A stretch of 64,000 nucleotides of DNA, from the NCBI GenBank assembly GCA_907163375.1, contig CAJQUW010000891.1, forward strand, positions 1-64,000, written 5' to 3'. Of the stretch, positions 1 to 64,000 are shown piece after piece. The DNA is from Prostheceraeus crozeri (taxonomy: Eukaryota > Platyhelminthes > Polycladida > Euryleptidae). Position 1 is the first letter of the stretch, and every line of letters begins with the position of its first letter. The notes beneath the pieces were generated by a model that was not told where the DNA came from, searched no databases, and saw only the letters and a program-made list of their open reading frames with translations. The position numbers and the translations under genes are program-made.

Positions 1-1190
1 TAACATACAAACAGATAGAACTTCATTCTTAACTTGTAAACTGGTGAACCTTCATTTTATTTCTAACTTGTAAACTCTTGAAACTTTATTTTGATATACA
101 AACAGCTAAAACTTTATTTCTAACGCATACACCATTGAAACTTAATTTCTAACTTGTAAACTCTTGAAACAGTTATAATTTTATTTTTAACTTGTAGACT
201 GTTGAAACTTTATTTCTAACATATAAACTGTTATAACTCTATTTTGAAGCACATAAACTATTAAAACTTTATTTCCAACGTGTACACTATTAAAACTTTA
301 TTTCAGCTTGTAAACTGTTCTAACTTTATTCTTAACATACATACACTATTGAAACATTAGTTTTAACTTGTAAACTCTTGAAACTTTATTTTTAACTTGT
401 TAACGGTTGAAACTTTGTTTTATTTCTATCATAGAAACAGATAGAACTTTATTTCTAACGTACACACAATTGAAACTTTATCTTATTTCTAACATACAAA
501 CAGCTGAAACGTTATTTCTAATGCACATACTATTGGAACTTTTCTTTTAACTTATAATCTGTTGAAACTTTATTTTGACTTGTAAACTGATGAAACTTTA
601 TTTCTAACTGGTAAACTTTTGAAGTTTTATTTTTAACTTGTAATTGTTGAAGCTTTAATTTTAACTTGTAAACTGTTGAAACTTTATTTTTAACTTGTAA
701 ACGGTTGAAACTTTGTTTTATTTCTATCAGACAAACAGATAGAACTTTATTCTTAACTTGTAAACTGATGAAACTTCATTTTATTTCTAACATATAAACT
801 GTTATAACTCTATTTTGAAGCACATAAACTATTAAAACTTTATTTCCAACGTGTACACTATTAAAACTTTATTTCAGCTTGTAAACTGTTCAAACTTTAT
901 TTTTTATCTTGCACACTATTTAAACTTTATTTTAAAACTTGTAAACTATTGAAACTTTATTTTTAACTTGCAAACTATTGAAACTTTATTTTATTTCTAA
1001 CATATAAACAGATAGAACTTTATTCTTAACTTGTAAACTGGTGAAACTTCATTCTATTTCTAACATACAAACAGATAAAACTTTATTCTTAACATACACA
1101 CACACACACACTATTGAAACTTTATTTTCAATCTGTAAACTGTTGAAACTATATCTTTCATTTACAAATAGTAGAACGCTTAGTCTAACT
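1..1190. repeat. AT-rich minisatellite array
   Basis: A unit of roughly 29-35 bp built on CTTGTAAACTGTTGAAACTT followed by TATTTCTAA is repeated with point changes across about 1.2 kb. Many units differ by small indels, so the array is old and irregular. A short CACACA run sits near 1,090. No coding capacity is seen. The array stops where the arm-type sequence shared with 26.5-27.1 kb begins. Confidence 0.9.
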
Positions 1191-1810
1191 TGTAAATCTT
1201 AAAACATTTCATATGGACGATGATGGTAGATGAAATAGTGTCAAATAAATTAAGATAGCTTACACTTCTGATACAGGGATAGCAATCGACTGCGATCCAT
1301 GTGTAAAGAGCTTGTTAGACTACGGAAGAGAGAAGTGTGTTATGTTGCGTGTGGCGCGTGAGTGTCCTCCCATTTCATTCCATTCATCAATTCGTCTCAT
1401 TGATAGAGACAGGTAGAACTCATGGTTCTCATAACGTATGCAATGGAAAGTTTTAGGCAACCTTCGACAGTTGGCTAAATGTCGCCCTGGCGCGAATGCA
1501 TACTACGTTGAGACAGAGGCAATCACTTGCAAACATGACGCAGAGAGGTTTAACAAGATTGACCATTGCCGAATGTCCCTTGCGGTATACATAGCTACGG
1601 GTTTCACCGCCGCCCTTTACAGGAACGCCCGTCGAAAGGAAGTATTACACCGAACTTCATTTGCAACGTTCAAGTTGACTGATAGCAGATTCAACTTAAT
1701 GATAGTATTCGCCAGTCCGAAGACTGCCCAGGGCAAACCGCGAGGAGGTTCTATCATGTCTTGCCCCATGGTGGCCCTTAAGAAGCCGATGGTTCGTTCT
1801 CGGGAGTAAC
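1190..1810 (+). repeat. Left copy of a long inverted repeat (arm tip)
   Basis: This block is nearly identical to the reverse complement of about 26,480-27,110. A 123-codon open frame (1438-1809) is kept in both copies, but I do not call it a gene. Its core (about 1,488-1,660) recurs at 3,240-3,412 and 5,465-5,628 in other reading frames, so nucleotide rather than protein conservation is more likely. It contains a strong hairpin at 1,672-1,697: AAGTTGA-CTG, loop ATAG, CAG-AT-TCAACTT. Confidence 0.8.
1488..1660 (+). repeat. ~165-nt repeat family, copy a (candidate structured RNA)
   Basis: It shares a mosaic of blocks with 3,240-3,412, 5,465-5,628 and the reverse complement of 26,635-26,808: CCTGGCG, ACGTTGAG, AACATGA, AGAGGTTT, CTACGG, CCGCCG, AGGAACG and a final GTATTA. 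Reading frames differ between copies, which argues for a noncoding element. Function unknown. Confidence 0.6.
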
Positions 1811-1934
1811 GTCATCTTACACCCTACCAATTCTGCTGAGAGAGTCTGTGACTCATCTCTTTGGAAGCACTGCCGAACTTTCCATTTTCAGCACATAACA
1901 CACATGATCAGTAAAAAAAGTTGACTGATTAGCA

Positions 1935-2705
1935 GCATTAATACCAAACCACCTCACCACGACACCTCACCTCCACCCCAACCATACCACCCCCCTCCAC
2001 CACACACCTCACCAAACACAAAAAATCCACAACACCCAACAAATACTCTTCCACAATTCTTCCAATACCCACACTTTCCAACTTCCATTCCCACAACCAA
2101 ATATACCCAAAACATCACAACTAATACTCCACACACATCAAACATCTCACAAATACAACCCAAAATCCCACAAAAGACCACACGCAACAAAAAAGAACCA
2201 GATCTTCCACCAACCAATTCCACACTCCAGCCCACAAATCAGCTCATCCACTACAACACCCCACCCCAAATATCCAACTTCCACAAACAACATAGCTCCC
2301 AAACACTCAACACAACCACACACATCACGCAACCCCAACTCAGACTTCCACTATACCCATTCCAAATCCCACACCACAACAAACCATCGTAAAAAAAACA
2401 CTAACAACAATTCCACCCAAAATCACTAAAGGAACAGTTCCACACTCTAAAGGGACATAGACAACAAAGACATACACCAACAAATCCACATTCCCCAACT
2501 CAACATTACAAAACTCCAATTCCACACCCCCCAACCTAATTCCCACAAACAAAAACACAAACCAACACAAAAATCCACACCACAACAAACACAACCCCAA
2601 CCACTCCACCCCAACACGATTAACCAAACTCAATAAACCCCCACAACCAATCGATCCACTAATCCCTCTATCAACAACACCTCCAACGAACCTCACTAAC
2701 TGGTA
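1935..2705. other. Strand-skewed block: + strand almost free of G
   Basis: The + strand is built nearly only of A and C with some T, and G is extremely rare. The minus strand is therefore G/T-rich and almost C-free. Open frames on the minus strand (for example 2340-2708) are rich in Val, Gly, Phe, Leu, Cys and Trp, as expected from base composition alone. The block interrupts arm sequence: the 3' part of the small arm gene lies at about 1,805-1,880 and its 5' part ends near 2,710. It looks like an insertion or a tract that lost C on the minus strand. Confidence 0.75.
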
Positions 2706-2759
2706 CATGGCTAATAAGTGGAATGTAGCACCATTCCGTTGGATTGACAGCAGTTGCTG

Positions 2760-2894
2760 TCATCGGATTGCCATCCGAGCAAGATTATTAAAAACTCTGT
2801 CTTGCTCCTCTAGCCTGACAAACTCCTCAAATAAATTTCGCGGCCTTAACTGCGGTCCGCGAGGAGAGCTGACTTGACTGTTCGGCGTCTGCAT
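2760..2894 (-). pseudogene. Small arm gene, left copy (broken)
   Basis: The ORF starts MQTPNSQVSS about 30 nt after a TATA box and gives 44 residues. The right-arm copy (25,668-25,935) shares the first ~31 residues almost exactly. In this copy a one-base loss near 2,770 shifts the frame just before a stop, and the downstream part is displaced by the G-poor block. The right copy breaks at a different place, so the ancestral product was about 85-90 residues. I recognise no family; the sequence is polar with an Arg/Glu-rich middle. Confidence 0.5.
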
Positions 2895-2925
2895 GATTGA
2901 AATGAAATGAAATGAGAGGCAGTGG

Positions 2926-2933
2926 TTTATATA
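2926..2933 (-). promoter_or_regulatory. TATA box (TATATAAA) of the small arm gene
   Basis: On the minus strand TATATAAACC lies 32 nt upstream of the ATG at 2,894. The right-arm copy has the same TATA and spacing. Confidence 0.7.
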
Positions 2934-2944
2934 CCCTCTAACAC

Positions 2945-3060
2945 GACGCAACGTTCAAGTTGACTGATAGCAGATTCAACTTAATGATAGTATTCGCCAG
3001 TCTAAAGACTGCCCAGGGCAAAGCGCGTGGAGGCTCTATCATGTCTTGCCCCATAGTGGT
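2945..3060 (+). repeat. Arm ~130-bp cassette repeat, left copy
   Basis: It matches, in reverse complement, the copies at 25,470-25,612, 25,953-26,085 and 26,475-26,615, and directly the copy at 1,665-1,800. It carries the hairpin at 2,957-2,982 (AAGTTGA-CTG, loop ATAG, CAG-AT-TCAACTT). As in the right arm it sits directly upstream of the TATA box of a small gene. Confidence 0.75.
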
Positions 3061-3239
3061 CGATTATACGGTAGTGTGTTAGTAGATTTCAATCGCTGAA
3101 AAAGGGAAGATGAGAATCATTTCATTTGTCTCATCAACGTTTATCATGGGAGCAATCATTGAAGGGACATCTAATGAATTACATTTCACTCTACTCCATA
3201 TCATAAAGACTAACCTTTGTCGAATGGCTGAAGTACTCT

Positions 3240-3412
3240 GACCTGGCGAGAGAAAACGTCACGTTGAGTATGAAGTCGAACGCCCAACATGAGCAACGGC
3301 TCAGAGGTTTCGGTCTAACAAACGACGAACAACCCGTGCAACACAATCCCTCTACGGCAGTACCCGCCGTCCCGAAGGAACGCTCGAGCAAAGGAGGTAT
3401 TATAGCGATGAT
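3240..3412 (+). repeat. ~165-nt repeat family, copy b (candidate structured RNA)
   Basis: Homologous to the copies at 1,488, 5,465 and (inverted) 26,635. Shared blocks include GCCCAACATGAG and CCGCCGTCCCGAAGGAAC. It lies downstream of the zinc-finger/coiled-coil gene. Open frames on both strands here are not conserved in the other copies. Confidence 0.55.
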
Positions 3413-3434
3413 GTGCTTTATGAGCAGAAGTGAA

Positions 3435-3493
3435 TCTCTTGATAGCAAGAGACTATTCAACTAGATAGCAAGTCAAAACAACCTGATAGCAGG
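3435..3493 (+). other. Three tandem ATAG-loop hairpins
   Basis: TCTCTTG-ATAG-CAAGAGA (3,435-3,452) is a perfect 7-bp stem. ACTAG-ATAG-CAAGT (3,460-3,473) has one mismatch. CCTG-ATAG-CAGG (3,482-3,493) is a perfect 4-bp stem. Stem bases differ but pairing is kept, and the loop with its closing G-C pair is constant. The same hairpin type recurs throughout both arms. Confidence 0.7.
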
Positions 3494-3759
3494 ACAAATG
3501 TATAGTCAGTAAATGTAAAGGTGTTATAGGATTCGGGTTGAATCCATCTCACACATCTATTTTACTAAGTTTTAATTGTAGACTCTCCCTCTGTGTTCAC
3601 ATCCGAAGATGCTGTCGGGCTTGGGACCGATCTAGCCACATTAAGAGTGGCCTTTAAAAAGGCCGTTTGGTGCGTTCACAAGAAATAGCTTTCTTTTACT
3701 TCTTTATGGCTCCTGAAATGAAAGAAGTAAGAGTTGGAAAGATGGCATGATGATATATC
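3494..3759. other. 3' flank of the left coiled-coil gene
   Basis: No gene is seen. A perfect palindrome GGCCTTTAAAAAGGCC-type stem occurs near 3,650-3,665. The rest is unremarkable AT-rich sequence. Confidence 0.4.
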
Positions 3760-4860
3760 TCAGTCATTATACTCACGATACTTGTATGGCTTTGAACAAG
3801 CTATGTGGATGTCGTCGGTGTGTTGAATATTTATATGGTAGCAACGGACATCCGCACAGCTGTAGCACTCCTGAGTGTCGTCATTGCTTATATTTAGATA
3901 TACAATTGGTTTGTCAGGGACGACACCTGCGATGGGGATGTGCATAGTTGTGAGAGATTTCACCTTCTCACACTCCTTCAAACGCGCCAACTCATTCTTC
4001 AACAAACTCACTTCCTCAAGCGCCGCTTCCTTCAGCATGCGCTCCTCACTTCGCTCTCGATCACACTTCTCAAACTTCATCACCGCCTCTTCCTTCAACT
4101 TTCTCTCCTTCACCATACTCTCTTTTGCAGCCGCACACTCCCTTAACTTTTGAGTCACACTCTCAGCATTCAACTTCAAACTATCACGCTCAGCAGTCAC
4201 CTCTTTCAGCGTACTCTTCAGCGATCTCACTCTTCCTTCTAACTTTGTACACTCATGCCTCACATTCGTATAAGCACGCACATCATCCCTCGACAGCACA
4301 ACTTCACACGGAACAGTCGACCTCTCAACTTTCTCAACGCACCTCGGTGAAGGTCTAGGCGTTGATTGTGCCAACACCTCGGGTACTGGCACAATCGCCC
4401 TCACAGCTTTCTCAAGCTCACGCTCAGCAGCAGCAACACTCGAATCATCATTCATACATTCATCATCCGATGAAATCCAACTCACCGACATCACTCTACT
4501 CTTTTTGGAAGTACTCGCATCCAAATCTACATCACTCACAACACGCTTTTCAACATTTACCACCTCTACTGGTGGCAAACGAGCACACATTCCCTCCTCA
4601 TACAGCATTCCCTGCTCACCACACATCATCTTCTTCATCAAAACTTTCGAAATTTTTCTGAATACACACTTCGAGTGCAACTCACTGAAGGCATCATTCC
4701 TTTCATCACACCTCACATTACACCACACACAAAACCACACCTTAACCGCAACACTATGCGCAGCATTCTTTTTATGGTGAAGGTGAAAATTCTCACCCCT
4801 AAACACATCCCCACAACTGCATTTAAAAAATTGTAGGCGTTTATTCACGTCTTTGGTCAT
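3760..4860 (-). CDS. Zinc-finger/coiled-coil protein, left arm copy
   Basis: A 366-residue ORF. The N-terminus is Cys/His-rich (CSCG, then HLHHKK, then CVWC, then a C-terminal Cys after HS), which fits a zinc-binding domain of roughly residues 12-70. An acidic/Ser stretch and a basic KKSR patch follow, then a long Glu/Lys/Arg-rich predicted coiled coil (about residues 200-310), then a short tail with HIPI. The right-arm gene at 24,216-25,253 has the same order: zinc domain, acidic linker, coiled coil, HIPI tail. An acceptor-like pyrimidine tract ending GCAG lies just upstream of the ATG, so the 5' UTR is probably spliced from an exon near 6,065-6,090. I do not recognise the family. A DNA- or RNA-binding, oligomerising protein is inference. 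Confidence 0.65.
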   Translation of the reverse strand: MTKDVNKRLQFFKCSCGDVFRGENFHLHHKKNAAHSVAVKVWFCVWCNVRCDERNDAFSELHSKCVFRKISKVLMKKMMCGEQGMLYEEGMCARLPPVEVVNVEKRVVSDVDLDASTSKKSRVMSVSWISSDDECMNDDSSVAAAERELEKAVRAIVPVPEVLAQSTPRPSPRCVEKVERSTVPCEVVLSRDDVRAYTNVRHECTKLEGRVRSLKSTLKEVTAERDSLKLNAESVTQKLRECAAAKESMVKERKLKEEAVMKFEKCDRERSEERMLKEAALEEVSLLKNELARLKECEKVKSLTTMHIPIAGVVPDKPIVYLNISNDDTQECYSCADVRCYHINIQHTDDIHIACSKPYKYREYND

Positions 4861-5044
4861 TTTTCACTGCAAAGAAAAATGAGAAAGTTTGATATCAAAC
4901 CTGAGCAGAGCGCAACGTATAGAAATAAAATGTCAGTAAATGTGAAGATTATGTTTTCAAAGTCATACTGTAATGCTATCATTACTTGAGGATAGACAAG
5001 TTAAGCTGATGAAACCGTTACAGGTATTACTCAGAGGGGATCTT

Positions 5045-5340
5045 ATCCCAACTCCAAGGCCTCGGCTGAGGAATGATAGATTTGAGTGTAGTGAGTGGCA
5101 CTCGATCCCGTCAACAGCCCGAAGGCCTTGTACTGATCACTAGGGAAGTGAGAGATCTTCCCCGATACCCGCTCTTTACAGCTGAAGACATCATTGTCAC
5201 TGCCCCGAAGTGGTAACAGGAACGCCGAGTCAAAGGTAGTGATCAGTAGCTGGGATCTAACCCCTCAAAGCTGCCTTAGACTTAGTTAAATTTGAAATCT
5301 GATAGCAGATTTGAACTCAGCATACTTGAAAACCTTGAGG
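5045..5340 (-). ncRNA. Conserved structured intronic block, left copy
   Basis: It is very similar to the reverse complement of 23,855-24,120, far more so than the flanking DNA. It holds long pairings: TACTGATCACTA with TAGTGATCAGTA, GGGAAG with CTTCCC, an AAGGCC/GGGCT arm with a TTCG-type loop, and an ATAG-loop hairpin at 5,295-5,312 (AAATCTG/CAGATTT). Conservation plus pairing inside an intron suggests a functional RNA or a cis element. No known RNA family is recognised. Confidence 0.45.
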
Positions 5341-5367
5341 AAACATCCCAAGTTGTTGCTTTGATCT

Positions 5368-5381
5368 GCTTGATAGCAAGC
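5368..5381 (+). other. ATAG-loop hairpin
   Basis: GCTTG-ATAG-CAAGC has a perfect 5-bp stem and the same invariant loop as at 3,435-3,493 and 5,295-5,312. Confidence 0.6.
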
Positions 5382-5464
5382 CGTAGAGAGCTTGATTCAC
5401 CAGCGTTTTGCAATGGAGATGTTTAGAGGCCACCCATGACAAGATAGCTAAGACTCAACCGATT

Positions 5465-5628
5465 GGCGTTCAAAGTGCTACGTTGAGAGCTGTGTCAAAT
5501 GCCCAACATGAGACATGAGTTGTCCCAGCGGTTACGGTCTTAAATATGACACATTCCCTTGCCACACTTATCACTACGGCATCGTCCGCCGTCCCGAAGG
5601 AACACCCTGTCAGTGGAACATTACAGCA
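5465..5628 (+). repeat. ~165-nt repeat family, copy c (candidate structured RNA)
   Basis: Shares GCCCAACATGAG, CGGTCTTAAA, CTACGGCATC and CCGCCGTCCCGAAGGAAC with copy b. It lies inside the predicted 5'-UTR intron of the left gene, about 150 nt from the conserved intronic block. Confidence 0.55.
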
Positions 5629-6113
5629 AAACTCTCCATGTCTTGCTCGCTTTCAGTGAAAAGCCGCTTATACCATGAGAAGACTGGCTCAGACATCATT
5701 AAAAATGCTTTCATTGACTTCAGCAGGGTCGAAAACCCCAGAAAACCTCCAAAACTAGTGAATTTAAATTTTTCAACTTTTTAGCACTACTTATAAAATT
5801 TTATAAGTAGTCCATCACTTAGGGCAGGTCAATAGCGACCGAACCTTTTTTGAATCAAGTCAAACGGACTTGTAGAAGCAAAGTTACGAGCCTTTAAAGT
5901 TTTGGAGTCTTTTATGGCCTGGAGACGAAGGCCATCTCCTGGCGAACCTCTAAGTCTGACGGCTTAGCTGATATCAGCAATGAAATTTTCTAAGTCGGTT
6001 TCTTACAGAAACTTGGAATTTGGAATGTCCGAAGCTATCATCGGAGCTCAGAGAGACGACCTACCTCTGACAATCGTTCTCCTCTAAATGACAAGTCTCC
6101 GTCGGTTCCCAGC

Positions 6114-6121
6114 TTATATAG
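6114..6121 (-). promoter_or_regulatory. TATA box of the left coiled-coil gene
   Basis: CTATATAAGCTGGG on the minus strand lies about 50 nt before the predicted exon-1 donor. The right arm has TATATAAACC in the equivalent place (23,585), followed by similar exon-1 sequence. Confidence 0.6.
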
Positions 6122-6404
6122 TGTGTGACGATCAGCTGATGACGTAATACCCATCATCCAAACACTAAAAATCCCGTCTATCTCCGGTTCTAGTGCTCCG
6201 ATTGAGCTGGAAATACACTATTTCCATGTAGAATTTGACGCTGAATCAGAATCTGGCATACGTTTTCCCATCCGATGCTTCGTTTTGGCTCTACAGTAGG
6301 CAGCCATCGCATCGCATCTAATTCGTATCTTTTTCGAAAAAAAATGTTGAAAATTTTTTCTCGCTATTGACTTGAAACTCACCATACAGATAGAGAATTT
6401 GACG

Positions 6405-7500
6405 CTGATTCCAAATCTGAAATCCGTTTTCTCATCCGATGCTTCGTTTTGAAGGTAGAGCCCAAAACGTCCCAAATTCTAACTCTGTCGTTTTTTGCCA
6501 ATGCCCCAAAATCTTAAATGGCGTCTCACATCTAAACGAAGACAGATAGGAACAAGCCGATTCTTTCACTGAATTTGTCTCACTCTTAGCTTTCAAACGA
6601 GCTATCGCACGACAAAATCCGTCCACTGGAAGCCAAAATCGAAGCAAGCTGTCCAGAGGGGGGGGACGTCAGTGAAAATTTTTTCTCTCCGATTTCGCTG
6701 GAAACATCCTTCCTAACCCAAAATTTCACGTAGATTCCGAATCTGGCCTCCGTTTTCTCATCCGATGCTTCGTTTGGGCGCTACACACCAAAACGTCCCA
6801 AATTCTAACTCTGTCGTTTTTCGCCAATGTCCCAAAATCTTAAATGGTGTGTCACATCTAAACGAAGACAGATAGGAACAAGCCGATTCTTTCACTGAAT
6901 TTGTCTCACTCTTAGCTTTCAAACGAGCTATCGCACGACAAAATCCGTCCACTGGAAGCCAAAATCGAAGCAAGCTGTCCAGAGGGGGGGGGGACGTCAG
7001 TGAAAATTTTTTCTCTCCGATTTCGCTGGAAACATCCTTCCTAACCCAAAATTTCACGTAGATTCCGAATCTGGCCTCCGTTTTCTCATCCGATGCTTCG
7101 TTTGGGCGCTACACACCAAAACGTCCCAAATTCTAACTCTGTCGTTTTTCGCCAATGTCCCAAAATCTTAAATGGCGTCTCACATCTAAACGAAGACAGA
7201 TAGGAACAAGCCGATTCTTTCACTGAATTTGTCTCACTCTTAGCTTTCAAACGAGCTATCGCACGACAAAATCCGTCCACTAGAAGCCAAAATCGAAGCA
7301 AGCTGTCCAGAGGGGGGGGGGACGTCAGTGAAAATTTTTTCTCTCCGATTTCGCTGGAAACATCCTTCCTAACCCAAAATTTCACGTAGATTCCGAATCT
7401 GGCCTCCGTTTTCTCATCCGATGCTTCGTTTGGGCGCTACACACCAAAACGTCCCAAATTCTAACTCTGTCGTTTTTCGCCAATGCCCCAAATTTTAACT
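6405..7500. repeat. 328-bp satellite, about 3.3 tandem units with G-runs
   Basis: The motif starting CTACACACCAAAACG recurs at 6,781, 7,109 and 7,437, exactly 328 bp apart, and a diverged unit precedes it from about 6,405. Each unit has a run of 7-10 G followed by ACGTCAG. Parallel open frames on the minus strand are a product of the repeat. Related units occur at 44,290-44,880 in the same orientation. Confidence 0.9.
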
Positions 7501-7611
7501 CTGTTAAAATTTTGAAGAAAATTTTTTTCTCGCCGATTGAGCTGGAAATCACATCACAGATGCAGAATTTTACGCTGAATCCGAATCTGGCAGCCATTTC
7601 ACCATCCACGA

Positions 7612-7712
7612 CAACCTAGACGGTCGCCCACGTCAGCCTAGACGGTCGCCCACGTCAACCTAGACGGTCGCCCACGTCAACCTGGACGGTCGCCCAAGTC
7701 AACCAGGCGGTC
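7612..7712. repeat. 22-bp tandem repeat, four units
   Basis: CCTAGACGGTCGCCCACGTC repeats with period 22, then decays into CAACCAGGCGGTCGG. A weakly similar sequence in reverse complement sits at about 9,585-9,625, on the far side of the transposase pseudogene. These could be subterminal repeats of that element. Confidence 0.7.
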
Positions 7713-7739
7713 GGACCAACTCACTCGAGTCTCACACTC

Positions 7740-7860
7740 TGTCGTTGCAGAGGGGGGGGGAGTCAGCGAACATGTTGTGAACCAACCTGGCCGGCACACC
7801 ACGACAGACTCTGTCGTTCCAGAGGGGGGGGGAGGGGGGGCGCGCTGTGTTTATTCTGGA
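7740..7860. repeat. Two more G-run units
   Basis: AGAGGGGGGGGAGTCAG-type and CCAGAGGGGGGGGGAGGG-type segments match the G-run motif of the satellite and of 22.9-23.3 and 44.5-45.5 kb. 7,860-8,340 holds nothing else I recognise. Confidence 0.6.
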
Positions 7861-8349
7861 CCTTTTGTTACTACTCTAGCACACTAGAGGATTCGTTTGG
7901 TCCAAAAAGTTTGATGGAAAAATCAATATTCTTCGAGAAAAGGTACCTCGGTCAGAGGACAGAAAACGTCTCGGTCAGAGGACATTTTTTTCATTGGACA
8001 ATGGAAACCCACTGAGAAATCAATGATCAATATGAAATACGATACTCAAAATTAGACTGTCTTAAAGAGCTGATCTTCTTCTTTCAGATGATATAAATAT
8101 TAGTGGGTGCATTTCAATGCAACTAATCGAAAATTTGTGTTGAAGTTAGAGTACTGCAATTTTGGACATGCTTTTTTGAGTATTTTTTGGCAAAAAACGG
8201 GAACTTCTGAAGAAGCTTTTGGCTATGTGACTTTTTAAAAACCACGGCATAATTGATGAGATCCTGACGGTTCGATTAAAAAAAAAACTATTGAAATCGG
8301 TTCAGAAATATGGATTTTACAATTCGAAGACACATTTTCGTCAAATGTT

Positions 8350-9532
8350 GTGGAATAAATTGGATTTACCCATGTGCTTGGTGGAGAGATTGTGTATTTT
8401 TCAATTTCTAATCATCTCAGAAATCTTATATCCAGGGATAGCCGACTTCAAAGGGATTTGAATATTATCATCAATACAGATGGTTTACCCTTGTTTAAGA
8501 GTTCGAATAAGAACTTTTGGCCGATTTTCAAATGTCACAGAGCCATTTGCAGTAGCCATCTTTTGTGGAACCGGTAAACCTCCTCTAATGGAATTTTTGA
8601 CACCTCTGGTTGATGAGTTGCGTGTGCTGGAAGGTGGATTGGAAATTGATTCCAGTGTGTACACTGTAAAATTAACTTCAATTGTTTGTGACGCACCCGC
8701 CAGAGCTTATGTTAAAAATATAAAATGTCATTCAGGATACTCCAGCTGCGATAAATGTACGGCTGAAGGTGAATGGCATAACAAAGTCATTTTCACGGAT
8801 TGTAATGCCGAGCATCGCACTGATTCGACATTTAGAGCGCAGCTTGATGAAGACCATCATAAAGGAGAATCGCCATTTTTAAAGCTGGATATTGATATGG
8901 TTAAATGTTTTCCGAATGACTTCATGCACTCGGTGTGTTTGGGGGTCGTAAAGAAAATGATCACATTTTGGATTTCTGGATCGTACAGTGTTAGACTGTC
9001 TGCGAGGAACATCAGTGAAATATCTGAACGTTTGGAGAATTTATGTCCTTATTTTCCAACGGAATTTAACCGGCGCCCACGTGGATTAAATTTATTGAAA
9101 CACTGGAAGGCGACCGAGTTTCGGTCTTTTTTGCTATATTCCGGGCCAGTTGTCCTACGAGGTGTTCTCGAAGAAAAAGTTTTCCATCATTTTTTACTCT
9201 TGCATGTATCTATTTCTATATTATGCCAAAACGTTTCGGATGCGCTAATTAATTATGCAGGTGATCTGTTGAAAAAATTTGTTTTGGATGCCATGCATAT
9301 TTATGGCTCGTCATTTATGTCCTATAACGTGCATTCACTCGTGCATCTGCATTTAGATTGTTTGAATCTGGGGAGTTTACAAGAATTTTGTGCATTTGAT
9401 TTTGAAAACTTTATGGGATATCTTAAGAGGAAAGTGCGCAGTAGTTATAAGCCACCGGCTCAAGTTATGCAACGAATTAGTGAAATGCATGGTTTTCAAA
9501 AAAGGGATGATTTTTGTAAGCGACATGAATAG
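8350..9532 (+). pseudogene. CACTA/EnSpm-like transposase (frameshifted)
   Basis: Two overlapping frames join into one transposase. 8,374-8,540 encodes the NTDGLPLFKSS...FWPIF segment, and the main frame to 9,532 carries the rest after a frameshift near 8,540. Motifs typical of animal 'transposase domain-containing' proteins are visible: VCDAPARAYV, a CDKCT zinc-like pair, HH-x-GES, DIDMVKCFPNDFMH with CLGVVKK, WKATEFRSFLLYSGP and YNVHSLVHL. Candidate catalytic acids are the Asp of CDAPARA and the Asp of DIDMV. The superfamily assignment (CMC/CACTA) rests on memory of these motifs. The N-terminus is missing, so the copy is non-autonomous. Confidence 0.7.
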
Positions 9533-9599
9533 TAAGCAAACCTCCACTTTAAACACAGCGCCCCTCGGTTGAGAGTTGGTTGTCCGTCCGTGTAGACTT

Positions 9600-10560
9600 G
9601 GGCGGCCGACCAGGTTGGTAACCGCCAGAGTGAATGTGGGATGTTTTGGGTTCTAGCGTCTAAACGGCTGCTCCAATGGTATCATCACATTAACATGAGT
9701 CCTTCTTTTCACTACAAGCATACCCATCATTGGCATTTATTATTTGTGTCATAAATGTTTGTCCAATATTTTTTGACCGTAAACGTGTGTGACATATGAA
9801 TGATCAAAACAAAGTTAACGATGTTTCTTCTCATAATGATAGCCGATTCAGCTCATGGATAATCAAGTCGAGTAATTGCTCTAAATAATTGGACGCATTT
9901 TCATGGCTTAAAGCAATGATATCAATGCAAAATTGGTTTAGTACATATGAAATGTTGAGGAAGATTGAGTGTGTTACCATTATAAAATCTTTATGAGCTA
10001 AATCAGCAGTTTAACGTCATAAACACGCAAATGCTGTCTAAGGTCATGATCCGGTTGAGTTCATCTAAAGCAACTGGCAGAAAGCCATTGGAATCGAGAT
10101 TTTCTAGCGCCAGTTGCTATCGCTTGAGAAAATAAAAAGCTAGCCGAAGTTCTTCGAACGAAGGCGCAAAATTGTAAATTAAAAAAATATGAAATATTCG
10201 GCGTACCTGCATCTTCTGTGATCGAAAGTTTATGTATATAATGGAGTATCCGAGACTTGTACTTATAGTCGCACGCACGTGCGTGCATTCTATCTCCGGT
10301 CTTGATTAACTTTCAGATTCATATACGCCTATCTAGATATCACCTCTAGCTCTAACCTGTAGCTGAACCCATTTTTACGGTGCATGTCTTTTCCTTATAC
10401 CGTGTATCGCATTATGTTTTGACATAGGGCCCATAGGCTAAAAGCGGTGGATTTCCTAAACCTCACTCTTCAAAGTTAGTGAATAACGCTTGTCTTTGCA
10501 TTATGCAATTTCATGTACGCAAGGCATATATAGTACTCATTGCATTTCATTTAATCACGG
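9600..10560. other. No gene recognised
   Basis: Only short frames are seen. A Cys-poor 75-codon minus frame at 10,061-10,288 has no recognisable features. Confidence 0.5.
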
Positions 10561-10564
10561 TGAT

Positions 10565-10862
10565 ATGAGAAAAACAATAATTTATCGTTAGTCTCTCCCC
10601 AATACTTTTTTCCAATATGCGAGTGATTTGAATAAAAAGGCAGATGTTATGCGCCAGACGTTTCGCGTACCAGCCGCTTTTTCAATGGCAAAAATCTATT
10701 AACATTTTACAACTCGAGTATATATAAGAATTGCTAAAAACATTATGTCAGTTCGTGACGACGATTTAGAGCCGGCTTCATTTGTGCAATCAATTGTGAT
10801 TCGCTGATGCTGGTTTTGACAGGGCAATCTAAAATTCGCAGTATGCTGACGTCAAAGTCTTC
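10565..10862 (-). repeat. Penelope pseudo-LTR-type direct repeat, copy 1
   Basis: About 298 bp nearly identical to 20,807-21,104, same orientation. It starts ATATGAGAAAAACAATAATT and includes CTCGAGTATATATAAG and the end of the nuclease coding region. Direct repeats that include the coding tail are typical of Penelope-like elements. Confidence 0.9.
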
Positions 10863-11045
10863 AATATTGTTCGCGGCACATTTCAAGCAGTGATCAGCCA
10901 AGATTCACGATGCTTCTGCGATGTTCATTAAATCTCAACCGAAATGGGCGTGAAGATTTACCTATGTAACTAGAAGAACAAAAATGACAAATAAACTGAT
11001 AAACTACAAAACGAACATTGCAATTAATATAATTAGGTACACTCT
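10565..11045 (-). mobile_element. 3' part of the split Penelope-like element: GIY-YIG nuclease
   Basis: On the minus strand, 11,045-10,880 encodes VVYQFICHFCSSSYIGKSS...EHRRS, the zinc-knuckle plus GIY-YIG core (here SYIG). With one stop, the frame continues into DHCLKCA...ILDCPVK...MKPALNRRHELT, the end of the nuclease, inside the 298-bp direct repeat 10,565-10,862. It is the missing C-terminal end of the reverse-transcriptase ORF at 18,407-20,857. About 7.4 kb of other DNA separates the two. Confidence 0.8.
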
Positions 11046-11410
11046 CAAAATGAATAACGTTATTTCACTAACGCTTTAGTTGCGCACCGATAACGGCTGA
11101 TTCGACGGGTTTTCTTGTGTAATAACGGCATATATTGAGCTATGTATCAATTAGTTATTAAGAGCTAACGCTAATCTAACACATGTTTTGGTGTTATTAT
11201 ACGTAATATAACATCGGATTCAGCGTTAGATATCTGTTACTTATGCATCAATAACGGTTTTTATAGATAAGAACTGGCGTTAGTTTTCAAATAATAACGC
11301 TTGAAATGCCAGCTGAAACGCACAACTCTGCCGTTAGAATACCGTCATAATAGCGTTATCATCCATGGTTTCACCTAACGGCAAAATTCCTCTACAAACC
11401 CGTTAGAAAA
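11046..11410. repeat. TAACG-rich end of a ~7.4-kb insertion (left)
   Basis: About fifteen TAACG/CGTTA motifs in both orientations occur in 365 bp. An equally TAACG-dense segment lies at 18,170-18,430. Together they bracket the DNA that splits the Penelope element, so they are read as subterminal repeats of a DNA transposon. No exact target duplication is evident. Confidence 0.5.
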
Positions 11411-11464
11411 TAATGAGGTTACAAAAAGAATCAGACTGTATAAAATTAGGAATATTCTTAGGAA

Positions 11465-11700
11465 TTACAAAAATGTATCAATTCATGAAACAAATCTACA
11501 AAAATATGAAATAGGCTATACATCTGAAAATGTATCAATTCATAAAACAAATCTACAAAAACCCGAAATAGGCTATACATCTGAAAATATATCAATTCAT
11601 AAAACAAATCTACAAAAACCTGAAATTGGCTATACATCTGAAAATAAATCAATTCATAAAACAAATCTACAAAAAAATGAAATATATCTTCTGAAACCTG
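11465..11700. repeat. ~60-bp tandem repeat, four units
   Basis: The unit ATCAATTCATAAAACAAATC followed by TACAAAAA and GGCTATACATCTG repeats four times with few changes. Confidence 0.85.
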
Positions 11701-12589
11701 CTATAACATAGAAATGCATGAAGACCAGTCATATACAAATCCAGAACATACAACTATTTTAAATTTCCCATTAACGATGAAAGACTTTGGGAACGCTTAT
11801 TTTTCAAAGGGAAAGATGTTTTCAGAATTTGTTCTTGTAGTAGGCCAAGCATTTGACCAAATGAGGAAGGATAAGTCAAATCGAGGAGGTAATAAACACA
11901 AATGATCGCGCTGCATACAACAGCTACGGTGAACTCCACGGGTGTTGATTCAAAAATGACGGTCGGATTACGGAAGACAATCATCAGCTGTTTGCGGTCC
12001 ATAACTATTTGTGGTCCATATCGGCTTCCAGATATTTTCTTCCTTTCATATAATTCATCCTGAAATGGGGAGACTATACTAAGTGTTCCATAATAGTTGC
12101 TCGGGTAATCATGAATTATTTGATATTTCCTACGCAGTCATATTTCGTAGATTTACTGTTTACACAAATCTTGGTTATGCAGAAAATGTTAATATAGTTA
12201 TCGGATGATGGCAACAATGTGTACTAGATAGGGAAAAGAGAAAAGCGCATGAATGCAACAATATCATAAATGAATCTTCCTATTTATCCACAATTTTAAC
12301 CATGATTTTTGTGGGCTTTATTCGTGGGAAATTTTTAGACAACTCATAGCATATAGTTGATTGCGGTATACGGGCGATTCATAATAAACGTGGCTATGAA
12401 GTCCGTAAAGCAAAAGGCACTCCCAAGTAGTTTAATCCGCATTAGTAAAATAAAAGGATTATGTACAAGCTAAAAATATATACGGGCGGACGAGCTTTCG
12501 CTGCGCAGCAGCATCCTCGGGTCCAGCAAGGAGTAGGCCTAAACCGCGATGGTGCGGTGGCATAATATAGGTTGAGAGATCGGCTACCA

Positions 12590-13551
12590 CTGGGTGAGCT
12601 CCTCTCTCCTATTGAGAGACGGACACTGTTGTTGAATGTATTTGGCTTCGGCGATTCTTGCCTCTACAGGACTCTGAAATTTGTTCAAGAATTCTATGGT
12701 AAAGTGATGAATAGTCAAACTGTTTTCGTGTTCATGTCTCGCGTGGTCTGACAGCGCGCTATTGTTGTTATTGGTAACTAAGCAACGTTTATTATTGTAT
12801 CTCTGATAAAAAGGACGGTAAGTTTGACCGTATAAAAAGTTTGACCAATGTAAAATTTATGGCAAAGAATACAAGTAAATTTATACACTGTGAACTTGTC
12901 ACTGCAGCTTTGCTGATCTGGTAATTTGTCGCAGATATCACAATTCTGATGTTTATTGTCTCTATTTACAGGTTGATTAATACACTGCTTTAAGTACCTG
13001 CCATGTTTGTTAACTAATTTTATGGGAAGATCGTATTTTTTTTACTAAAGCCGTCAACTTTCTGTTGCATGTATCATTGAGGAAATTACATTTCCAAATA
13101 ACGAAATTTTTTAAGTCAGGCTTATTTTGTAATTTTCTTTTGTTGTCATACTTTAGTTTTTTTGTAACCATTTTGATAAAGTTGATTGTTGAATTTTATA
13201 GTGGCTGCATTCATTTTTTACGAATACAGAAATGTCCAAAAAATTCAATTTGGTTTCGCTATTAGGAACATCTAAAGTAAACTGAATGCTCCCATTGATG
13301 GAATTAAAAACATTTCTGATCATCTTAAATATTTCCATGTCATGATCAAACGGACCCATGATTACATCGTCAATATAACGCTTGAAAATGAGTGGTTCAA
13401 TTTTATGGTCCTGCTTCAATTTGTAAAGAACTTCCGTCTCAATATCGTTCATAAAAATAATCGCGAAAAGAGGAGCATAATGTGCATCCATGGGACAGCC
13501 CTGCGTTTGAATATAAAATTTACCATTGTACTCAATTTCGTAATTGTACAT
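12590..13551 (-). pseudogene. Penelope-like element fragment (RT palm plus GIY-YIG)
   Basis: 13,551-13,153 encodes a reverse-transcriptase palm with GCPMDAHYAPLFA and the catalytic YIDDV box. 12,900-12,590 encodes, with two frameshifts, VYKFTCILCHKFYIG, SDHARHEHE and the nuclease tail PSLNRREELTQW. The segment between them is decayed. It is a second, diverged copy relative to the 18.4-20.9 kb element. Its 5' half is missing. Confidence 0.75.
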
Positions 13552-14399
13552 GTACGTTGCAGTAACATACGTTGCAGTTACGACCTACAAATGACAAGTT
13601 CACAATCTATGTTCAAATTGCGTGGACGTTCTGTTTCTCAGTTAATCATAAGTTCCTTTAATTCAGTTATTCACAGGCTTATTTGTTGCAATGGAAATTT
13701 ATTAGGTAACTGATGATTATCTCATAGGAGAACGCCTACAAAAATTCGAACGATGACCTTGCCATATACATGTACATATATTCGTTTAATACATTACGAT
13801 CTCGCGTGAAAATGCCCATATCTAACATAGCAATATTCCTACACTGTCTTTTCCTGTTCAGAAATCATGTTTGAATATAATAAGAGAGAAAGTACCCTAT
13901 GCGTTGATACGAGCACGGACTACGGATATGTGGATAAGACAATGAATCTGACTGAGATTAAATCAAAATGTCCTGATATAAATGTCCAATTTTAAGGTCT
14001 TTTGTTTTATTGTCCGTGTTCAAGCCAAAGCGAAAGTTTTTATCATCGTTGTGTTGTCACTAAACCAATTTTAGATAGATGAAGATTGCGACTACACAAT
14101 TCAAAAGTCTTTGTCATTCAGTAACTCATCCGAAACGTTTAGCCTTGGTTCACAGTCCAAGAGACGATAGTGTAGGCCCCACTGCGGTATTTTCACTTTC
14201 ACATAGAAGTTTTATAACCTATTTCGAACACGAATACTTACTATCGCTTCAATGGTTGATTATTGCTTGACATCATTGATTATTGATCGCTCATTCTTGA
14301 GAATAAAAAAATGACAGAAATTAGAAGAAAAATTATTATTAATAGACTTATTTATAAAATGGATTAACTTTTCTTATTGTATATTATTATTTATATCTA

Positions 14400-15490
14400 T
14401 AAACTTTATTAAACTTCATCTTTATTTACTGAGTTAAAAGCTAAAAAGTGTTAAACTCACTCAATAAGGATACTAAGTTTGCGACCGATATCCCTGAAAA
14501 TAACTACTTGAACTATTAAAGATTTCACTATGGGTTAAGCAAAATTAATTTTTGCCATTATCAAAATGAAATCGTGTCAAGTTGTACCCGTCCTTTACTA
14601 AAGATAGTTGGGTCTCCAGTTATGTAAAGAGAAACTTCACTCTCAACACCTTTGACAGCATGGATAAAAGAAGTACAGCTCTAACTCTCTTGGCATCGAA
14701 TCTGGAAACAAAACCAAATCTCGTCTCAAGTGTGATGGTCGCTCTGATAGAGATTTCGTTATTAACAAACGCTCGCGTAAATCAAAAACTATTTTAATGA
14801 AAAGATAGTTGTTCTAAATATTGATTTTATTAGTGATAGTTTTTCTCGCAAAATTAATTATCGTATTCGTAAATATAAACTTGACGTTAAATTCGCAAAT
14901 TAAAGTAAGATAAAATTATGTTACTTATTTCGAAACAAGAATAATAACAATACACGCTAACTAATTGTTTTCTTTGTAGTAACTTCTTAATCATAATAAT
15001 CGCAATATTAGTTGTTGTTTATCCGCTTATTCGTCATTTTAGTTCTAATAGTTACATAGATGATCTTCACGCCCTTTTCGTTTGAGATTTGATGAACATC
15101 GCAAAGTAGCCACCCCAGTGGGTGGTTCAATGTGCCCCATGCGTGGGGCACATTGAACCACTTTGGTAGAAATTTTAAAATTAAAATTGTGAGGAGATTG
15201 AATGTCACAAAAACGTCCAACAACTCAGAGATTACTAGGGATACCCTCAACCTTTCATCCGAGTTTGATTTTGGTTCATTTGATTTAGTATATTCAAACT
15301 GTTGAGAAAAGATCAAAAACATGTTCAATGTGCCCCACCCGCCCCTATCAAGAATGGAGATGCAGCAAGTCCCCTGACTGATCAGTTTGAAATGTACCGC
15401 GAAATGTATTGAAGATTGACGTCAGTATATTGCTAACTTTGGATTGCCCTGTCAAAGCCAGTATCAACTAATCACAACTATAATTCGAAA
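14400..15490 (+). pseudogene. Penelope-like fragment in opposite orientation, MITE-interrupted
   Basis: 14,582-14,800 encodes FTKDSWVSSYVKRN and NTFDSMDKRS, matching the C-terminal RT region of the 18.4-20.9 kb ORF. Part of the nuclease domain follows at 15,040-15,110, and its end (KIDVSILLTLDCPVK-like) at 15,410-15,470. A short inverted-repeat element splits the nuclease at about 15,112-15,345. All frames are broken. Confidence 0.6.
15122..15345. mobile_element. MITE-like element with GTGGGGCACATTGAAC ends
   Basis: GTGGTTCAATGTGCCCCA (15,122-15,139) and its complement at 15,144-15,161 form a perfect 18-bp hairpin with loop TGCG. A third, inverted copy of the 15-16 bp core lies at 15,323-15,338. 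The unit 15,144-15,338 is therefore a ~195-bp element with inverted ends, plus an extra half-end on the left. It sits within Penelope nuclease sequence. Confidence 0.65.
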
Positions 15491-16230
15491 ATTGATTTGT
15501 ACATGTACTTCGTTATACTGCATGGCATGGTGTTATTAGATATAAATACACATGTCAACAGATTCTCATCGAAGTTCGCAACCACAAATTGAATGCTGTA
15601 ACAAATACGCGAGTGACTCACAACCAAAAGCAGTTTAACTTGAATTAATAATGGCAGCTATTCGATGTAAGCAATCAAGCAGATTTTTAATGTCATAATC
15701 ACACATTTTCACTTAACGTTGACGTATCTCGATGAACAATGCGATGAACACTCATTTGACTGTTCATCTCATGCGGGCTTCATCTCTTCATCAACACGAT
15801 TTCATGCTTAAAAATTGTGATTTATTAAGTGGGTTTTACTTCTCTAGAGGCACATTAGGAAATGAGTAGACGTGTTATATACTGTCATCAATTCATCATG
15901 AAAAATGCTAATTATCATGTCATTGTAATAACATCAGGATAAGCTTAACGATATAAAATGTGGAACGCCTTTATTTCTGAACAAATATTGCCAGTGATAG
16001 ACCTATGCGTACAATAATAGAATTACCAAATCCTGTACAAATTATAACTAACAACCGATGGAGAGAAAGAAATAGTTATAGATCAGCTTACCTATTAACA
16101 ACCTGATTGTTCGAGTCACAGCAATGACTTACATTTTGCATAAATTAGTCAATTCCGTTTCTTAGATTGTGTCATTCGCTTCCAAGGGATAATAAAATCG
16201 ATTGCCATGTAGCCCGATTCCATCGATGTA
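15490..16230. other. No gene recognised
   Basis: AT-rich sequence with no recognisable coding or repeat structure. Confidence 0.5.
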
Positions 16231-16234
16231 GAAG

Positions 16235-16850
16235 TCATGACAAATCATGAAATATACGAATGAAACTTTGAAAATGTGGAAACAATTTATTGTTAAATGA
16301 TTCTGAAGAAAAATGAGAAAACACTGCGCACTCGGAAGTCGTAATATATGTGTAATTTGTTGGGAGATTTATTGAAGGAAGCCAATCTAAGAGATCCTCG
16401 AAATCGGTGATATCATCCTTGGGAATTCGAATTATCAAGTTTCCATTCTTGTGTTCTCTCCTTCCATGCGAGCCGCTGTCGTTGATTCTTCTTTTGTTAA
16501 GTGAAGGATGAAGTGTATTTGATGAAGATGCTGAGGTATAGTATGATGGAAAGTTGTTGAAAACACTGGGAACTGCCGAAGATTTGAGTTGCAATAGTTT
16601 CAATTCTTTTCTTGGACGCTTAGATGATCTTGAATTGTTGACCTGTCTTGATCAAATCATTTTCGAGAAAATACAGAACAAATTCGCGAAGACAAGGTTG
16701 GAACGAAAACGCTTCTTTGGCCAAAATTATCGACATCCTCTCGTTTAATTGCTCTTATCCATTTGTCGCGAAGAGTTTGGTCATGAGAAAAAACGATATA
16801 TGCACATTCGTTGAGTTATCTGATGTGCTTTATGTGCACTCGCTGTTTAT
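16235..16850 (-). pseudogene. THAP-like zinc-finger fragment
   Basis: On the minus strand near 16,800-16,690 a frame reads VFSHDQTLRDKWIRAIKRED and then a Ser/Arg-Ile-Cys-Ser segment. This resembles the RFP...W..AI.R...VCS..F core of THAP domains, with the frame broken near the expected Cys-His pair. Downstream, 16,603-16,235 is a 122-codon frame rich in Ser with no recognised domain. It lies inside the TAACG-flanked insertion, so it could be a remnant of a THAP-bearing (P-element-like) transposase. That link is inference. Confidence 0.35.
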
Positions 16851-18170
16851 TATCGTAGACTGGCTGCACTCCGTGTGCCGGCACACGCATAAATGACATG
16901 CTTTGAGACAAGCTAACCAACTTGATGCTATAGCAACGCATCGATCAATCAGATGACGCTAACCTCACATATTTGCATGCAGATTCGGCAGATCACTGTG
17001 AGGAGGGAATCGAAGGACAAAGGCGGTATTATGACTGCGTGTGCACACACTGTTGTGCTGTCCTGTATGAAACTTCCCGTCAACAGCAGCGCATTGAAAT
17101 GCGCTTTGCGCTATCGAACAATGAAATCTATCAGTCTTCACTCTATAGTATAGACTGTGGGATATTCGTGAAAATTTAGGAGTTGCATATCCCGGTGCTC
17201 TAGACATCCGACAATGGTTAGAAATAGAAGGTTGGAAGAAGCTCTATTCCTCTTTCAAAAGGAATTACCCTAATTCACGGTCGTTCGGAGAAAGCGAAAA
17301 TAGACAGATAAACGGCTACGGAAAACAACGCAACAATGTGTTCTGAGCAGGGTTTTCAACTTTCGAAAGAATTTTTTCCTTTAATTTGCTTTCTCGTTGC
17401 GTTATAGTACCAGCAACATTTTCTGCGCTGCAGCAAAGAATGTGCAACAGATTAATGCACCGATTAAAATCAGGCTGTGTTAATGTAGGATTGTATACAC
17501 ATCTAATACATTAACATGCGTTTTTCTTTTTGTCAGGATGTTCTGTGAATTTCCATGTAATTCTATCTACATTTTGAATCACTCAAAAAGAAAATACAAG
17601 GAACGGAGACAGAACTGTTGACCCATATCTGCCGCTATATGTAGACATGTATTGATATCTTAACTTACCACATGCTGTCGGAAATGTGGTCCTGATATCT
17701 GGTATGAGGAATTCTGTAATCCTTTTTGCAAGAGGTTGCCTTTTTGTCTTTCATCTGTGCCACTTGCAAAGAAGCAGAATGTGCTGACTATGCTCCTCGA
17801 GCGCAGCAGGAGTCTTTCTGTTGTAAATCACAGCAGTGTTTAAGTTATATAGATCATACGAATTGGAGTGGACGAGATTTGATAATATTGGTCCGGCTAT
17901 AGCTACTGTCGGCATATAGGGAGAACATGCCGATACTTCCCAATTTTCTAATCATCATGCCAGCGCAGCCGTCACCTAGCCGATGGGTACCGACAACTCC
18001 TGTGTCGGCATTCACTCGGTGCGCCGATACGGTTGACAGCCGACACTGCCCGACTAATTGACGAGGCATCGCCGACGATTTTTTTTCACCGGGAACATCA
18101 TGAATGCGATCATGTCGTTATATTCTTAAACGAAAAAAAATAACATATCCAGGCCTATATATATGTAGAA
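16850..18170. other. No gene recognised
   Basis: Short frames only; no repeats or domains recognised. Confidence 0.5.
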
Positions 18171-18430
18171 ACTTTCAACAACGATGACAATTAAAACTTC
18201 AAAACATCACTAAAGCCAATTTGATAACGTTATTAAACATTTGAAAACCTATTATTTCATAACGCTATTTTAATTATCATTAGCGTTATTATTTGATAAC
18301 GTTATTTGTAAATTCTAAAATCCGTTAGGATAATTTGGCGTTAGGTATATTAATCTAACACCATTCCGTCATGTACTAACGTTATTCTTCTAGCATCTAA
18401 CGGATACTACCGTTGTGCAGCCGTTATTAT
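18170..18430. repeat. TAACG-rich end of the ~7.4-kb insertion (right)
   Basis: Dense TAACG/CGTTA motifs in both orientations, ending at CCGTTATTATACCGTTAC, where the Penelope reading frame begins to match again. It is the counterpart of 11,046-11,410. Confidence 0.5.
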
Positions 18431-20857
18431 ACCGTTACTTTTGTGAGTGTGTAGTTTACTACAAAGAACACAATTATCGTGTTTAATATTCCTATCCTTA
18501 CTGCGAAATAAATGACATAATTTTTTGTTGCTTTTATTTACGAATCTAATGTTAAGTTTATGTTTGCGAATGAGATAATTAATTTTACGAGAACAACTAT
18601 CAGTAATGAAATCGATATTTAAAACAACTTTATTTTCATTACTAGCTTTTGCTTTCCGCGAGCGTTTTTTAATAACGAAATCTCTATCTGAAAAACCATT
18701 ACGCTTGAGACGAGATTTAGTTTTAGCTTTAGCTTCGACGCTAAGAGAGTTGGAGCTACTTCTCTTATCGATGCTGTCGAAAGTGTTGACAATGAAGTTC
18801 CTCTTTACATGATTGGGGACCCAACTATCTTTAGTAAGGGTGCAACCAGACGCTATTTCCTTTTGATAATGACAAAAATGAATTTTGATATTTATCCATA
18901 TTGTCAAATCTAGATAGTTCAAGTAGTTACTCTCAGGGACATCGATCGTAAACTTAATATCTTTATTTACTGAGTTAAAGACATTGGTGATAACATCGAA
19001 GTCAAAATTACAGCTAAACGGGCCCATGATGACGTCATCAATGTAACGTTTATAGACGGTGGGGACAATATCATAATTATCTTTAAGGATACCTAAGGCT
19101 TTGGTTTCAATGCTATGCATGAAGATGATAGCGAAGGCCGGAGCATATTGAGCCGCCATAGGGCAACCTTTCTTTTGTAAATATATTTTTTCGTTGAAAG
19201 CTATTTCGTAGTTCTGAGATATAAAGTTAAGCATACGCATGAGATCATCAACGGTTACATTTAAATTATCAATTAAATCCCAGTGGTTTATACAAAACTC
19301 CTTAACGACCTCTAAACCATATCTCAATGGAATCGACGGATATAAATTCTTGACATCTAACGATATGAAGATATGATCGGTAAAATTATTAGAACTATTT
19401 AAGTGATCGAGAATATCAACTAACTGATGAGAGCTTTTGAGGTGTGCTGGGACAAACTCAACAAGTTGGTTCAAAAGCCTACTACAGCACCAATCAATTT
19501 TGTTTGTGGGGGTATTTATCGAAGATGCAATCGGGCGCATCTGGTAAGCCGAGTCTTTCAAATCTTTATGATCTTTTACTAGTGTGTAGAAATTAGCAGG
19601 TTGACTACCGGTCACACGCAATTTCTCTAAATTACTTTTGGAGAGCTTATTTTTAAAAATTGAGTTGATCATTTTATTGGCTTGGTTCTCAATGGCATTT
19701 ACTTTAGAGTGTTTGCGAACTTCGTAATTACAAGAATCATTAAGTATAGACTCAGACCACTCTACATAATTATTTTTGTTAGTTATACATAATTTTTTAG
19801 TCTTATCAGTAGGTATAATCGCAAGATTATTGTCTTTTACAAAATTCTTCGTTACTGCGATTTCTTTTTGAATCGTTTTATAATGAACATTGTTTTTAAC
19901 AAATTTCATTTCTTTTTCAACAACGTTTAATACTTCAAATTTAAAGAGTTCGAGTCTCTTTTCTTTATCGAGATCCATACGGGGCGGTAAGTTGACTCTA
20001 TTGCGGTCAAACGGAATGATAACGTTTTGATCATTCAAATTACGATCTTCAAATTTATCGCTCCAACGCATTCGGTAGGTCATGTGATCGAGACACATCT
20101 TGATATCTTCAATAGAATTTTTATTGATTTTAATAGGTACGCGAAAGTTTGGACCTCTATTTAATAAGTTAGAAACCTCATGAGGAATATGAATGTCAGT
20201 TTCGATTTTTATGTTATCAAAATAAACAGGATTGCTATCTAAACAATTAGTGAACGAATGGTTATTTAGGAAGAGATAATTATCATTCAAACAAAATGGA
20301 AATCTAGGTCTATAATCAAAAGAGTAAGACTTACGTAAAATAGGATAAGGCAAATGTGATAAATTCAGCCATTTGTTTGCATGAGTGCGATACTTTGCAT
20401 CTTCCTCGCGAATCAATTCATTTTGAAGACGGAGGAACACATTTTCAACGATGGTTCCATCAATGCGGCGAGTAATCTTCAGGTATTCATACCCTCGCTG
20501 TTGATCAAGAATATATTCTTGCTCACGTTGTTGTCTGATACACGCTCGCAGAATCTCAGTCTTCAAAACTTTATCTTTTCGGTAGATTGCTGGCAGCTCC
20601 ATGAGGTCAGCAGGTATTTTCACCATGTTTTCAACAAAGTTTGGAAATAATCCATACGATACACACATCGTCAAGAAGACAATATGGCACATTGTATGAG
20701 CATATTTCATTTGTATATTGATATAATTCTTCATTGAAGCTCGCAAGTCGGGATCGTTGACTGCGGAAGTTACATAGTTGATGGATTTCGTCGGGAGGTT
20801 CATAATATGAGAAAAACAATAATTTATCGTTAGTCTCTCCCCAATACTTTTTTCCAA
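18430..20857 (-). CDS. Penelope-like reverse transcriptase, C-terminus cut by an insertion
   Basis: The long ORF (816 codons from 20,857 to 18,407) is a Penelope-type RT. Visible elements, in order, are an N-terminal region ending IIPTDKTKKL, FYTLVKDHKD with MRPIASSINTPT, SLDVKNLYPSIP, GCPMAAQYAPAFA, the catalytic YIDDVIMGP and a C-terminal FIVNTFDSIDKRS. The start of the zinc linker is DNCVLCSKL. The last ~8 codons (after HTHKS) belong to the insertion; the nuclease continues at 11,045-10,565. The upstream direct repeat (20,807-21,104) overlaps the proposed start, as in intact Penelope elements. The RT itself has no internal stop. Confidence 0.85.
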
Positions 20858-21104
20858 TATGCGAGTGATTTGAATAAAAAGGCAGATGTTATGCGCCAGA
20901 CGTTTTGCGTACCAGCCGCTTTATCAATGGCAAAAATCTATTAACATTTTACAACTCGAGTATATATAAGAATTGCTAAAAACATGATGCCAGTTCGTGA
21001 CGACGATTTAGAGCCGGCTTCATTTGTGCAATCAATTGTGATTCGCTGATGCTGGTTTTGACAGGGCAATCTAAAATTCGCAGTATGCTGACGTCAAAGT
21101 CTTC
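20807..21104 (-). repeat. Penelope pseudo-LTR-type direct repeat, copy 2
   Basis: Nearly identical to 10,565-10,862. It lies upstream of the RT ORF and carries the TATA-like TATATATA plus the nuclease tail of a partial tandem copy. High identity of the two copies suggests recent activity before the insertion. Confidence 0.9.
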
Positions 21105-21109
21105 AAAGT

Positions 21110-21710
21110 CTCCCGACGAAATCCATCAACTATAATCACGGTGAATCGAACCTGCTTTTTCAACGCAGCTTTTTTTGTACCGAATATATATTTGATAGTT
21201 CTATCTGCATAGTATCACACCATGGAATTAAGCTTCTCTCTTAATCATGAATATAAATTTGCCTTAGATATGTAAAGATTCGATATATTATTATACAAAG
21301 CAGAACTGCTTTACAGATGAACTTTTAGCAGCATTGCATTAACACAATAGACCTACTGTCACTTTACACGAGCTTTTACATAGTATTTGGAAAAAAATTT
21401 ACTTTACATTCTTTTCCAGAGAGCCAAGAGGTCTTCGTATAATACCAAAAGAAGATATTTTGCAGAACAGTTAATAATTCTGAGAAACATATCAGCGTCT
21501 GTGTCATCAATCGTTTTTTAATAAGTCGAGCTGCTATTGCCGATAAAAGTAATGATATCTGCTAGGTCTAAATTTTCGCCTAATCAGCCTCATTTGGGAG
21601 CAAATCCTTTAGTCCCTAAAACTTGATATTAGAAGCTTTTGAAAATGCATCATTTTCTAACAAACTTATGAACATTTTCACTATGAAATTGTTTTACTAA
21701 ACCTTCATAA
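21110..21710. other. No gene recognised
   Basis: Unique AT-rich sequence between the Penelope repeat and the mariner end. Confidence 0.5.
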
Positions 21711-21712
21711 TA

Positions 21713-22945
21713 CAGGCCGGCCATAAAGTCACGCAGGATGTTCAAAACACCCTGTTCCCAGGCATTCTCACCTATACAAATCCAAATACTGTGAATATAT
21801 TCTCCTTATCATGGCAAATTGTCTGGTTTCTCATGATACCCCCTTGTACAAAGAACTTTGATAAAGATCTGCCTCAAAACAAGTACTGTATTTACGTCAC
21901 TCAATCTATCTTCTAAGATATAATTCAACTCTTTATTCAAGAAATAGTGTTCCAGAGCAAGTTTTTATAAGAAAAACAACTTGTATTCTATTCGAAATAG
22001 TGATTGGTAGCGTTAACAAATAAATGTAGTCAAACAAAATGTGTATAGTCTATGAATTCTCAATATGACGACCTTGGCTAAGTTTCAATTCTTCAAGACG
22101 AACCAGAATATTCTCACAGCTTCTGCGCAATTCTGACGGAGAAATGGAGCTCATTTCTTCACAAATTGCCTCTCTAAGCTCATCCAATGTCGTCGGACAC
22201 CTTTGATACACTCTGTGCTTTAGAGCACCCCAAAACCAGAAATCCGCCGGTGACAGATCAGACGATCGTGGAGGCCATGGACGATCAAAGCATCGGCTGA
22301 TAATTTTTGTCCCTAACTGCTGCCGAAGATAATCAGCCACGCACCTCTTTATGTGAGGAGGCGCTCGATCCTGTTGGAAAGTCGTCTTAGAGAGCATTCG
22401 CCTTTGTTTCAGCAATGGAACAACATGACTCTGGAGCATAGCAAGATAGGAATCACCGTCAATACTGTCATCAAAGAAGAACGGTGGTAAAATCATTGTT
22501 GACGTAAAGCCTCCCCAAACGGTAATCTTTTCTGGGTGTAGAGATGATGAGACAGTCACATGCGGATTAGAAGCGGCCCAAATAACACAATTTCTGGTAA
22601 ACACACAACCATTCAAATAGAAATGAGCTTCATCAGTCCACAAGATCGAATCAAAGAACCTTGGATCACGCTCACACATCTCTGTGAAGAGGTTTGCGAA
22701 TTGTAAACGCTTTTCATAGTCAGTTTCCTTAAGTTCTTGGACCCTTTGAATGTGATATGGTCGAAGATGTAATCTCTCATGGAAAATTTTCTTGACAGTC
22801 GATTGCGGTACTTGAGTGCTGGCTGCGACTCTTGTAGAGCTACACACCCCTAGCGAGTGTCGCTTCTTCAAATCCGTCAAAGTTTCTTCAACTTTCTGAA
22901 CTGTGGCATCGGAAACTCTTGGGCGTCCACATCGGGGAGTAGTAA
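21713..22945 (-). mobile_element. Mariner (DD41D, rosa-like) element, one end missing
   Basis: The left edge CAGGCCGGCCATAAAGTCAC after TA fits a mariner-type terminal repeat. No matching inverted end is found to the right, where the G-run repeat begins near 22,945. The element is therefore truncated at the transposase 5' side. Confidence 0.55.
22050..22940 (-). pseudogene. Mariner-family transposase, N-terminally truncated
   Basis: 276 codons from the first ATG are open. The frame extends upstream in phase to a GRPR-type linker (about 22,935), so the first helix-turn-helix is lost and the second (TQVPQSTVKKIF) remains. Catalytic acids, numbered from that ATG: Asp83 in WTDEAHFYLN, Asp171 in QQDRAPPH, and Asp213 in SPADFWFWG. 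There are 41 residues between the last two, the DD41D spacing. Typical length is about 340-350 residues. The remaining frame is uninterrupted, so truncation is the main damage. Confidence 0.8.
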
Positions 22946-23450
22946 ATAAAACTCCACTTCTGGATAGCGCAAGATGGCCGCCATCGAAAAAAGTCGCTGA
23001 CGTCCCCCCCCTCCTTTCCGTCGAGTCGGTCGTGGTGTGCCGCCGTGTTGCTTCGAGTCTGACGTCCCCCCCCTCTGGCCGGCCGTCGTAGCGCGAGGTA
23101 ATGTGCTCTCCAGGTTGGCGTGGTGTGCCGGCCAGGTTGGGAGGGTGGACTGTCGTAGCTCACCTGAAAAAATCCTAAGTGTCAGAGTGGCTTTGTATGG
23201 GTAAAATTTTGAAAATTTTCCAAAGTGTGTCATTTCGATGTGGGACCTTTACCAAAACATTTTTCATCAAATTTCTCCGAACGAGGGGGGAGGGGGGGTC
23301 AGTGAAATTTGATGAAAAATGTTTTGGTAAAGGTCCCAGGTCGAAATTCGGAAGTTTTAAATTTTTCAAAATTTTCACCACACTGGAGCTCCCACACTTA
23401 GGAATTTTTTCACTTGTGGCATGTTACATGGACATGTGCTGACGCACCAA
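22945..23450 (-). repeat. G-run repeat module (inverted relative to 44.9-45.55 kb)
   Basis: On the minus strand it matches about 45,190-45,530 closely, including the segment with two C/G-runs. Perfect inverted arms of about 33 bp at 23,241-23,273 and 23,308-23,340 flank AGGGGGGAGGGGGGGTCAG. Part of one arm recurs at 44,890-44,930 and 45,190-45,225. Confidence 0.8.
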
Positions 23451-23584
23451 CTTCCTGTGGTCATATGAGAATAGTTCAGGTGTCATATGATAGAGAATGA
23501 TGAGACAAATCGTTTGCAACAAACTGCATGTCGCTACGATGAATACGTTCGGAGATAGAGCCATTTTAAGTTTTCTTCCGAGCA

Positions 23585-23592
23585 TATATAAA
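23585..23592 (+). promoter_or_regulatory. TATA box of the right coiled-coil gene
   Basis: TATATAAACC lies about 40 nt before the predicted exon-1 end (ACGAG|GTAAGC at 23,632). The arrangement mirrors the left arm at 6,121-6,065. Confidence 0.65.
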
Positions 23593-23632
23593 CCCCGACA
23601 ACGTAAGTCTCATCACTTCATCGAAAGACGAG

Positions 23633-24213
23633 GTAAGCGACGGTCGTCGCTCTGAGCTCCCGATATCGGGTGTTTCAAAGGACTCTATCTTTTGAAGTAG
23701 GCAATCTATCTTCTTACTTCAAAGTTTGTGTGATAGAGTTTGATAGTGTCTTTACTACTGATAAATTTTTTTAAAAGTAGTATGAGTAGTAAAATGCGGA
23801 ATTTTTTAAAAATTCTTAATTTTCAGTTTTTCCAAAGTTTTAACATATAGACTAAGGTTTTCAAGTATCCTGAGTTCAAATCTGCTATCAGATTTGTAAT
23901 TTAACTAAGTCTAAGGCAGCTTTGAGGGGTTAGATCCCAGCTACTGATCACTACCTTTGACTCGGCGTTCCTGTTACCACTTCGGGGCAGTGACAATGAT
24001 GTCTTCAGCTGTAAATAGCGGGTATCGGGGAAGATCTCTCACTTCCCTAGTGATCAGTACAAGGCCTTCGGGCTGTCGACGGGATCGAGTGCCACTCACT
24101 ACACTCAAATCTATCATACCTCACTAAGTGTAATGCTTTAGGAATATGACTGTACTACATGATTCCAAACTTATACAAATTTCATTATCTTACAGTTAAC
24201 GATAAAATCTCAG
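23633..24213 (+). other. Predicted 5'-UTR intron of the right coiled-coil gene
   Basis: Donor GAG|GTAAGC and acceptor AAATCTCAG|GC just before the ATG at 24,216; an alternative acceptor TCTTACAG ends at 24,195. It contains the conserved structured block (23,855-24,120). Confidence 0.5.
23855..24120 (+). ncRNA. Conserved structured intronic block, right copy
   Basis: The reverse complement matches 5,065-5,340 with few changes. Pairings visible here: CTACTGATCACTA (from 23,940) with TAGTGATCAGTA (from 24,049), GTTAC with GTGAC around ACTTCGGGG, GGGAAG with CTTCCC, and the AAATCTG/CAGATTT hairpin at 23,878-23,895 (loop CTAT here, ATAG on the other strand). Conserved more strongly than neighbouring intron sequence. 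Confidence 0.45.
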
Positions 24214-24215
24214 GC

Positions 24216-25253
24216 ATGGCAAACGATAAGAATCGTAAATTTCACATTAAAATGTGTGCATGTGGGCGAATCAATCGCAGTGCGGACGCCAAGGCGCATG
24301 TGAAGAAGGCGGGCACCGACCACATGATTATCTTGAATAGGGTTGCGTGTGTAAAGTGTAGAGTGTTGAAGGGTGATGAGGATGAGGCGCGTTTTTACAG
24401 AGTGCATGCTGACTGTAGTGGAGGTTTGGTGAATGACTTGAGATTCACGCAGTTGATTGTTGAAGAGAGGGAGCGAATGTTGGCGATAGAGCGAGACCGC
24501 AAGGTGGAGAATGTTGTTGAGAATGATGAATTGGCGAGAGCAGTTGCTTCGTTGGAGGCTGAGATTGGGCGAAAGAGAGTGCTTGAGAGTGATGATGAGG
24601 ATGATGTGGATTTAGATAGGGAGCGTGTGAGGAAGTTGAGCTCTTCGTCGTCGGAGGTGTCAAACATTGTCATCACCGACCCCCCGAAGAGCTCATCTTC
24701 CCCAAAAGTGAAGAGTGGTGGGATTCGTAAGCAGTCGGCGAGGTGGTTGAAGGATGAAGAGAAGAAGCATGTATCGCAGCAGATGGCGCATGATTTGTTG
24801 GTAAATAAGTATGAGAGTTTGAAGAAGGTGAAGGATGAAGTCGTGAAGGAGTTGGATGAGTTGAAAAAGAAGGAACTGAAGTCGAAGGAGGTAGCGGATG
24901 AGAATATTCGAATGAGGCGTAGTGTGACTGATTTGAAGAATAAGACGCGAGAGTTGGAAGAGAAGAATGATGACTGTGAGAAGAGGGCGAGTGCTGCGGA
25001 GAGAAGAATGAGAGATGCAGAAGCGAAGTTTGAGGAGATGATGAAGGAGATGAGTGTGTTGAGAGCGAGGAATGTTGAGTTGGAGAGGAATGTGGCTCGG
25101 CGGGGTGATGAGAGGCAGGCGTTTGAGAAGTTGGAGCGCATGAGGGATGAGTGGAATCGTGTGAATGAGGATAGGTTGTTTGAGTTTCACATCCCCATTG
25201 GGGATAATCATTTGGACGGTGAAGTACTCGTCAACCGTAGTCTCGACGAATAA
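24216..25253 (+). CDS. Zinc-finger/coiled-coil protein, right arm copy
   Basis: From the ATG at 24,216 it encodes 345 residues. The N-terminus is CACG, then HVKK and a later His, then CVKC and HADC, in the same order as the left copy (3,760-4,860). A Ser/Asp/Glu segment with basic patches follows, then about 170 residues of Lys/Glu/Arg/Leu heptad-rich coiled coil. The tail FHIPIGDNHLDGE shares HIPI with the left copy. Sequence identity outside the zinc region is low, so the two are old paralogues, unlike the near-identical arm tips. Probably expressed from the TATA box at 23,585. Function unknown; nucleic-acid-binding is inference. Confidence 0.7.
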   Translation: MANDKNRKFHIKMCACGRINRSADAKAHVKKAGTDHMIILNRVACVKCRVLKGDEDEARFYRVHADCSGGLVNDLRFTQLIVEERERMLAIERDRKVENVVENDELARAVASLEAEIGRKRVLESDDEDDVDLDRERVRKLSSSSSEVSNIVITDPPKSSSSPKVKSGGIRKQSARWLKDEEKKHVSQQMAHDLLVNKYESLKKVKDEVVKELDELKKKELKSKEVADENIRMRRSVTDLKNKTRELEEKNDDCEKRASAAERRMRDAEAKFEEMMKEMSVLRARNVELERNVARRGDERQAFEKLERMRDEWNRVNEDRLFEFHIPIGDNHLDGEVLVNRSLDE

Positions 25254-25469
25254 ATAATTTGTTACAACGGCCATCCGACCAAGAAATGTCTGCATGCCAC
25301 CCTGAGAATGCGCGGCCATTTACACAAATTCTCTGTTAGGAAGCGCGTGAGACTACCTAAGGATGGCTAACTTGGTAAGTGAAAAGTAAATAAGATAGTA
25401 TATCCTATTCTAATACATATCATTTTCATTGCAGATCTTTTACCCGCCTTCACCACCCCATCACGCTAC

Positions 25470-25612
25470 TCCCGAGAACGAACCATCGGCTCTCTTAAGG
25501 GCCACCTATGGGCAAGACATGATAGAACCTCCACGCGGTTTGCCCTGGGCAGTCTTCAGACTGGCGAATACTATCATTAAGTTGAATCTGCTATCAGTCA
25601 ACTTGAACGTCG
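25470..25612 (-). repeat. Cassette repeat, right copy 1
   Basis: About 140 bp running from GAGAACGAACCATCGGCTCT to GTCAACTTGAACGT (+ strand). It includes the long hairpin at 25,579-25,604. It sits 17 nt upstream of the TATA box at 25,629. Confidence 0.8.
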
Positions 25613-25628
25613 CGTCGCGTTAGAGGGG

Positions 25629-25636
25629 TATATAAA
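25629..25636 (+). promoter_or_regulatory. TATA box of the small arm gene
   Basis: TATATAAACCACTGCCTCTC is identical to the left arm. ATG follows 32 nt later (25,668). Confidence 0.7.
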
Positions 25637-25667
25637 CCACTGCCTCTCATTTAATTTCATTTCAATC

Positions 25668-25935
25668 ATGCAGACGCCGAACAGTCAAGTCAGCTCTCCT
25701 CGCGGACCGCAGTTAAGGCCGCGAAATTTATTTGAGGAATTTGTCAGACTAGAGGAGCAAGACAAGAGTCCACAATAATCTTGCTCGGATTGGCAATCCG
25801 ATGACAGCAACTGTTGTCAATCCAACGGAATGGCGCTACATTCCACTTTTCAGCCATGTGCCAATTAGCGTGGAAGTCGACACTGCTACCAAGGAGAGAG
25901 TCAAAGACTCTCTCAGCAGAATCGGTAGGCTGTAA
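25668..25935 (+). pseudogene. Small arm gene, right copy (frameshifted)
   Basis: MQTPNSQVSS begins at 25,668. After EEQD a short indel shifts the frame and a stop follows at 25,776. The original phase then stays open to 25,935, with a hydrophobic/acidic C-terminal part. The left copy (2,760-2,894) breaks at another site. No family recognised. Confidence 0.5.
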
Positions 25936-25952
25936 GATGACGTTACTCCCGA

Positions 25953-26085
25953 GAACGAACCACCGGCTCTCTTAAGGGCCACCATGGGGCAAGATTTGAT
26001 AGAACCTCCTCGCGGTTTGCCCTGGGCAGTATTCAGACTGGCGAATACTATCATTAAGTTGTATCTGCTATCAGTCAACTTGAAC
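25953..26085 (-). repeat. Cassette repeat, right copy 2
   Basis: Begins 18 nt after the previous gene's stop and ends about 70 nt before the TATA box at 26,154. The ATAG-type hairpin (26,056-26,081) has one stem mismatch. Confidence 0.8.
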
Positions 26086-26153
26086 GTTATGCAGTCGATT
26101 GCCATCCCTGAAGCATTCTGATTCGCTGTTGAGCAATTCATTGTTAAAAACTC

Positions 26154-26160
26154 TATATAA
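26154..26160 (+). promoter_or_regulatory. TATA box of the 26.2-kb gene
   Basis: CTCTATATAAGCC lies about 42 nt before the ATG at 26,202, typical for a TATA promoter with a very short leader. Confidence 0.7.
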
Positions 26161-26201
26161 GCCAGAAGATTGTAGCGCTTCTCATTCAATTTTAAGTCAC
26201 G

Positions 26202-26459
26202 ATGGAAGCATTGTCTCCTGCCAACAGCATTCCCGTCTTCATCGATGAAGACAACGCCATTCCCGACTTCATCATCCTCGACGAGTGGGATGAAGAGGAT
26301 GAGAAGAAGGGGAAGATCAAGAAGATCGTTTGGACGGATGAGGTGTGGACTCCGAATACCACCCGCATCCGAAAGGTGCCAGATGCACCACCACGGCTTA
26401 GGCGGCACAGGGTTTATGACAACCTAACTGTCATACCTATTGACTATTCAAGCCAATAG
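26202..26459 (+). CDS. Small acidic/basic protein, unknown
   Basis: 85 residues. The N-terminal half is acidic with two repeated IPxFI(D/I) segments (VFIDEDNAIPDFIILDEWDE). The middle is basic (EKKGKIKKI), and the C-terminal third is Arg/Pro-rich (RKVPDAPPRLRRHR). It stands alone between two cassette repeats with its own TATA box and has no counterpart in the left arm. The split acidic/basic layout resembles small regulatory proteins, but no family is recognised. Confidence 0.55.
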   Translation: MEALSPANSIPVFIDEDNAIPDFIILDEWDEEDEKKGKIKKIVWTDEVWTPNTTRIRKVPDAPPRLRRHRVYDNLTVIPIDYSSQ

Positions 26460-26474
26460 TCAACTTAATTGACA

Positions 26475-26615
26475 CCGAGAACGAACCATCGGCTCTCTTA
26501 AGGGCCACCATGGGGCAAGACATGATAGAACCTCCACGCGGTTTGCCCTGGGCAGTCTTCGGACTGGCGAATACTATCATTAAGTTGAATCTGCTATCAG
26601 TCAACTTGAACGTTG
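26475..26615 (-). repeat. Cassette repeat, right copy 3
   Basis: Begins 16 nt after the stop of the 26.2-kb gene. It carries the hairpin at 26,582-26,607 and runs on into the arm-tip inverted repeat. Confidence 0.8.
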
Positions 26616-27110
26616 CAAATGAAGTTCGGTGTAATACTTCCTTTCGACGGGCGTTCCTGTAAAGGGCGGCGGTGAAACCCGTAGCTATGTATACCGCAAG
26701 GGACATTCGGCAATGGTCAATCTTGTTAAACCTCTCTGCGTCATGTTTGCAAGTGATTGCCTCTGTCTCAACGTAGTATGCATTCGCGCCAGGGCGACAT
26801 TTAGCCAACTGTCGAAGGTTGCCTAAAACTTTCCATTGTATACGTTATGAGAACCATGAGTTCTACCTGTCTCTATCAATGAGACGAATTGATGAATGGA
26901 ATGAAATGGGAGGACACTCACGCGCCACACGCAACATAACACACGTCTCTCTTCTGTAGTCTAACAAGCTCTTTACACATGGATCGCAGTCGATTGCTAT
27001 CCCTGTATCAGAAGTGTAAGCTATCTTAATTTATTTGACACTATTTTATCTACCATCATCGCCCATATGAAATGTTTTAAGATTTACAAGTTAGACTAAG
27101 CGTGCTACTA
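26480..27110 (-). repeat. Right copy of the long inverted repeat (arm tip)
   Basis: Reverse complement of 1,190-1,810, nearly identical. It includes copy d of the ~165-nt family at about 26,635-26,808. Confidence 0.8.
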
Positions 27111-27365
27111 TTTCCAAATGAAAAAGTATACATGGTTAAATCATCCACTTAAGCCCATCCGTAGTCTAACAAGCTCTTTACACATGGATCGCAGTCGATT
27201 GCTATCCCTGTATCAGAAGTGTAAGCCATCTTAATTTTATTTAACACTATTTCATCTACCATCATCGCTCATATGAAATGTTATAAGAGTTACAAGTTAG
27301 ACTAAGCTTGCTACTATTTCCAAATGAAAAAGTATACATGGTTAAATCATCCACTGAAGCCCCAT
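26957..27365. repeat. ~204-bp tandem duplication
   Basis: GTAGTCTAACAAGCTCTTTA starts both at about 26,957 and at 27,161. The two units differ by a few bases. The left arm has one unit (about 1,190-1,325, inverted). This ends the arm just before the first Polinton-side gene. Confidence 0.85.
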
Positions 27366-27412
27366 TCAAGTAACTCAGTATGACAGCAAAGATAATACAA
27401 AATAAAAATTTA

Positions 27413-27880
27413 TTATGGCATGTATTTCAAAAGGTCTTCATCGTCAATATCGTCCCAGAGTCTGACTTCACACAGATCACAAAAACAGTTCACTTGCTTC
27501 AATCGTTCTTCTACCGCGAGCCTCACTTTGTCGATGTACCCCCATTCCGCCATAGTTCGTGGCTGGGAGTTAGGGGTGCACCATTCCCATAATTGATGGA
27601 GAATTTGGTGCTGGTGATCTCCATCACATCATCAGTATCGTACTGCAGATACTTCCATCGTATGCCTGTTAGGTCGGGACACTCCTTTTCACATACACTC
27701 TCCTCTTCGTCGTCCGCTGGTAATGACAACTTTCTAATGTTGTCGAGTCGGTACACCTTCTCTACCTTCCCCTTCGTTGGAGCGTTTGGTGCAACGAGCG
27801 TCTTTGATGATGAGCATGGAGAAGAGAACTCCAATGTAGTGTTGTGTTTTTGGAGGGCTTGTCATGTTGACTGTGAATAA
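27413..27880 (-). pseudogene. Small outer Polinton-side protein (frameshifted)
   Basis: 27,834-27,523 is open (Ser/Lys-rich, then acidic DDEEESV, then a GIRWKYLQYDTDD segment). Near 27,540 the frame changes and continues as a helical RLAVEERLKQV region and CFCDLC, ending ...DDIDDEDLLKYMP at 27,413, directly next to a minus-strand AATAAA. Combined length is about 150 residues. No family recognised. It diverges from PolB and shares the ~260-nt gap with it. Confidence 0.45.
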
Positions 27881-28013
27881 TAACTTTGAAATGTTTTCTA
27901 ATTCTTAAGAATCAACAAGCAACCAATCATAATGAACTGCCAATGAATGATGAATATGAAATTATATATGTAAAGTGACATTCGTGCCATTTCACTCTGT
28001 CTTTCTGACATAT

Positions 28014-28091
28014 AAGTGAAGTGTTCTCTGGCGAATTCTATATTTGAGGCGTACAAGTGAACTGCTCTCTCGTGAATTCCAAATTTGAGTG
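28014..28091 (+). promoter_or_regulatory. Direct repeat in the PolB upstream region
   Basis: AAGTGAAGTGTTCTCTGGCG and AAGTGAACTGCTCTCTCGTG start two ~37-bp units, both continuing GAATTC..A.ATTTGAG. They lie 50-125 nt before the PolB ATG, with a TATA-like CATATAAG at 28,009. Confidence 0.45.
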
Positions 28092-28139
28092 AAGTCTCTA
28101 TCTTGTTGAAGTATCAACCTTAAACTTGATTTCGTTGAA

Positions 28140-31100
28140 ATGGTAAGTTGAAAATTTCTTCACTCATCTCCCTTAAACGTGTGGCTAATAGCATCTTCCT
28201 CAATTTCAGGCATCAACTTCATCACCAACACCCTCCCTTCTCGAGGAAAGTTTAGAGTTGTTGAGTCAAAGTAGGTTGTAACAATACACTGAAACTTGAA
28301 CAGAGATGATAGAATGATTTCTCTTTCAGGTGATGTGAGTTCCAGCTCAGGACTCTCGGGACAAGGCAACGAGTGGGAATGTGCCGACTGCGGACATATG
28401 TTTACAAGGAAGCACAGTCTCCTTCGACACATCAAACAACGTGTGTGTCAACGCAAAGCGGCGTCAATCTCCGGAGGTGAAGTTGATTCTGACGATGACA
28501 TCTCCTTTCCTTGCGATTTGTGCCCTCTTTCTTTTGATAGTCACTTTCAGCGATCTTCGCACAGACTTCAACACACGCATGCAAATGATCACTACACCAA
28601 CGGTACCTCTACCATCTCCCTCATTAATGTTTCACATAGTAATTTAGTACGCGACTACTGCATGGAGTCCAATACTCAAATAGTAGATTTTCCTGAGTGG
28701 CTCCTTCAAAATTCTACCATTATCGAAGCGCTCTTCAACAATTTAGACAATTTTAGAATGAAGGCGCTCATCTACCTTAAACTAAAATATATTAAGATAG
28801 ATTTTCAAACGGGTCAAGTGACGGAGAGAATACAGTTTCATGTTCCTTCCTCTTCCGCAACCGAAGTTGTAGACTGCGAGTCTTGGCTAAATTTTCACAT
28901 TCAATGTTTAAAATCAAATGTAGATAAATTCAATCAATGCGACAGCGCTCTCATTTTTGATGGTGTGGACTCAGCCATATTCAAAATTTCACTATTAGAA
29001 AGTCATGCAGCTCGAGGTACATTTAAACTACCAAAAACGTTGTATAATAAGAAAGCTGTCATCAATGTCGATTGTAAATCACAGTGTTTCAAATATGCAG
29101 TCCTATCCATCCTTCACTATAATGATATCAACGCGAATCGAAATCATACCTATAGCTATAGACAGTGGGAGGATGAAGTAGTCTTTGAAGGTTGTGATAG
29201 TGACAACATGAAAATCAAAGATGTAGAAACGTTCGAAAAACATAATAAGATTAAAATTGTCGTTCACGTGTGGGAGAAGGGGTTGAAGGGTGCCCGCTAT
29301 AATTCACGTTCAACTTGTTATGAACGTGTAGTCAACCTCTTATTAGTAAAACAAGATGATAGCGAGGAATGGCACTACTGTGGTATTCCCAAAATCTCTC
29401 GCTCGTACACACACTTGGGGCACTCTAAAAGAGGTGAACATTTTGTATGCAACCGCTGCATCCGCTCCTTTTGGAGTAAAGATAAATTTGAAACTCACTA
29501 TGAATGGTGCAAGCGAGGTAAATTACAAATGGAACGCATGGCCAAAGATAAAATATTTTCACATAGGGATAATGGTGACGAATTAAGTCCCCTGCGTGTC
29601 ATTTACGCAGACATAGAATGCTACATTGATGATATCATCCACAAGCCAGCAGCCATATCCTGCTATGAAGTATGGCATGACCACTTTAGGAATAGACAAA
29701 ACAAAATGCATACTTGGCAAGGTGAAGATTGCATTTCAAAATTTCTAGAATTTCTCGATAGAGCTGCCAAATTTCAACAATCATATGATTCCCAATTGCA
29801 GCGTAAGTCACTACATATGTCAGATGTAGACAAACAAAAATTTGAAAGTTGCACATCGTGCCCTAAATGTCATAAAACGTTTGATGACGATAAAATTAAG
29901 AAAGTGCGTGATCATGATCACATCACTGGTAAATTTAGAAACGCACTCTGCTCCAAATGTAACTTTTCACTTAGGTTGAGACGTCGTGCACTACCCGTCA
30001 TTTTTCACAACTTTAAGGGCTATGACAGTCATATGCTCATAAAAAGAGGGTTGAGCCAGATGAGATCGTGGCAGTTTGATGTTATAGCGCAAACGAGAGA
30101 AAAATGCATGGCAATGACAGCAAAAGTACCAGTAGATAAAACTAAAGAAAATAAGAGAGTCTTCTTCGAAATAAAATTTTTAGATTCATTCCAATTCATG
30201 TCAGCGTCACTAGCTTCTCTCGTTCGTAATCTCAAGTTTCTTCCCCATAGTCAAACTTTGAAGAAACACTATCCAAACTTAACGGATGAAATAATCACTC
30301 GCAAAGGAGTCTTTCCCTATGCGTATTTTAGCTCAATGTCTAAACTAAATGAAACAACCCTTCCTTCCATTGATAAATTCCAAAACGATTTGACGGGTCA
30401 AGATTGTCCAGTAGAGGACTATGAACATGCTCAAGAGGCATGGTTAAAATTTGATTGTAAAACGTTTGGCGATTATATGATCGCTGACTTAGAATTAGAT
30501 GTCATTTTGCTGGCTGATGTCTTTCAGGAATTTCGACGAGTGGCATTAGAAGAAGACAAATTAGATCCTGTCCACTTTGTCAGTCTACCAGCCATGTCCT
30601 TTAAATCAGCCTTTAAAATGACTGGTGAGACCATCCATCTCTTACAAGACCCGGAGATGTATAACATATTTGAGCGCGGAATACGCGGTGGTCTCACATT
30701 TGTGAATAAACATCACATAAAATCTAAAACAGTAGGTAATGATCATATCCACCTAAAGTACTATGACCAAAATAATTTATATGGCAGTTCACTGTCGAAA
30801 CCACTACCTCATTCCGAGTTTAGTTGGTTAAATCAAGATGAGCTTACGTATTACTCCAACCCTTCAAACATTCTGAAGATTCCAGATGAAGGTGATTGGG
30901 GATATTATTTTGAAGTGGATTTGATTTATCCAAATAGCATTAAAAATAAAACTGCTGATTTCCCACTCGCACCTGAATCTGGTAAAGTGACTGAAGATAT
31001 GTTTTCGCCATTCATGTCACAATTTCATAATAACTTAACAGAGTGTGGACAGCCAAGGTACAAACCATGCCGCAAACTTTTGCTCACCCAATATGATAAG

Positions 31101-32113
31101 AAAAATTATCTCGTGCACTTCTGCATACTAAAATTCTATTTAGAAATGGGTATGCTTCTAAAGTCAGTTCACCGCATTATCAAATTTAGACAGAAAGCCT
31201 TCCTCAAACCTACATAGATAGTAACAGTCAAAAACGTGCACTCGCCCAAAATAATTTTGAAAAGGATTTTTATAAATATAAGAATAACAGTCTTTTCGGA
31301 AAGACCATGGAGGATGTTAGAAAACGTATGAACTACAAACTAGTCGTTGATGAACAAAAATATCACAAATTGACCTCATCACCTCTTTTCATTGATAGAG
31401 ACATCATCGATGAGGATCTTGTAGGTGTTAAAATGATAAAATCTGAAGTTGAGTTGTGCAAACCCATCTATATTGGGCAAGCCGTTTTAGATTATTCCAA
31501 GCTTGAAATGTATCAACTCTTCTACAAAATATTAAAACCATGCCCTCTCGTAAAAGAGGTTCGCTTGCTGGGTGGTGATACAGATAGTTTCTTTTTAGGA
31601 ATTACCACTCAAAAAGATTTAAATTTTAATGAAGTAGGTAAGTCATTAGAAAAATATTTCGACACATCTAACTACAATCCCACTCATCCACTCTATTCCA
31701 TACAGAATAAAGCCAAACTTGGTTGTTTTAAGGTTGAAACAGCAGGAAAGGAAATAGATGAAATGAATCTCCTCCGTCCTAAAATGTATTCCATGAAATT
31801 AAAAGAATGTGCAGATAGTATTAAGCGTGCTAAAGGTATATCAAAATCCATTGTTCACAAAATGAAACATCGGTCCTATAAGAAGGCCTATAAAAATGAA
31901 ACTATAACGTTTGTCAATATGACAATCTTAAAATCTCAAGTTCATACTGTGAAAACGCACACGTTCAAGAAACGAGCACTTTCAGCATGGGAAGATAAGA
32001 GGTGTTGGATAGGACATAACACATCTCTTCCACATGGACATCCTGACACAAACATACCTCCACCCAAAAGAATAAAACTCACGCTACCACATTCAGGAGA
32101 TGTATTGACATAA
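28140..32113 (+). pseudogene. polB: Polinton protein-primed DNA polymerase B (one frameshift)
   Basis: Replicates the element by protein priming. The ATG (28,140) is followed at once by GTAAGT. A 67-nt intron (28,143-28,209) and a 59-nt intron (28,271-28,329) keep phase into the long frame. C2H2-like fingers lie near 28,377 and 28,510, and a Cys/His pair region at 29,450. Exonuclease motif YADIECY is at 29,605. A DHDH/CxxC endonuclease-VII-like insertion is near 29,850-29,970. NFKGYDSH is at 30,010, the ExoIII-type MIADLELD at 30,478, and the motif-A region YYDQNNLYG at 30,757. A one-base loss near 31,210 shifts the frame. NSLFGKTMED (31,290) and catalytic GGDTDSFF (31,572) are in the second frame, as is RPKMYS. 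All key motifs are present, so this is a recent break or an assembly error. Confidence 0.85.
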
Positions 32114-32263
32114 TCAACTTTAACTCAGTATTTTGATGTTGCTTTTTGTAGATATACATGGTTGTTTTATGTATCGCATGAGATCGTTTCTTCCTTGTGA
32201 ATATATGCCTACAGTCAGCTCATTCCCCCTATATCTGTGAAAAGACTTTTTCATATACATATT

Positions 32264-32277
32264 TTTATTTCAATAAA
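32264..32277. terminator. Bidirectional poly(A) signals
   Basis: AATAAA at 32,272-32,277 (+) and TTTATT at 32,264-32,269 (AATAAA on the minus strand) lie between the convergent PolB and minus-strand gene ends. Confidence 0.6.
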
Positions 32278-32292
32278 CATATCACAATGACT

Positions 32293-33809
32293 TCACTTTG
32301 TTTTCCGAAACACTAAAGTTACGAGGGATTTAGTATCTTTCACATGGATGCACTCTTGTAAACCATTGGTAATTTTGATAGTAATAGAGGGTATAGTTTG
32401 TTTGACGACGGGATGATAGAAAATAGATTCAAACATCTTCTCGATTATTCCATATGAAGCGTCTTTATCATGAATGAAATCACGTAAAATGTATTCTTTT
32501 TCCTCGCCAACAGAAATAGGTAGAATCAAATCACTTTGAATGTAAAGGTGTTGTTCATGTTTATTAAGTGTCATTGGTGTTTCTATACCAATCGTATGCG
32601 CAGCAGTAAACACAGTTTGTAGCATTGAAAAACCAAAGAGTTTTTTTCAAATTTTTACTCAATTGACATTGAATGTCATCACCCGGTTTCAGAACAACGC
32701 GTTGATTTTCAATTGAAAACGAAATGTGGTGTGTCTTTACATCATATTTACTTTTCATCACATGCTTCAACTTCTGTTGTATATAAGGATTTACTACATG
32801 AATGAAGCTTTCAACTGTATGATATAGACGCGGCATTATATTGATAGCAACTTTAGATTCTTCATAAGACTGGTAAATTTTCTTGATGTGATCACCATAG
32901 ATGTCCACCCACCATTCATCATTAACTGAATCAGCTTTAGTGTGATATTCATGAGAACCATACCCCACACCGCTTCCAATAATAGGTGTATAATGTCTTA
33001 CAAAATGACGCAAGGTTGGAGAGAAATAAACTGCAAGTTTGTCATTATATTTCTGAATAACCAACTTATTTTTGTCCGCCATAATTTTCTCTCCATACTT
33101 CTTACCCACAGTCTCATTCCATCGTTTTACTAACTCAATAAGTGATAAAGGTTTCAAAATGATGCGTTCTTCACATTCTACAACATCTTCATCAAATATT
33201 TTAAATCTATAATGAAATTTGTTGATTCGATTTGAATAAACTTTTTTAACATTTGCAGTAGCAATTGACGTTAGATGTAGTCCATGACCAAAAACGAGGT
33301 GTTGATAGAATTCATTATCCAACCTCAGTGTAAGACCTTTAGTAAAAGAATGAAAGCGAAGGAACTGTCTCCCACTCCAATGATAGATAGTAAACTCATA
33401 AGCTTTCTGATTTTTATTCTTCATGATGGAAGTATTACCACCATTGAACGCCTTTGAACGCCTTAATAATTTTCTCATTCCCAAATGGTACATAATAATC
33501 TGATTTTATCTGAATCCATTCATAGTTCCACTTTCCATCTGATGTTAAATAGTATGGGAACTGGAATGCATTATTCATCGTTATTCCATCATGGGTGCGA
33601 GGAGTCAATACCATTTCTTCCAAATCATTCACATTCTGAATATTGCTATCATAGCAAATACTAGAAACGCCAACCTCCCATTCACCTTCTAAATGTAGTG
33701 GGCGATTTAATTCTACTCGATAGTGTGATGGTTTATTTTCCGGAAATTTATTCATAGAAGCATTACTGGGTAAGTAGATTAGAAACGAGTCCTTATTTTC
33801 ACTTTCCAT
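32293..33809 (-). pseudogene. Polinton 'GEWEVG' protein, copy C (three frame segments)
   Basis: The start MESENKDSFLIYLPSN (33,809) leads to LHLEGEWEVGVSSICYDS. This is the N-terminal signature of a protein common in animal Polintons and often annotated as uncharacterised. The frame breaks near 33,450, continues 33,450-32,570 (NKLVIQKYNDKLAVYFSPTL region), then breaks again near 32,600 and ends at 32,293. ATGCAAA lies 35 nt upstream. A paralogue is upstream at 35,245. A virion-surface or assembly role is inference from its place among capsid genes. Confidence 0.6.
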
Positions 33810-33843
33810 ATTATTCACATTGGAAAAAATATATTAGCATACT

Positions 33844-33850
33844 TTTGCAT
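33844..33850 (-). promoter_or_regulatory. ATGCAAA motif, gene C
   Basis: TTAATGCAAAAGTATG on the minus strand, 35 nt before the ATG at 33,809. One of six such motifs upstream of Polinton genes. Confidence 0.5.
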
Positions 33851-34323
33851 TAACTCTTCATTCGGAAATGGAGTGTGATACTTGTCACAGCATCTTTATG
33901 AAAAGGAATCAACGCACCAGCATCGTCATAAATTGCAATATCAATTTGTGGGATGTAGTTTGATTTCAGCTTTGTATAATGCACTTTCTTGAAAGTATGC
34001 TCAGATAAAATACTGCAGCTTTTTGGCTGGTATGGTATCATTGCTAGCAATGGAGCCTCAACATCTCCCACACGTACATCTTCACCAATATTGGAATATA
34101 TCTGAAAATAGTTAATACGACGCGATAGCGACATGTCTGCGCTAGCTTTGGTTACAGTATCACTTTTAAAGATATTTTGATCAAAACCCAAAATGTCCAT
34201 TAGAGTTTTATCCATAATTAGTTCAATACCTTTTCCACTTATAGTGAGAGACAAAGTACCTTCTTTTTCAGAAAATGAAATATGTTGCTCATTAATCATT
34301 TCATTTAAATAATCTACAACCAA
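33850..34323 (-). CDS. Polinton 'GEWEVG'-family C-terminal module
   Basis: 157 codons with no certain ATG at the start. The N-terminal part (ISFSEKEGTLSLTISG, then LMDILGFDQ) is the fold repeated in copies A and C. The end, NYIPQIDIAIYDDAGALIPF, then TLHFRMK, is the typical C-terminus of this family. It is either the C-terminal half of the preceding gene A, shifted by frame breaks, or a third tandem copy that lost its N-terminus. Confidence 0.55.
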   Translation of the reverse strand: MVVDYLNEMINEQHISFSEKEGTLSLTISGKGIELIMDKTLMDILGFDQNIFKSDTVTKASADMSLSRRINYFQIYSNIGEDVRVGDVEAPLLAMIPYQPKSCSILSEHTFKKVHYTKLKSNYIPQIDIAIYDDAGALIPFHKDAVTSITLHFRMKS

Positions 34324-35245
34324 TTTAACTGAGTAATAATGCGAGGCATCAACACTCTTGTTTCATGTAAGATACCACCTAAAGGCTCTACACACTTTCT
34401 GTATAAAGATACGGTCCATTCTGTATCAAATTGATTTGACCTTTCACATGGTAAATGTTGCATATCAATTTTCCATGAACAGCTGCAGAATGATGTCGTA
34501 AGAACTGATGAAAATCTTTTGAAAAAACTAATACTAGATTATCATCATTTAATTTACTTATTGCAATATGATTAGATGATTTGATATAAGTCAATGTTGC
34601 CACTTGTTTACCATCAACTCGAAGGAGATAATTAAATTTCTTCAATAATGTTTCAGGAGTCATATTTGTTTTTCTTGGCTTAATCACAATCTTCTTCACC
34701 AACGTCTTCTCATTTCTTGGAATAAGATCTACATAATAAGCTTCCTCTCGATATATTAACTGTTTATAACCACTTATGTGGTAATTAACGTTAAATTTAT
34801 CATAGTTTGTTAAGGCGCTAGCGAGGTAACCTAAATCATTTCTTAAACTTGGACTTAAACCAACAATCCAATCTTTCTCAACTACATGATGTACATAATT
34901 ATGATCATCATTGTGCGGAGTGAATTGGACAATATGTTTACACGCTTTATTCAGGAAATCATATATAAACTTTTTACATGATAAGAGATCTTTCTTTGGC
35001 CACTGTGGAATGTATACTCGGCACCCCTTTTCACATTGGTAAGCAGCTGTACGTCTCATATTAATAGTCATCACCTAATGATCAAAAGTATAGACACAGT
35101 TGCTATAAACAAGTTGAGTGACACCCACTTCCCACTTTCCATTTAGCTGTTGTGTATGATCAATGGGAGTAGAAAAGAGTGCGGCTCGATTACTAGCAAA
35201 TCTATTTGCGGCCGCATTGCTAAGCAAAATATGATAAAACGACAT
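34322..35245 (-). pseudogene. Polinton 'GEWEVG' protein, copy A (in-frame stop)
   Basis: ATG at 35,245 gives MSFYHILLSNAAAN, then LNGKWEVGVTQLVYSN. An in-frame TAG at about 35,077 interrupts it, and the same frame stays open to 34,388. A shift near 34,395 then gives EPLGGILHETRVLMPRII, ending near 34,322. It is paralogous to copy C (FSKDFHQFLRHH versus FSPTLRHFVRHY). The ATGCAAA motif lies 23 nt upstream. Confidence 0.6.
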
Positions 35246-35267
35246 TTTTATATTGCTGATCTGCGAC

Positions 35268-35274
35268 TTTGCAT
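35268..35274 (-). promoter_or_regulatory. ATGCAAA motif between divergent genes
   Basis: TTATGCAAAGTCGCAGATC on the minus strand, 23 nt before gene A. It lies 7 nt before the + strand ATG at 35,281. Only 35 nt separate the two divergent starts. Confidence 0.55.
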
Positions 35275-35280
35275 AACATC

Positions 35281-35637
35281 ATGAAGATTTGGATTTTGGA
35301 CTCTCTACAATATATCAGAGTTGATCGTGATGGAAACGTACATTTCAAAAATTCTCATGGTCATACATCAAGAGGTATTACATTAACATGGCGACAATTT
35401 GTCAACCTCAATGATATCATGAGGGATTTGGAATATTTTGAAACATTAAGATTCATCTCCTTGGGTGATCAAGTTTGGCTTCAACGTCGCAACAATGAAA
35501 TTCAAATCTGCCATTCTCATTCCGCAAACTGTTTCTCATTTCGCAAATACAATTGGGAGAAGTATAGAAGATACATACATCGCTCCATCATGACATTTAT
35601 TCGTCGTGAGTTCATCGCCCTACTATGCAAATCTTAA
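35281..35637 (+). CDS. PC4-like protein 1
   Basis: 118 residues from the ATG at 35,281. Two half-repeats are visible. Residues about 6-55 are WILDSLQYIRVDRDGNVHFK, then RGITLTWRQFVNLNDIM. Residues about 58-110 are SLGDQVWLQRRNNEIQI, then FSFRKYNWEKYRRYI. The pattern (beta strands, then Gly-Ile/Phe-Ser/Thr-Leu...W/F and a helix) resembles the ssDNA-binding PC4/p15 coactivator fold, duplicated. It is followed 23 nt later by a paralogue and then by the TBP-like gene. A role in element transcription or ssDNA binding is inferred. Confidence 0.5.
   Translation: MKIWILDSLQYIRVDRDGNVHFKNSHGHTSRGITLTWRQFVNLNDIMRDLEYFETLRFISLGDQVWLQRRNNEIQICHSHSANCFSFRKYNWEKYRRYIHRSIMTFIRREFIALLCKS
35625..35631 (+). 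promoter_or_regulatory. ATGCAAA motif, PC4-like gene 2
   Basis: CTATGCAAATCTTAATCAG, 28 nt before the ATG at 35,660, inside the last codons of PC4-like gene 1. Confidence 0.5.
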
Positions 35638-35659
35638 TCAGACATGACTACCACGCACC

Positions 35660-36310
35660 ATGAGTTGGAAATTAGATTCCCTACAACGTATTGAAACGGA
35701 TCATGATCGAAACGTCTATTTCAAGGATTCAACTGGAAATGTGAGAAGAGAGTTTGCTTTATCTTATCGTCATTTTCAATCTCTACATCATATCATGAAG
35801 GATTTGAAATACTTCTATATGAAAAGACATTCACGTATTGGAAATCGCATCTGGCTGCGCGTCAACAATCGGCGAATTCAACTCTATCATTCCCAACTTC
35901 ATACTAACTTCACATTTCATCAAGGTAGTTGGGAAAAGTATAAAAGGAAGGTACATCGCTCAATTTACTCATTCTTTCATCATGAAGCGCCATCGCTACA
36001 CCATCGTCAACATTCTCCGTCGCTTCAGACTCTACACCAAAATCGATCTCACAACATTACACCAACACCTTCCAAACAGCAAGTATTACCCGGGCCGACC
36101 TCAAATGTTAGTGGTGAAGATGAACAATTCACGGAATCTTCAACTCTTCCCAAATGGGACTGTACAGATTCTCGGCGCCCTTTCTCATTCATCGGCGCAG
36201 TCAATGCGCTTAGAGCTACAAAGACTACTACGTCGGATATGGAAGAGGGAGAGGTGTGTGATGTCGAATCTGACTGTGGACAATATGGTGATCTCTACTC
36301 AATTGAGTGA
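35660..36310 (+). CDS. PC4-like protein 2
   Basis: The first ~110 residues match PC4-like protein 1 along their length: WKLDSLQRIETDHDRNVYFK, REFALSYRHFQSLHHIM, RIGNRIWLRVNNRRIQL, NFTFHQGSWEKYKRKVHRSI. After about 35,990 the frame overlaps the TBP-like gene in another phase and becomes Ser/Thr/His/Pro-rich, then acidic. It does not look like a domain, so the tail (to 36,310) may be incidental read-through. Divergence from copy 1 implies an old duplication kept by selection. Confidence 0.5.
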   Translation: MSWKLDSLQRIETDHDRNVYFKDSTGNVRREFALSYRHFQSLHHIMKDLKYFYMKRHSRIGNRIWLRVNNRRIQLYHSQLHTNFTFHQGSWEKYKRKVHRSIYSFFHHEAPSLHHRQHSPSLQTLHQNRSHNITPTPSKQQVLPGPTSNVSGEDEQFTESSTLPKWDCTDSRRPFSFIGAVNALRATKTTTSDMEEGEVCDVESDCGQYGDLYSIE

Positions 36311-36527
36311 AAGTGTATCATTTTTGAAGATTCGTACCAGCAGTTACAATTTGTGTTATGAACCCGAACTTTTTCCTGCAGCTGTCATTAGTTGTTGGTT
36401 ACCTGTGCATGTGGCAATCTTTCATAATAGTAAAGTGATCATTACTGGACTAAAATCTCATGTACAAGCAAATGTGATCCTAGACTATCTCATCGAGTAT
36501 GTACGTACCCAGCGGATTGTAAAATAA
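35982..36527 (+). CDS. TATA-binding-protein-like protein encoded in a Polinton
   Basis: 181 residues, the size of a TBP core alone, from the ATG at 35,982. Two direct repeats are visible, about residues 7-88 (TIVNILRRFRLYTKIDL, then NLQLFPNGTVQILGA) and 98-178 (DNMVISTQLSESVS, YEPELFPAAVI, VAIFHNSKVIITG). YEPELFP followed by an IF..S.KV..TG strand is the hallmark of TBP repeat 2. Of the four intercalating Phe positions known in TBP, three are kept by alignment (Phe56, Phe131, Phe147) and one is replaced (Pro40). There are no stops, unlike many neighbouring genes. It probably binds TATA promoters of the element or host. The start overlaps the 3' end of PC4-like gene 2. Confidence 0.8.
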   Translation: MKRHRYTIVNILRRFRLYTKIDLTTLHQHLPNSKYYPGRPQMLVVKMNNSRNLQLFPNGTVQILGALSHSSAQSMRLELQRLLRRIWKRERCVMSNLTVDNMVISTQLSESVSFLKIRTSSYNLCYEPELFPAAVISCWLPVHVAIFHNSKVIITGLKSHVQANVILDYLIEYVRTQRIVK

Positions 36528-36558
36528 AAAACAATTTTTCCAACATGATGTTTTTATT
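36523..36558. terminator. Bidirectional poly(A) signals
   Basis: AATAAA at 36,523-36,528 overlaps the stop of the TBP-like gene (+). TTTATT at 36,553-36,558 gives AATAAA for the protease end on the minus strand. Confidence 0.6.
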
Positions 36559-37015
36559 TCAAATCATGATAGAACTTATAAATCATTTTTTCATTAGAGG
36601 ATGGATTACATGAAAAGTTTTGAATAACAGATGCAAATCGAGATACATGTAAACGTTTTAAGATGAAGTACAGTACAAAAGCACCACACGTTGATGAAAG
36701 TGGATGTTGTAGTATGCGTTCATTTCGCTGATATTGACGCGTATGTTTTCTCAACCACTGCTGTGTTGGAATATTTGGAGGTTGAGCAAGAGAGTCAAAT
36801 AGTTCACCACGTCGGTCTTCTCCAATAAAGATCGCTTTCCAATGCTCACCGCCTAAATTCTGCGAATGAGTGTTTAGCACATTAAAGATGGGATAGTGAT
36901 TTACTGCAGGTGGTAAGGTATCGAGTGAATAGACATTATCGAAAGCTTTCAACGTCGCTTCGTCTGCATTACGCTGCACTTTAGTCTTAATATCGTCAGC
37001 AGTCAACCAACTCAA
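36554..37015 (-). CDS. Adenain-like cysteine protease
   Basis: Capsid-maturation protease of the Ulp1/adenain type. The ~150-residue frame shows the catalytic order His58 (GGEHWKAIFI), Asp74 (ELFDSLA), Gln103 (RILQHP) and Cys110 (SSTCGAFVLYFI). Length is below that of most relatives (about 170-200). No ATG exists between the upstream stop and WLTADD; the frame begins at a TTG that overlaps the MCP stop codon. The start codon may have mutated, or translation may couple to the MCP gene. The catalytic set is intact. Confidence 0.85.
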   Translation of the reverse strand: MSWLTADDIKTKVQRNADEATLKAFDNVYSLDTLPPAVNHYPIFNVLNTHSQNLGGEHWKAIFIGEDRRGELFDSLAQPPNIPTQQWLRKHTRQYQRNERILQHPLSSTCGAFVLYFILKRLHVSRFASVIQNFSCNPSSNEKMIYKFYHDLK

Positions 37016-38291
37016 TAACGATTATACTGAAGAATCACGTCACGATACTTTGTAGTTTCAATATTTGAATCGAAGACTGCATAAATTAATACATTGATCG
37101 TCTCAGGTAGTGTTCTTTTGAACGTCAAATCCAAACGAATATTATGAGGCACGTTCGCTTGACGATAGGGGCACTAATATCGCTGTCAGCAGTCAAATCA
37201 AATGCATAAATAGTATATCCACTCTTAAACTCTTTCATAGTCAGTCCGTTGGTGTCATCCGTATTGTAAAAGCCAAAGACATCCATAAAATCAACATAAC
37301 TGCGCATAAATTGATCCGAAGCAAAATCTGGTTTGTAGGGTGGACCAGGATGACTCACACCATTTGCACGTAAAGCAATTTCACTTAACTGATTGTGTTT
37401 AAAATTGAAAGGATTCTTCTTTATATTACCATTAAATGCATCATTTTCAACCATTGCCACCATAAGGAGCTTCGGTGCTTCCGATGGAAAGAGGCCATCT
37501 TTCATGAAACTCTTTTGATCTTTCGGAATTGTAAAGGTGAGAAGCTTTGTATGCTGAACAGGGTAAATGGCATTTTGGCGGTTAAGACCTTCAGCATGTC
37601 CTCTAATTACACTTGGATTCGGTACTACTCGACGAATGTAAAGTGCAATATCTTCCACATGAATTCTAAAATTGTCAACTTTAGCAAATGCATTCAGCGC
37701 AAAGTCAGGCTTATTCAATGTCAGCTTGAGTCGCATGCTGGTATTACAGAGTAAAAACTTTGACTGTCTAAAGAAGTCTAAATTCAGCGGACCATATAGC
37801 TGACATACTCTACTATCTTTAATCATAGCAGATCGCTTTACAAAGCCACTGTTTGTTTCAACATCAAATTTTCCTGCTTCATCTCTGTACCATCCCATGG
37901 CTTCCATATGACTTTTTTGTGCTGCTGGATGAAACTGTGATACATGATTGAAATATGATTTATAGGGATAATCGCTTTGACCACCTTCCACCTGCTGCTC
38001 TCCAATCGTTAGAGAAACATCGCGAAGTAATGTAGTCAATGGTATATTGTTCAGTCCAACTTTATGTGTATCGTCAATAGCAGTTCCATCTGCTTGCTGA
38101 ATTCTAAACCTCAAATCAACCATCGCATAACTCAAATCTATGTAGTCATCACTACCACCAGGAATAACAAATTCAATGGGGCCAGCATTCTCAGCAGTTC
38201 GAGGATGATAATCTACAATACTTGAACTAAGAATATCTGTCTGTATGGCTTGTTGATCAAACAAACAAAAACCGGAAGTTTTACACTCCAT
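37012..38291 (-). pseudogene. mcp: Polinton major capsid protein (late frameshift)
   Basis: Double-jelly-roll MCP. GPIEFVIPGGSDDYIDLSYA near the N-terminus, then LRDVSLTIGEQQVEGG and YPYKSYF, are typical of Polinton capsids. The frame from 38,291 is open for 388 codons to 37,125. The real C-terminal part (RLDLTFKRTLPETINVLIYA...TKYRD) continues in another frame to 37,012, so a single indel lies near 37,160. Nearly all of the fold is in the first frame. It lies between the pVI-like and protease genes, the usual Polinton order. Confidence 0.85.
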
Positions 38292-38296
38292 GATTA

Positions 38297-38749
38297 GAAG
38301 TTATAGCAGCGTCGTCGTTTAGCGCCTGATGAATGATTAGAGCCTCTGCGACGTTTGCGTGAATGCCTTTTGACTGAAGATCGCACCTTATCAGCTCCGC
38401 GATGTTTCCTCCTTCATTTATTCATTCGTTTAGGTGATTTCTTTCCTTGAGTAACACCAGCAAAGGTCTGCTTCAATGTTTTTAAACCGCGTTCCTTCCC
38501 ACGATTCAACAAACTGCTCTTAAAACTTCTACCTCTGGAAAGATCACTAGCAACATCACCAGCAAAGCCAACGGCATTACTTAAAACATTTCGTTTTAAA
38601 GATCTACCGACATTGGATATGAGAGGTGCTACAACAGATTTCAGTGCACCAAGTATGCTACCTCCACGTTGGCGGCGAGCACCGATGTAAATTTGTCCTC
38701 CACCACTTACATAGGAGGGTCGTGAATAAAATGAGGCAGTTGGATTCAT
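38297..38749 (-). pseudogene. pVI/pX-like capsid-associated protein (internal TGA)
   Basis: MNPTASFYSRPSYVSGGGQI, then a Gly-rich RQRGGSILGALKSVVAP amphipathic segment and a basic C-terminal region ending KRMNK at a TGA (38,414). The same frame then stays open for about 38 more codons, very basic (HSRKRRRGSN, GAKRRRC), as expected for the DNA-binding tail of this family. The TGA is therefore probably a mutation. Polinton relatives of adenovirus pVI/pX act in membrane penetration or packaging; function here is inferred. ATGCAAA lies 31 nt upstream. Confidence 0.6.
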
Positions 38750-38780
38750 AGCTCAAACCCTAAACATTGTCAGTTACAAC

Positions 38781-38787
38781 TTTGCAT
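38781..38787 (-). promoter_or_regulatory. ATGCAAA motif, pVI-like gene
   Basis: TTCATGCAAAGTTGTAACTG on the minus strand, 31 nt before the ATG at 38,749. Confidence 0.5.
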
Positions 38788-38790
38788 GAA

Positions 38791-40011
38791 TCACTGTCGA
38801 TCACTTAGATGAAAGATGTCGGCACGACGCATCCATGAGTTCATACTTGAAGGATAACCAGTCCATTTAACAAGACACCATTCTTCACCTTGCCGTTTTT
38901 TACATCGAATGATTTTCTCTACCAAATATGTTTCACTTTCAGTGACTACCTCAATCTCATCGCGGTAAAAGCTACCCTCAATTTCTTCATTATCGTAATC
39001 TTTCAACTTGTAGGTGGTCGGAGAGTCTTTTTGATTAATCCTTGATACTGTAAATACCTCCTCTGTCCAATTCGGAAGGTACCCTTTAGCAAAAACACTT
39101 TTAACTTTTGAGATACGAACTTTATCACCAATTTTCACATCACTTTTCAAATGAGTGCGTTTACGTTGCAATGATTCGCGCACTTTATCTACATTGTCAG
39201 CATTTACATCTACTGGTCTGAGTTCAATAGAACGATGGATAGAGTGATTGTAGGCATGGAGTGTATCCTGTAGAACCTTTGTCCAATTTTGTGTCAAGTT
39301 GGCAGTAAAATGTCGCCACAAGCGATTTTTTAATGTGCGATTAAAACGTTCAACGAGTGCAGCTTTATAAGCACTCTTTACACTAAACAACTCAATGTCA
39401 TGCCTCCCAAATAATCTTCTCACATGCTGATTTTCAAACTCTTTTCCTTGATCACTCTGAATTCTTTTTGGAATGCGACCTTCTCGAAAAATTGTTTGGA
39501 ATGCTTTTGCTACTCCTTTCCCTTCTTTAGTTTTTAAAGGTTGAGCCCACGCATAACGCGAGAAAATATCAATGACGGTTAAAATAAAATTATTGCCCGA
39601 GTTATGTTTTGAAATGGAGGCGACATCACACAACTCTGCTTGCCACTGTTCATCGATGTCATGAACAATATAATGGCGGGTGCGGTACTTCTTTTTCGCT
39701 TGTTTGTGGAGTGTATAGGTAGCCTGACCCTTTAACCATCGTTTCACTTGTGATTGTGGAAGACCACTCGCTTTTGATGATTTCTTGATAGATGCAAATC
39801 CTGCCGGATGTTTTACATCATAATAGATTGACTTCAAACGTTCAGTCGATGACGACTGACTCTTTTTCCTCCTTCTCATCTTTTTGTTTTCTTGCCTTTC
39901 TACATTTACAACAACTGCAGCATTTAGCTTTAGCGGTTTTGCGATCGAGTTCACATTGCTTAGGGGTTTCATTGTGAGAGCTGGCGCAGCAAGTGCAAGT
40001 GACAACGACAT
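38791..40011 (-). CDS. int: Retroviral-type integrase with C-terminal chromodomain
   Basis: Inserts the element into the host genome. The DDE core shows Asp in AELCDVASI, Asp in RIQSDQGKEFE and Glu in KAALVERFNRTLK. IDIFSRYAW and HAYNHSIHRSI are further core landmarks. An SH3-like segment (GDKVRISKVK, then YLPNWTEEVF) follows, and a chromodomain ends the protein (YLVEKIIRCK...EWCLVKWTGYPSSMNSWM). The frame is open over its full length. The true start is probably the MRRRKK methionine near 39,880, because the first ~44 codons overlap a Cys-rich ORF in another phase. Confidence 0.9.
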   Translation of the reverse strand: MSLSLALAAPALTMKPLSNVNSIAKPLKLNAAVVVNVERQENKKMRRRKKSQSSSTERLKSIYYDVKHPAGFASIKKSSKASGLPQSQVKRWLKGQATYTLHKQAKKKYRTRHYIVHDIDEQWQAELCDVASISKHNSGNNFILTVIDIFSRYAWAQPLKTKEGKGVAKAFQTIFREGRIPKRIQSDQGKEFENQHVRRLFGRHDIELFSVKSAYKAALVERFNRTLKNRLWRHFTANLTQNWTKVLQDTLHAYNHSIHRSIELRPVDVNADNVDKVRESLQRKRTHLKSDVKIGDKVRISKVKSVFAKGYLPNWTEEVFTVSRINQKDSPTTYKLKDYDNEEIEGSFYRDEIEVVTESETYLVEKIIRCKKRQGEEWCLVKWTGYPSSMNSWMRRADIFHLSDRQ

Positions 40012-40063
40012 TCACCTCTGGCGGCTCATTACACGGCAAGCAACACATCTGCTTCATTTTCAT
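39842..40063 (-). CDS. Small Cys-rich protein overlapping the integrase start
   Basis: 73 residues with 14 Cys: CCLPC, CTCC, C, then CCSCCKC, followed by a Lys/Glu-rich tail. The density and spacing of Cys are unlikely to arise as a shadow of the integrase frame, and the integrase is not conserved over this stretch. It starts (MKMKQM) inside the last codons of the upstream gene. Probably metal-binding; no family recognised. Confidence 0.45.
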   Translation of the reverse strand: MKMKQMCCLPCNEPPEVNVVVTCTCCASSHNETPKQCELDRKTAKAKCCSCCKCRKARKQKDEKEEKESVVID

Positions 40064-40751
40064 AGTCTGAGAACATGTATTTCCTGGGAGGAGCTGTTTT
40101 ACGTTTTCCTTTTACTAGTTTTAGTGGTGGTGTAGATCTACGTCGAGTTCTTCCTCTTGTTTGCTTAGTGAGTGTGGGAGGGGATGTAGAAGGTGACGTC
40201 TTAAACCAATTTGTTGGCATTTTCATCGTCTGAAGCATTGGAGCAGTAGCCACTGTTGAATCAAGTTCTTTCAATGTCTCATTATTCAAAGCAAATTTTG
40301 GCACATTATGCTTTTTCAATAGTTTAAGAAAGTATGACCAACCAGGTGGAACATAGCCCTGACGGCGCTTTCTACGTGTCGCATACTGAATCAAGTCTTC
40401 ATAACGTGAAGCATCAATCACTTTATTTTCATCTGTAATGATTTCTCCTCTATCATTTACATTGAGATGGGGTTCAATACTGTTGAAAAGAGATATGGCA
40501 TGTGCGCGAGATGCTAAAGGTGTAGCAGTCGATACAGAGTCACGCATCTTATTCTTCAAGTTTTTCAATTGCTCAACAGTTCCCGATTGTAATAATACAG
40601 CACGATGTGGATCTTTGATGTGAACATTTTGCTGATAATCTATTTCTTTCCTATACATTTGATTTGCAAGAGGTTGCTTTACTTGCTGCATGGCAGTCAA
40701 TTGTACATATTCATCCTGAGGAATAACAATCATGCGAGAATAAGAACTCAT
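40029..40751 (-). CDS. Conserved Polinton protein upstream of the integrase
   Basis: 240 residues. The N-terminus MIVIPQDEYVQL is a pattern seen at the start of a common Polinton protein. A coiled SGTVEQLKNLKNKMRDSV segment follows, then a compact domain (EDLIQYATRRKRRQGYVPPG, then FLKLLKKHNVP). The C-terminal tail is basic and Pro/Thr-rich (RGRTRRRSTPP). It overlaps the ATPase stop by 4 nt. Function unknown; the middle resembles a small DNA-associated domain. Confidence 0.6.
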   Translation of the reverse strand: MSSYSRMIVIPQDEYVQLTAMQQVKQPLANQMYRKEIDYQQNVHIKDPHRAVLLQSGTVEQLKNLKNKMRDSVSTATPLASRAHAISLFNSIEPHLNVNDRGEIITDENKVIDASRYEDLIQYATRRKRRQGYVPPGWSYFLKLLKKHNVPKFALNNETLKELDSTVATAPMLQTMKMPTNWFKTSPSTSPPTLTKQTRGRTRRRSTPPLKLVKGKRKTAPPRKYMFSDYENEADVLLAV

Positions 40752-41365
40752 AGTTTGTAGATAATCTTGGGAGTTTTCAAAATATCACTTCGAAATCTAA
40801 ATTCTTCCGGACACTCTTGTGTAAAGTCAATGAATAAGTAACCGTATGGTTTTTCAGTAGCTGCTTGAAAAATTTCAATTAAGGCTTTTGATCCTCTGGG
40901 TGCAACTTGTCGCGCTAAAATTTCAAATTGACTTTTATCTCGCGGATTCTTGAAAATAGCATAATAGTGTGTATTCAGGTTTCGTGTACGAGCTTCTTTT
41001 CCATCAGGAAACAAATTTTGTGTGATATAGATGATAAAACACCTTTTATGATGTGCTGCGCGACTGAACATATCTGTAACATCTTTAGAATTCTTACTTT
41101 CTTTTAATAAATCATCCAATACAACAACATCATTAGACTGAAGTTTATCCACTGCAATAATTCCTTCATGTCGAATAAAGTTGCGACTTTGCAATTCCTG
41201 AAACAGCGACGGTTGATAAATACCATAACACCAAATCACTCGATTGATAGGTTCCTTAAACAACTCCCTTCTTTTATCCAATAAATTCAGCGTGAAAACA
41301 GTTTTACCTGCAAGAGATGGACCTGATACAGTCAGAACTTTATCGCATTGAAGTCTGAAATCCAT
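40748..41365 (-). CDS. FtsK/HerA-type genome-packaging ATPase
   Basis: 205 residues. Walker A GPSLAGKT (residues 15-22), Walker B VVVLDD (80-85), and a HHKRCFIIYITQNLF sensor-type strand near residues 105-120 are the A32-like packaging ATPase pattern of Polintons and related viruses. It would pump element DNA into capsids. The frame is intact. ATGCAAA lies 25 nt upstream. Confidence 0.85.
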   Translation of the reverse strand: MDFRLQCDKVLTVSGPSLAGKTVFTLNLLDKRRELFKEPINRVIWCYGIYQPSLFQELQSRNFIRHEGIIAVDKLQSNDVVVLDDLLKESKNSKDVTDMFSRAAHHKRCFIIYITQNLFPDGKEARTRNLNTHYYAIFKNPRDKSQFEILARQVAPRGSKALIEIFQAATEKPYGYLFIDFTQECPEEFRFRSDILKTPKIIYKL

Positions 41366-41389
41366 TTTAATACTTTGAGATTAAAAACA

Positions 41390-41396
41390 TTTGCAT
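41390..41396 (-). promoter_or_regulatory. ATGCAAA motif, ATPase gene
   Basis: AATTATGCAAATGTTTTTAA on the minus strand, 25 nt before the ATG at 41,365. Confidence 0.5.
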
Positions 41397-41398
41397 AA

Positions 41399-41755
41399 TT
41401 AACGCTTAGAGCCAAAGATATTACCCAATAGGTTACCCACGACAGGAGCTAACATTAGAAGTATTGCTGAAAGGAAACCACCCTTTTCTGTTAGAGTTTT
41501 CCTCTTTCTTTGAAGGGTGACTTTAGGATTGGAGATGAAACGCAATTTTGTGGCATATCGCTTAAGTAACTTTCGTTGTTTTGGTGCTAATTTCTTCGTC
41601 CTCAACTTCCTCACATGAGAAATAATTTCACAAATGAATTTATCGTTAGCATGTCGTATAGCATTGTATCGCTGATTTGCTTTCATTCGTCGGAGAGTTT
41701 GAATGGCTGAAGAAAACTTTTGACTTTTACGTTTCGTCATTTTACGTTTCACCAT
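41399..41755 (-). CDS. Small basic protein with C-terminal hydrophobic helix
   Basis: 118 residues. It starts strongly basic (MVKRKMTKRKSQKF), then a helical region. It ends KRKTLTEKGGFLSAILLMLA with a hydrophobic, Gly-rich segment. This layout (basic, 'KGGFL', hydrophobic end) is common in a Polinton protein next to the ATPase, probably virion-associated. No enzymatic motif. Confidence 0.6.
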   Translation of the reverse strand: MVKRKMTKRKSQKFSSAIQTLRRMKANQRYNAIRHANDKFICEIISHVRKLRTKKLAPKQRKLLKRYATKLRFISNPKVTLQRKRKTLTEKGGFLSAILLMLAPVVGNLLGNIFGSKR

Positions 41756-41794
41756 TTTCCGTGTTAGTCTTTGCTAAAACCTATATTTACCACA

Positions 41795-41801
41795 TTTGCA
41801 T
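41795..41801 (-). promoter_or_regulatory. ATGCAAA motif, small basic protein gene
   Basis: CCTATGCAAATGTGGTAAAT on the minus strand, 40 nt before the ATG at 41,755. Confidence 0.5.
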
Positions 41802-41806
41802 AGGTA

Positions 41807-42136
41807 CTAACTATTGCGGCATAAGTGACACTCGAAATGAGCAATATCACAGTGGTTACATTTGCAAAGTTGAATGCAATTACGTATGAAACAGCGTTGA
41901 CAAAAAGCGTGCTTACATCTCTTGAAGATGCGCTTTTCATTTCCATCCTTTCGCTCACATACATCACAACACATAGTTTCACCGTTACTGATGTCTATAG
42001 CAAGTCTTCTTGAAGATATGAATTTGCTAGCCTTTTCTAAATAATAGACGCATGTACAGAAGGAATATACTTCGAGAGTGAGCAGACATAGCTCGAAAAC
42101 CAGTTGTGCTACAATTAAGTACCACTGCATTTTCAA
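41807..42136 (-). CDS. Membrane-anchored RING-like protein
   Basis: 109 residues. The N-terminal ~30 residues (WYLIVAQLVFELCLLTLEVY) form a membrane segment. The C-terminal half has CDVC, then FKRCKHAFCQRC, then CKCNHC and CHLC. This is a RING-like zinc arrangement with C-x-H-x2-C-x2-C in the middle. It could act as an E3 ubiquitin ligase on membranes, as several viral RING proteins do (inference). It overlaps the next gene upstream by 4 nt. Confidence 0.55.
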   Translation of the reverse strand: MKMQWYLIVAQLVFELCLLTLEVYSFCTCVYYLEKASKFISSRRLAIDISNGETMCCDVCERKDGNEKRIFKRCKHAFCQRCFIRNCIQLCKCNHCDIAHFECHLCRNS

Positions 42137-42396
42137 TTTTTCTTTATGGAAAGTTGAATGTGAATATCTGAAATCGCTTCAATCACTAGACTGCTACCAA
42201 GATGGTTAAATGCGTTAAGACGTTCAGCAATTTTTATCATATGTCTTTTAAAAAATTCTTCGGGGTGATCTACCACTTCCATTGAATAAGAAGCAAAATG
42301 GAAAGAGCGACTTTCCACCTCTTCCTTTCCAAAATGACTAAACTTAATTTTCGCAACTAATCGCGCCATGATAATGCTATCAGAGAATGTATTCAT
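42133..42396 (-). CDS. Stand-alone homologue of the PolB N-terminal domain
   Basis: 87 codons; the likely start is MARLVAK at 42,369 (78 residues). The end, FFKRHMIKIAERLNAF, then SSLVIEAISDIHIQLS, aligns with part of this element's own PolB N-terminus (WLNFHIQCLKSNVDKFN, then ALIFDGVDSAIFKIS, near 28,885-28,990). The domain precedes the exonuclease in many Polinton polymerases; here it is duplicated as a separate gene. Function unknown. Confidence 0.55.
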   Translation of the reverse strand: MNTFSDSIIMARLVAKIKFSHFGKEEVESRSFHFASYSMEVVDHPEEFFKRHMIKIAERLNAFNHLGSSLVIEAISDIHIQLSIKKN

Positions 42397-42492
42397 TTAC
42401 TCTAGAAATAGAGTGCTAGCATCATCGACCACTGCTTCGATGTCGGTCTCATCTTTATGAAAATTATTTCACATAATCTTGAACAGCTCCTT

Positions 42493-42819
42493 TTAAACTT
42501 TGCCTATGAAAATGTAATGTTCCGCAGTCGTTTGAGAAAGACATGATCTCCCTTTATCTAACCCATCCATTGCATGAAAACAACTCTTCTCATAGTAACA
42601 TTTATTGAATAACGGTAACAAGCATGCATTATAAATCAATGGTTTGAAAGAGATAAAATAGATACAGGTGGTAACTATCATACAGCGAGCAATGATAACC
42701 ATACAGGACTTTGGCAGTGTTGAGGTAAGGAGGAAAGAAGCATTGGCTATGAACGTAGCTACTACAACGAACAGACAAAATAGGAACAGACAAATCCTTA
42801 AAACGTTTCGTGACTTCAT
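42493..42819 (-). CDS. Possible small two-helix membrane protein
   Basis: 108 codons. Two hydrophobic segments (ICLFLFCLFVVVATFIANAS; CMVIIARCMIVTTCIYFI) follow MKSRNVLR. It overlaps the 3' part of the exonuclease-like gene for 190 nt in another phase, so it may be a shadow. Only the hydrophobicity supports it. Confidence 0.25.
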   Translation of the reverse strand: MKSRNVLRICLFLFCLFVVVATFIANASFLLTSTLPKSCMVIIARCMIVTTCIYFISFKPLIYNACLLPLFNKCYYEKSCFHAMDGLDKGRSCLSQTTAEHYIFIGKV

Positions 42820-43180
42820 GATAGTGTTGATTCACTCTACTATCCCAAGGCGGGAGCAAAATATCATCAATGATTAGATTGGGAAATACTTTCCTCTCCT
42901 TACCAGGATTATTACAAAAGATGCGTATAACATTGAAAGCAGCTAACCATCGTTTAAAGTCAATAAGAAGAGCACTCTCACAAGAAAAGCCATAGTCTTG
43001 CAAATATTTCAGATTAAGTCCATGAATGTGTTTTCTCGCCCATTGATCAACATTGGGATCGCAGTTGGCATGTTGATGATAGACACTAACAATCTGATAT
43101 GTCCAATTGTTCATAGCAATAGCACTGAGCTCCTGTACAGGTTCACCCTCACAATCCATAAAAATGATGATAGAAGCCTA
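42629..43180 (-). CDS. DEDD-exonuclease-like protein
   Basis: 176 codons from MDCEGEPVQELSAIAMN. The frame extends upstream to ASIIIF, and a TTTTAG acceptor-like site lies just before, so an upstream exon is likely. IIIFMDCEG fits exonuclease motif I (DxE) after a hydrophobic strand. HIHGLN, a NPGKER segment, LIIDDILLPPW and QHYHEVTKRFKD look like later motifs. It ends with GYHCSLYDSYHLYLFYLF. Similar uncharacterised proteins occur in animal genomes. Exonuclease activity is inference. Confidence 0.45.
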
Positions 43181-43211
43181 AAACGGAAATTTACACATCT
43201 AAGGAAACGTT

Positions 43212-43460
43212 CTATAACATATTACAAAATGAAGAATTACATCGATGCTTTTCACGACAAAATACACAAATGATATGATGGCAACGAAGAAGTAAAATGT
43301 ATCTAATAAGACCACGTCTACGACACTCAAAGCACATAAGCGAATTGTCATAGGGTAGAGTTAGGAAAGGACTAGTAATTCTCCTTCTTTGATTTGCGTT
43401 TTGAGGCAGCATTCTTCTCCGACTTGCGCTTCGTACCACTGCTGTTAAGGATTTGATCAA
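43212..43460 (-). CDS. Second RING-like short protein
   Basis: The C-terminal ~45 residues read MCFECRRRGLIRY, then LRCHHIICVFCREKHRC, then CNML: C-x2-C, C-x-H, C-x2-C and C in RING spacing, with the last pair weak. The first ~35 codons overlap the end of the 43.4-44.1 kb gene in another phase, so the real start is unclear (possibly spliced). Confidence 0.4.
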   Translation of the reverse strand: MIKSLTAVVRSASRRRMLPQNANQRRRITSPFLTLPYDNSLMCFECRRRGLIRYILLLRCHHIICVFCREKHRCNSSFCNML

Positions 43461-44146
43461 TTATGTCGTCCACATTGGGTGGTTTTGGAATATATAGGAT
43501 GGATTCCATATGCATGGAGAGAGAGGCTATTTTATTATCCTTGTGCCGACCATAATATAGCCCATTCACTTTGAAAAGGATATCCCAAGTACCTTCTCCG
43601 AGCTCATCACATCTGATGGGTATTGAATGATCTCCCTCCTTCTTATAGTAAGTACACCAATGTGATACCGGTAGGCAAATGTGATTACCATCCCAAATCT
43701 TTCTATAGGGAGTATCCTTGTCATCTCTCGCCTTCCACTCTTGAGCAAGAGTAGTAGGAATGTCCATATTTAATGTCACGTACTCCTCAATAATATCAAG
43801 TTGGCGGCGAATGTACGGGCTCACGGGGATCAGTATGTAGTCCCCATACTGATTGTGCATTATCTTGACATCCGTGGAAGGGAGCATTCCCGTTTGGAGT
43901 ACTACGCCATGATCGTCATAACGCAAGACCTGTTTAAATTTACGCTGTAGCGGTGTAGGATTATGTACCTTGGTTGTTTCTTCCACTGGCCTCAGTTGTA
44001 GATGATCTGATCGTAGCGAACCTTGTAACGTTTGACCGCCATTTTTTCCTACTAGTGCAGCAGATGGAGTAGATGCCTGAAAATGAAAAAGATTGTATTA
44101 AGTTTACGTTCAAGGGAGGAGAGGGAGGGAAGTAGCGACTTACCAT
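43372..44146 (-). CDS. Outer Polinton gene with ATG-only first coding exon
   Basis: ATG at 44,146-44,144 is followed at once by GTAAGT. A 67-nt intron (44,143-44,077) ends TTTTCAG, and exon 2 (44,076-43,372) keeps phase, giving 235 residues beginning M-ASTPSAALVGK. The body has PLQRKFKQVLRYDDHGVVLQ, then YIRRQLDIIEEYVTLNM and CLPVSHWCTYYKK, and a basic end (KRKSEKNAASKRKSKK), a likely nuclear localisation signal. No family recognised. Its 5' end and intron are homologous to those of PolB at the other end. Confidence 0.65.
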
Positions 44147-44238
44147 TTTAGTTGGATAATAGAATAGATAGAGATAGAAAATGTGCGTCCGTCACTCGTG
44201 TGATTCAATGATGGAATGATTCTCACTGTGGAAGGCTC

Positions 44239-44252
44239 GCTATTTATATAGA
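44239..44252 (-). promoter_or_regulatory. TATA box of the outer Polinton gene
   Basis: TCTATATAAATAGC on the minus strand, about 95 nt before the ATG at 44,146. Confidence 0.65.
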
Positions 44253-44289
44253 AATGCTTGATTCTCATTGGATGACGATCCTCATTGGA

Positions 44290-44880
44290 CAATAACATCA
44301 AGCTGATTCCAAATCTGGCCTCCGTTTACCAATCCGAGCCTTCATTCGCCCGCTGGAGCTGTTTCTTGGGAAATTCTAACTCTGTCGTTTTTCGTCAATC
44401 TCCCAAAATCTTAAATGGCGTCTCACATCTAAACGAAGACAGATATGAACAAGTCGTTTGTTTCAGTGAATTTGTCTCACTCTTAGCTTTCAAACGAGCT
44501 ATTGCACGACTTTCTACGATCTGTAGAACCAAAGTTGGAAGATCGGTGCCGAGGGGGGGGACGTCAGCGAAAATTTTTCTCTCCGATTGCGTTCAAGTTC
44601 ACCATACCGATGCAGAATTTCAGGCTGAATCCGAATCTGGCCTCCGTTTTCCCATCCGATGCCTCGTTTTGGCGCTACAGCCCAAAACGTCCAAAATTCT
44701 AACTCTGTCGTTTTTCGACAATCTCCCAAAATCTTAAATGGCGCCTCACATCTAAACGAAGACAGATATGAACAAGCCGTTTCTTTCAGTGAATTTGGCT
44801 CACTCTTGGCTTTCAAACGAGCTATTGCACGACAAAATCCGTCCACTGGAAGCCAAGATCGAAGCTAGCTCTCCCGAGGG
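44290..44880. repeat. Two diverged units of the 328-bp satellite
   Basis: Same orientation as 6,405-7,500, starting ATTCCAAATCTGGCCTCCGT. Each unit ends in a G-run followed by a GTCAG-type motif. The Polinton ends about here, so the satellite marks its right junction. Confidence 0.85.
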
Positions 44881-45600
44881 GGGGAGGTCAGTGAAATTTG
44901 ATGAAAAATGTTTTGGTGAAGGTCCCAGGTCGAATGCCCACACTTTGGAAATTTTTCAAAATTTTTTCCATAAAAAAACTCTCTGACACTTAGGGATTTT
45001 TTTTCAGAGTGAGCGACCTAAAAACCTTAACAGCTTAAATTTTTTGAACTTTTCCCGTTGACTCGCGACAAAAAAACACAAAAATGTCGTTTTCTCCTCT
45101 TTCAAACGAGTAGCTAGCGTAAAGACATCCGACAAATATAACACCAAAGTAGAAGAGTGTCGTCGGGGGGGGGGGGGGGGGGGGGGGGAAATTGATGAAA
45201 AATGTTTTGGTAAAGGTCCCACATCGAAATGACACACTTTGGAAAATTTTCAAAATTTTACCCATACAAAGCCACTCTGACACTTAGGATTTTTTCAGGT
45301 GAGCTACGACAGTCCACCCTCCCAACCTGGCCGGCACACCACGCCAACCTGGAGAGCACATCACCTCGCGCTACGACGGCCGGCCAGAGGGGGGGGGACG
45401 TCAGACTCGAAGCAACACGGCGGCACACCACGACCGACTCGACGGACAGGAGGGGGGACGTCAGCGACTTTTTTCGATGGCGGCCATCTTGCGCTATCCA
45501 GAAGTGGAGTTTTACTTACTACTTCGGGGCTCATCTTCAACACTGCCGGTAGTTTCGAAACGTTGGATCAGACGTGAAACTGTCGTTTCACAACAAGGAG
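44880..45600. repeat. G-run repeat modules
   Basis: Two copies of the AAATTTGATGAAAAATGTTT arm (44,894; 45,190) are followed by a segment matching 22,945-23,230 inverted. G-runs occur at 44,878, 45,165 and 45,390. The last ~70 bp resemble mariner-flank sequence. Confidence 0.8.
45165..45188 (+). repeat. 24-nt poly-G run
   Basis: An uninterrupted G24 tract, the longest of the G-runs in this repeat family. It could form a quadruplex, and its length is prone to sequencing error. Confidence 0.8.
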
Positions 45601-47940
45601 GATTCCTGATACCAGTTTAAAAATTTAGCAACTCAAATATAAAAACGTTTAATTAGGGAACAATAGTTAAAACGAGACAAAACTTTATGAAACATAGCCA
45701 TGATATTTAATGAATGCCCGTCGAAATTTCAATAACTTACTAATTGCAAATCTCAAATTGACACGGACATGACTGCAACTTTCAATAGGAAGTTGTGTCG
45801 ATGTTGAGAGATGTGAACTAGGCCTGCTGATGATTCTTAATATTGGAGGAAATAGCTGCTATTCAGGTCTGTTCCCACTTTTCAACTGAGGATGCAACTC
45901 GTATTTAATTATTCTATTTACACAAACGTAGCCATTCTTGAAACAAAAAGGTCGTCATAGAAATTCTATACAAATGAATTTAGGATTTTCAGAATATGAT
46001 TAATAACACTTGATGATCATGTACCATCTGGCTCAGAATGACACCGTTTCGAAGAGGGCACTTTGGCGGTCCTATGCGTTCCACAACAAGGGCAGGTAGG
46101 AACTCCGTTCTCAAGTGTCCCCCCTCCGACGAAAGCCCTAGTTTGTACAGATAAAGTGATTTCAAAATTCAAACTCCTTCGACTTCAAAATACAAATTCA
46201 AATACTAAGATTTGGTGCAAGGATTGGTGTTACCTAGTTAGGGAATTTGTCAGGCAACTTCCAGCATTTTCTCTACACGAACAACCGGTAAAACCGGAAA
46301 ATACCGATTTCATCGAAAAATGAAGAGTTGTCATAAAATGACGGTGCTACATGGATAATGAGTTTGTACATTTCTACAACCGGTGAAATAGTATTCTACT
46401 AATGATATCTGAGTTATAACACACACTTCCCCAACACGCCGGTAGATACAGGTTATTATGCAAGAATCCAGCCAGAGATATATGTGCACGTTAAGCCAGA
46501 GATGAACATGAATGCAAGGAAATATATCAAAATATTTCATCAATTTATCCAGAGCGAATACAAGGTTGGTTGATCGGTGGGCATAGCATTATTCTGGTGA
46601 AAATTACATAATTCCAGCGAAGAAAGATCATTTTCCACTTTGGTATGCTACAGAAAATCAATGAATGCTATGCTTGTTTTTGATTGGTATTTGGTGATCC
46701 CATGAAATTGAATTAATTTTTAATGAAAATGGATGTTTCCCATGATCCTGCTTTTTTGTGCAGGACTGGTCTCAATTTTGTATTGCGCTATATCATAGGG
46801 TGTCGTTAAGTGCTGTATGAAGTTTGGTTCTACCACCCTCTGTATTTCCAGAGTTATGGATGTGTTTGTACTTTATCAATTTTGTATTCTGACTTTGCTT
46901 GTTGTTTATAACCAGCGCGAAATGGCTTAGGGCTTCAGCAATTACATTTGTAATTTACTAGTATCGATTCTGCTGAATTATATTAAGAACAAGGCCTGCA
47001 GCTTCGTATTATGAAAGGAAAATCATGTCATGGCATTCACTTAAAGCCTGGAACAGTCACGTTTTTTCACAACCGCAACCTATCATCTTTAAGTCACTTT
47101 TGTTTACCTGAAATCCTTTAATACATGACATAGTGGTGGAATCTCAGCAATGCTGATATGGACATCTACCCCAACATCAGACAGCTCATCCTGGTTGGAT
47201 GCGTCTCTCCAATTCTCCAAAATTCCTCAGAATCAGAGAGACCGTTTTATGGCTTCAATCCATAACAATGTTCAGATGTCGACAAAATGTTCACATGACA
47301 GCAAAGTCAAAGAACTCACCCTCAATATTTGAATACCACTCCACCCTCGCTCGTAGCTTCACACTTCTATCGAAGGCTCACCGATATCAACAAAGGAAAC
47401 AAGTGACCCGGGAAGTAAACAGTAATAGCGGAGGAATACAAAAGATCCACTTACGATTCATTCATCAGGTGTCCTACGTATTTTAAATTTAGACCTTTGC
47501 TCTTATCCTTATTCAATCAACGTTAGCTCTTTTGAATAACACCTCTACAGCAGTCACTTGAAAGCAGCATCAGTTTCCTTAGTCGGTTCGGTTCAGTGAA
47601 ATGTTTGTGGGTAGGGTGGATCACAATCGCTCCTACTGGTGCGTAGTTGTGTCCGCAATATGCAGTGAAGACATCGGGAATGTCATCATTTGAGAATACG
47701 GAGCCAAAGAAATTATCTGACTTATCAACATGTTGTTCAGACTGACGATTTTTTTCAAAAAGGATTGTATTGAATTTTGGCTATGAATTACTAGTTAAGC
47801 GATTGTCTAATTCATTGAGATAGGAAACTGTCGGGAAATGAAGCAGCCGACTAGTTAAGTACATATGACAAGTTAAAAGTGGGTTGCTGAAACTTAACAA
47901 AAAGGGAGAACTGCATATGTTTATGAGCACTGTATTTGTC
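45600..47940. other. No gene recognised
   Basis: Short frames only; no domain, repeat or RNA signature. Confidence 0.5.
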
Positions 47941-47944
47941 TCGT

Positions 47945-48255
47945 AGTAGACCAATGATTCAGTGTAGAGCACCACTTTTCTGATTTAGGTGCTGGTTTTT
48001 CAGCTAAATTTGACAAAAATCAGACTAGCGTTCATTGCATCTTTCGTAATTCCTGGAATAGTGATTCTAAGTTTTTGTTCTGCTTAACTACCGATGGAAG
48101 GTTCTTGCTTTCTATTTTCCTTGGAACTACCTTCATCACAGTTCCATCTTCTGTATCATTTATAACCGCCTGTTATGCAACATTCACGGATATTTCGTCT
48201 GCCTGCATTTCGCATTTCAACCAAAGATGGACCAAACTTTGTGGAGATTATAAGA
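47945..48255 (+). repeat. Direct repeat, copy 1
   Basis: ATGATTCAGTGTAGAGCACC through CAGTTCCATCTTCTGTATCA to TTTGTGGAGATTATAAGATG matches 49,085-49,325 with scattered changes. The sequence after the repeat (GATGATATTGATGGCTTCAG) recurs near 49,680. Frames are open in both copies but short. Confidence 0.8.
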
Positions 48256-49084
48256 TGATGATATTGATGGCTTCAGCATGCCAGTTTTTAAATCTTCAGG
48301 TCATGCTTCGGGCAGTATCATGTCCATGCACAAAGCTTTATATATTGGAAACAGCTTCTGTCCAATATAGATCTTTACCTAGCCAAGCTCTAAAAAGTGC
48401 AAAATTTTCATCACAAGCATGTGAATGACTGTTCCAATCACTAAGTTACGAGTTCTAAACATTAATTTCAGACGATTTTGTATCCTTATGCAAAGTTTCA
48501 AGGAGTGGAAATAGTTTCCATCCAAGATAGCCATGTCTTCCAAGTCAAATTCCACAAATGTGGAATTTTAATCATAAATCCTGTAAATGACTAGTCATAT
48601 CACTTAATTTAACGTTTTCAAAGAATCAGTTCATCATCTTAATGCTTAACCAGTTTTACGGATCTCTGCAGCAGTTCATGTAGCTGCTCACAGTCGAGTC
48701 AGCATGTGTATTCGAACTCCCATAGCACCGGAGTGGAGTCTTTCAACTCCGACACAAATACACTAACTTCCATAATTGGAGCAACACACAGCATGGATTA
48801 AATTTAAATCATTTGTAGATCATGCATGAATGAAATTGAAGTTGAGACTTAAGTTAATCTTCGTAAAGGCAATTGAATTGCGAAGTATGAATGCTGCTTG
48901 AAAAAATTGCACGAATCCAAACTGAAATATGAAAGTGTCCCGCCACTGATTTACTGAAATATTGCTAAACGAAAACAAGTTGTGCAGCCCTTGATCCAAC
49001 GAGTTAACAGTGGCTTACCGTAACTTCACAATAAAAGAGACCCTGTATGTAATTATGATCACTACAGTTGTTTCGCAGCTGGCC

Positions 49085-49325
49085 TATGATTCAGTGTAGA
49101 GCACCACTTTTTACTGATTTAAGTCCTGTCTTGTCAGGTAAAATTTGACAAAAATCACAGTAGCGTTCATTGTATCTTTTGTAATTCTTGGAATTACATG
49201 TACCTTCATGACAGTTCCATCTTCTGTATCATTTATAACCGCCTGTTATGCAACATTCACTGAAATTTTGTCTGACTGTATTTCACATTTCAACCAACGA
49301 TGGACTGAGCTTTGTGGAGATTATG
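49085..49325 (+). repeat. Direct repeat, copy 2
   Basis: Second copy, about 1.14 kb downstream of copy 1. The continuation is displaced to about 49,675, so about 350 bp is inserted relative to copy 1. The element type is unknown. Confidence 0.8.
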
Positions 49326-49729
49326 GAGGGCGCATTCGACTTGCCAGCTTGCTTGCCTCCTTGAAGTACTTAATATTTCTGTTTGCGTGACTTCTCATGA
49401 CTTGTATTTTGGTTGCACTGTAATGCTAATTCCTATATTTTTGCTTATTTCTCTAGGACTCATCCTAGTGCTTATGTCTAAATTTCAAATGCTTAGTTGT
49501 TGCTCTTCGAAGTAGTTTGCTTCTTGTCGCCTCCATAATAAGTTTGGTAAGTAAATTGGAATTGTAATATGTTTTCAATGTGAATCTGTAAATAGGTTTG
49601 ATTCTCTTGCAGATACCGCCAAATAGTAAAGTTGTTTTTGACACAAGTCGCTTTTTGTGGCGCGTTTATAGATTATAACATGATGATATTGACGATTTCA
49701 ACGTGCCTGGAATAAAATTCTAGGTCGCT

Positions 49730-52700
49730 TTCAAAAACACAATCTGTGTGGAGTGGGTCATAGCTTCATGTGACTCCAATTTCAAGTATTGTCAACAATA
49801 ATAGATAGTGACACTACACGAATAGCGGTGACACTTCTCATAGGTGCAGCAGTTTGCTGAAAATTCCCCTGTAATTGCGGTGACGTAAATGGCAAATATG
49901 GACTGCAAACACTGTCTTGTCGATATAGTGCCGGACACTCGGCCATGCATGAAACTATTCTCAGAGCACTGGAAAAATGCGGATTTTCGCCAATTATCGA
50001 ACTAGTTTGGAATGGACAATGGCGATGGGAAGCGGCCAGATGGAGTCAGTGTCTGATGTGGAACGTAACATGCAGAGATATTCGCTCTCGAAAAGGACTG
50101 CATGAATCAGCCACCAGAGCTGGTTCCACAGCCTCATCATGAGAGAAATCAAACTCGTTCACGTTTTCCCATATAGCTGATCCTTTTCTTTTTCAACTAA
50201 TCGTGGTGAAAACCTCGCTCGATGGCCTCATTGACGATGCATTTCTCCAGTTCACTTTGCAGATGTCAACCATGCAGAGGGAATCTGTGTTGGTAATGCA
50301 GAAAAGGGCATAACTACTTTCAAAGCATTTTTACACTGTTTTGTCCTTGTTGGTCTAAATATATGTATATCATTGCTTAACTGTTCGAAAAAGCAGCGAC
50401 CATTCTTTCATCGTCAATATGTCAAAAACGTTTTAAGTCCGTAGGTGTTCTGGAAAGAAGGTTTGAAGTCGTTGCACCTACATGAATCCGGAAGTTGAAA
50501 GCTACAAAAGCATGTAGCTATCTCAAAATGCCACTCATTCCGGTATGATATTCACACTCTACATCGGAATCACATTCCGAAGCTTAAACAGATGTCAAAC
50601 TTACCTCATCGATTTGGGAAATTGGTGAGACAATTACATACCCGGTAGCAGATAGTACAGGAACATGCGGCTATCACATTGCGGAAAGCTCAATTTTGTT
50701 CATAAGTGTTGCCCTATCCCGTTAATAGACAACAAAACTCACTCTTCTTCCAGGAAAATGTATTCTTTAGACCTCAACTTCATGTTTTGATACTCAACTT
50801 TCTATGTACTCATTAAATGCAATTCTTCATCGCGCTACATTAATTTGAATTATTCACTGGACGTATTCATTGAACATGAAAAAGTCGACGCTGTTGTTAC
50901 AATCAACAATTCGCACCTTTCCGTTATTGGAAATAGCTAATTACAAAATCATCATCGGCATTTTCATCAATATGAATGTAAATTCTGTCATGGTGTATAA
51001 ACGAACTTTCAAAATTGAACAACTACAACACAACAATTACAACACAAGTCTGGGTATGTGAGCATATATGCATGTGCAAATTTGGTTTTATGCGACTACA
51101 TATCATTTTTGTCGATTAATAATAATATTTGTCAAGAACCAAGTGCAAGAAAATTGTAGTCACAAGTAGAAACTGACAAATGTCAAACCCATGACAGGCT
51201 AATGAACGAAACTTCAAAGAACAGTTTGCTAAGAATGGATAAACGTGTTCATGTTTGCCATAGGTCCAAGCGCCTGAAATGTCCTTGTCTTGACTTGAGT
51301 TTGATAACCTAACCAGCTGACCCTTCGTATCCTGTAAGTTGATTCCAATGACGAACGGAGTCAACAGTGAAAAACATCGGTCTGTGTTGGTGATGTACTG
51401 GCATCAGCAATTTAAATGGATTCCCACCCTCTTGAAAAGATGACATATCTTGACAATCATTAAATTGGAGGTTTTCATATGTGTGTCTTTTGGTATTGAA
51501 CATGTTAGAATTAGACTTGTGCTTCTCAGGAATTGACCTCCCTTGATCGGTATTCGGAAGTGCACGGTAGTAGAAACATAGAACGCTCGTGATTAGTTCA
51601 GATTGTAAACACAAATTGGATTATCTACGTAAAGCAATTCCCCTAAAATTGTTTCTTTCATGTATTTAGTTACTTCTTATTAAAGTGCATCTAGACATTT
51701 TTATTGGTGGTAGGCAACAACAGCATGCGGGTGTCTAATTGTCATCAAAGTCTGTCCCTAATCAATTCGCGTAAACATCTTTATTATCAATGTTGACTAC
51801 GCAGAACATGTGCTACAAATCAATTGTTTCATCTGGTAATCTGGTTTCATCAGTTGCTAGGTTGCAGTAGGTGCAATATGGGTTTTGCATGACCCAAAAA
51901 TAATAAATTATCAAAACCATAGTTCCTAAACATTCATTTAACATTACATATTATGTCATTTTCCACATAAAATCGACAGCATTGGATATTATAACAGAAA
52001 GACCACGACCAATTCTATTGGTATTGGTGGCTCTTACAAAGTCTCAGTCTAACCAACAAGGTTGTTCATGCTATTGACAGGGCTGAGATATATTTAAGAT
52101 TAACGCGTGTCTAATTGATGTATCAAAAATTCACAAATTGCTTCAAGTCTAGGCTAAATTAAGATCATCAAGTTGAATTTTTGGATGCCTATAGATGTCT
52201 AAGTAGAGATAATCAATCTGACTTGCAACCTGTCATATCCATTAACACCTTCCGCTTATTATTATTTCAGAACATAAATGGGTGAATTAAAGTCGAACTA
52301 TCACTGAAAATATGTGAATAGCGGTGCTCCTGTCGCATCACATACTTTCTTCTAGGCGGCTTGAGTTCGTAGTCATTGTAGCACTCATTCATGTAGCACT
52401 CAGATGCGGCGAAACACAAACCGGTGTGTCTATTTAAGCATAAAACAAGTCTAGTTGCTTATGAAAATTAATTATGTTTTCACTTCTACGGTTCAATGAC
52501 AAAATAGAACGCTAACTCATGGAATTTACGGTCGCTAACCCATTTGCCGCTGCAATTTTGACGGGCGCAATCATCTGCGAACAGCTGTAAAACACGTGGG
52601 TTATCATTTTAAAAATGAATTAAAGCTGCTCGGAGTCCCGAACAATTCGTGCCCACGTCGGGATAGGCGGTTTCAACACAATGACCCTTCTAGCCTTTAT

Positions 52701-53750
52701 ATAATATAGTATCTGATTTCTATGGTTTTTTAATGGCACCTGCACGTAATTATTTTGTTTGTATGCAGCAAATTTGTTGTAAATGGGGACATGGAGATTT
52801 GTTTGAACTTGAACTGGCTGGTTCTTGGCGAATTTATCAATTGTTTTGATTGATGTAAGATGTTCATTATATACATACCAACGTACATTTTTGTGATATT
52901 AATAATTTTTGTGATGTGTTTGTAGAATTGAAAATTATTCGCAGTTAATGAAGGTGTTTGAATTCAGTCGAATTGTAAATAGCAGTTTTCCACACTTTTG
53001 ATAGGTACGAAGAGGTCAGTTCATGAATATTGCAATAGCTAAGTCGATTCCGGTACAATTACGGTCATGGCAATGTCAGCGGCTAAGCTGTGATACCGAT
53101 TGCCTCATAAACAAGCAAATAATAGAAATTATATGAAGGAAATAAAACACTAAATTGAGTTTTTGCTGTTTTGAGTGTTTTGGATTCTTATACTAGGAAA
53201 CAAATTTGCTCCGCTTACGAAAACATTAGGTATCTGAAAAAACCGATGGCGACGCAAGATATGACACGCTGCAAGATTACAAGATTCATCATATTTGAAT
53301 GATTAGGTTTCATTTTGATTTAGTTGAAATTATAATATTGATAATATGAATTAACATTTTTTCATACATTATTCTACATAAATATATTTGAGATGGAGCG
53401 ATTAAACTGAAAAGGAACAATTTTTGTCTTGCGGCTGTAACCACGACTGAGCCGCAACATCATTTCTTCGTGCAATGATGACGGTCAATATATGAAAATG
53501 TTTTTAGTGTCTTCCATAGAAGGACGTTCGATATATATATATATTGGCCTTTCGATCATCGATCATAGTTTGAACACATGAGAAGTGACATTTTACCCAT
53601 TTTTATTCTTTCATGCTTTCATACTCAGTCGTGGTAACAGCCACAATTCCAAAATTGTTCCGGCTCAGCGGTAATAACAGAAAGTATTCGTCGCACACTG
53701 AAGGTTCTTCATGCCAAATGTTTTAAACGAGCAAGTTAACAATAATGATA
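49730..53750. other. No gene recognised
   Basis: AT-rich sequence. A minus-strand frame at 51,614-51,309 ends FFTVDSVRHWNQL, faintly like a LINE C-terminus, but is too weak to call. Confidence 0.5.
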
Positions 53751-53829
53751 CTTCAACTTGTTAATTCCGAATATATCAGTGCACCTTTCGCTACAACCAT
53801 CTTATCAGCACTGCACGCCCTTTCCTGAT

Positions 53830-55055
53830 CTCCAATCAGTCGAATTCTCTGAATGTAGATAAGACCAACATCCTCAGGACCTTCAAGTTCTTTCCAATTG
53901 GTTCTGCAGGTGGTATTACCCGTTTACGTCCTCAACATTTGAAAGAGGCTCTTTGCAGAAATGCAGCTAATCAAAGAGATGAGTTATTTCAATTCTTACT
54001 GAACTAACCAATGCCATCTTGTTCAACAAACTACTAGCCGTCAATGCCATTTTTGCTACGGGCCAGTATAACAGCGCTAAATATGAAGGATGGAGGAATC
54101 ATGCTTATAGCATTTGCAGACACCTGTCGGCGCATCGCCTGCAAATATGCTGTTTCTCATTTTGAGAATCTTTTCGCAGAACTGTTCATTCCAACTTAAC
54201 TTGGATGCGGTGTCTTTTTTTATAAAATCAGACGTGGGTTTGCAACTGGGAGACTCGCTTGCACCAGTACTCTTATGTATTGGTCTTCTTGAAGCTTTAA
54301 AAAGCCTTGATTGCCCTCTTAAGATCGCTTATCTGGACGACGTTACCTTTCTTGGCAAACCTGAGTCTGTTCACACTGATCATAAGAAATTTTATTTCGG
54401 CATGCAAGATCATTGGTTTGGAGCTAACAGCTGCAGGTGTGAATTGACTAGCAGTGGGTGTTTTGACTCGCTGCTTCTCTAGGAGATTGAAAATCTCCTT
54501 CCCAACTTGAAGCATGTTCCTATGGACAAGGTCACTTTATTGGGAGCACCCTTAGGTGAGCAGTCGCTTGAGACGTTGATTATAGGACTCCATCACACCT
54601 TTGAAGTTTTGTGTTACCGCTTGAAAGTGCTATCATGTCATGATGCAATGTAAGTACCTACTACGCATCTGCATTTACATCCCTAAACCTTTACATGTAT
54701 TAGGAACTTCCCATCCGTTATCTCGAATTGATATTCTCCAAAGAGTTTATGACATGTCTTCCATCTTAAATGTAGATTTTACGATGACCAAAAGCGGCAA
54801 ATTATACTTTCCTCGAAATTCAGTGGTTTGGGCATATCATCTTTAAGTTTTATAGCAGCTTCAGCCTTATTATCGTCTCTCTATGCTTCGGATTCCACTT
54901 GTCAACGCATTTCTTCTGAATGGAAAATCAAAGAATTAAAGATACACGAGGCAGCATTAAATCACTGGTGTTCACAGTGTCTTTCCCCTTCCTTTCCACT
55001 TCAATTCCTACATAAACAGAACCAGTGGTAATTTTCTCCTTATAGACGATTGTGC
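53830..55055 (+). pseudogene. Old YLDD reverse-transcriptase element, 5' part
   Basis: Degenerate RT with many stops. FFPIGSAGGITRLRPQHLKEA is near 53,890, an ATGQYN-type segment near 54,055, LQLGDSLAPVLLCIGL and the catalytic AYLDDV at 54,240-54,345. LLGAPLGEQSLETL follows near 54,540, then a PLHVLGTSHPLSR thumb. The rest of the protein lies at 58,190-58,790, beyond an inserted LINE. The clade is not certain to me. Confidence 0.7.
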
Positions 55056-55059
55056 AATT

Positions 55060-58000
55060 CACTCCTAACCGATCACTAACTGTCATAGCGTGTGGTCGGA
55101 TTGCTTGCGACCTCTAATCACTTGGTCGTTTGGCAGATATGTTTCTCTATCTCACAATACGTGCAATGGTTGTTCTTTATCAATAACAATATCTATGGCA
55201 ATACGTTACACCAAAGATGAATTATTGCAACTTCGACATGAGAATTGCAGATGTGTGTCACGAACTATTAGACGACGTCTCATATATCATAAAATCTATC
55301 TTCGTCATATTCCTGTTGCTCAAATTACTTCACGTCCAATTCCAGACATTAATTTGTGTTCGAATAATCGAGTCAGTTTTTTGCGCAGGATCGAGCGTCA
55401 GCCTTCTTCGCAGTCGACTCGGGTGGAATTGTGTCGGCATCCGAACGTTCTTTTAACTAATGCGAGATCGCTCAAGAACAAATTTGACGAACTAGCTCAT
55501 TTGGTGAATGACAAAGGACCTGACATTTGTATTATAACTGAAACTTGGCTAAATGATACAGTGGATAATTCTTCGATTTGTTTGCCTTCTTATGAGTTGT
55601 ATAGAATTGATCGTCGTCATGGATCTGGTGGAGGTATCATCACTTACATTCGTCAAATATATACCTGCGTTATGATCAATGTTGACGATGTGTTATTTCC
55701 TCATTGTCCTGCTTCTGAGTATTTGTGCATTTTTGTTAAGGAATTTCGATTGGTTGTTGTGGTGATTTACCATCCCTTTTGGAACGATACGGCTAAAGAT
55801 AATGAAGTATCTATTGTCTGACATCACTGGTTGATCAAATTTATCTCAGATATGGTTCAAGTGTCAATTTACTAGTTACCGACGATTTTAATAATTTGCG
55901 ATCTCAGTATGGACGAATTGGTGATATACTTTCGTTGACTCCCATAATTGATTTTCCTACCAGAGGCTTACATATATTGGATCAGATATTTGTCAATTTC
56001 GCTTGTGTCCAACGTCCGATATCTCTTCCTCTCATGGGGAATTCTGATCATGTTGTTATTTGGTGGCAACCCTCCAATTCAGCTCCCAAAGCAATACAGA
56101 GAGTCAAAATCCGAAAGTATTCTCATACCAATATTGCAAAATTTACTGAATATTTGACTATGTATGATTGATCTGCCGTGATTACATCGTATACGTCTGT
56201 GAATGATGCTACTAGTATATTTCAGCGTACACTATTTGAAGTGTTTAATATGTACTTTCCTGAACGAACCGTCAAAGTGCGTCCTCAGGAGCCTGAATGG
56301 ATGAAATTATCCTTATTGATTATTGACAATCGTGATAAAGCTTTTCATAAACGCCAATGGGAGAAATATTATCGTTTAAGAAAAGAAGTTAAGGATCATA
56401 TAATATATTTGAAAAAATCATATCACGCTGAAATTGCAGAATCTGGAAATTCCAAAAAATTATGGAAATCTATTCGTGTCCTGTCAAGGAATTCAAAGAA
56501 GAGATCCTCTCCCAAATTTTCACCTCAAGAATTCGTTGATGAATTTGCGTCTAACTTTCAGCACTGCGATTCTAGCCCTGTATGTCCTCATTTTGATCAT
56601 GATGAAATTCTATCGGTTTCTGAAGAAGTTGTTTGTGATATAATGCTCAAATTAACAAAGGCATCGATTGGACCTGACGGTATCCCTCCACGGGTACTTC
56701 GGAATTATGCAGATGTCCTAACTCCAGTGGTGGACTATTCTTATAAATTGGTCTCTTCGCTTTGGAATTTTCCCTGAATGCCTTAAGGTTGCGAATGTAT
56801 GTCCAGTTCCAAAATGTGATAAACCTACATCCCCTGCGGATTATCGCCCAATATCAATACTCCCAGTGCTTTCTAAGATTTTTGAAAAAGCTATTTCTAA
56901 TAGTTATATTCTCCCGTGAATAAGGGATAGTGTTGATAAGTCTCAATTTGCTTTTGTTCGTCGACCAGGGTCCGGTACAACATGTGCTCTTATTTCTGTT
57001 CAAGATAAGATTTTGCGTTTTTTTGATAAGTCCTCTGGGGCTATGAGAATACTCTATTGATTTTCAGAAAGCTTTTGATAAGTTGCCACACCAGATAATT
57101 GTTGATGCATGTACCAAGTTTCACTTGAGAAATAATTTGATAGTATGGATTTGTGATTATTTACAACAGCGATCACAGCGTGTTACAGACAATAAATGCT
57201 TTTCAACATGGATGTATACTCCAAGTGGGGTGCCTCAAGACAGTGTCCTCGGACCGTTGATATTTGTGCTTGCAATAAATGATTTGAATCCTTCATGTAA
57301 TAATAGCTCAATGATAAAATATGCCGACGACATAGTTCTTCTTCATTTCATGAGAACACATAGTGATGATCGCCTTCAGCAAGAGTGGGACCACATTAAT
57401 GCTTGGTCGTCTGCGGTTGGCTTGCCAATAAATTATTCTACATCATTTGTTATGGACATCATTACAAAATCTAATTTGAGAACTTTGAATTTTTGTGTGT
57501 CGAATTCTTTGTTTTTGTGCAATGTTCATAGTTTCAAGTTCCTTGGGGTTATTTTTTCTGCCGACATGAAGTGGAATGAGCATGTGAAATATATTGTTAG
57601 GAAGGCATCTCGAAGAATCTTCATTGTGCGCAATCTTAGGCGTAGTGCTTGTACAAAGAATGTCATGTTTCATGTTTATATTGCTTTTATACGTAGTGTA
57701 CTGACATATTCGTTTCCGTGCTTTTGCAACATTACTGATTACCTACTACACGATATTGTTCGTATCGAAAGAAGAATTTTCAAGATAATTGGTGTTTCTT
57801 GTGATGAGAGAGAATCTGTTTTGGATTCTGCCAACAAAATGTGCCAAAAATTGTTTCGTTCTATTGAAAAATGTGAAACTCACCCACTTAGGACATTGTT
57901 CAATGTACGACCTGCTTTGAATATGTCAATGAGAGCGAATGGTTCACTACAGCCTCCCATCGCAAAGACTGTTCGTTTTAGCCATTCTTTCATAAAATTT

Positions 58001-58170
58001 TGTAAATGATTTTATTTTTGTCTTATACTTTTCCGTTTTATTCATGAACTGAATAACCATTGCACTTTTTTCTTTTTTTACTTTATTGACATCGTGTATT
58101 TGATTTGTACGGTTCACAGAATTGTGTTACATGCAGAAGTGAACAAATAAAGTGATTATGATTGTGATTA
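55060..58170 (+). mobile_element. CR1/Jockey-type LINE (5' truncated or degenerate)
   Basis: The insertion interrupts the older RT element. It ends with AATAAAGTGATTATGATTGT, a short tandem TGATTA-type tail as in CR1/L2-like LINEs rather than a poly(A) tail. Confidence 0.75.
55195..58009 (+). pseudogene. LINE ORF2: AP endonuclease plus reverse transcriptase
   Basis: MAIRYTKDELLQLRHENCRC opens the frame. Endonuclease landmarks are LLTNARSLKNKF, ITETWLND, a DDFNN segment and NSDHVVIWW. RT landmarks are GPDGIPPRVL, DYRPISILPVLSKIFEKAI, GVPQDSVLGPLIF and catalytic KYADDIVLL (about 57,320). The thumb and C-terminal region run to 58,009. Frame breaks occur near 55,820, 55,890, 56,170, 56,775, 56,920 and 57,058, so the copy is dead. 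Confidence 0.8.
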
Positions 58171-58189
58171 CTCACTACAAACCAGCTTG

Positions 58190-58790
58190 ACCGTACTCGA
58201 CTGATCTCCTGTTCAGCAAAAGGATCTAGTGGCTGGAGTAATGTATTACCGTCTTCATGGCTCTGCCTTCATCTGACAGACAATCAACTTCGCGTTGCTT
58301 CCGCCATTCGCATCGGAGCACCTGTTTCTGTTGCGCATATGTGCACTCGCTGCGGCTCAAAAGCGGACGGTAATGCCACGCATGGATTCGTTAACCCTAG
58401 AAGTACGGGTTGCCACATTCGTCATTTGCTTATGAACGACTTGATGGACAGGGCAATGCATTCCACCCAATTGCCAACTGTGTTGGAACCTGCTGGACTG
58501 TTGATAGACCAGAACATCAGACCAGACGGCATCAGTCTATCTCCTTAGGAAATGGGTAAACCGATAGCATGGGATGTCAGTAGTGCGCATCCGTCTGCGA
58601 AATCATGGACCTCTAGGACCCCGGCTGGATTATCTGTGGCGAACGCAGTTGGAAAAGAAAACTGATTAAATACAAAGACCTTGACATCGACTTCTTCCTT
58701 CATCATGCTTCCGTCGAAACTTATGGTGGTTATGACTCATTGGGCTGCCGATGTAGCACTTCTCATAGTGCTCACAGGTATACTTGCATA
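58190..58790 (+). pseudogene. Old YLDD reverse-transcriptase element, 3' part
   Basis: Continues the protein of 53,830-55,055: GWSNVLPSS, LRVASAIRIGAPVS, then CTRCGSKADGNATHGF, a Cys/His zinc-like motif, then EPAGL, RPDGISL and IAWDVSS. The C-x2-C...HG...H segment with PDG and WDV is a recognisable C-terminal module of this RT family. Confidence 0.65.
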
Positions 58791-59106
58791 CATTTGATTT
58801 TAATTCGACTTTCACTTTATCTTTATTCATGAAAAAATTTGAAGTTTTATTGGCTCCGAAAATAGGGACGAATAGAAGTATAGTGTAGTACCACGCAAGA
58901 TTTTGTAGAAGTCTCTGATATGTCGATTCAATTTAGACTCGTTCTCAGAAATGTAGGATGGCCTCCAATTCATAATATTATACTGACTGTCAGGTTGGAT
59001 GTCAACTCTAGCAGAGTGCTTAGCTTATAGCTGCAACCTATGGTAGAAATGCTAGCAGAAAACCGTTTTCAATGAAGATGGAACAGATGATTTCCGAAGA
59101 ATCCTC

Positions 59107-60140
59107 CTAACTTTGAGCAGCAGTTCTGAGAGCCATATAAATCAGAGAGCGCACAGCTGCCAAGCGACATCTTTTAGGAGCATGGATTACGGTATAGGTC
59201 TCTTTCAAATACCAGACTACTTCGAAATAGTCTTCATTTCCCTCGAGTTTAGCATCCAAAAAGACGATTTCCTTTTCAACCTCAAACTGGATATTGTAAA
59301 ACTTCTGCTGGTCATCAAATTCATTCAAACTAGATTCTATCAAATTCAGTAGAGGCGAGACAGAATCCCATAGAAAGACCCTCAGTTTGAACAAGCAACT
59401 GGTCGCTGAAACTGAGCAGGATGCTTGAGCACGCCATTTTCAAAAGATCACTCAAAGTCTGCTTTCTCTCTTAAATGTCAGCGTGGCCAATAAGGTTTAA
59501 AATATGATCCATTGCATCGTCAACAGGGATATTTGTAAGAAGAATTTTTAGATCGAAACTAATCATCTTACAGTCAGAAAATCTGTGATCTTTCATCGAG
59601 TTAGCTGACTCGAGCAAGTATCTGTGACGGAATATTCCATCAGCTTCAAAGTTTTCAGTATATCATTGAGCCACTTTGGGAATCCCGATGGATAGCTATT
59701 GATCATCTACAAGATTTTCCGGTATCAGAGGATTTCCTGCGGACTTAAGAGGAGAACGATAAGTTCTTGCGGACCTTAGGAAGAACATATAGACGCGCAG
59801 GTTGGGAGCCTCTTATCCTGATTAATTTGAAAATTCCTTCAGGAAGAAGACCTTAGGCTTTTAGAGAGCTCAATTTTTTCGAAAGAAACTTTCCTCATGA
59901 TACATGAAATAATTTCAGATAATTTTCGATAATGAAGGTTCATGTTCTGCAGACATTTCCATGCCAAAATTTTGGCTCAACACTTAATACTTTCACTTAA
60001 TCAGACAAATTCATGATGCGAAAATAAGATTCTTCAGTGATGCAGGTGCCTCCAGGTAAACAGTAAGGCCAAATTACAGAATTATATATCGAATTGTCGA
60101 TGTTTCGGACGTTCGTCCTTTGTCAAAGCAGAATATTTAA
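59107..60140 (-). pseudogene. Penelope-like RT fragment, minus strand
   Basis: 59,394-59,107 encodes IQFEVEKEIVFLDAKLEGNE, then VVWYLKETYT. 59,600-59,480 encodes ISFDLKILLTNIPVDDAMDH, the palm region seen as SLDVKNLYPSIP in the 18.4-20.9 kb copy. The AAGGACGAACGTCCGAAACA stretch near 60,110 resembles a Penelope flank. All frames are broken. Confidence 0.55.
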
Positions 60141-60210
60141 ACATGGACATGCGCACCTGAACAGAATGAACTTATAAACAGAGTTTTATCAAACAGGGCA
60201 GACAATACTA

Positions 60211-60573
60211 TCAGAGAAATGGAATATTATTCACTTGTAAGAAATTAACCGTAGCCATTGTCGCGTCTTCTATTGGGATTGACGTGTACATAGCTGATAC
60301 ATCATAGCTGCTTGGGAAGTTTGTCATGCTTTCGTGATCCTTCATTGCGTTTATTACCTCAAAGCTATCTTTCAAATGAGCAGGTATCAATTCCAGTAGA
60401 GGAGTCAAGAGTGTGGATAATAGCCATGAAAGTTTCTTGGTAGGGCCATTACACTTAGATACAATGGGTCTCACTTTCAACTCGCTTCCTTGTTTGTATG
60501 TTTTGATAAGTTGATAGTATTGTGGAATATCAGAGTTATTATTCCATTTCTCAGAGGGATCTCTATTTGCCAA
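60211..60573 (-). pseudogene. Penelope RT fingers segment, inverted
   Basis: 120 codons: YYQLIKTYKQG, LKVRPIVSKCNGPTKKLSW and SSYDVSAMYTSIPIEDATM are RT motifs 1-3. The next RT motifs of the same protein lie immediately beside it on the + strand (60,574 onward), so this piece is inverted within one element copy. Confidence 0.65.
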
Positions 60574-61680
60574 TTACAAACTCTTCTGCAAGTTATCTTG
60601 AATAATACTTATCTTCAATTTATGGACCACATCTTTAAGCAAGATAGAGGCCTTCCGATAAGATCATCGCTATCCGGCATCTTAGCCCTTATCTTTATGA
60701 ATGGTATTGAACAAAGTGCTCTCCAGACATTGAACCACGAACCATTATTCAAACGCTATGTTGATGACTGCTTTTCTTTATTTGAAGATGAATCACAAGC
60801 TCTACAGTTCCTGAACGTTCTGAATTCACAACATGCTTCAATTAAATTTGAAATTGTATTACCGTCAAATGAAAACAGTCTTAGTTTACTGGGTTTTACG
60901 GTACATATAAGTGAAACTAATGAGAAGACTTTCGAAATACATGTATATAATAAAAGTGCCAAAAAGAACATTTTATCAATTTCAATTCCCATGTTCCAAA
61001 ACGTAATATTATGCAAAATGAAAGGAAAAGAATAAATCAACGATGTACAACAAAAAAAGATCGTATAACAAGCGATCGAGAATTCGATGATGTTCTTGCA
61101 TTGAATGACTATCATCATGATTTCATCCGATCTACAAAAAGAAACAACCATTTACTCATGCAAAACAAGAAGAAGAATGATAATCGGATGTTCCTTCGAT
61201 TACCCTTCATTTCTGATAAGATAGATCGTGATATCAAACGAATATTCAGAAAATATAAGACAAACATTACTCTAGTTCGCCGCAATCAAACATTAAGAAC
61301 CGTGATAAACAACAAGCGCAAAACTGACAAAAGCTGTACATTAACCCAATGTCCCATACAAGACAAGAGATTATGCTTCCAAAAGAATATCATATATAAA
61401 ATGACATGCATGAAATGTCAAAAATTTTACATTGGAAGCTCAATAGGACCACTACATACATATGCGGGTTAAAGAGTACGTCACCATCAATCGCTGATCT
61501 GCACATAGACACATTCAGCAATGCGATGAAAGCACACGCAATATCAAAGTTGATATCATTGACCGGGACCATGATATTACAAATCTCAGACTCCGTGAAG
61601 CTGTTTATATAGATAAGTGTAAACCTAAGTTAAACAGCCGGGCTGAGATGGAAGACTACAGATATTTCTTATTTTACTAA
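60574..61680 (+). pseudogene. Penelope RT palm and GIY-YIG nuclease
   Basis: DRGLPIRSSLSGILALIFMN, catalytic FKRYVDDCFSLF, a linker (RIFRKYKTNITLVRRN), the zinc-like CTLTQCPIQDKRLC, and nuclease IIYKMTCMKCQKFYIGSSIG (61,390-61,450). A frame change then leads to VDIIDRDHDITNLRLREAVY, ending KPKLNSRAEMEDYRYFLFY near 61,680. A closer match in domain order to canonical Penelope elements than the other copies, but frameshifted. Confidence 0.7.
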
Positions 61681-61689
61681 CTGCAATCT

Positions 61690-62675
61690 GTAGGTCCTTC
61701 TCAATTTCATTTCGAAATTTGTACTTAAGTTAAAACTATGAAGTCATCATCCGTTTTATGCTCCCTGATGGTATTGACCGGTGGTCAATGAAATACGTAT
61801 CGGAGTTTACTATAATTTGTCTAATTCGTACATTTTTTATATTTTCTATCAAAATAGACACTTGGCCTATTCACAGATTTTCTAATTCTTTTATACTGCA
61901 CGGTCAAGGCATTTTTTACAACACGTAATCAGACATAAACAAAACATAGGAAATCTCATTTTTAAAGAATACTTTGATTTTCTTCCCACTGGATTTACAT
62001 GTGGTTTTCTTTAATCCTGACAAACAAGAAGAGGAACTAACTAGAGCTCGGCCGACGCGCTGATTTTTAGTAGTCATTGAGTGTGCATTATTTTGTGAAA
62101 GTCTCATTTCCGGCCTCTATGAGTGGGGCTTTGTATTTCTGCTCTAAACTCGCTGTACTGAGCTTTTCTTCATTCGCGCATCAAACGTGAATGGTGTTGA
62201 AAAGTAAATTATTCTTAGATACTTGGGAAATATTTTGTGTCTATATATTTATGTCTCGATGAATTTCATTCAATGATCAATGTATGTGGCTAAATGTGTC
62301 GGAGATACTGAGAGCGATTGAAAATTTAGGGGAGGGGAGTTGAGTCATCCTTAGCTCCTTGTCCCCGAGTGCCTGGATCAGTAAGTCCAATGTATCTACT
62401 TACCCAGTCGCAGTTATATTCACAAATATAATTTTGCTATATATTTGGTCATCCTGAATCTATCTGATGATTTTCTATCCACAGAGGAGAAGGAGGCTCT
62501 GGCACTTGTACCTTCCATAACTTGAGCCACTTCCAAAATATTCATCAACAAAGAGAAAGCTTAGGCTGACTTTGTGTTCAAACAGGCTTCTGATTTCTAT
62601 AATGTGAATGATGAAAGCGTCAGTAGTGAAAACTGTGCTCTACTACGAGTGAGATAGGTACATGGATAGGTACAT
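61690..62675. other. No gene recognised
   Basis: AT-rich sequence; no supported feature. Confidence 0.5.
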
Positions 62676-62840
62676 GTAAAATCCAGTGTTATAGTTTGGT
62701 ACATGGATAGGTACATGTATGATCTAGTGTTATGAATAGGAACAGGGAATAGGTACATGTAGAAATAGCTGTGTTATGAATAGGAACATGTATGACTTCT
62801 GTCTTATTGGATAGGTACATGTGTTTGGTAGACTGGGTTG
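62640..62840. repeat. Minisatellite with GATAGGTACATGT core
   Basis: Five or more irregular copies of ATAGGTACATGT or ATAGGAACATGT are spaced 20-45 bp, with GTGTTAT spacers. Confidence 0.75.
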
Positions 62841-63032
62841 AGTACATTGTGTTTCGGAACGTCTATGATCGAACTTGTGCGACTTGGTTCTGAGTACTTG
62901 GGTACGTACCGATAGACGTCCGCTGTTTGATTTTGAATGAGTTTGCTCAATTGCGACTATTGTGACTATTGCAACCATTGTAATCAAGATGACAGTCACA
63001 TTGATTTTCCTTTTTACGTAGACAAACTAAGC

Positions 63033-63040
63033 TATAAATA
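63033..63040 (+). promoter_or_regulatory. TATA box of the UBA/RING gene
   Basis: GCTATAAATATGAG lies 28 nt before the first ATG (63,068), so the leader would be only a few bases long. Confidence 0.5.
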
Positions 63041-63067
63041 TGAGATAGTTGTTTGATCACATACATA

Positions 63068-63563
63068 ATGATGACTAGTATCCCAACATCCTGGGTTGTC
63101 GCAAGAGACCTTGGATATTCGTTCAAAGCTATAGAAACTGTAACAAATCTCAGTGAAAATATCAACGCTGGTGATTTAGTTGTTCGACTAATGGATCTAG
63201 ATAAGTATGCTATGAATAACAATTTGGATCGTAGGTGGATAGAGGATTTCTCCATGCTACACTGCAATTATAGTGAAATTAGGAGGATGAAATTGGAACG
63301 ATATGGAAAGAAGGAGACATTTGACAGTGACTCCCAATAAAAGTGACTTCAGAAGGAAATTAGAAGAAGAGACATTTAAATTATTATGTGAACAAAACTG
63401 CGTTTAATGTTTTAAACAGGAACGATCCCTTCTCCTTTCACCGTGTTCTCATAGCGTTATGTGTTCTACATGTTATGTACCCTTTGAAACTTCATCTTGT
63501 CCCCTTTGTGATCAAGAAATATTTTCAACAGTCACTGTATATCGTGCATGTGCACGTCTGTGA
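63068..63563 (+). pseudogene. IAP-like tail: UBA-like region plus RING (broken or spliced)
   Basis: 63,068-63,340 encodes IPTSWVVARDLGYSFKAIET, then NINAGDLVVRLMDLD, which fits a UBA domain (hydrophobic, Gly-Tyr, LV..L). In another frame, 63,360-63,563 encodes KLEEETFKLLCEQNC, a TAA, then CFKQERSLLLSPCSHSVMC, CYVPF...CPLCDQEI and STVTVYRA. This matches the C-terminal RING of inhibitor-of-apoptosis proteins in length, spacing and final strand. The TAA lies within the first Cys pair, and TTTTAAACAG just after could be a splice acceptor. No BIR domain is in view. It is either a small E3 gene with an intron or a decayed one. Confidence 0.5.
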
Positions 63564-63595
63564 TTGGTCACTATTGTGTCTTTGTGTGGCTTTTC

Positions 63596-63602
63596 TATAT
63601 AA
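63596..63602 (+). promoter_or_regulatory. TATA box of the gene at the window end
   Basis: TTCTATATAAGGAGG lies about 50 nt before the ATG at 63,651, the same layout as the arm and Polinton TATA genes. Confidence 0.65.
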
Positions 63603-63650
63603 GGAGGGCATTGTACCGTTCTATTTCAAGCATAATTTGAGGCTAATACA

Positions 63651-64000
63651 ATGTCAATCACCATGTCGTTCACTACCAACATTCCCATTTCAATAATTTA
63701 CCGAAGTCAACTCTTCACCGGCAATATATTCTATTCTGCCGTAAATATAACTGGCTATAAAGCGGATTTGGTGGATTTGATGGAGGAAACAGTTAAGTAT
63801 TTCCGCTGCGGAGAGGACGTTGTGGTGCAGAGAATGTCAGTGAGAGTCGTGAACAACGCTCTTACACGAGTTGCAAGATTTTGGCTCAATGAAGTATTTC
63901 GCCCACTAGCTCAAACTGAGAGTCTACCGGAATACTCTCGCTGCTGCTGCAGCAGTATCCAACGAAAACTCAACACATGTCTCCATGACATTGTCACCTC
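63651..64000 (+). CDS. Unknown protein, runs off the window
   Basis: The frame is open from the ATG (MSITMSFTTNIPISIIYRSQ) through 116 codons to the last base. The visible part has a mixed hydrophobic N-terminus, then DLVDLMEETVKYFRCGEDVV, an Arg/Val-rich helix and a CCCS cluster. No family recognised. It may share a unit with the UBA/RING gene 90 nt upstream. The 3' end is not in the window. Confidence 0.5.
   Translation, partial: MSITMSFTTNIPISIIYRSQLFTGNIFYSAVNITGYKADLVDLMEETVKYFRCGEDVVVQRMSVRVVNNALTRVARFWLNEVFRPLAQTESLPEYSRCCCSSIQRKLNTCLHDIVT

Follow-up and report, generated by a model that had tools for sequence, protein, structure and literature searches.

The window analysed here, a stretch of 64,000 nucleotides from the flatworm Prostheceraeus crozeri, holds an element of the Polinton/Maverick type that encodes a full two-lobed TATA-binding protein (TBP). 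The protein belongs to a separate clade and evolved under purifying selection, and its gene keeps those for the protease and capsid as neighbours in an unchanging order. We think that this element-borne TBP probably acts as a promoter-recognition factor for the Polinton, and it is somewhat likely that it would bind element promoters and recruit host TFIIB and RNA polymerase II. Polintons are placed close to the origin of many DNA viruses of eukaryotes and, to our knowledge, little is known about how they start their own transcription. Two things set the case apart: the TBP is an addition to the Polinton gene set and, for a TBP of viral type, it retains the TFIIB interface.

The TBP gene and its relatives

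A first-pass annotation of the sequence had proposed an intact ORF of 181 residues with two TBP repeats, a YEPELFP motif and three of the four DNA-intercalating phenylalanines, and all of these features were recovered. The ORF opens with ATG at 35982 and its stop ends at 36527, giving 181 codons plus the stop with no internal stop; PF00352 matches it in two stretches (E=3.1e-21; 75.5 bits, where 22.9 is the cut-off), a strong score for a profile search on which the proposal had been staked; YEPELFP is present; and Phe occupies human positions 210, 284 and 301, with Pro at 193. The protein thus has three of the four intercalating Phe that mark canonical TBP. These four residues mark canonical TBP and not the Pfam family; in the host TLF, the residues found at the three Phe positions covered are W, H and Y. 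The predicted structure shows the two-lobed TBP saddle fold and, unlike cellular TBP, the element protein is without an N-terminal extension. A chance ORF is ruled out by the Pfam match together with the predicted TBP fold and its structure matches.

The host's own TBP, with exons at C9306, is 87% identical (133/153) to a metazoan TBP core, and the host TLF is located at C3829. The element TBP is 25% identical to host TBP (38/150), 20.5% to TLF (23/112) and 30% to the archaeal TBP 2z8u (47/158), its identity to cellular TBPs of PF00352, eukaryotic and archaeal, being about 19–30%. In the tree against host TBP that the annotation had called for, 18 element-type proteins among 23 rows form one group with 100/100 support; the group consists of the window protein and 17 of 19 homologues (two shorter than 170 aa were left out), no viral TBP is among the rows, and long branches meet there, as the tool warned. 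The low identity and the separate clade rule out a recent processed copy of host TBP. An origin from host TLF/TRF2 was also rejected, given the 20.5% identity and the differing residues at the Phe positions.

The 19 TBP homologues come from a large protein collection (ENA and Logan sources) and are 33–78% identical over the alignment. The nearest could be from the same or a near species, since own-genome copies are 81–92% like the window's, and the far ones seemingly come from elsewhere, since matches to P0017 in this genome are just 35–39% identical (among the 150 listed). The longest contig is 7106 bp for TBP P0006 and for capsid P0133 alike, and 1771 bp for TBP P0001 and for PUR-like P0021; these common values suggest that TBP is linked to capsid or PUR-like genes in other sources. 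PUR-like P0020 and capsid P0024 are 96–99% identical to the window's proteins and share a longest contig of 12,876 bp (JGI, Logan and ENA), and near-identical element copies are therefore present in other public data. No relative was confirmed in IMG/VR, prokaryote genome contigs or phages. The three best own-genome places for another capsid relative, P0068, are C12605:339972-341249, C12088:106041-107222 and C13101:326567-327847 (56–62% identity), of which the C12605 and C12088 places look like another Polinton lineage.

The element, its genes and its copies

The element (Table 1) has the TIRs and the 6-bp TSD of Polintons/Mavericks, the TIRs being about 340 bp each with 98% identity, and it has their retroviral-type integrase, with both rve and Chromo domains. 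The first-pass annotation had described it as capsid- and PolB-bearing; the TIRs, TSD and integrase sustain the class, while PolB and capsid stand as putative, without a profile match. In the putative PolB ORF we recognised YYDQNNLYGSSL, GDTDS and NNSLFGKTMEDVRKR, which we take to be PolB motifs. Profile searches of the element ORFs gave no profile fitting PolB and no match of double-jelly-roll capsid type, and PDB searches for both proteins returned just zinc-finger and weak unrelated rows; the two names therefore derive from motifs, ORF size and the order of the genes. The capsid ORF in the window has about 388 aa, against about 425 aa in relatives (most among the 120 of 316 homologues listed). 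The Pfam score of the protease is weak, at 18.4 bits against a cut-off of 20.7. A small ORF at 41810-42130 has a hydrophobic N-terminus and a Cys-rich, RING-like end (weak Pfam row, E 0.12).

Table 1. Positions in the window of the element, its genes and the candidate promoter boxes
Feature	Position	Strand	Basis or remark
TSD TCGGGG, left	22932..22937	.	
Whole element, Polinton/Maverick type	22938..45523	.	22,586 bp; TIRs and 6-bp TSD
Left TIR	22938..23278	+	334/342 aligned columns identical to right TIR
Putative protein-primed PolB	28314..32113	+	Two frames in this copy; Endonuclease_7 E 2.8e-6 and motifs
ATGCAAA box before g33833	33844..33850	-	ATGCAAA in 15/19 copies
ATGCAAA box before g35074	35268..35274	-	TAYGCAAA in 16/20 copies
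PUR-alpha-like fold protein a, 118 aa	35281..35637	+	Predicted fold
ATGCAAA box before PUR-like b	35625..35631	+	In last codons of PUR-like a; TAYGCAAA in 15/20 copies
PUR-like protein b	35660..36310	+	Paralogue of a (44% identical); shares its last 329 nt with TBP, read in a different frame
Canonical TATA box TATAAAAGG	35939..35947	+	43 nt before TBP ATG, inside PUR-like b coding sequence
Element-encoded TBP, 181 aa	35982..36527	+	Pfam, PDB, AlphaFold, tree
Ulp1/adenovirus-type protease	36554..37015	-	Pfam C48 E 0.0021, C5 E 0.038, both below cut-off
Putative major capsid protein	37125..38291	-	Inferred from ORF size, gene order, 316 homologues; C-terminus truncated here
Small basic protein, tentatively a minor virion protein	38414..38749	-	Weak sub-threshold Pfam row, E 0.072
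ATGCAAA box before small gene 38414-38749	38781..38787	-	ATGCAAA in 15/17 copies
Integrase with chromodomain	38791..40011	-	Pfam rve E 2.1e-9, Chromo 6.2e-7
Putative packaging ATPase	40748..41365	-	Pox_A32 E 0.037 (weak, sub-threshold) and Walker-like motif
ATGCAAA box before ATPase	41390..41396	-	3/3 covering copies
ATGCAAA box before g41773	41795..41801	-	Single covering copy has ACGCAAA
Right TIR	45185..45523	-	
TSD TCGGGG, right	45524..45529	.	Exact copy of left TSD

Both PUR-like ORFs lie directly upstream of TBP, the predicted PUR-alpha-like fold concerning a, and the two proteins may be co-factors or ssDNA-binding proteins. PC4, an earlier identity for these ORFs, was replaced by PUR-alpha-like. 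Where TBP shares nucleotides with the PUR-like b frame, its dS is not clearly reduced (0.224 versus 0.256).

Copies of the element are abundant. A 23-mer from TBP (up to two mismatches) has 2924+2778 = 5,702 matches in the 2.05-Gb genome of 14,165 contigs, where the reversed control pattern has 0; such a number is the mark of a very successful element, with thousands of copies. The TBP protein finds at least 150 places in the genome, all listed ones with at least 98% identity. Five near-identical copies are 97.8–98.5% alike across 3.5 kb, from which we infer that the element was amplified recently.

We also compared 20 diverged copies (TBP 81–92% identical to the window's), with 10 kb examined in each; these are a non-random sample, being the top of a ranking by likeness to cellular TBP with two places skipped, one of them near a contig end. 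All 20 gave matches to TBP, to the protease, to some or all of the capsid gene and to the PUR-like ORFs (matches of both paralogues pooled); the integrase was matched in 18 and the ATPase in 15, counts that pool decay with the ends of the stretches. The Polinton setting claimed for TBP is upheld by its position next to protease and capsid genes in 20/20 diverged copies as well as by the 19 homologues. Furthermore, TBP and capsid matches lie 494–555 bp apart on at least 14 contigs, one being that of L042, in a by-eye comparison of lists.

As to selection, which the annotation had proposed to gauge across copies, median pairwise dN/dS is 0.251 for TBP (21 sequences), indicating purifying selection, 0.301 for the protease (21), 0.304 for the capsid (18) and 0.406 for the integrase (18), all four medians being inflated by decay after insertion. 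The first-pass annotation had further noted that TBP is unbroken among damaged neighbours. This is true of the window copy, in which PolB is split over two frames, the capsid ORF is shortened and the g35074 ORF is without an N-terminal part present in other copies; it fails as a general rule, as 7 of the 20 diverged copies have a stop inside TBP and the remaining 13 have none where it aligns. Such stops would suit a recently captured or decaying cellular TBP copy that is functionless in the element, a reading that is contradicted by the 25% identity to host TBP, the separate clade, the dN/dS of 0.25 and the 19 homologues, and that we regard as extremely improbable.

TBP surfaces and candidate promoter boxes

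Residues were compared in human numbering (core from 155) across the window protein and 18 homologues, with functional roles (Phe intercalation, DNA contacts) taken over from the human positions. No member with a residue at the site departs from N163, F210, N253, V255, F301 or T309, and a single member departs from F284. At position 193 Pro stands in for Phe wherever a member has a residue; Leu or Met replaces Thr family-wide at position 218, and mainly Leu/Met replaces Val at 165. Set against the kept C-lobe residues, these changes indicate that the N-lobe DNA face has been rewritten family-wide and that of the C-lobe has not. With one intercalating Phe of four gone and a central Thr changed, the element TBP may bend DNA weakly.

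Both glutamates of the C-lobe YExE are invariant in 20/20 proteins (window and 19 homologues), and we take these to be TFIIB-contact residues. Passages of a study of TBP evolution fit this assignment; they describe viral TBPs as varying at these glutamates, and a TFIIB-like protein as present in almost all TBP-bearing viruses studied (PMC7221094). No TFIIB or RNA polymerase subunit was found among the element ORFs scanned with Pfam, a scan that some small ORFs lay outside and that a divergent TFIIB could escape. Use of host TFIIB is predicted because the glutamates are invariant and the scanned ORFs include no TFIIB or polymerase, and also because, in the passages concerned, viral TBPs vary there and usually come with a TFIIB-like protein (PMC7221094) and ORF24 of KSHV is without the acidic residues (PMC12529657). 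The annotation's suggestion that the protein could redirect host polymerase to element promoters is an inference helped by the conserved TFIIB-contact residues and by the candidate upstream box described below. Kept TFIIB-contact residues and an altered N-lobe DNA face would also suit a host-shutoff factor in competition with host TBP over TFIIB; this is a very unlikely role, as the three Phe and the checked C-lobe DNA contacts, which a pure competitor would not need, are kept as well.

Two kinds of sequence recur upstream of element genes. TATAAAA is found at the place of the TATA box before TBP in 17/20 copies, and recurs at 35563 in 16/20. The second is ATGCAAA. Of the sense 7-mers it is the most frequent, whether 60, 90 or 120 nt upstream are counted; it stands before 6 of 15 tested ORFs, at −31 to −46, and is absent before 9; an equally common 7-mer was seen in 0, 1 and 6 per 2000 random sets from the same element (60, 90 and 120 nt), the word having first been spotted by eye in the same 17 upstream stretches, and the test corrects for the choice of word and not for word length or stretch. 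A smaller first random run gave 1/300. The best 8-mer, TATGCAAA, stands before 4/15 ORFs (2, 14 and 35 per 2000 random sets), and 6-mers were weaker (28, 190 and 681 per 2000). The 15 starts are from a set of 17, g32646 and g33505, both without the word, having been dropped beforehand; g34362 and ORFs near the element ends were not entered. Start codons were set by eye, a few being off by some bases; that of g35074 was taken from other copies, and that of the protease in the window copy is TTG.

Box columns in four intergenic gaps are conserved at 0.986, against 0.730 for other columns (p 9e-4, with columns treated as independent; the gap between g35074 and PUR-like a is covered by one copy and the ATPase gap by three, and of the six boxes those preceding PUR-like b and g41773 are left out). 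On the other side, ATGCAAAK is not enriched over the whole window (12 seen, 10.6 expected), and the number of conserved TAYGCAAA sites, three, was equalled or beaten by 5 of 60 permuted 8-mers. We therefore regard the recurrent upstream box as a candidate promoter element with moderate support that is partly contradicted.

It is conceivable, and we offer it tentatively, that the element TBP reads TATGCAAA-like boxes before some genes (6/15 tested) and that host TBP could read TATAAAAGG of the TBP gene. The grounds for proposing such box reading are the substitutions on the N-lobe DNA face (Pro for Phe193, Leu/Met for Thr218, mainly Leu/Met for Val165), set against a C-lobe face that is kept. 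A two-stage system may be considered at the same tentative level, in which host TBP would read TATAAAAGG before the TBP gene and give early TBP expression; the element TBP, with its rewritten N-lobe, would then read TATGCAAA-like boxes at a TATA-box-like distance before some genes (a distance argument that assumes very short 5′ leaders) and join host TFIIB and Pol II, turning on the late structural genes. This switch from early (host TBP) to late (element TBP) would parallel the TATT promoters of beta- and gamma-herpesviruses, a parallel that is our own.

Three of the six boxes are exactly ATGCAAAT, which we take to be the POU octamer. Together with TATAAAAGG before the TBP gene and the unchanged C-lobe DNA face, they would fit an ordinary extra TBP acting at TATA promoters, the ATGCAAAT-like box being a POU octamer for a host Oct-type factor. 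We judge this unlikely, since the boxes are sense-oriented within a narrow range, −31 to −46, like core promoter elements, the remaining three are ATGCAAAG or ATGCAAAA, and the N-lobe DNA face is changed across the whole TBP family. A role in integration or replication, with TBP tethering the integrase or a replication complex to promoter-like or bent DNA, also has some precedent in mobile elements that land on TBP complexes: Ty3 uses a TBP-containing complex, TFIIIB, as its landing site. The clustering of the TBP gene with genes for PUR-like, putatively ssDNA-binding proteins would accord with such a role, which leaves the invariant TFIIB-contact glutamates and the upstream boxes unexplained and appears to us quite improbable.

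Relation to known systems

Promoter recognition by a virus-borne TBP has several points of comparison. Many NCLDVs encode RNA polymerase. Like the element protein, the TBPs of giant viruses (BFVD entries) and, in parts of one study, mirusviruses are two-lobed and borne by dsDNA viruses (PMC10132985); the genomes of these viruses are far larger, whereas the Polinton has 22.6 kb and no TFIIB or polymerase among the scanned ORFs. The TBP mimics of beta- and gamma-herpesviruses, such as KSHV ORF24, act with host Pol II at TATT, a TATA variant of late promoters, according to passages of two studies (PMC12529657, PMC7498053). The likeness lies in a virus-encoded TBP for a TATA-variant box, although for the element the reading of the box is a proposal. 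As described in those passages, ORF24 is larger and multi-domain, is without the acidic TFIIB residues and has four required Phe (PMC12529657, PMC7498053), whereas the element TBP is a bare core with the acidic TFIIB residues kept and three Phe.

The element shares with Polinton/Maverick the TIRs, 6-bp TSD and integrase, to which may be added the weakly scoring protease and ATPase and the putative PolB and capsid; TBP and the pair of PUR-like genes come on top of this set. In the text of the paper used for this comparison, TATA, TBP and transcription are absent as terms, and a paper on double-jelly-roll viruses makes no mention of TATA or TBP (PMC11071308). In open-licence PMC literature on Polinton, Maverick, adintovirus, Polinton-like virus and Preplasmiviricota, represented mainly by titles and abstract openings, no Polinton with a TBP was found. 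TATA-binding proteins are sporadic in algal elements of putative mirusvirus origin that are without PolB or a double-jelly-roll capsid, as parts of one report describe (PMC10675990).

A Polinton TBP seemingly built for host TFIIB would be a minimal and testable case of promoter capture, unlike large viruses that bring TFIIB or polymerase, and, with one of its lobes changed and the other kept, the protein would be useful for studies of TBP specificity. If the two-stage reading is true, a self-contained early/late switch would reside in a transposon-virus of 22.6 kb that brings neither TFIIB nor polymerase and has been amplified to thousands of copies.

Elsewhere in the host genome, mitochondrial cox1 was found (G000:C6227:16551-17132) as part of a large frame that extends it far at the N-terminus, with cox2 nearby. 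The SL1 pattern of nematodes, allowing up to 1 mismatch, had 0 matches, and a nematode host was rejected. Within the window, a Tc1/mariner-like transposase remnant at 22053-22937 abuts the left TIR, its ORF entering the TIR (weak DDE_3, E 0.038). Pieces of a related element at 1156-7492 match the element at 23.9–27.3 kb in inverted orientation with 92–98% identity, and other pieces there match it at 44.3–44.9 kb in direct orientation with 81–87% identity. The flanks also hold reverse transcriptase pieces at 57047-58006 (RVT_1 E 1.4e-17) and 18410-20920 (RVT_1 9.5e-7, under the cut-off), and an endonuclease piece at 55069-55818, within 55069-58006 (Exo_endo_phos 0.0023, under the cut-off).
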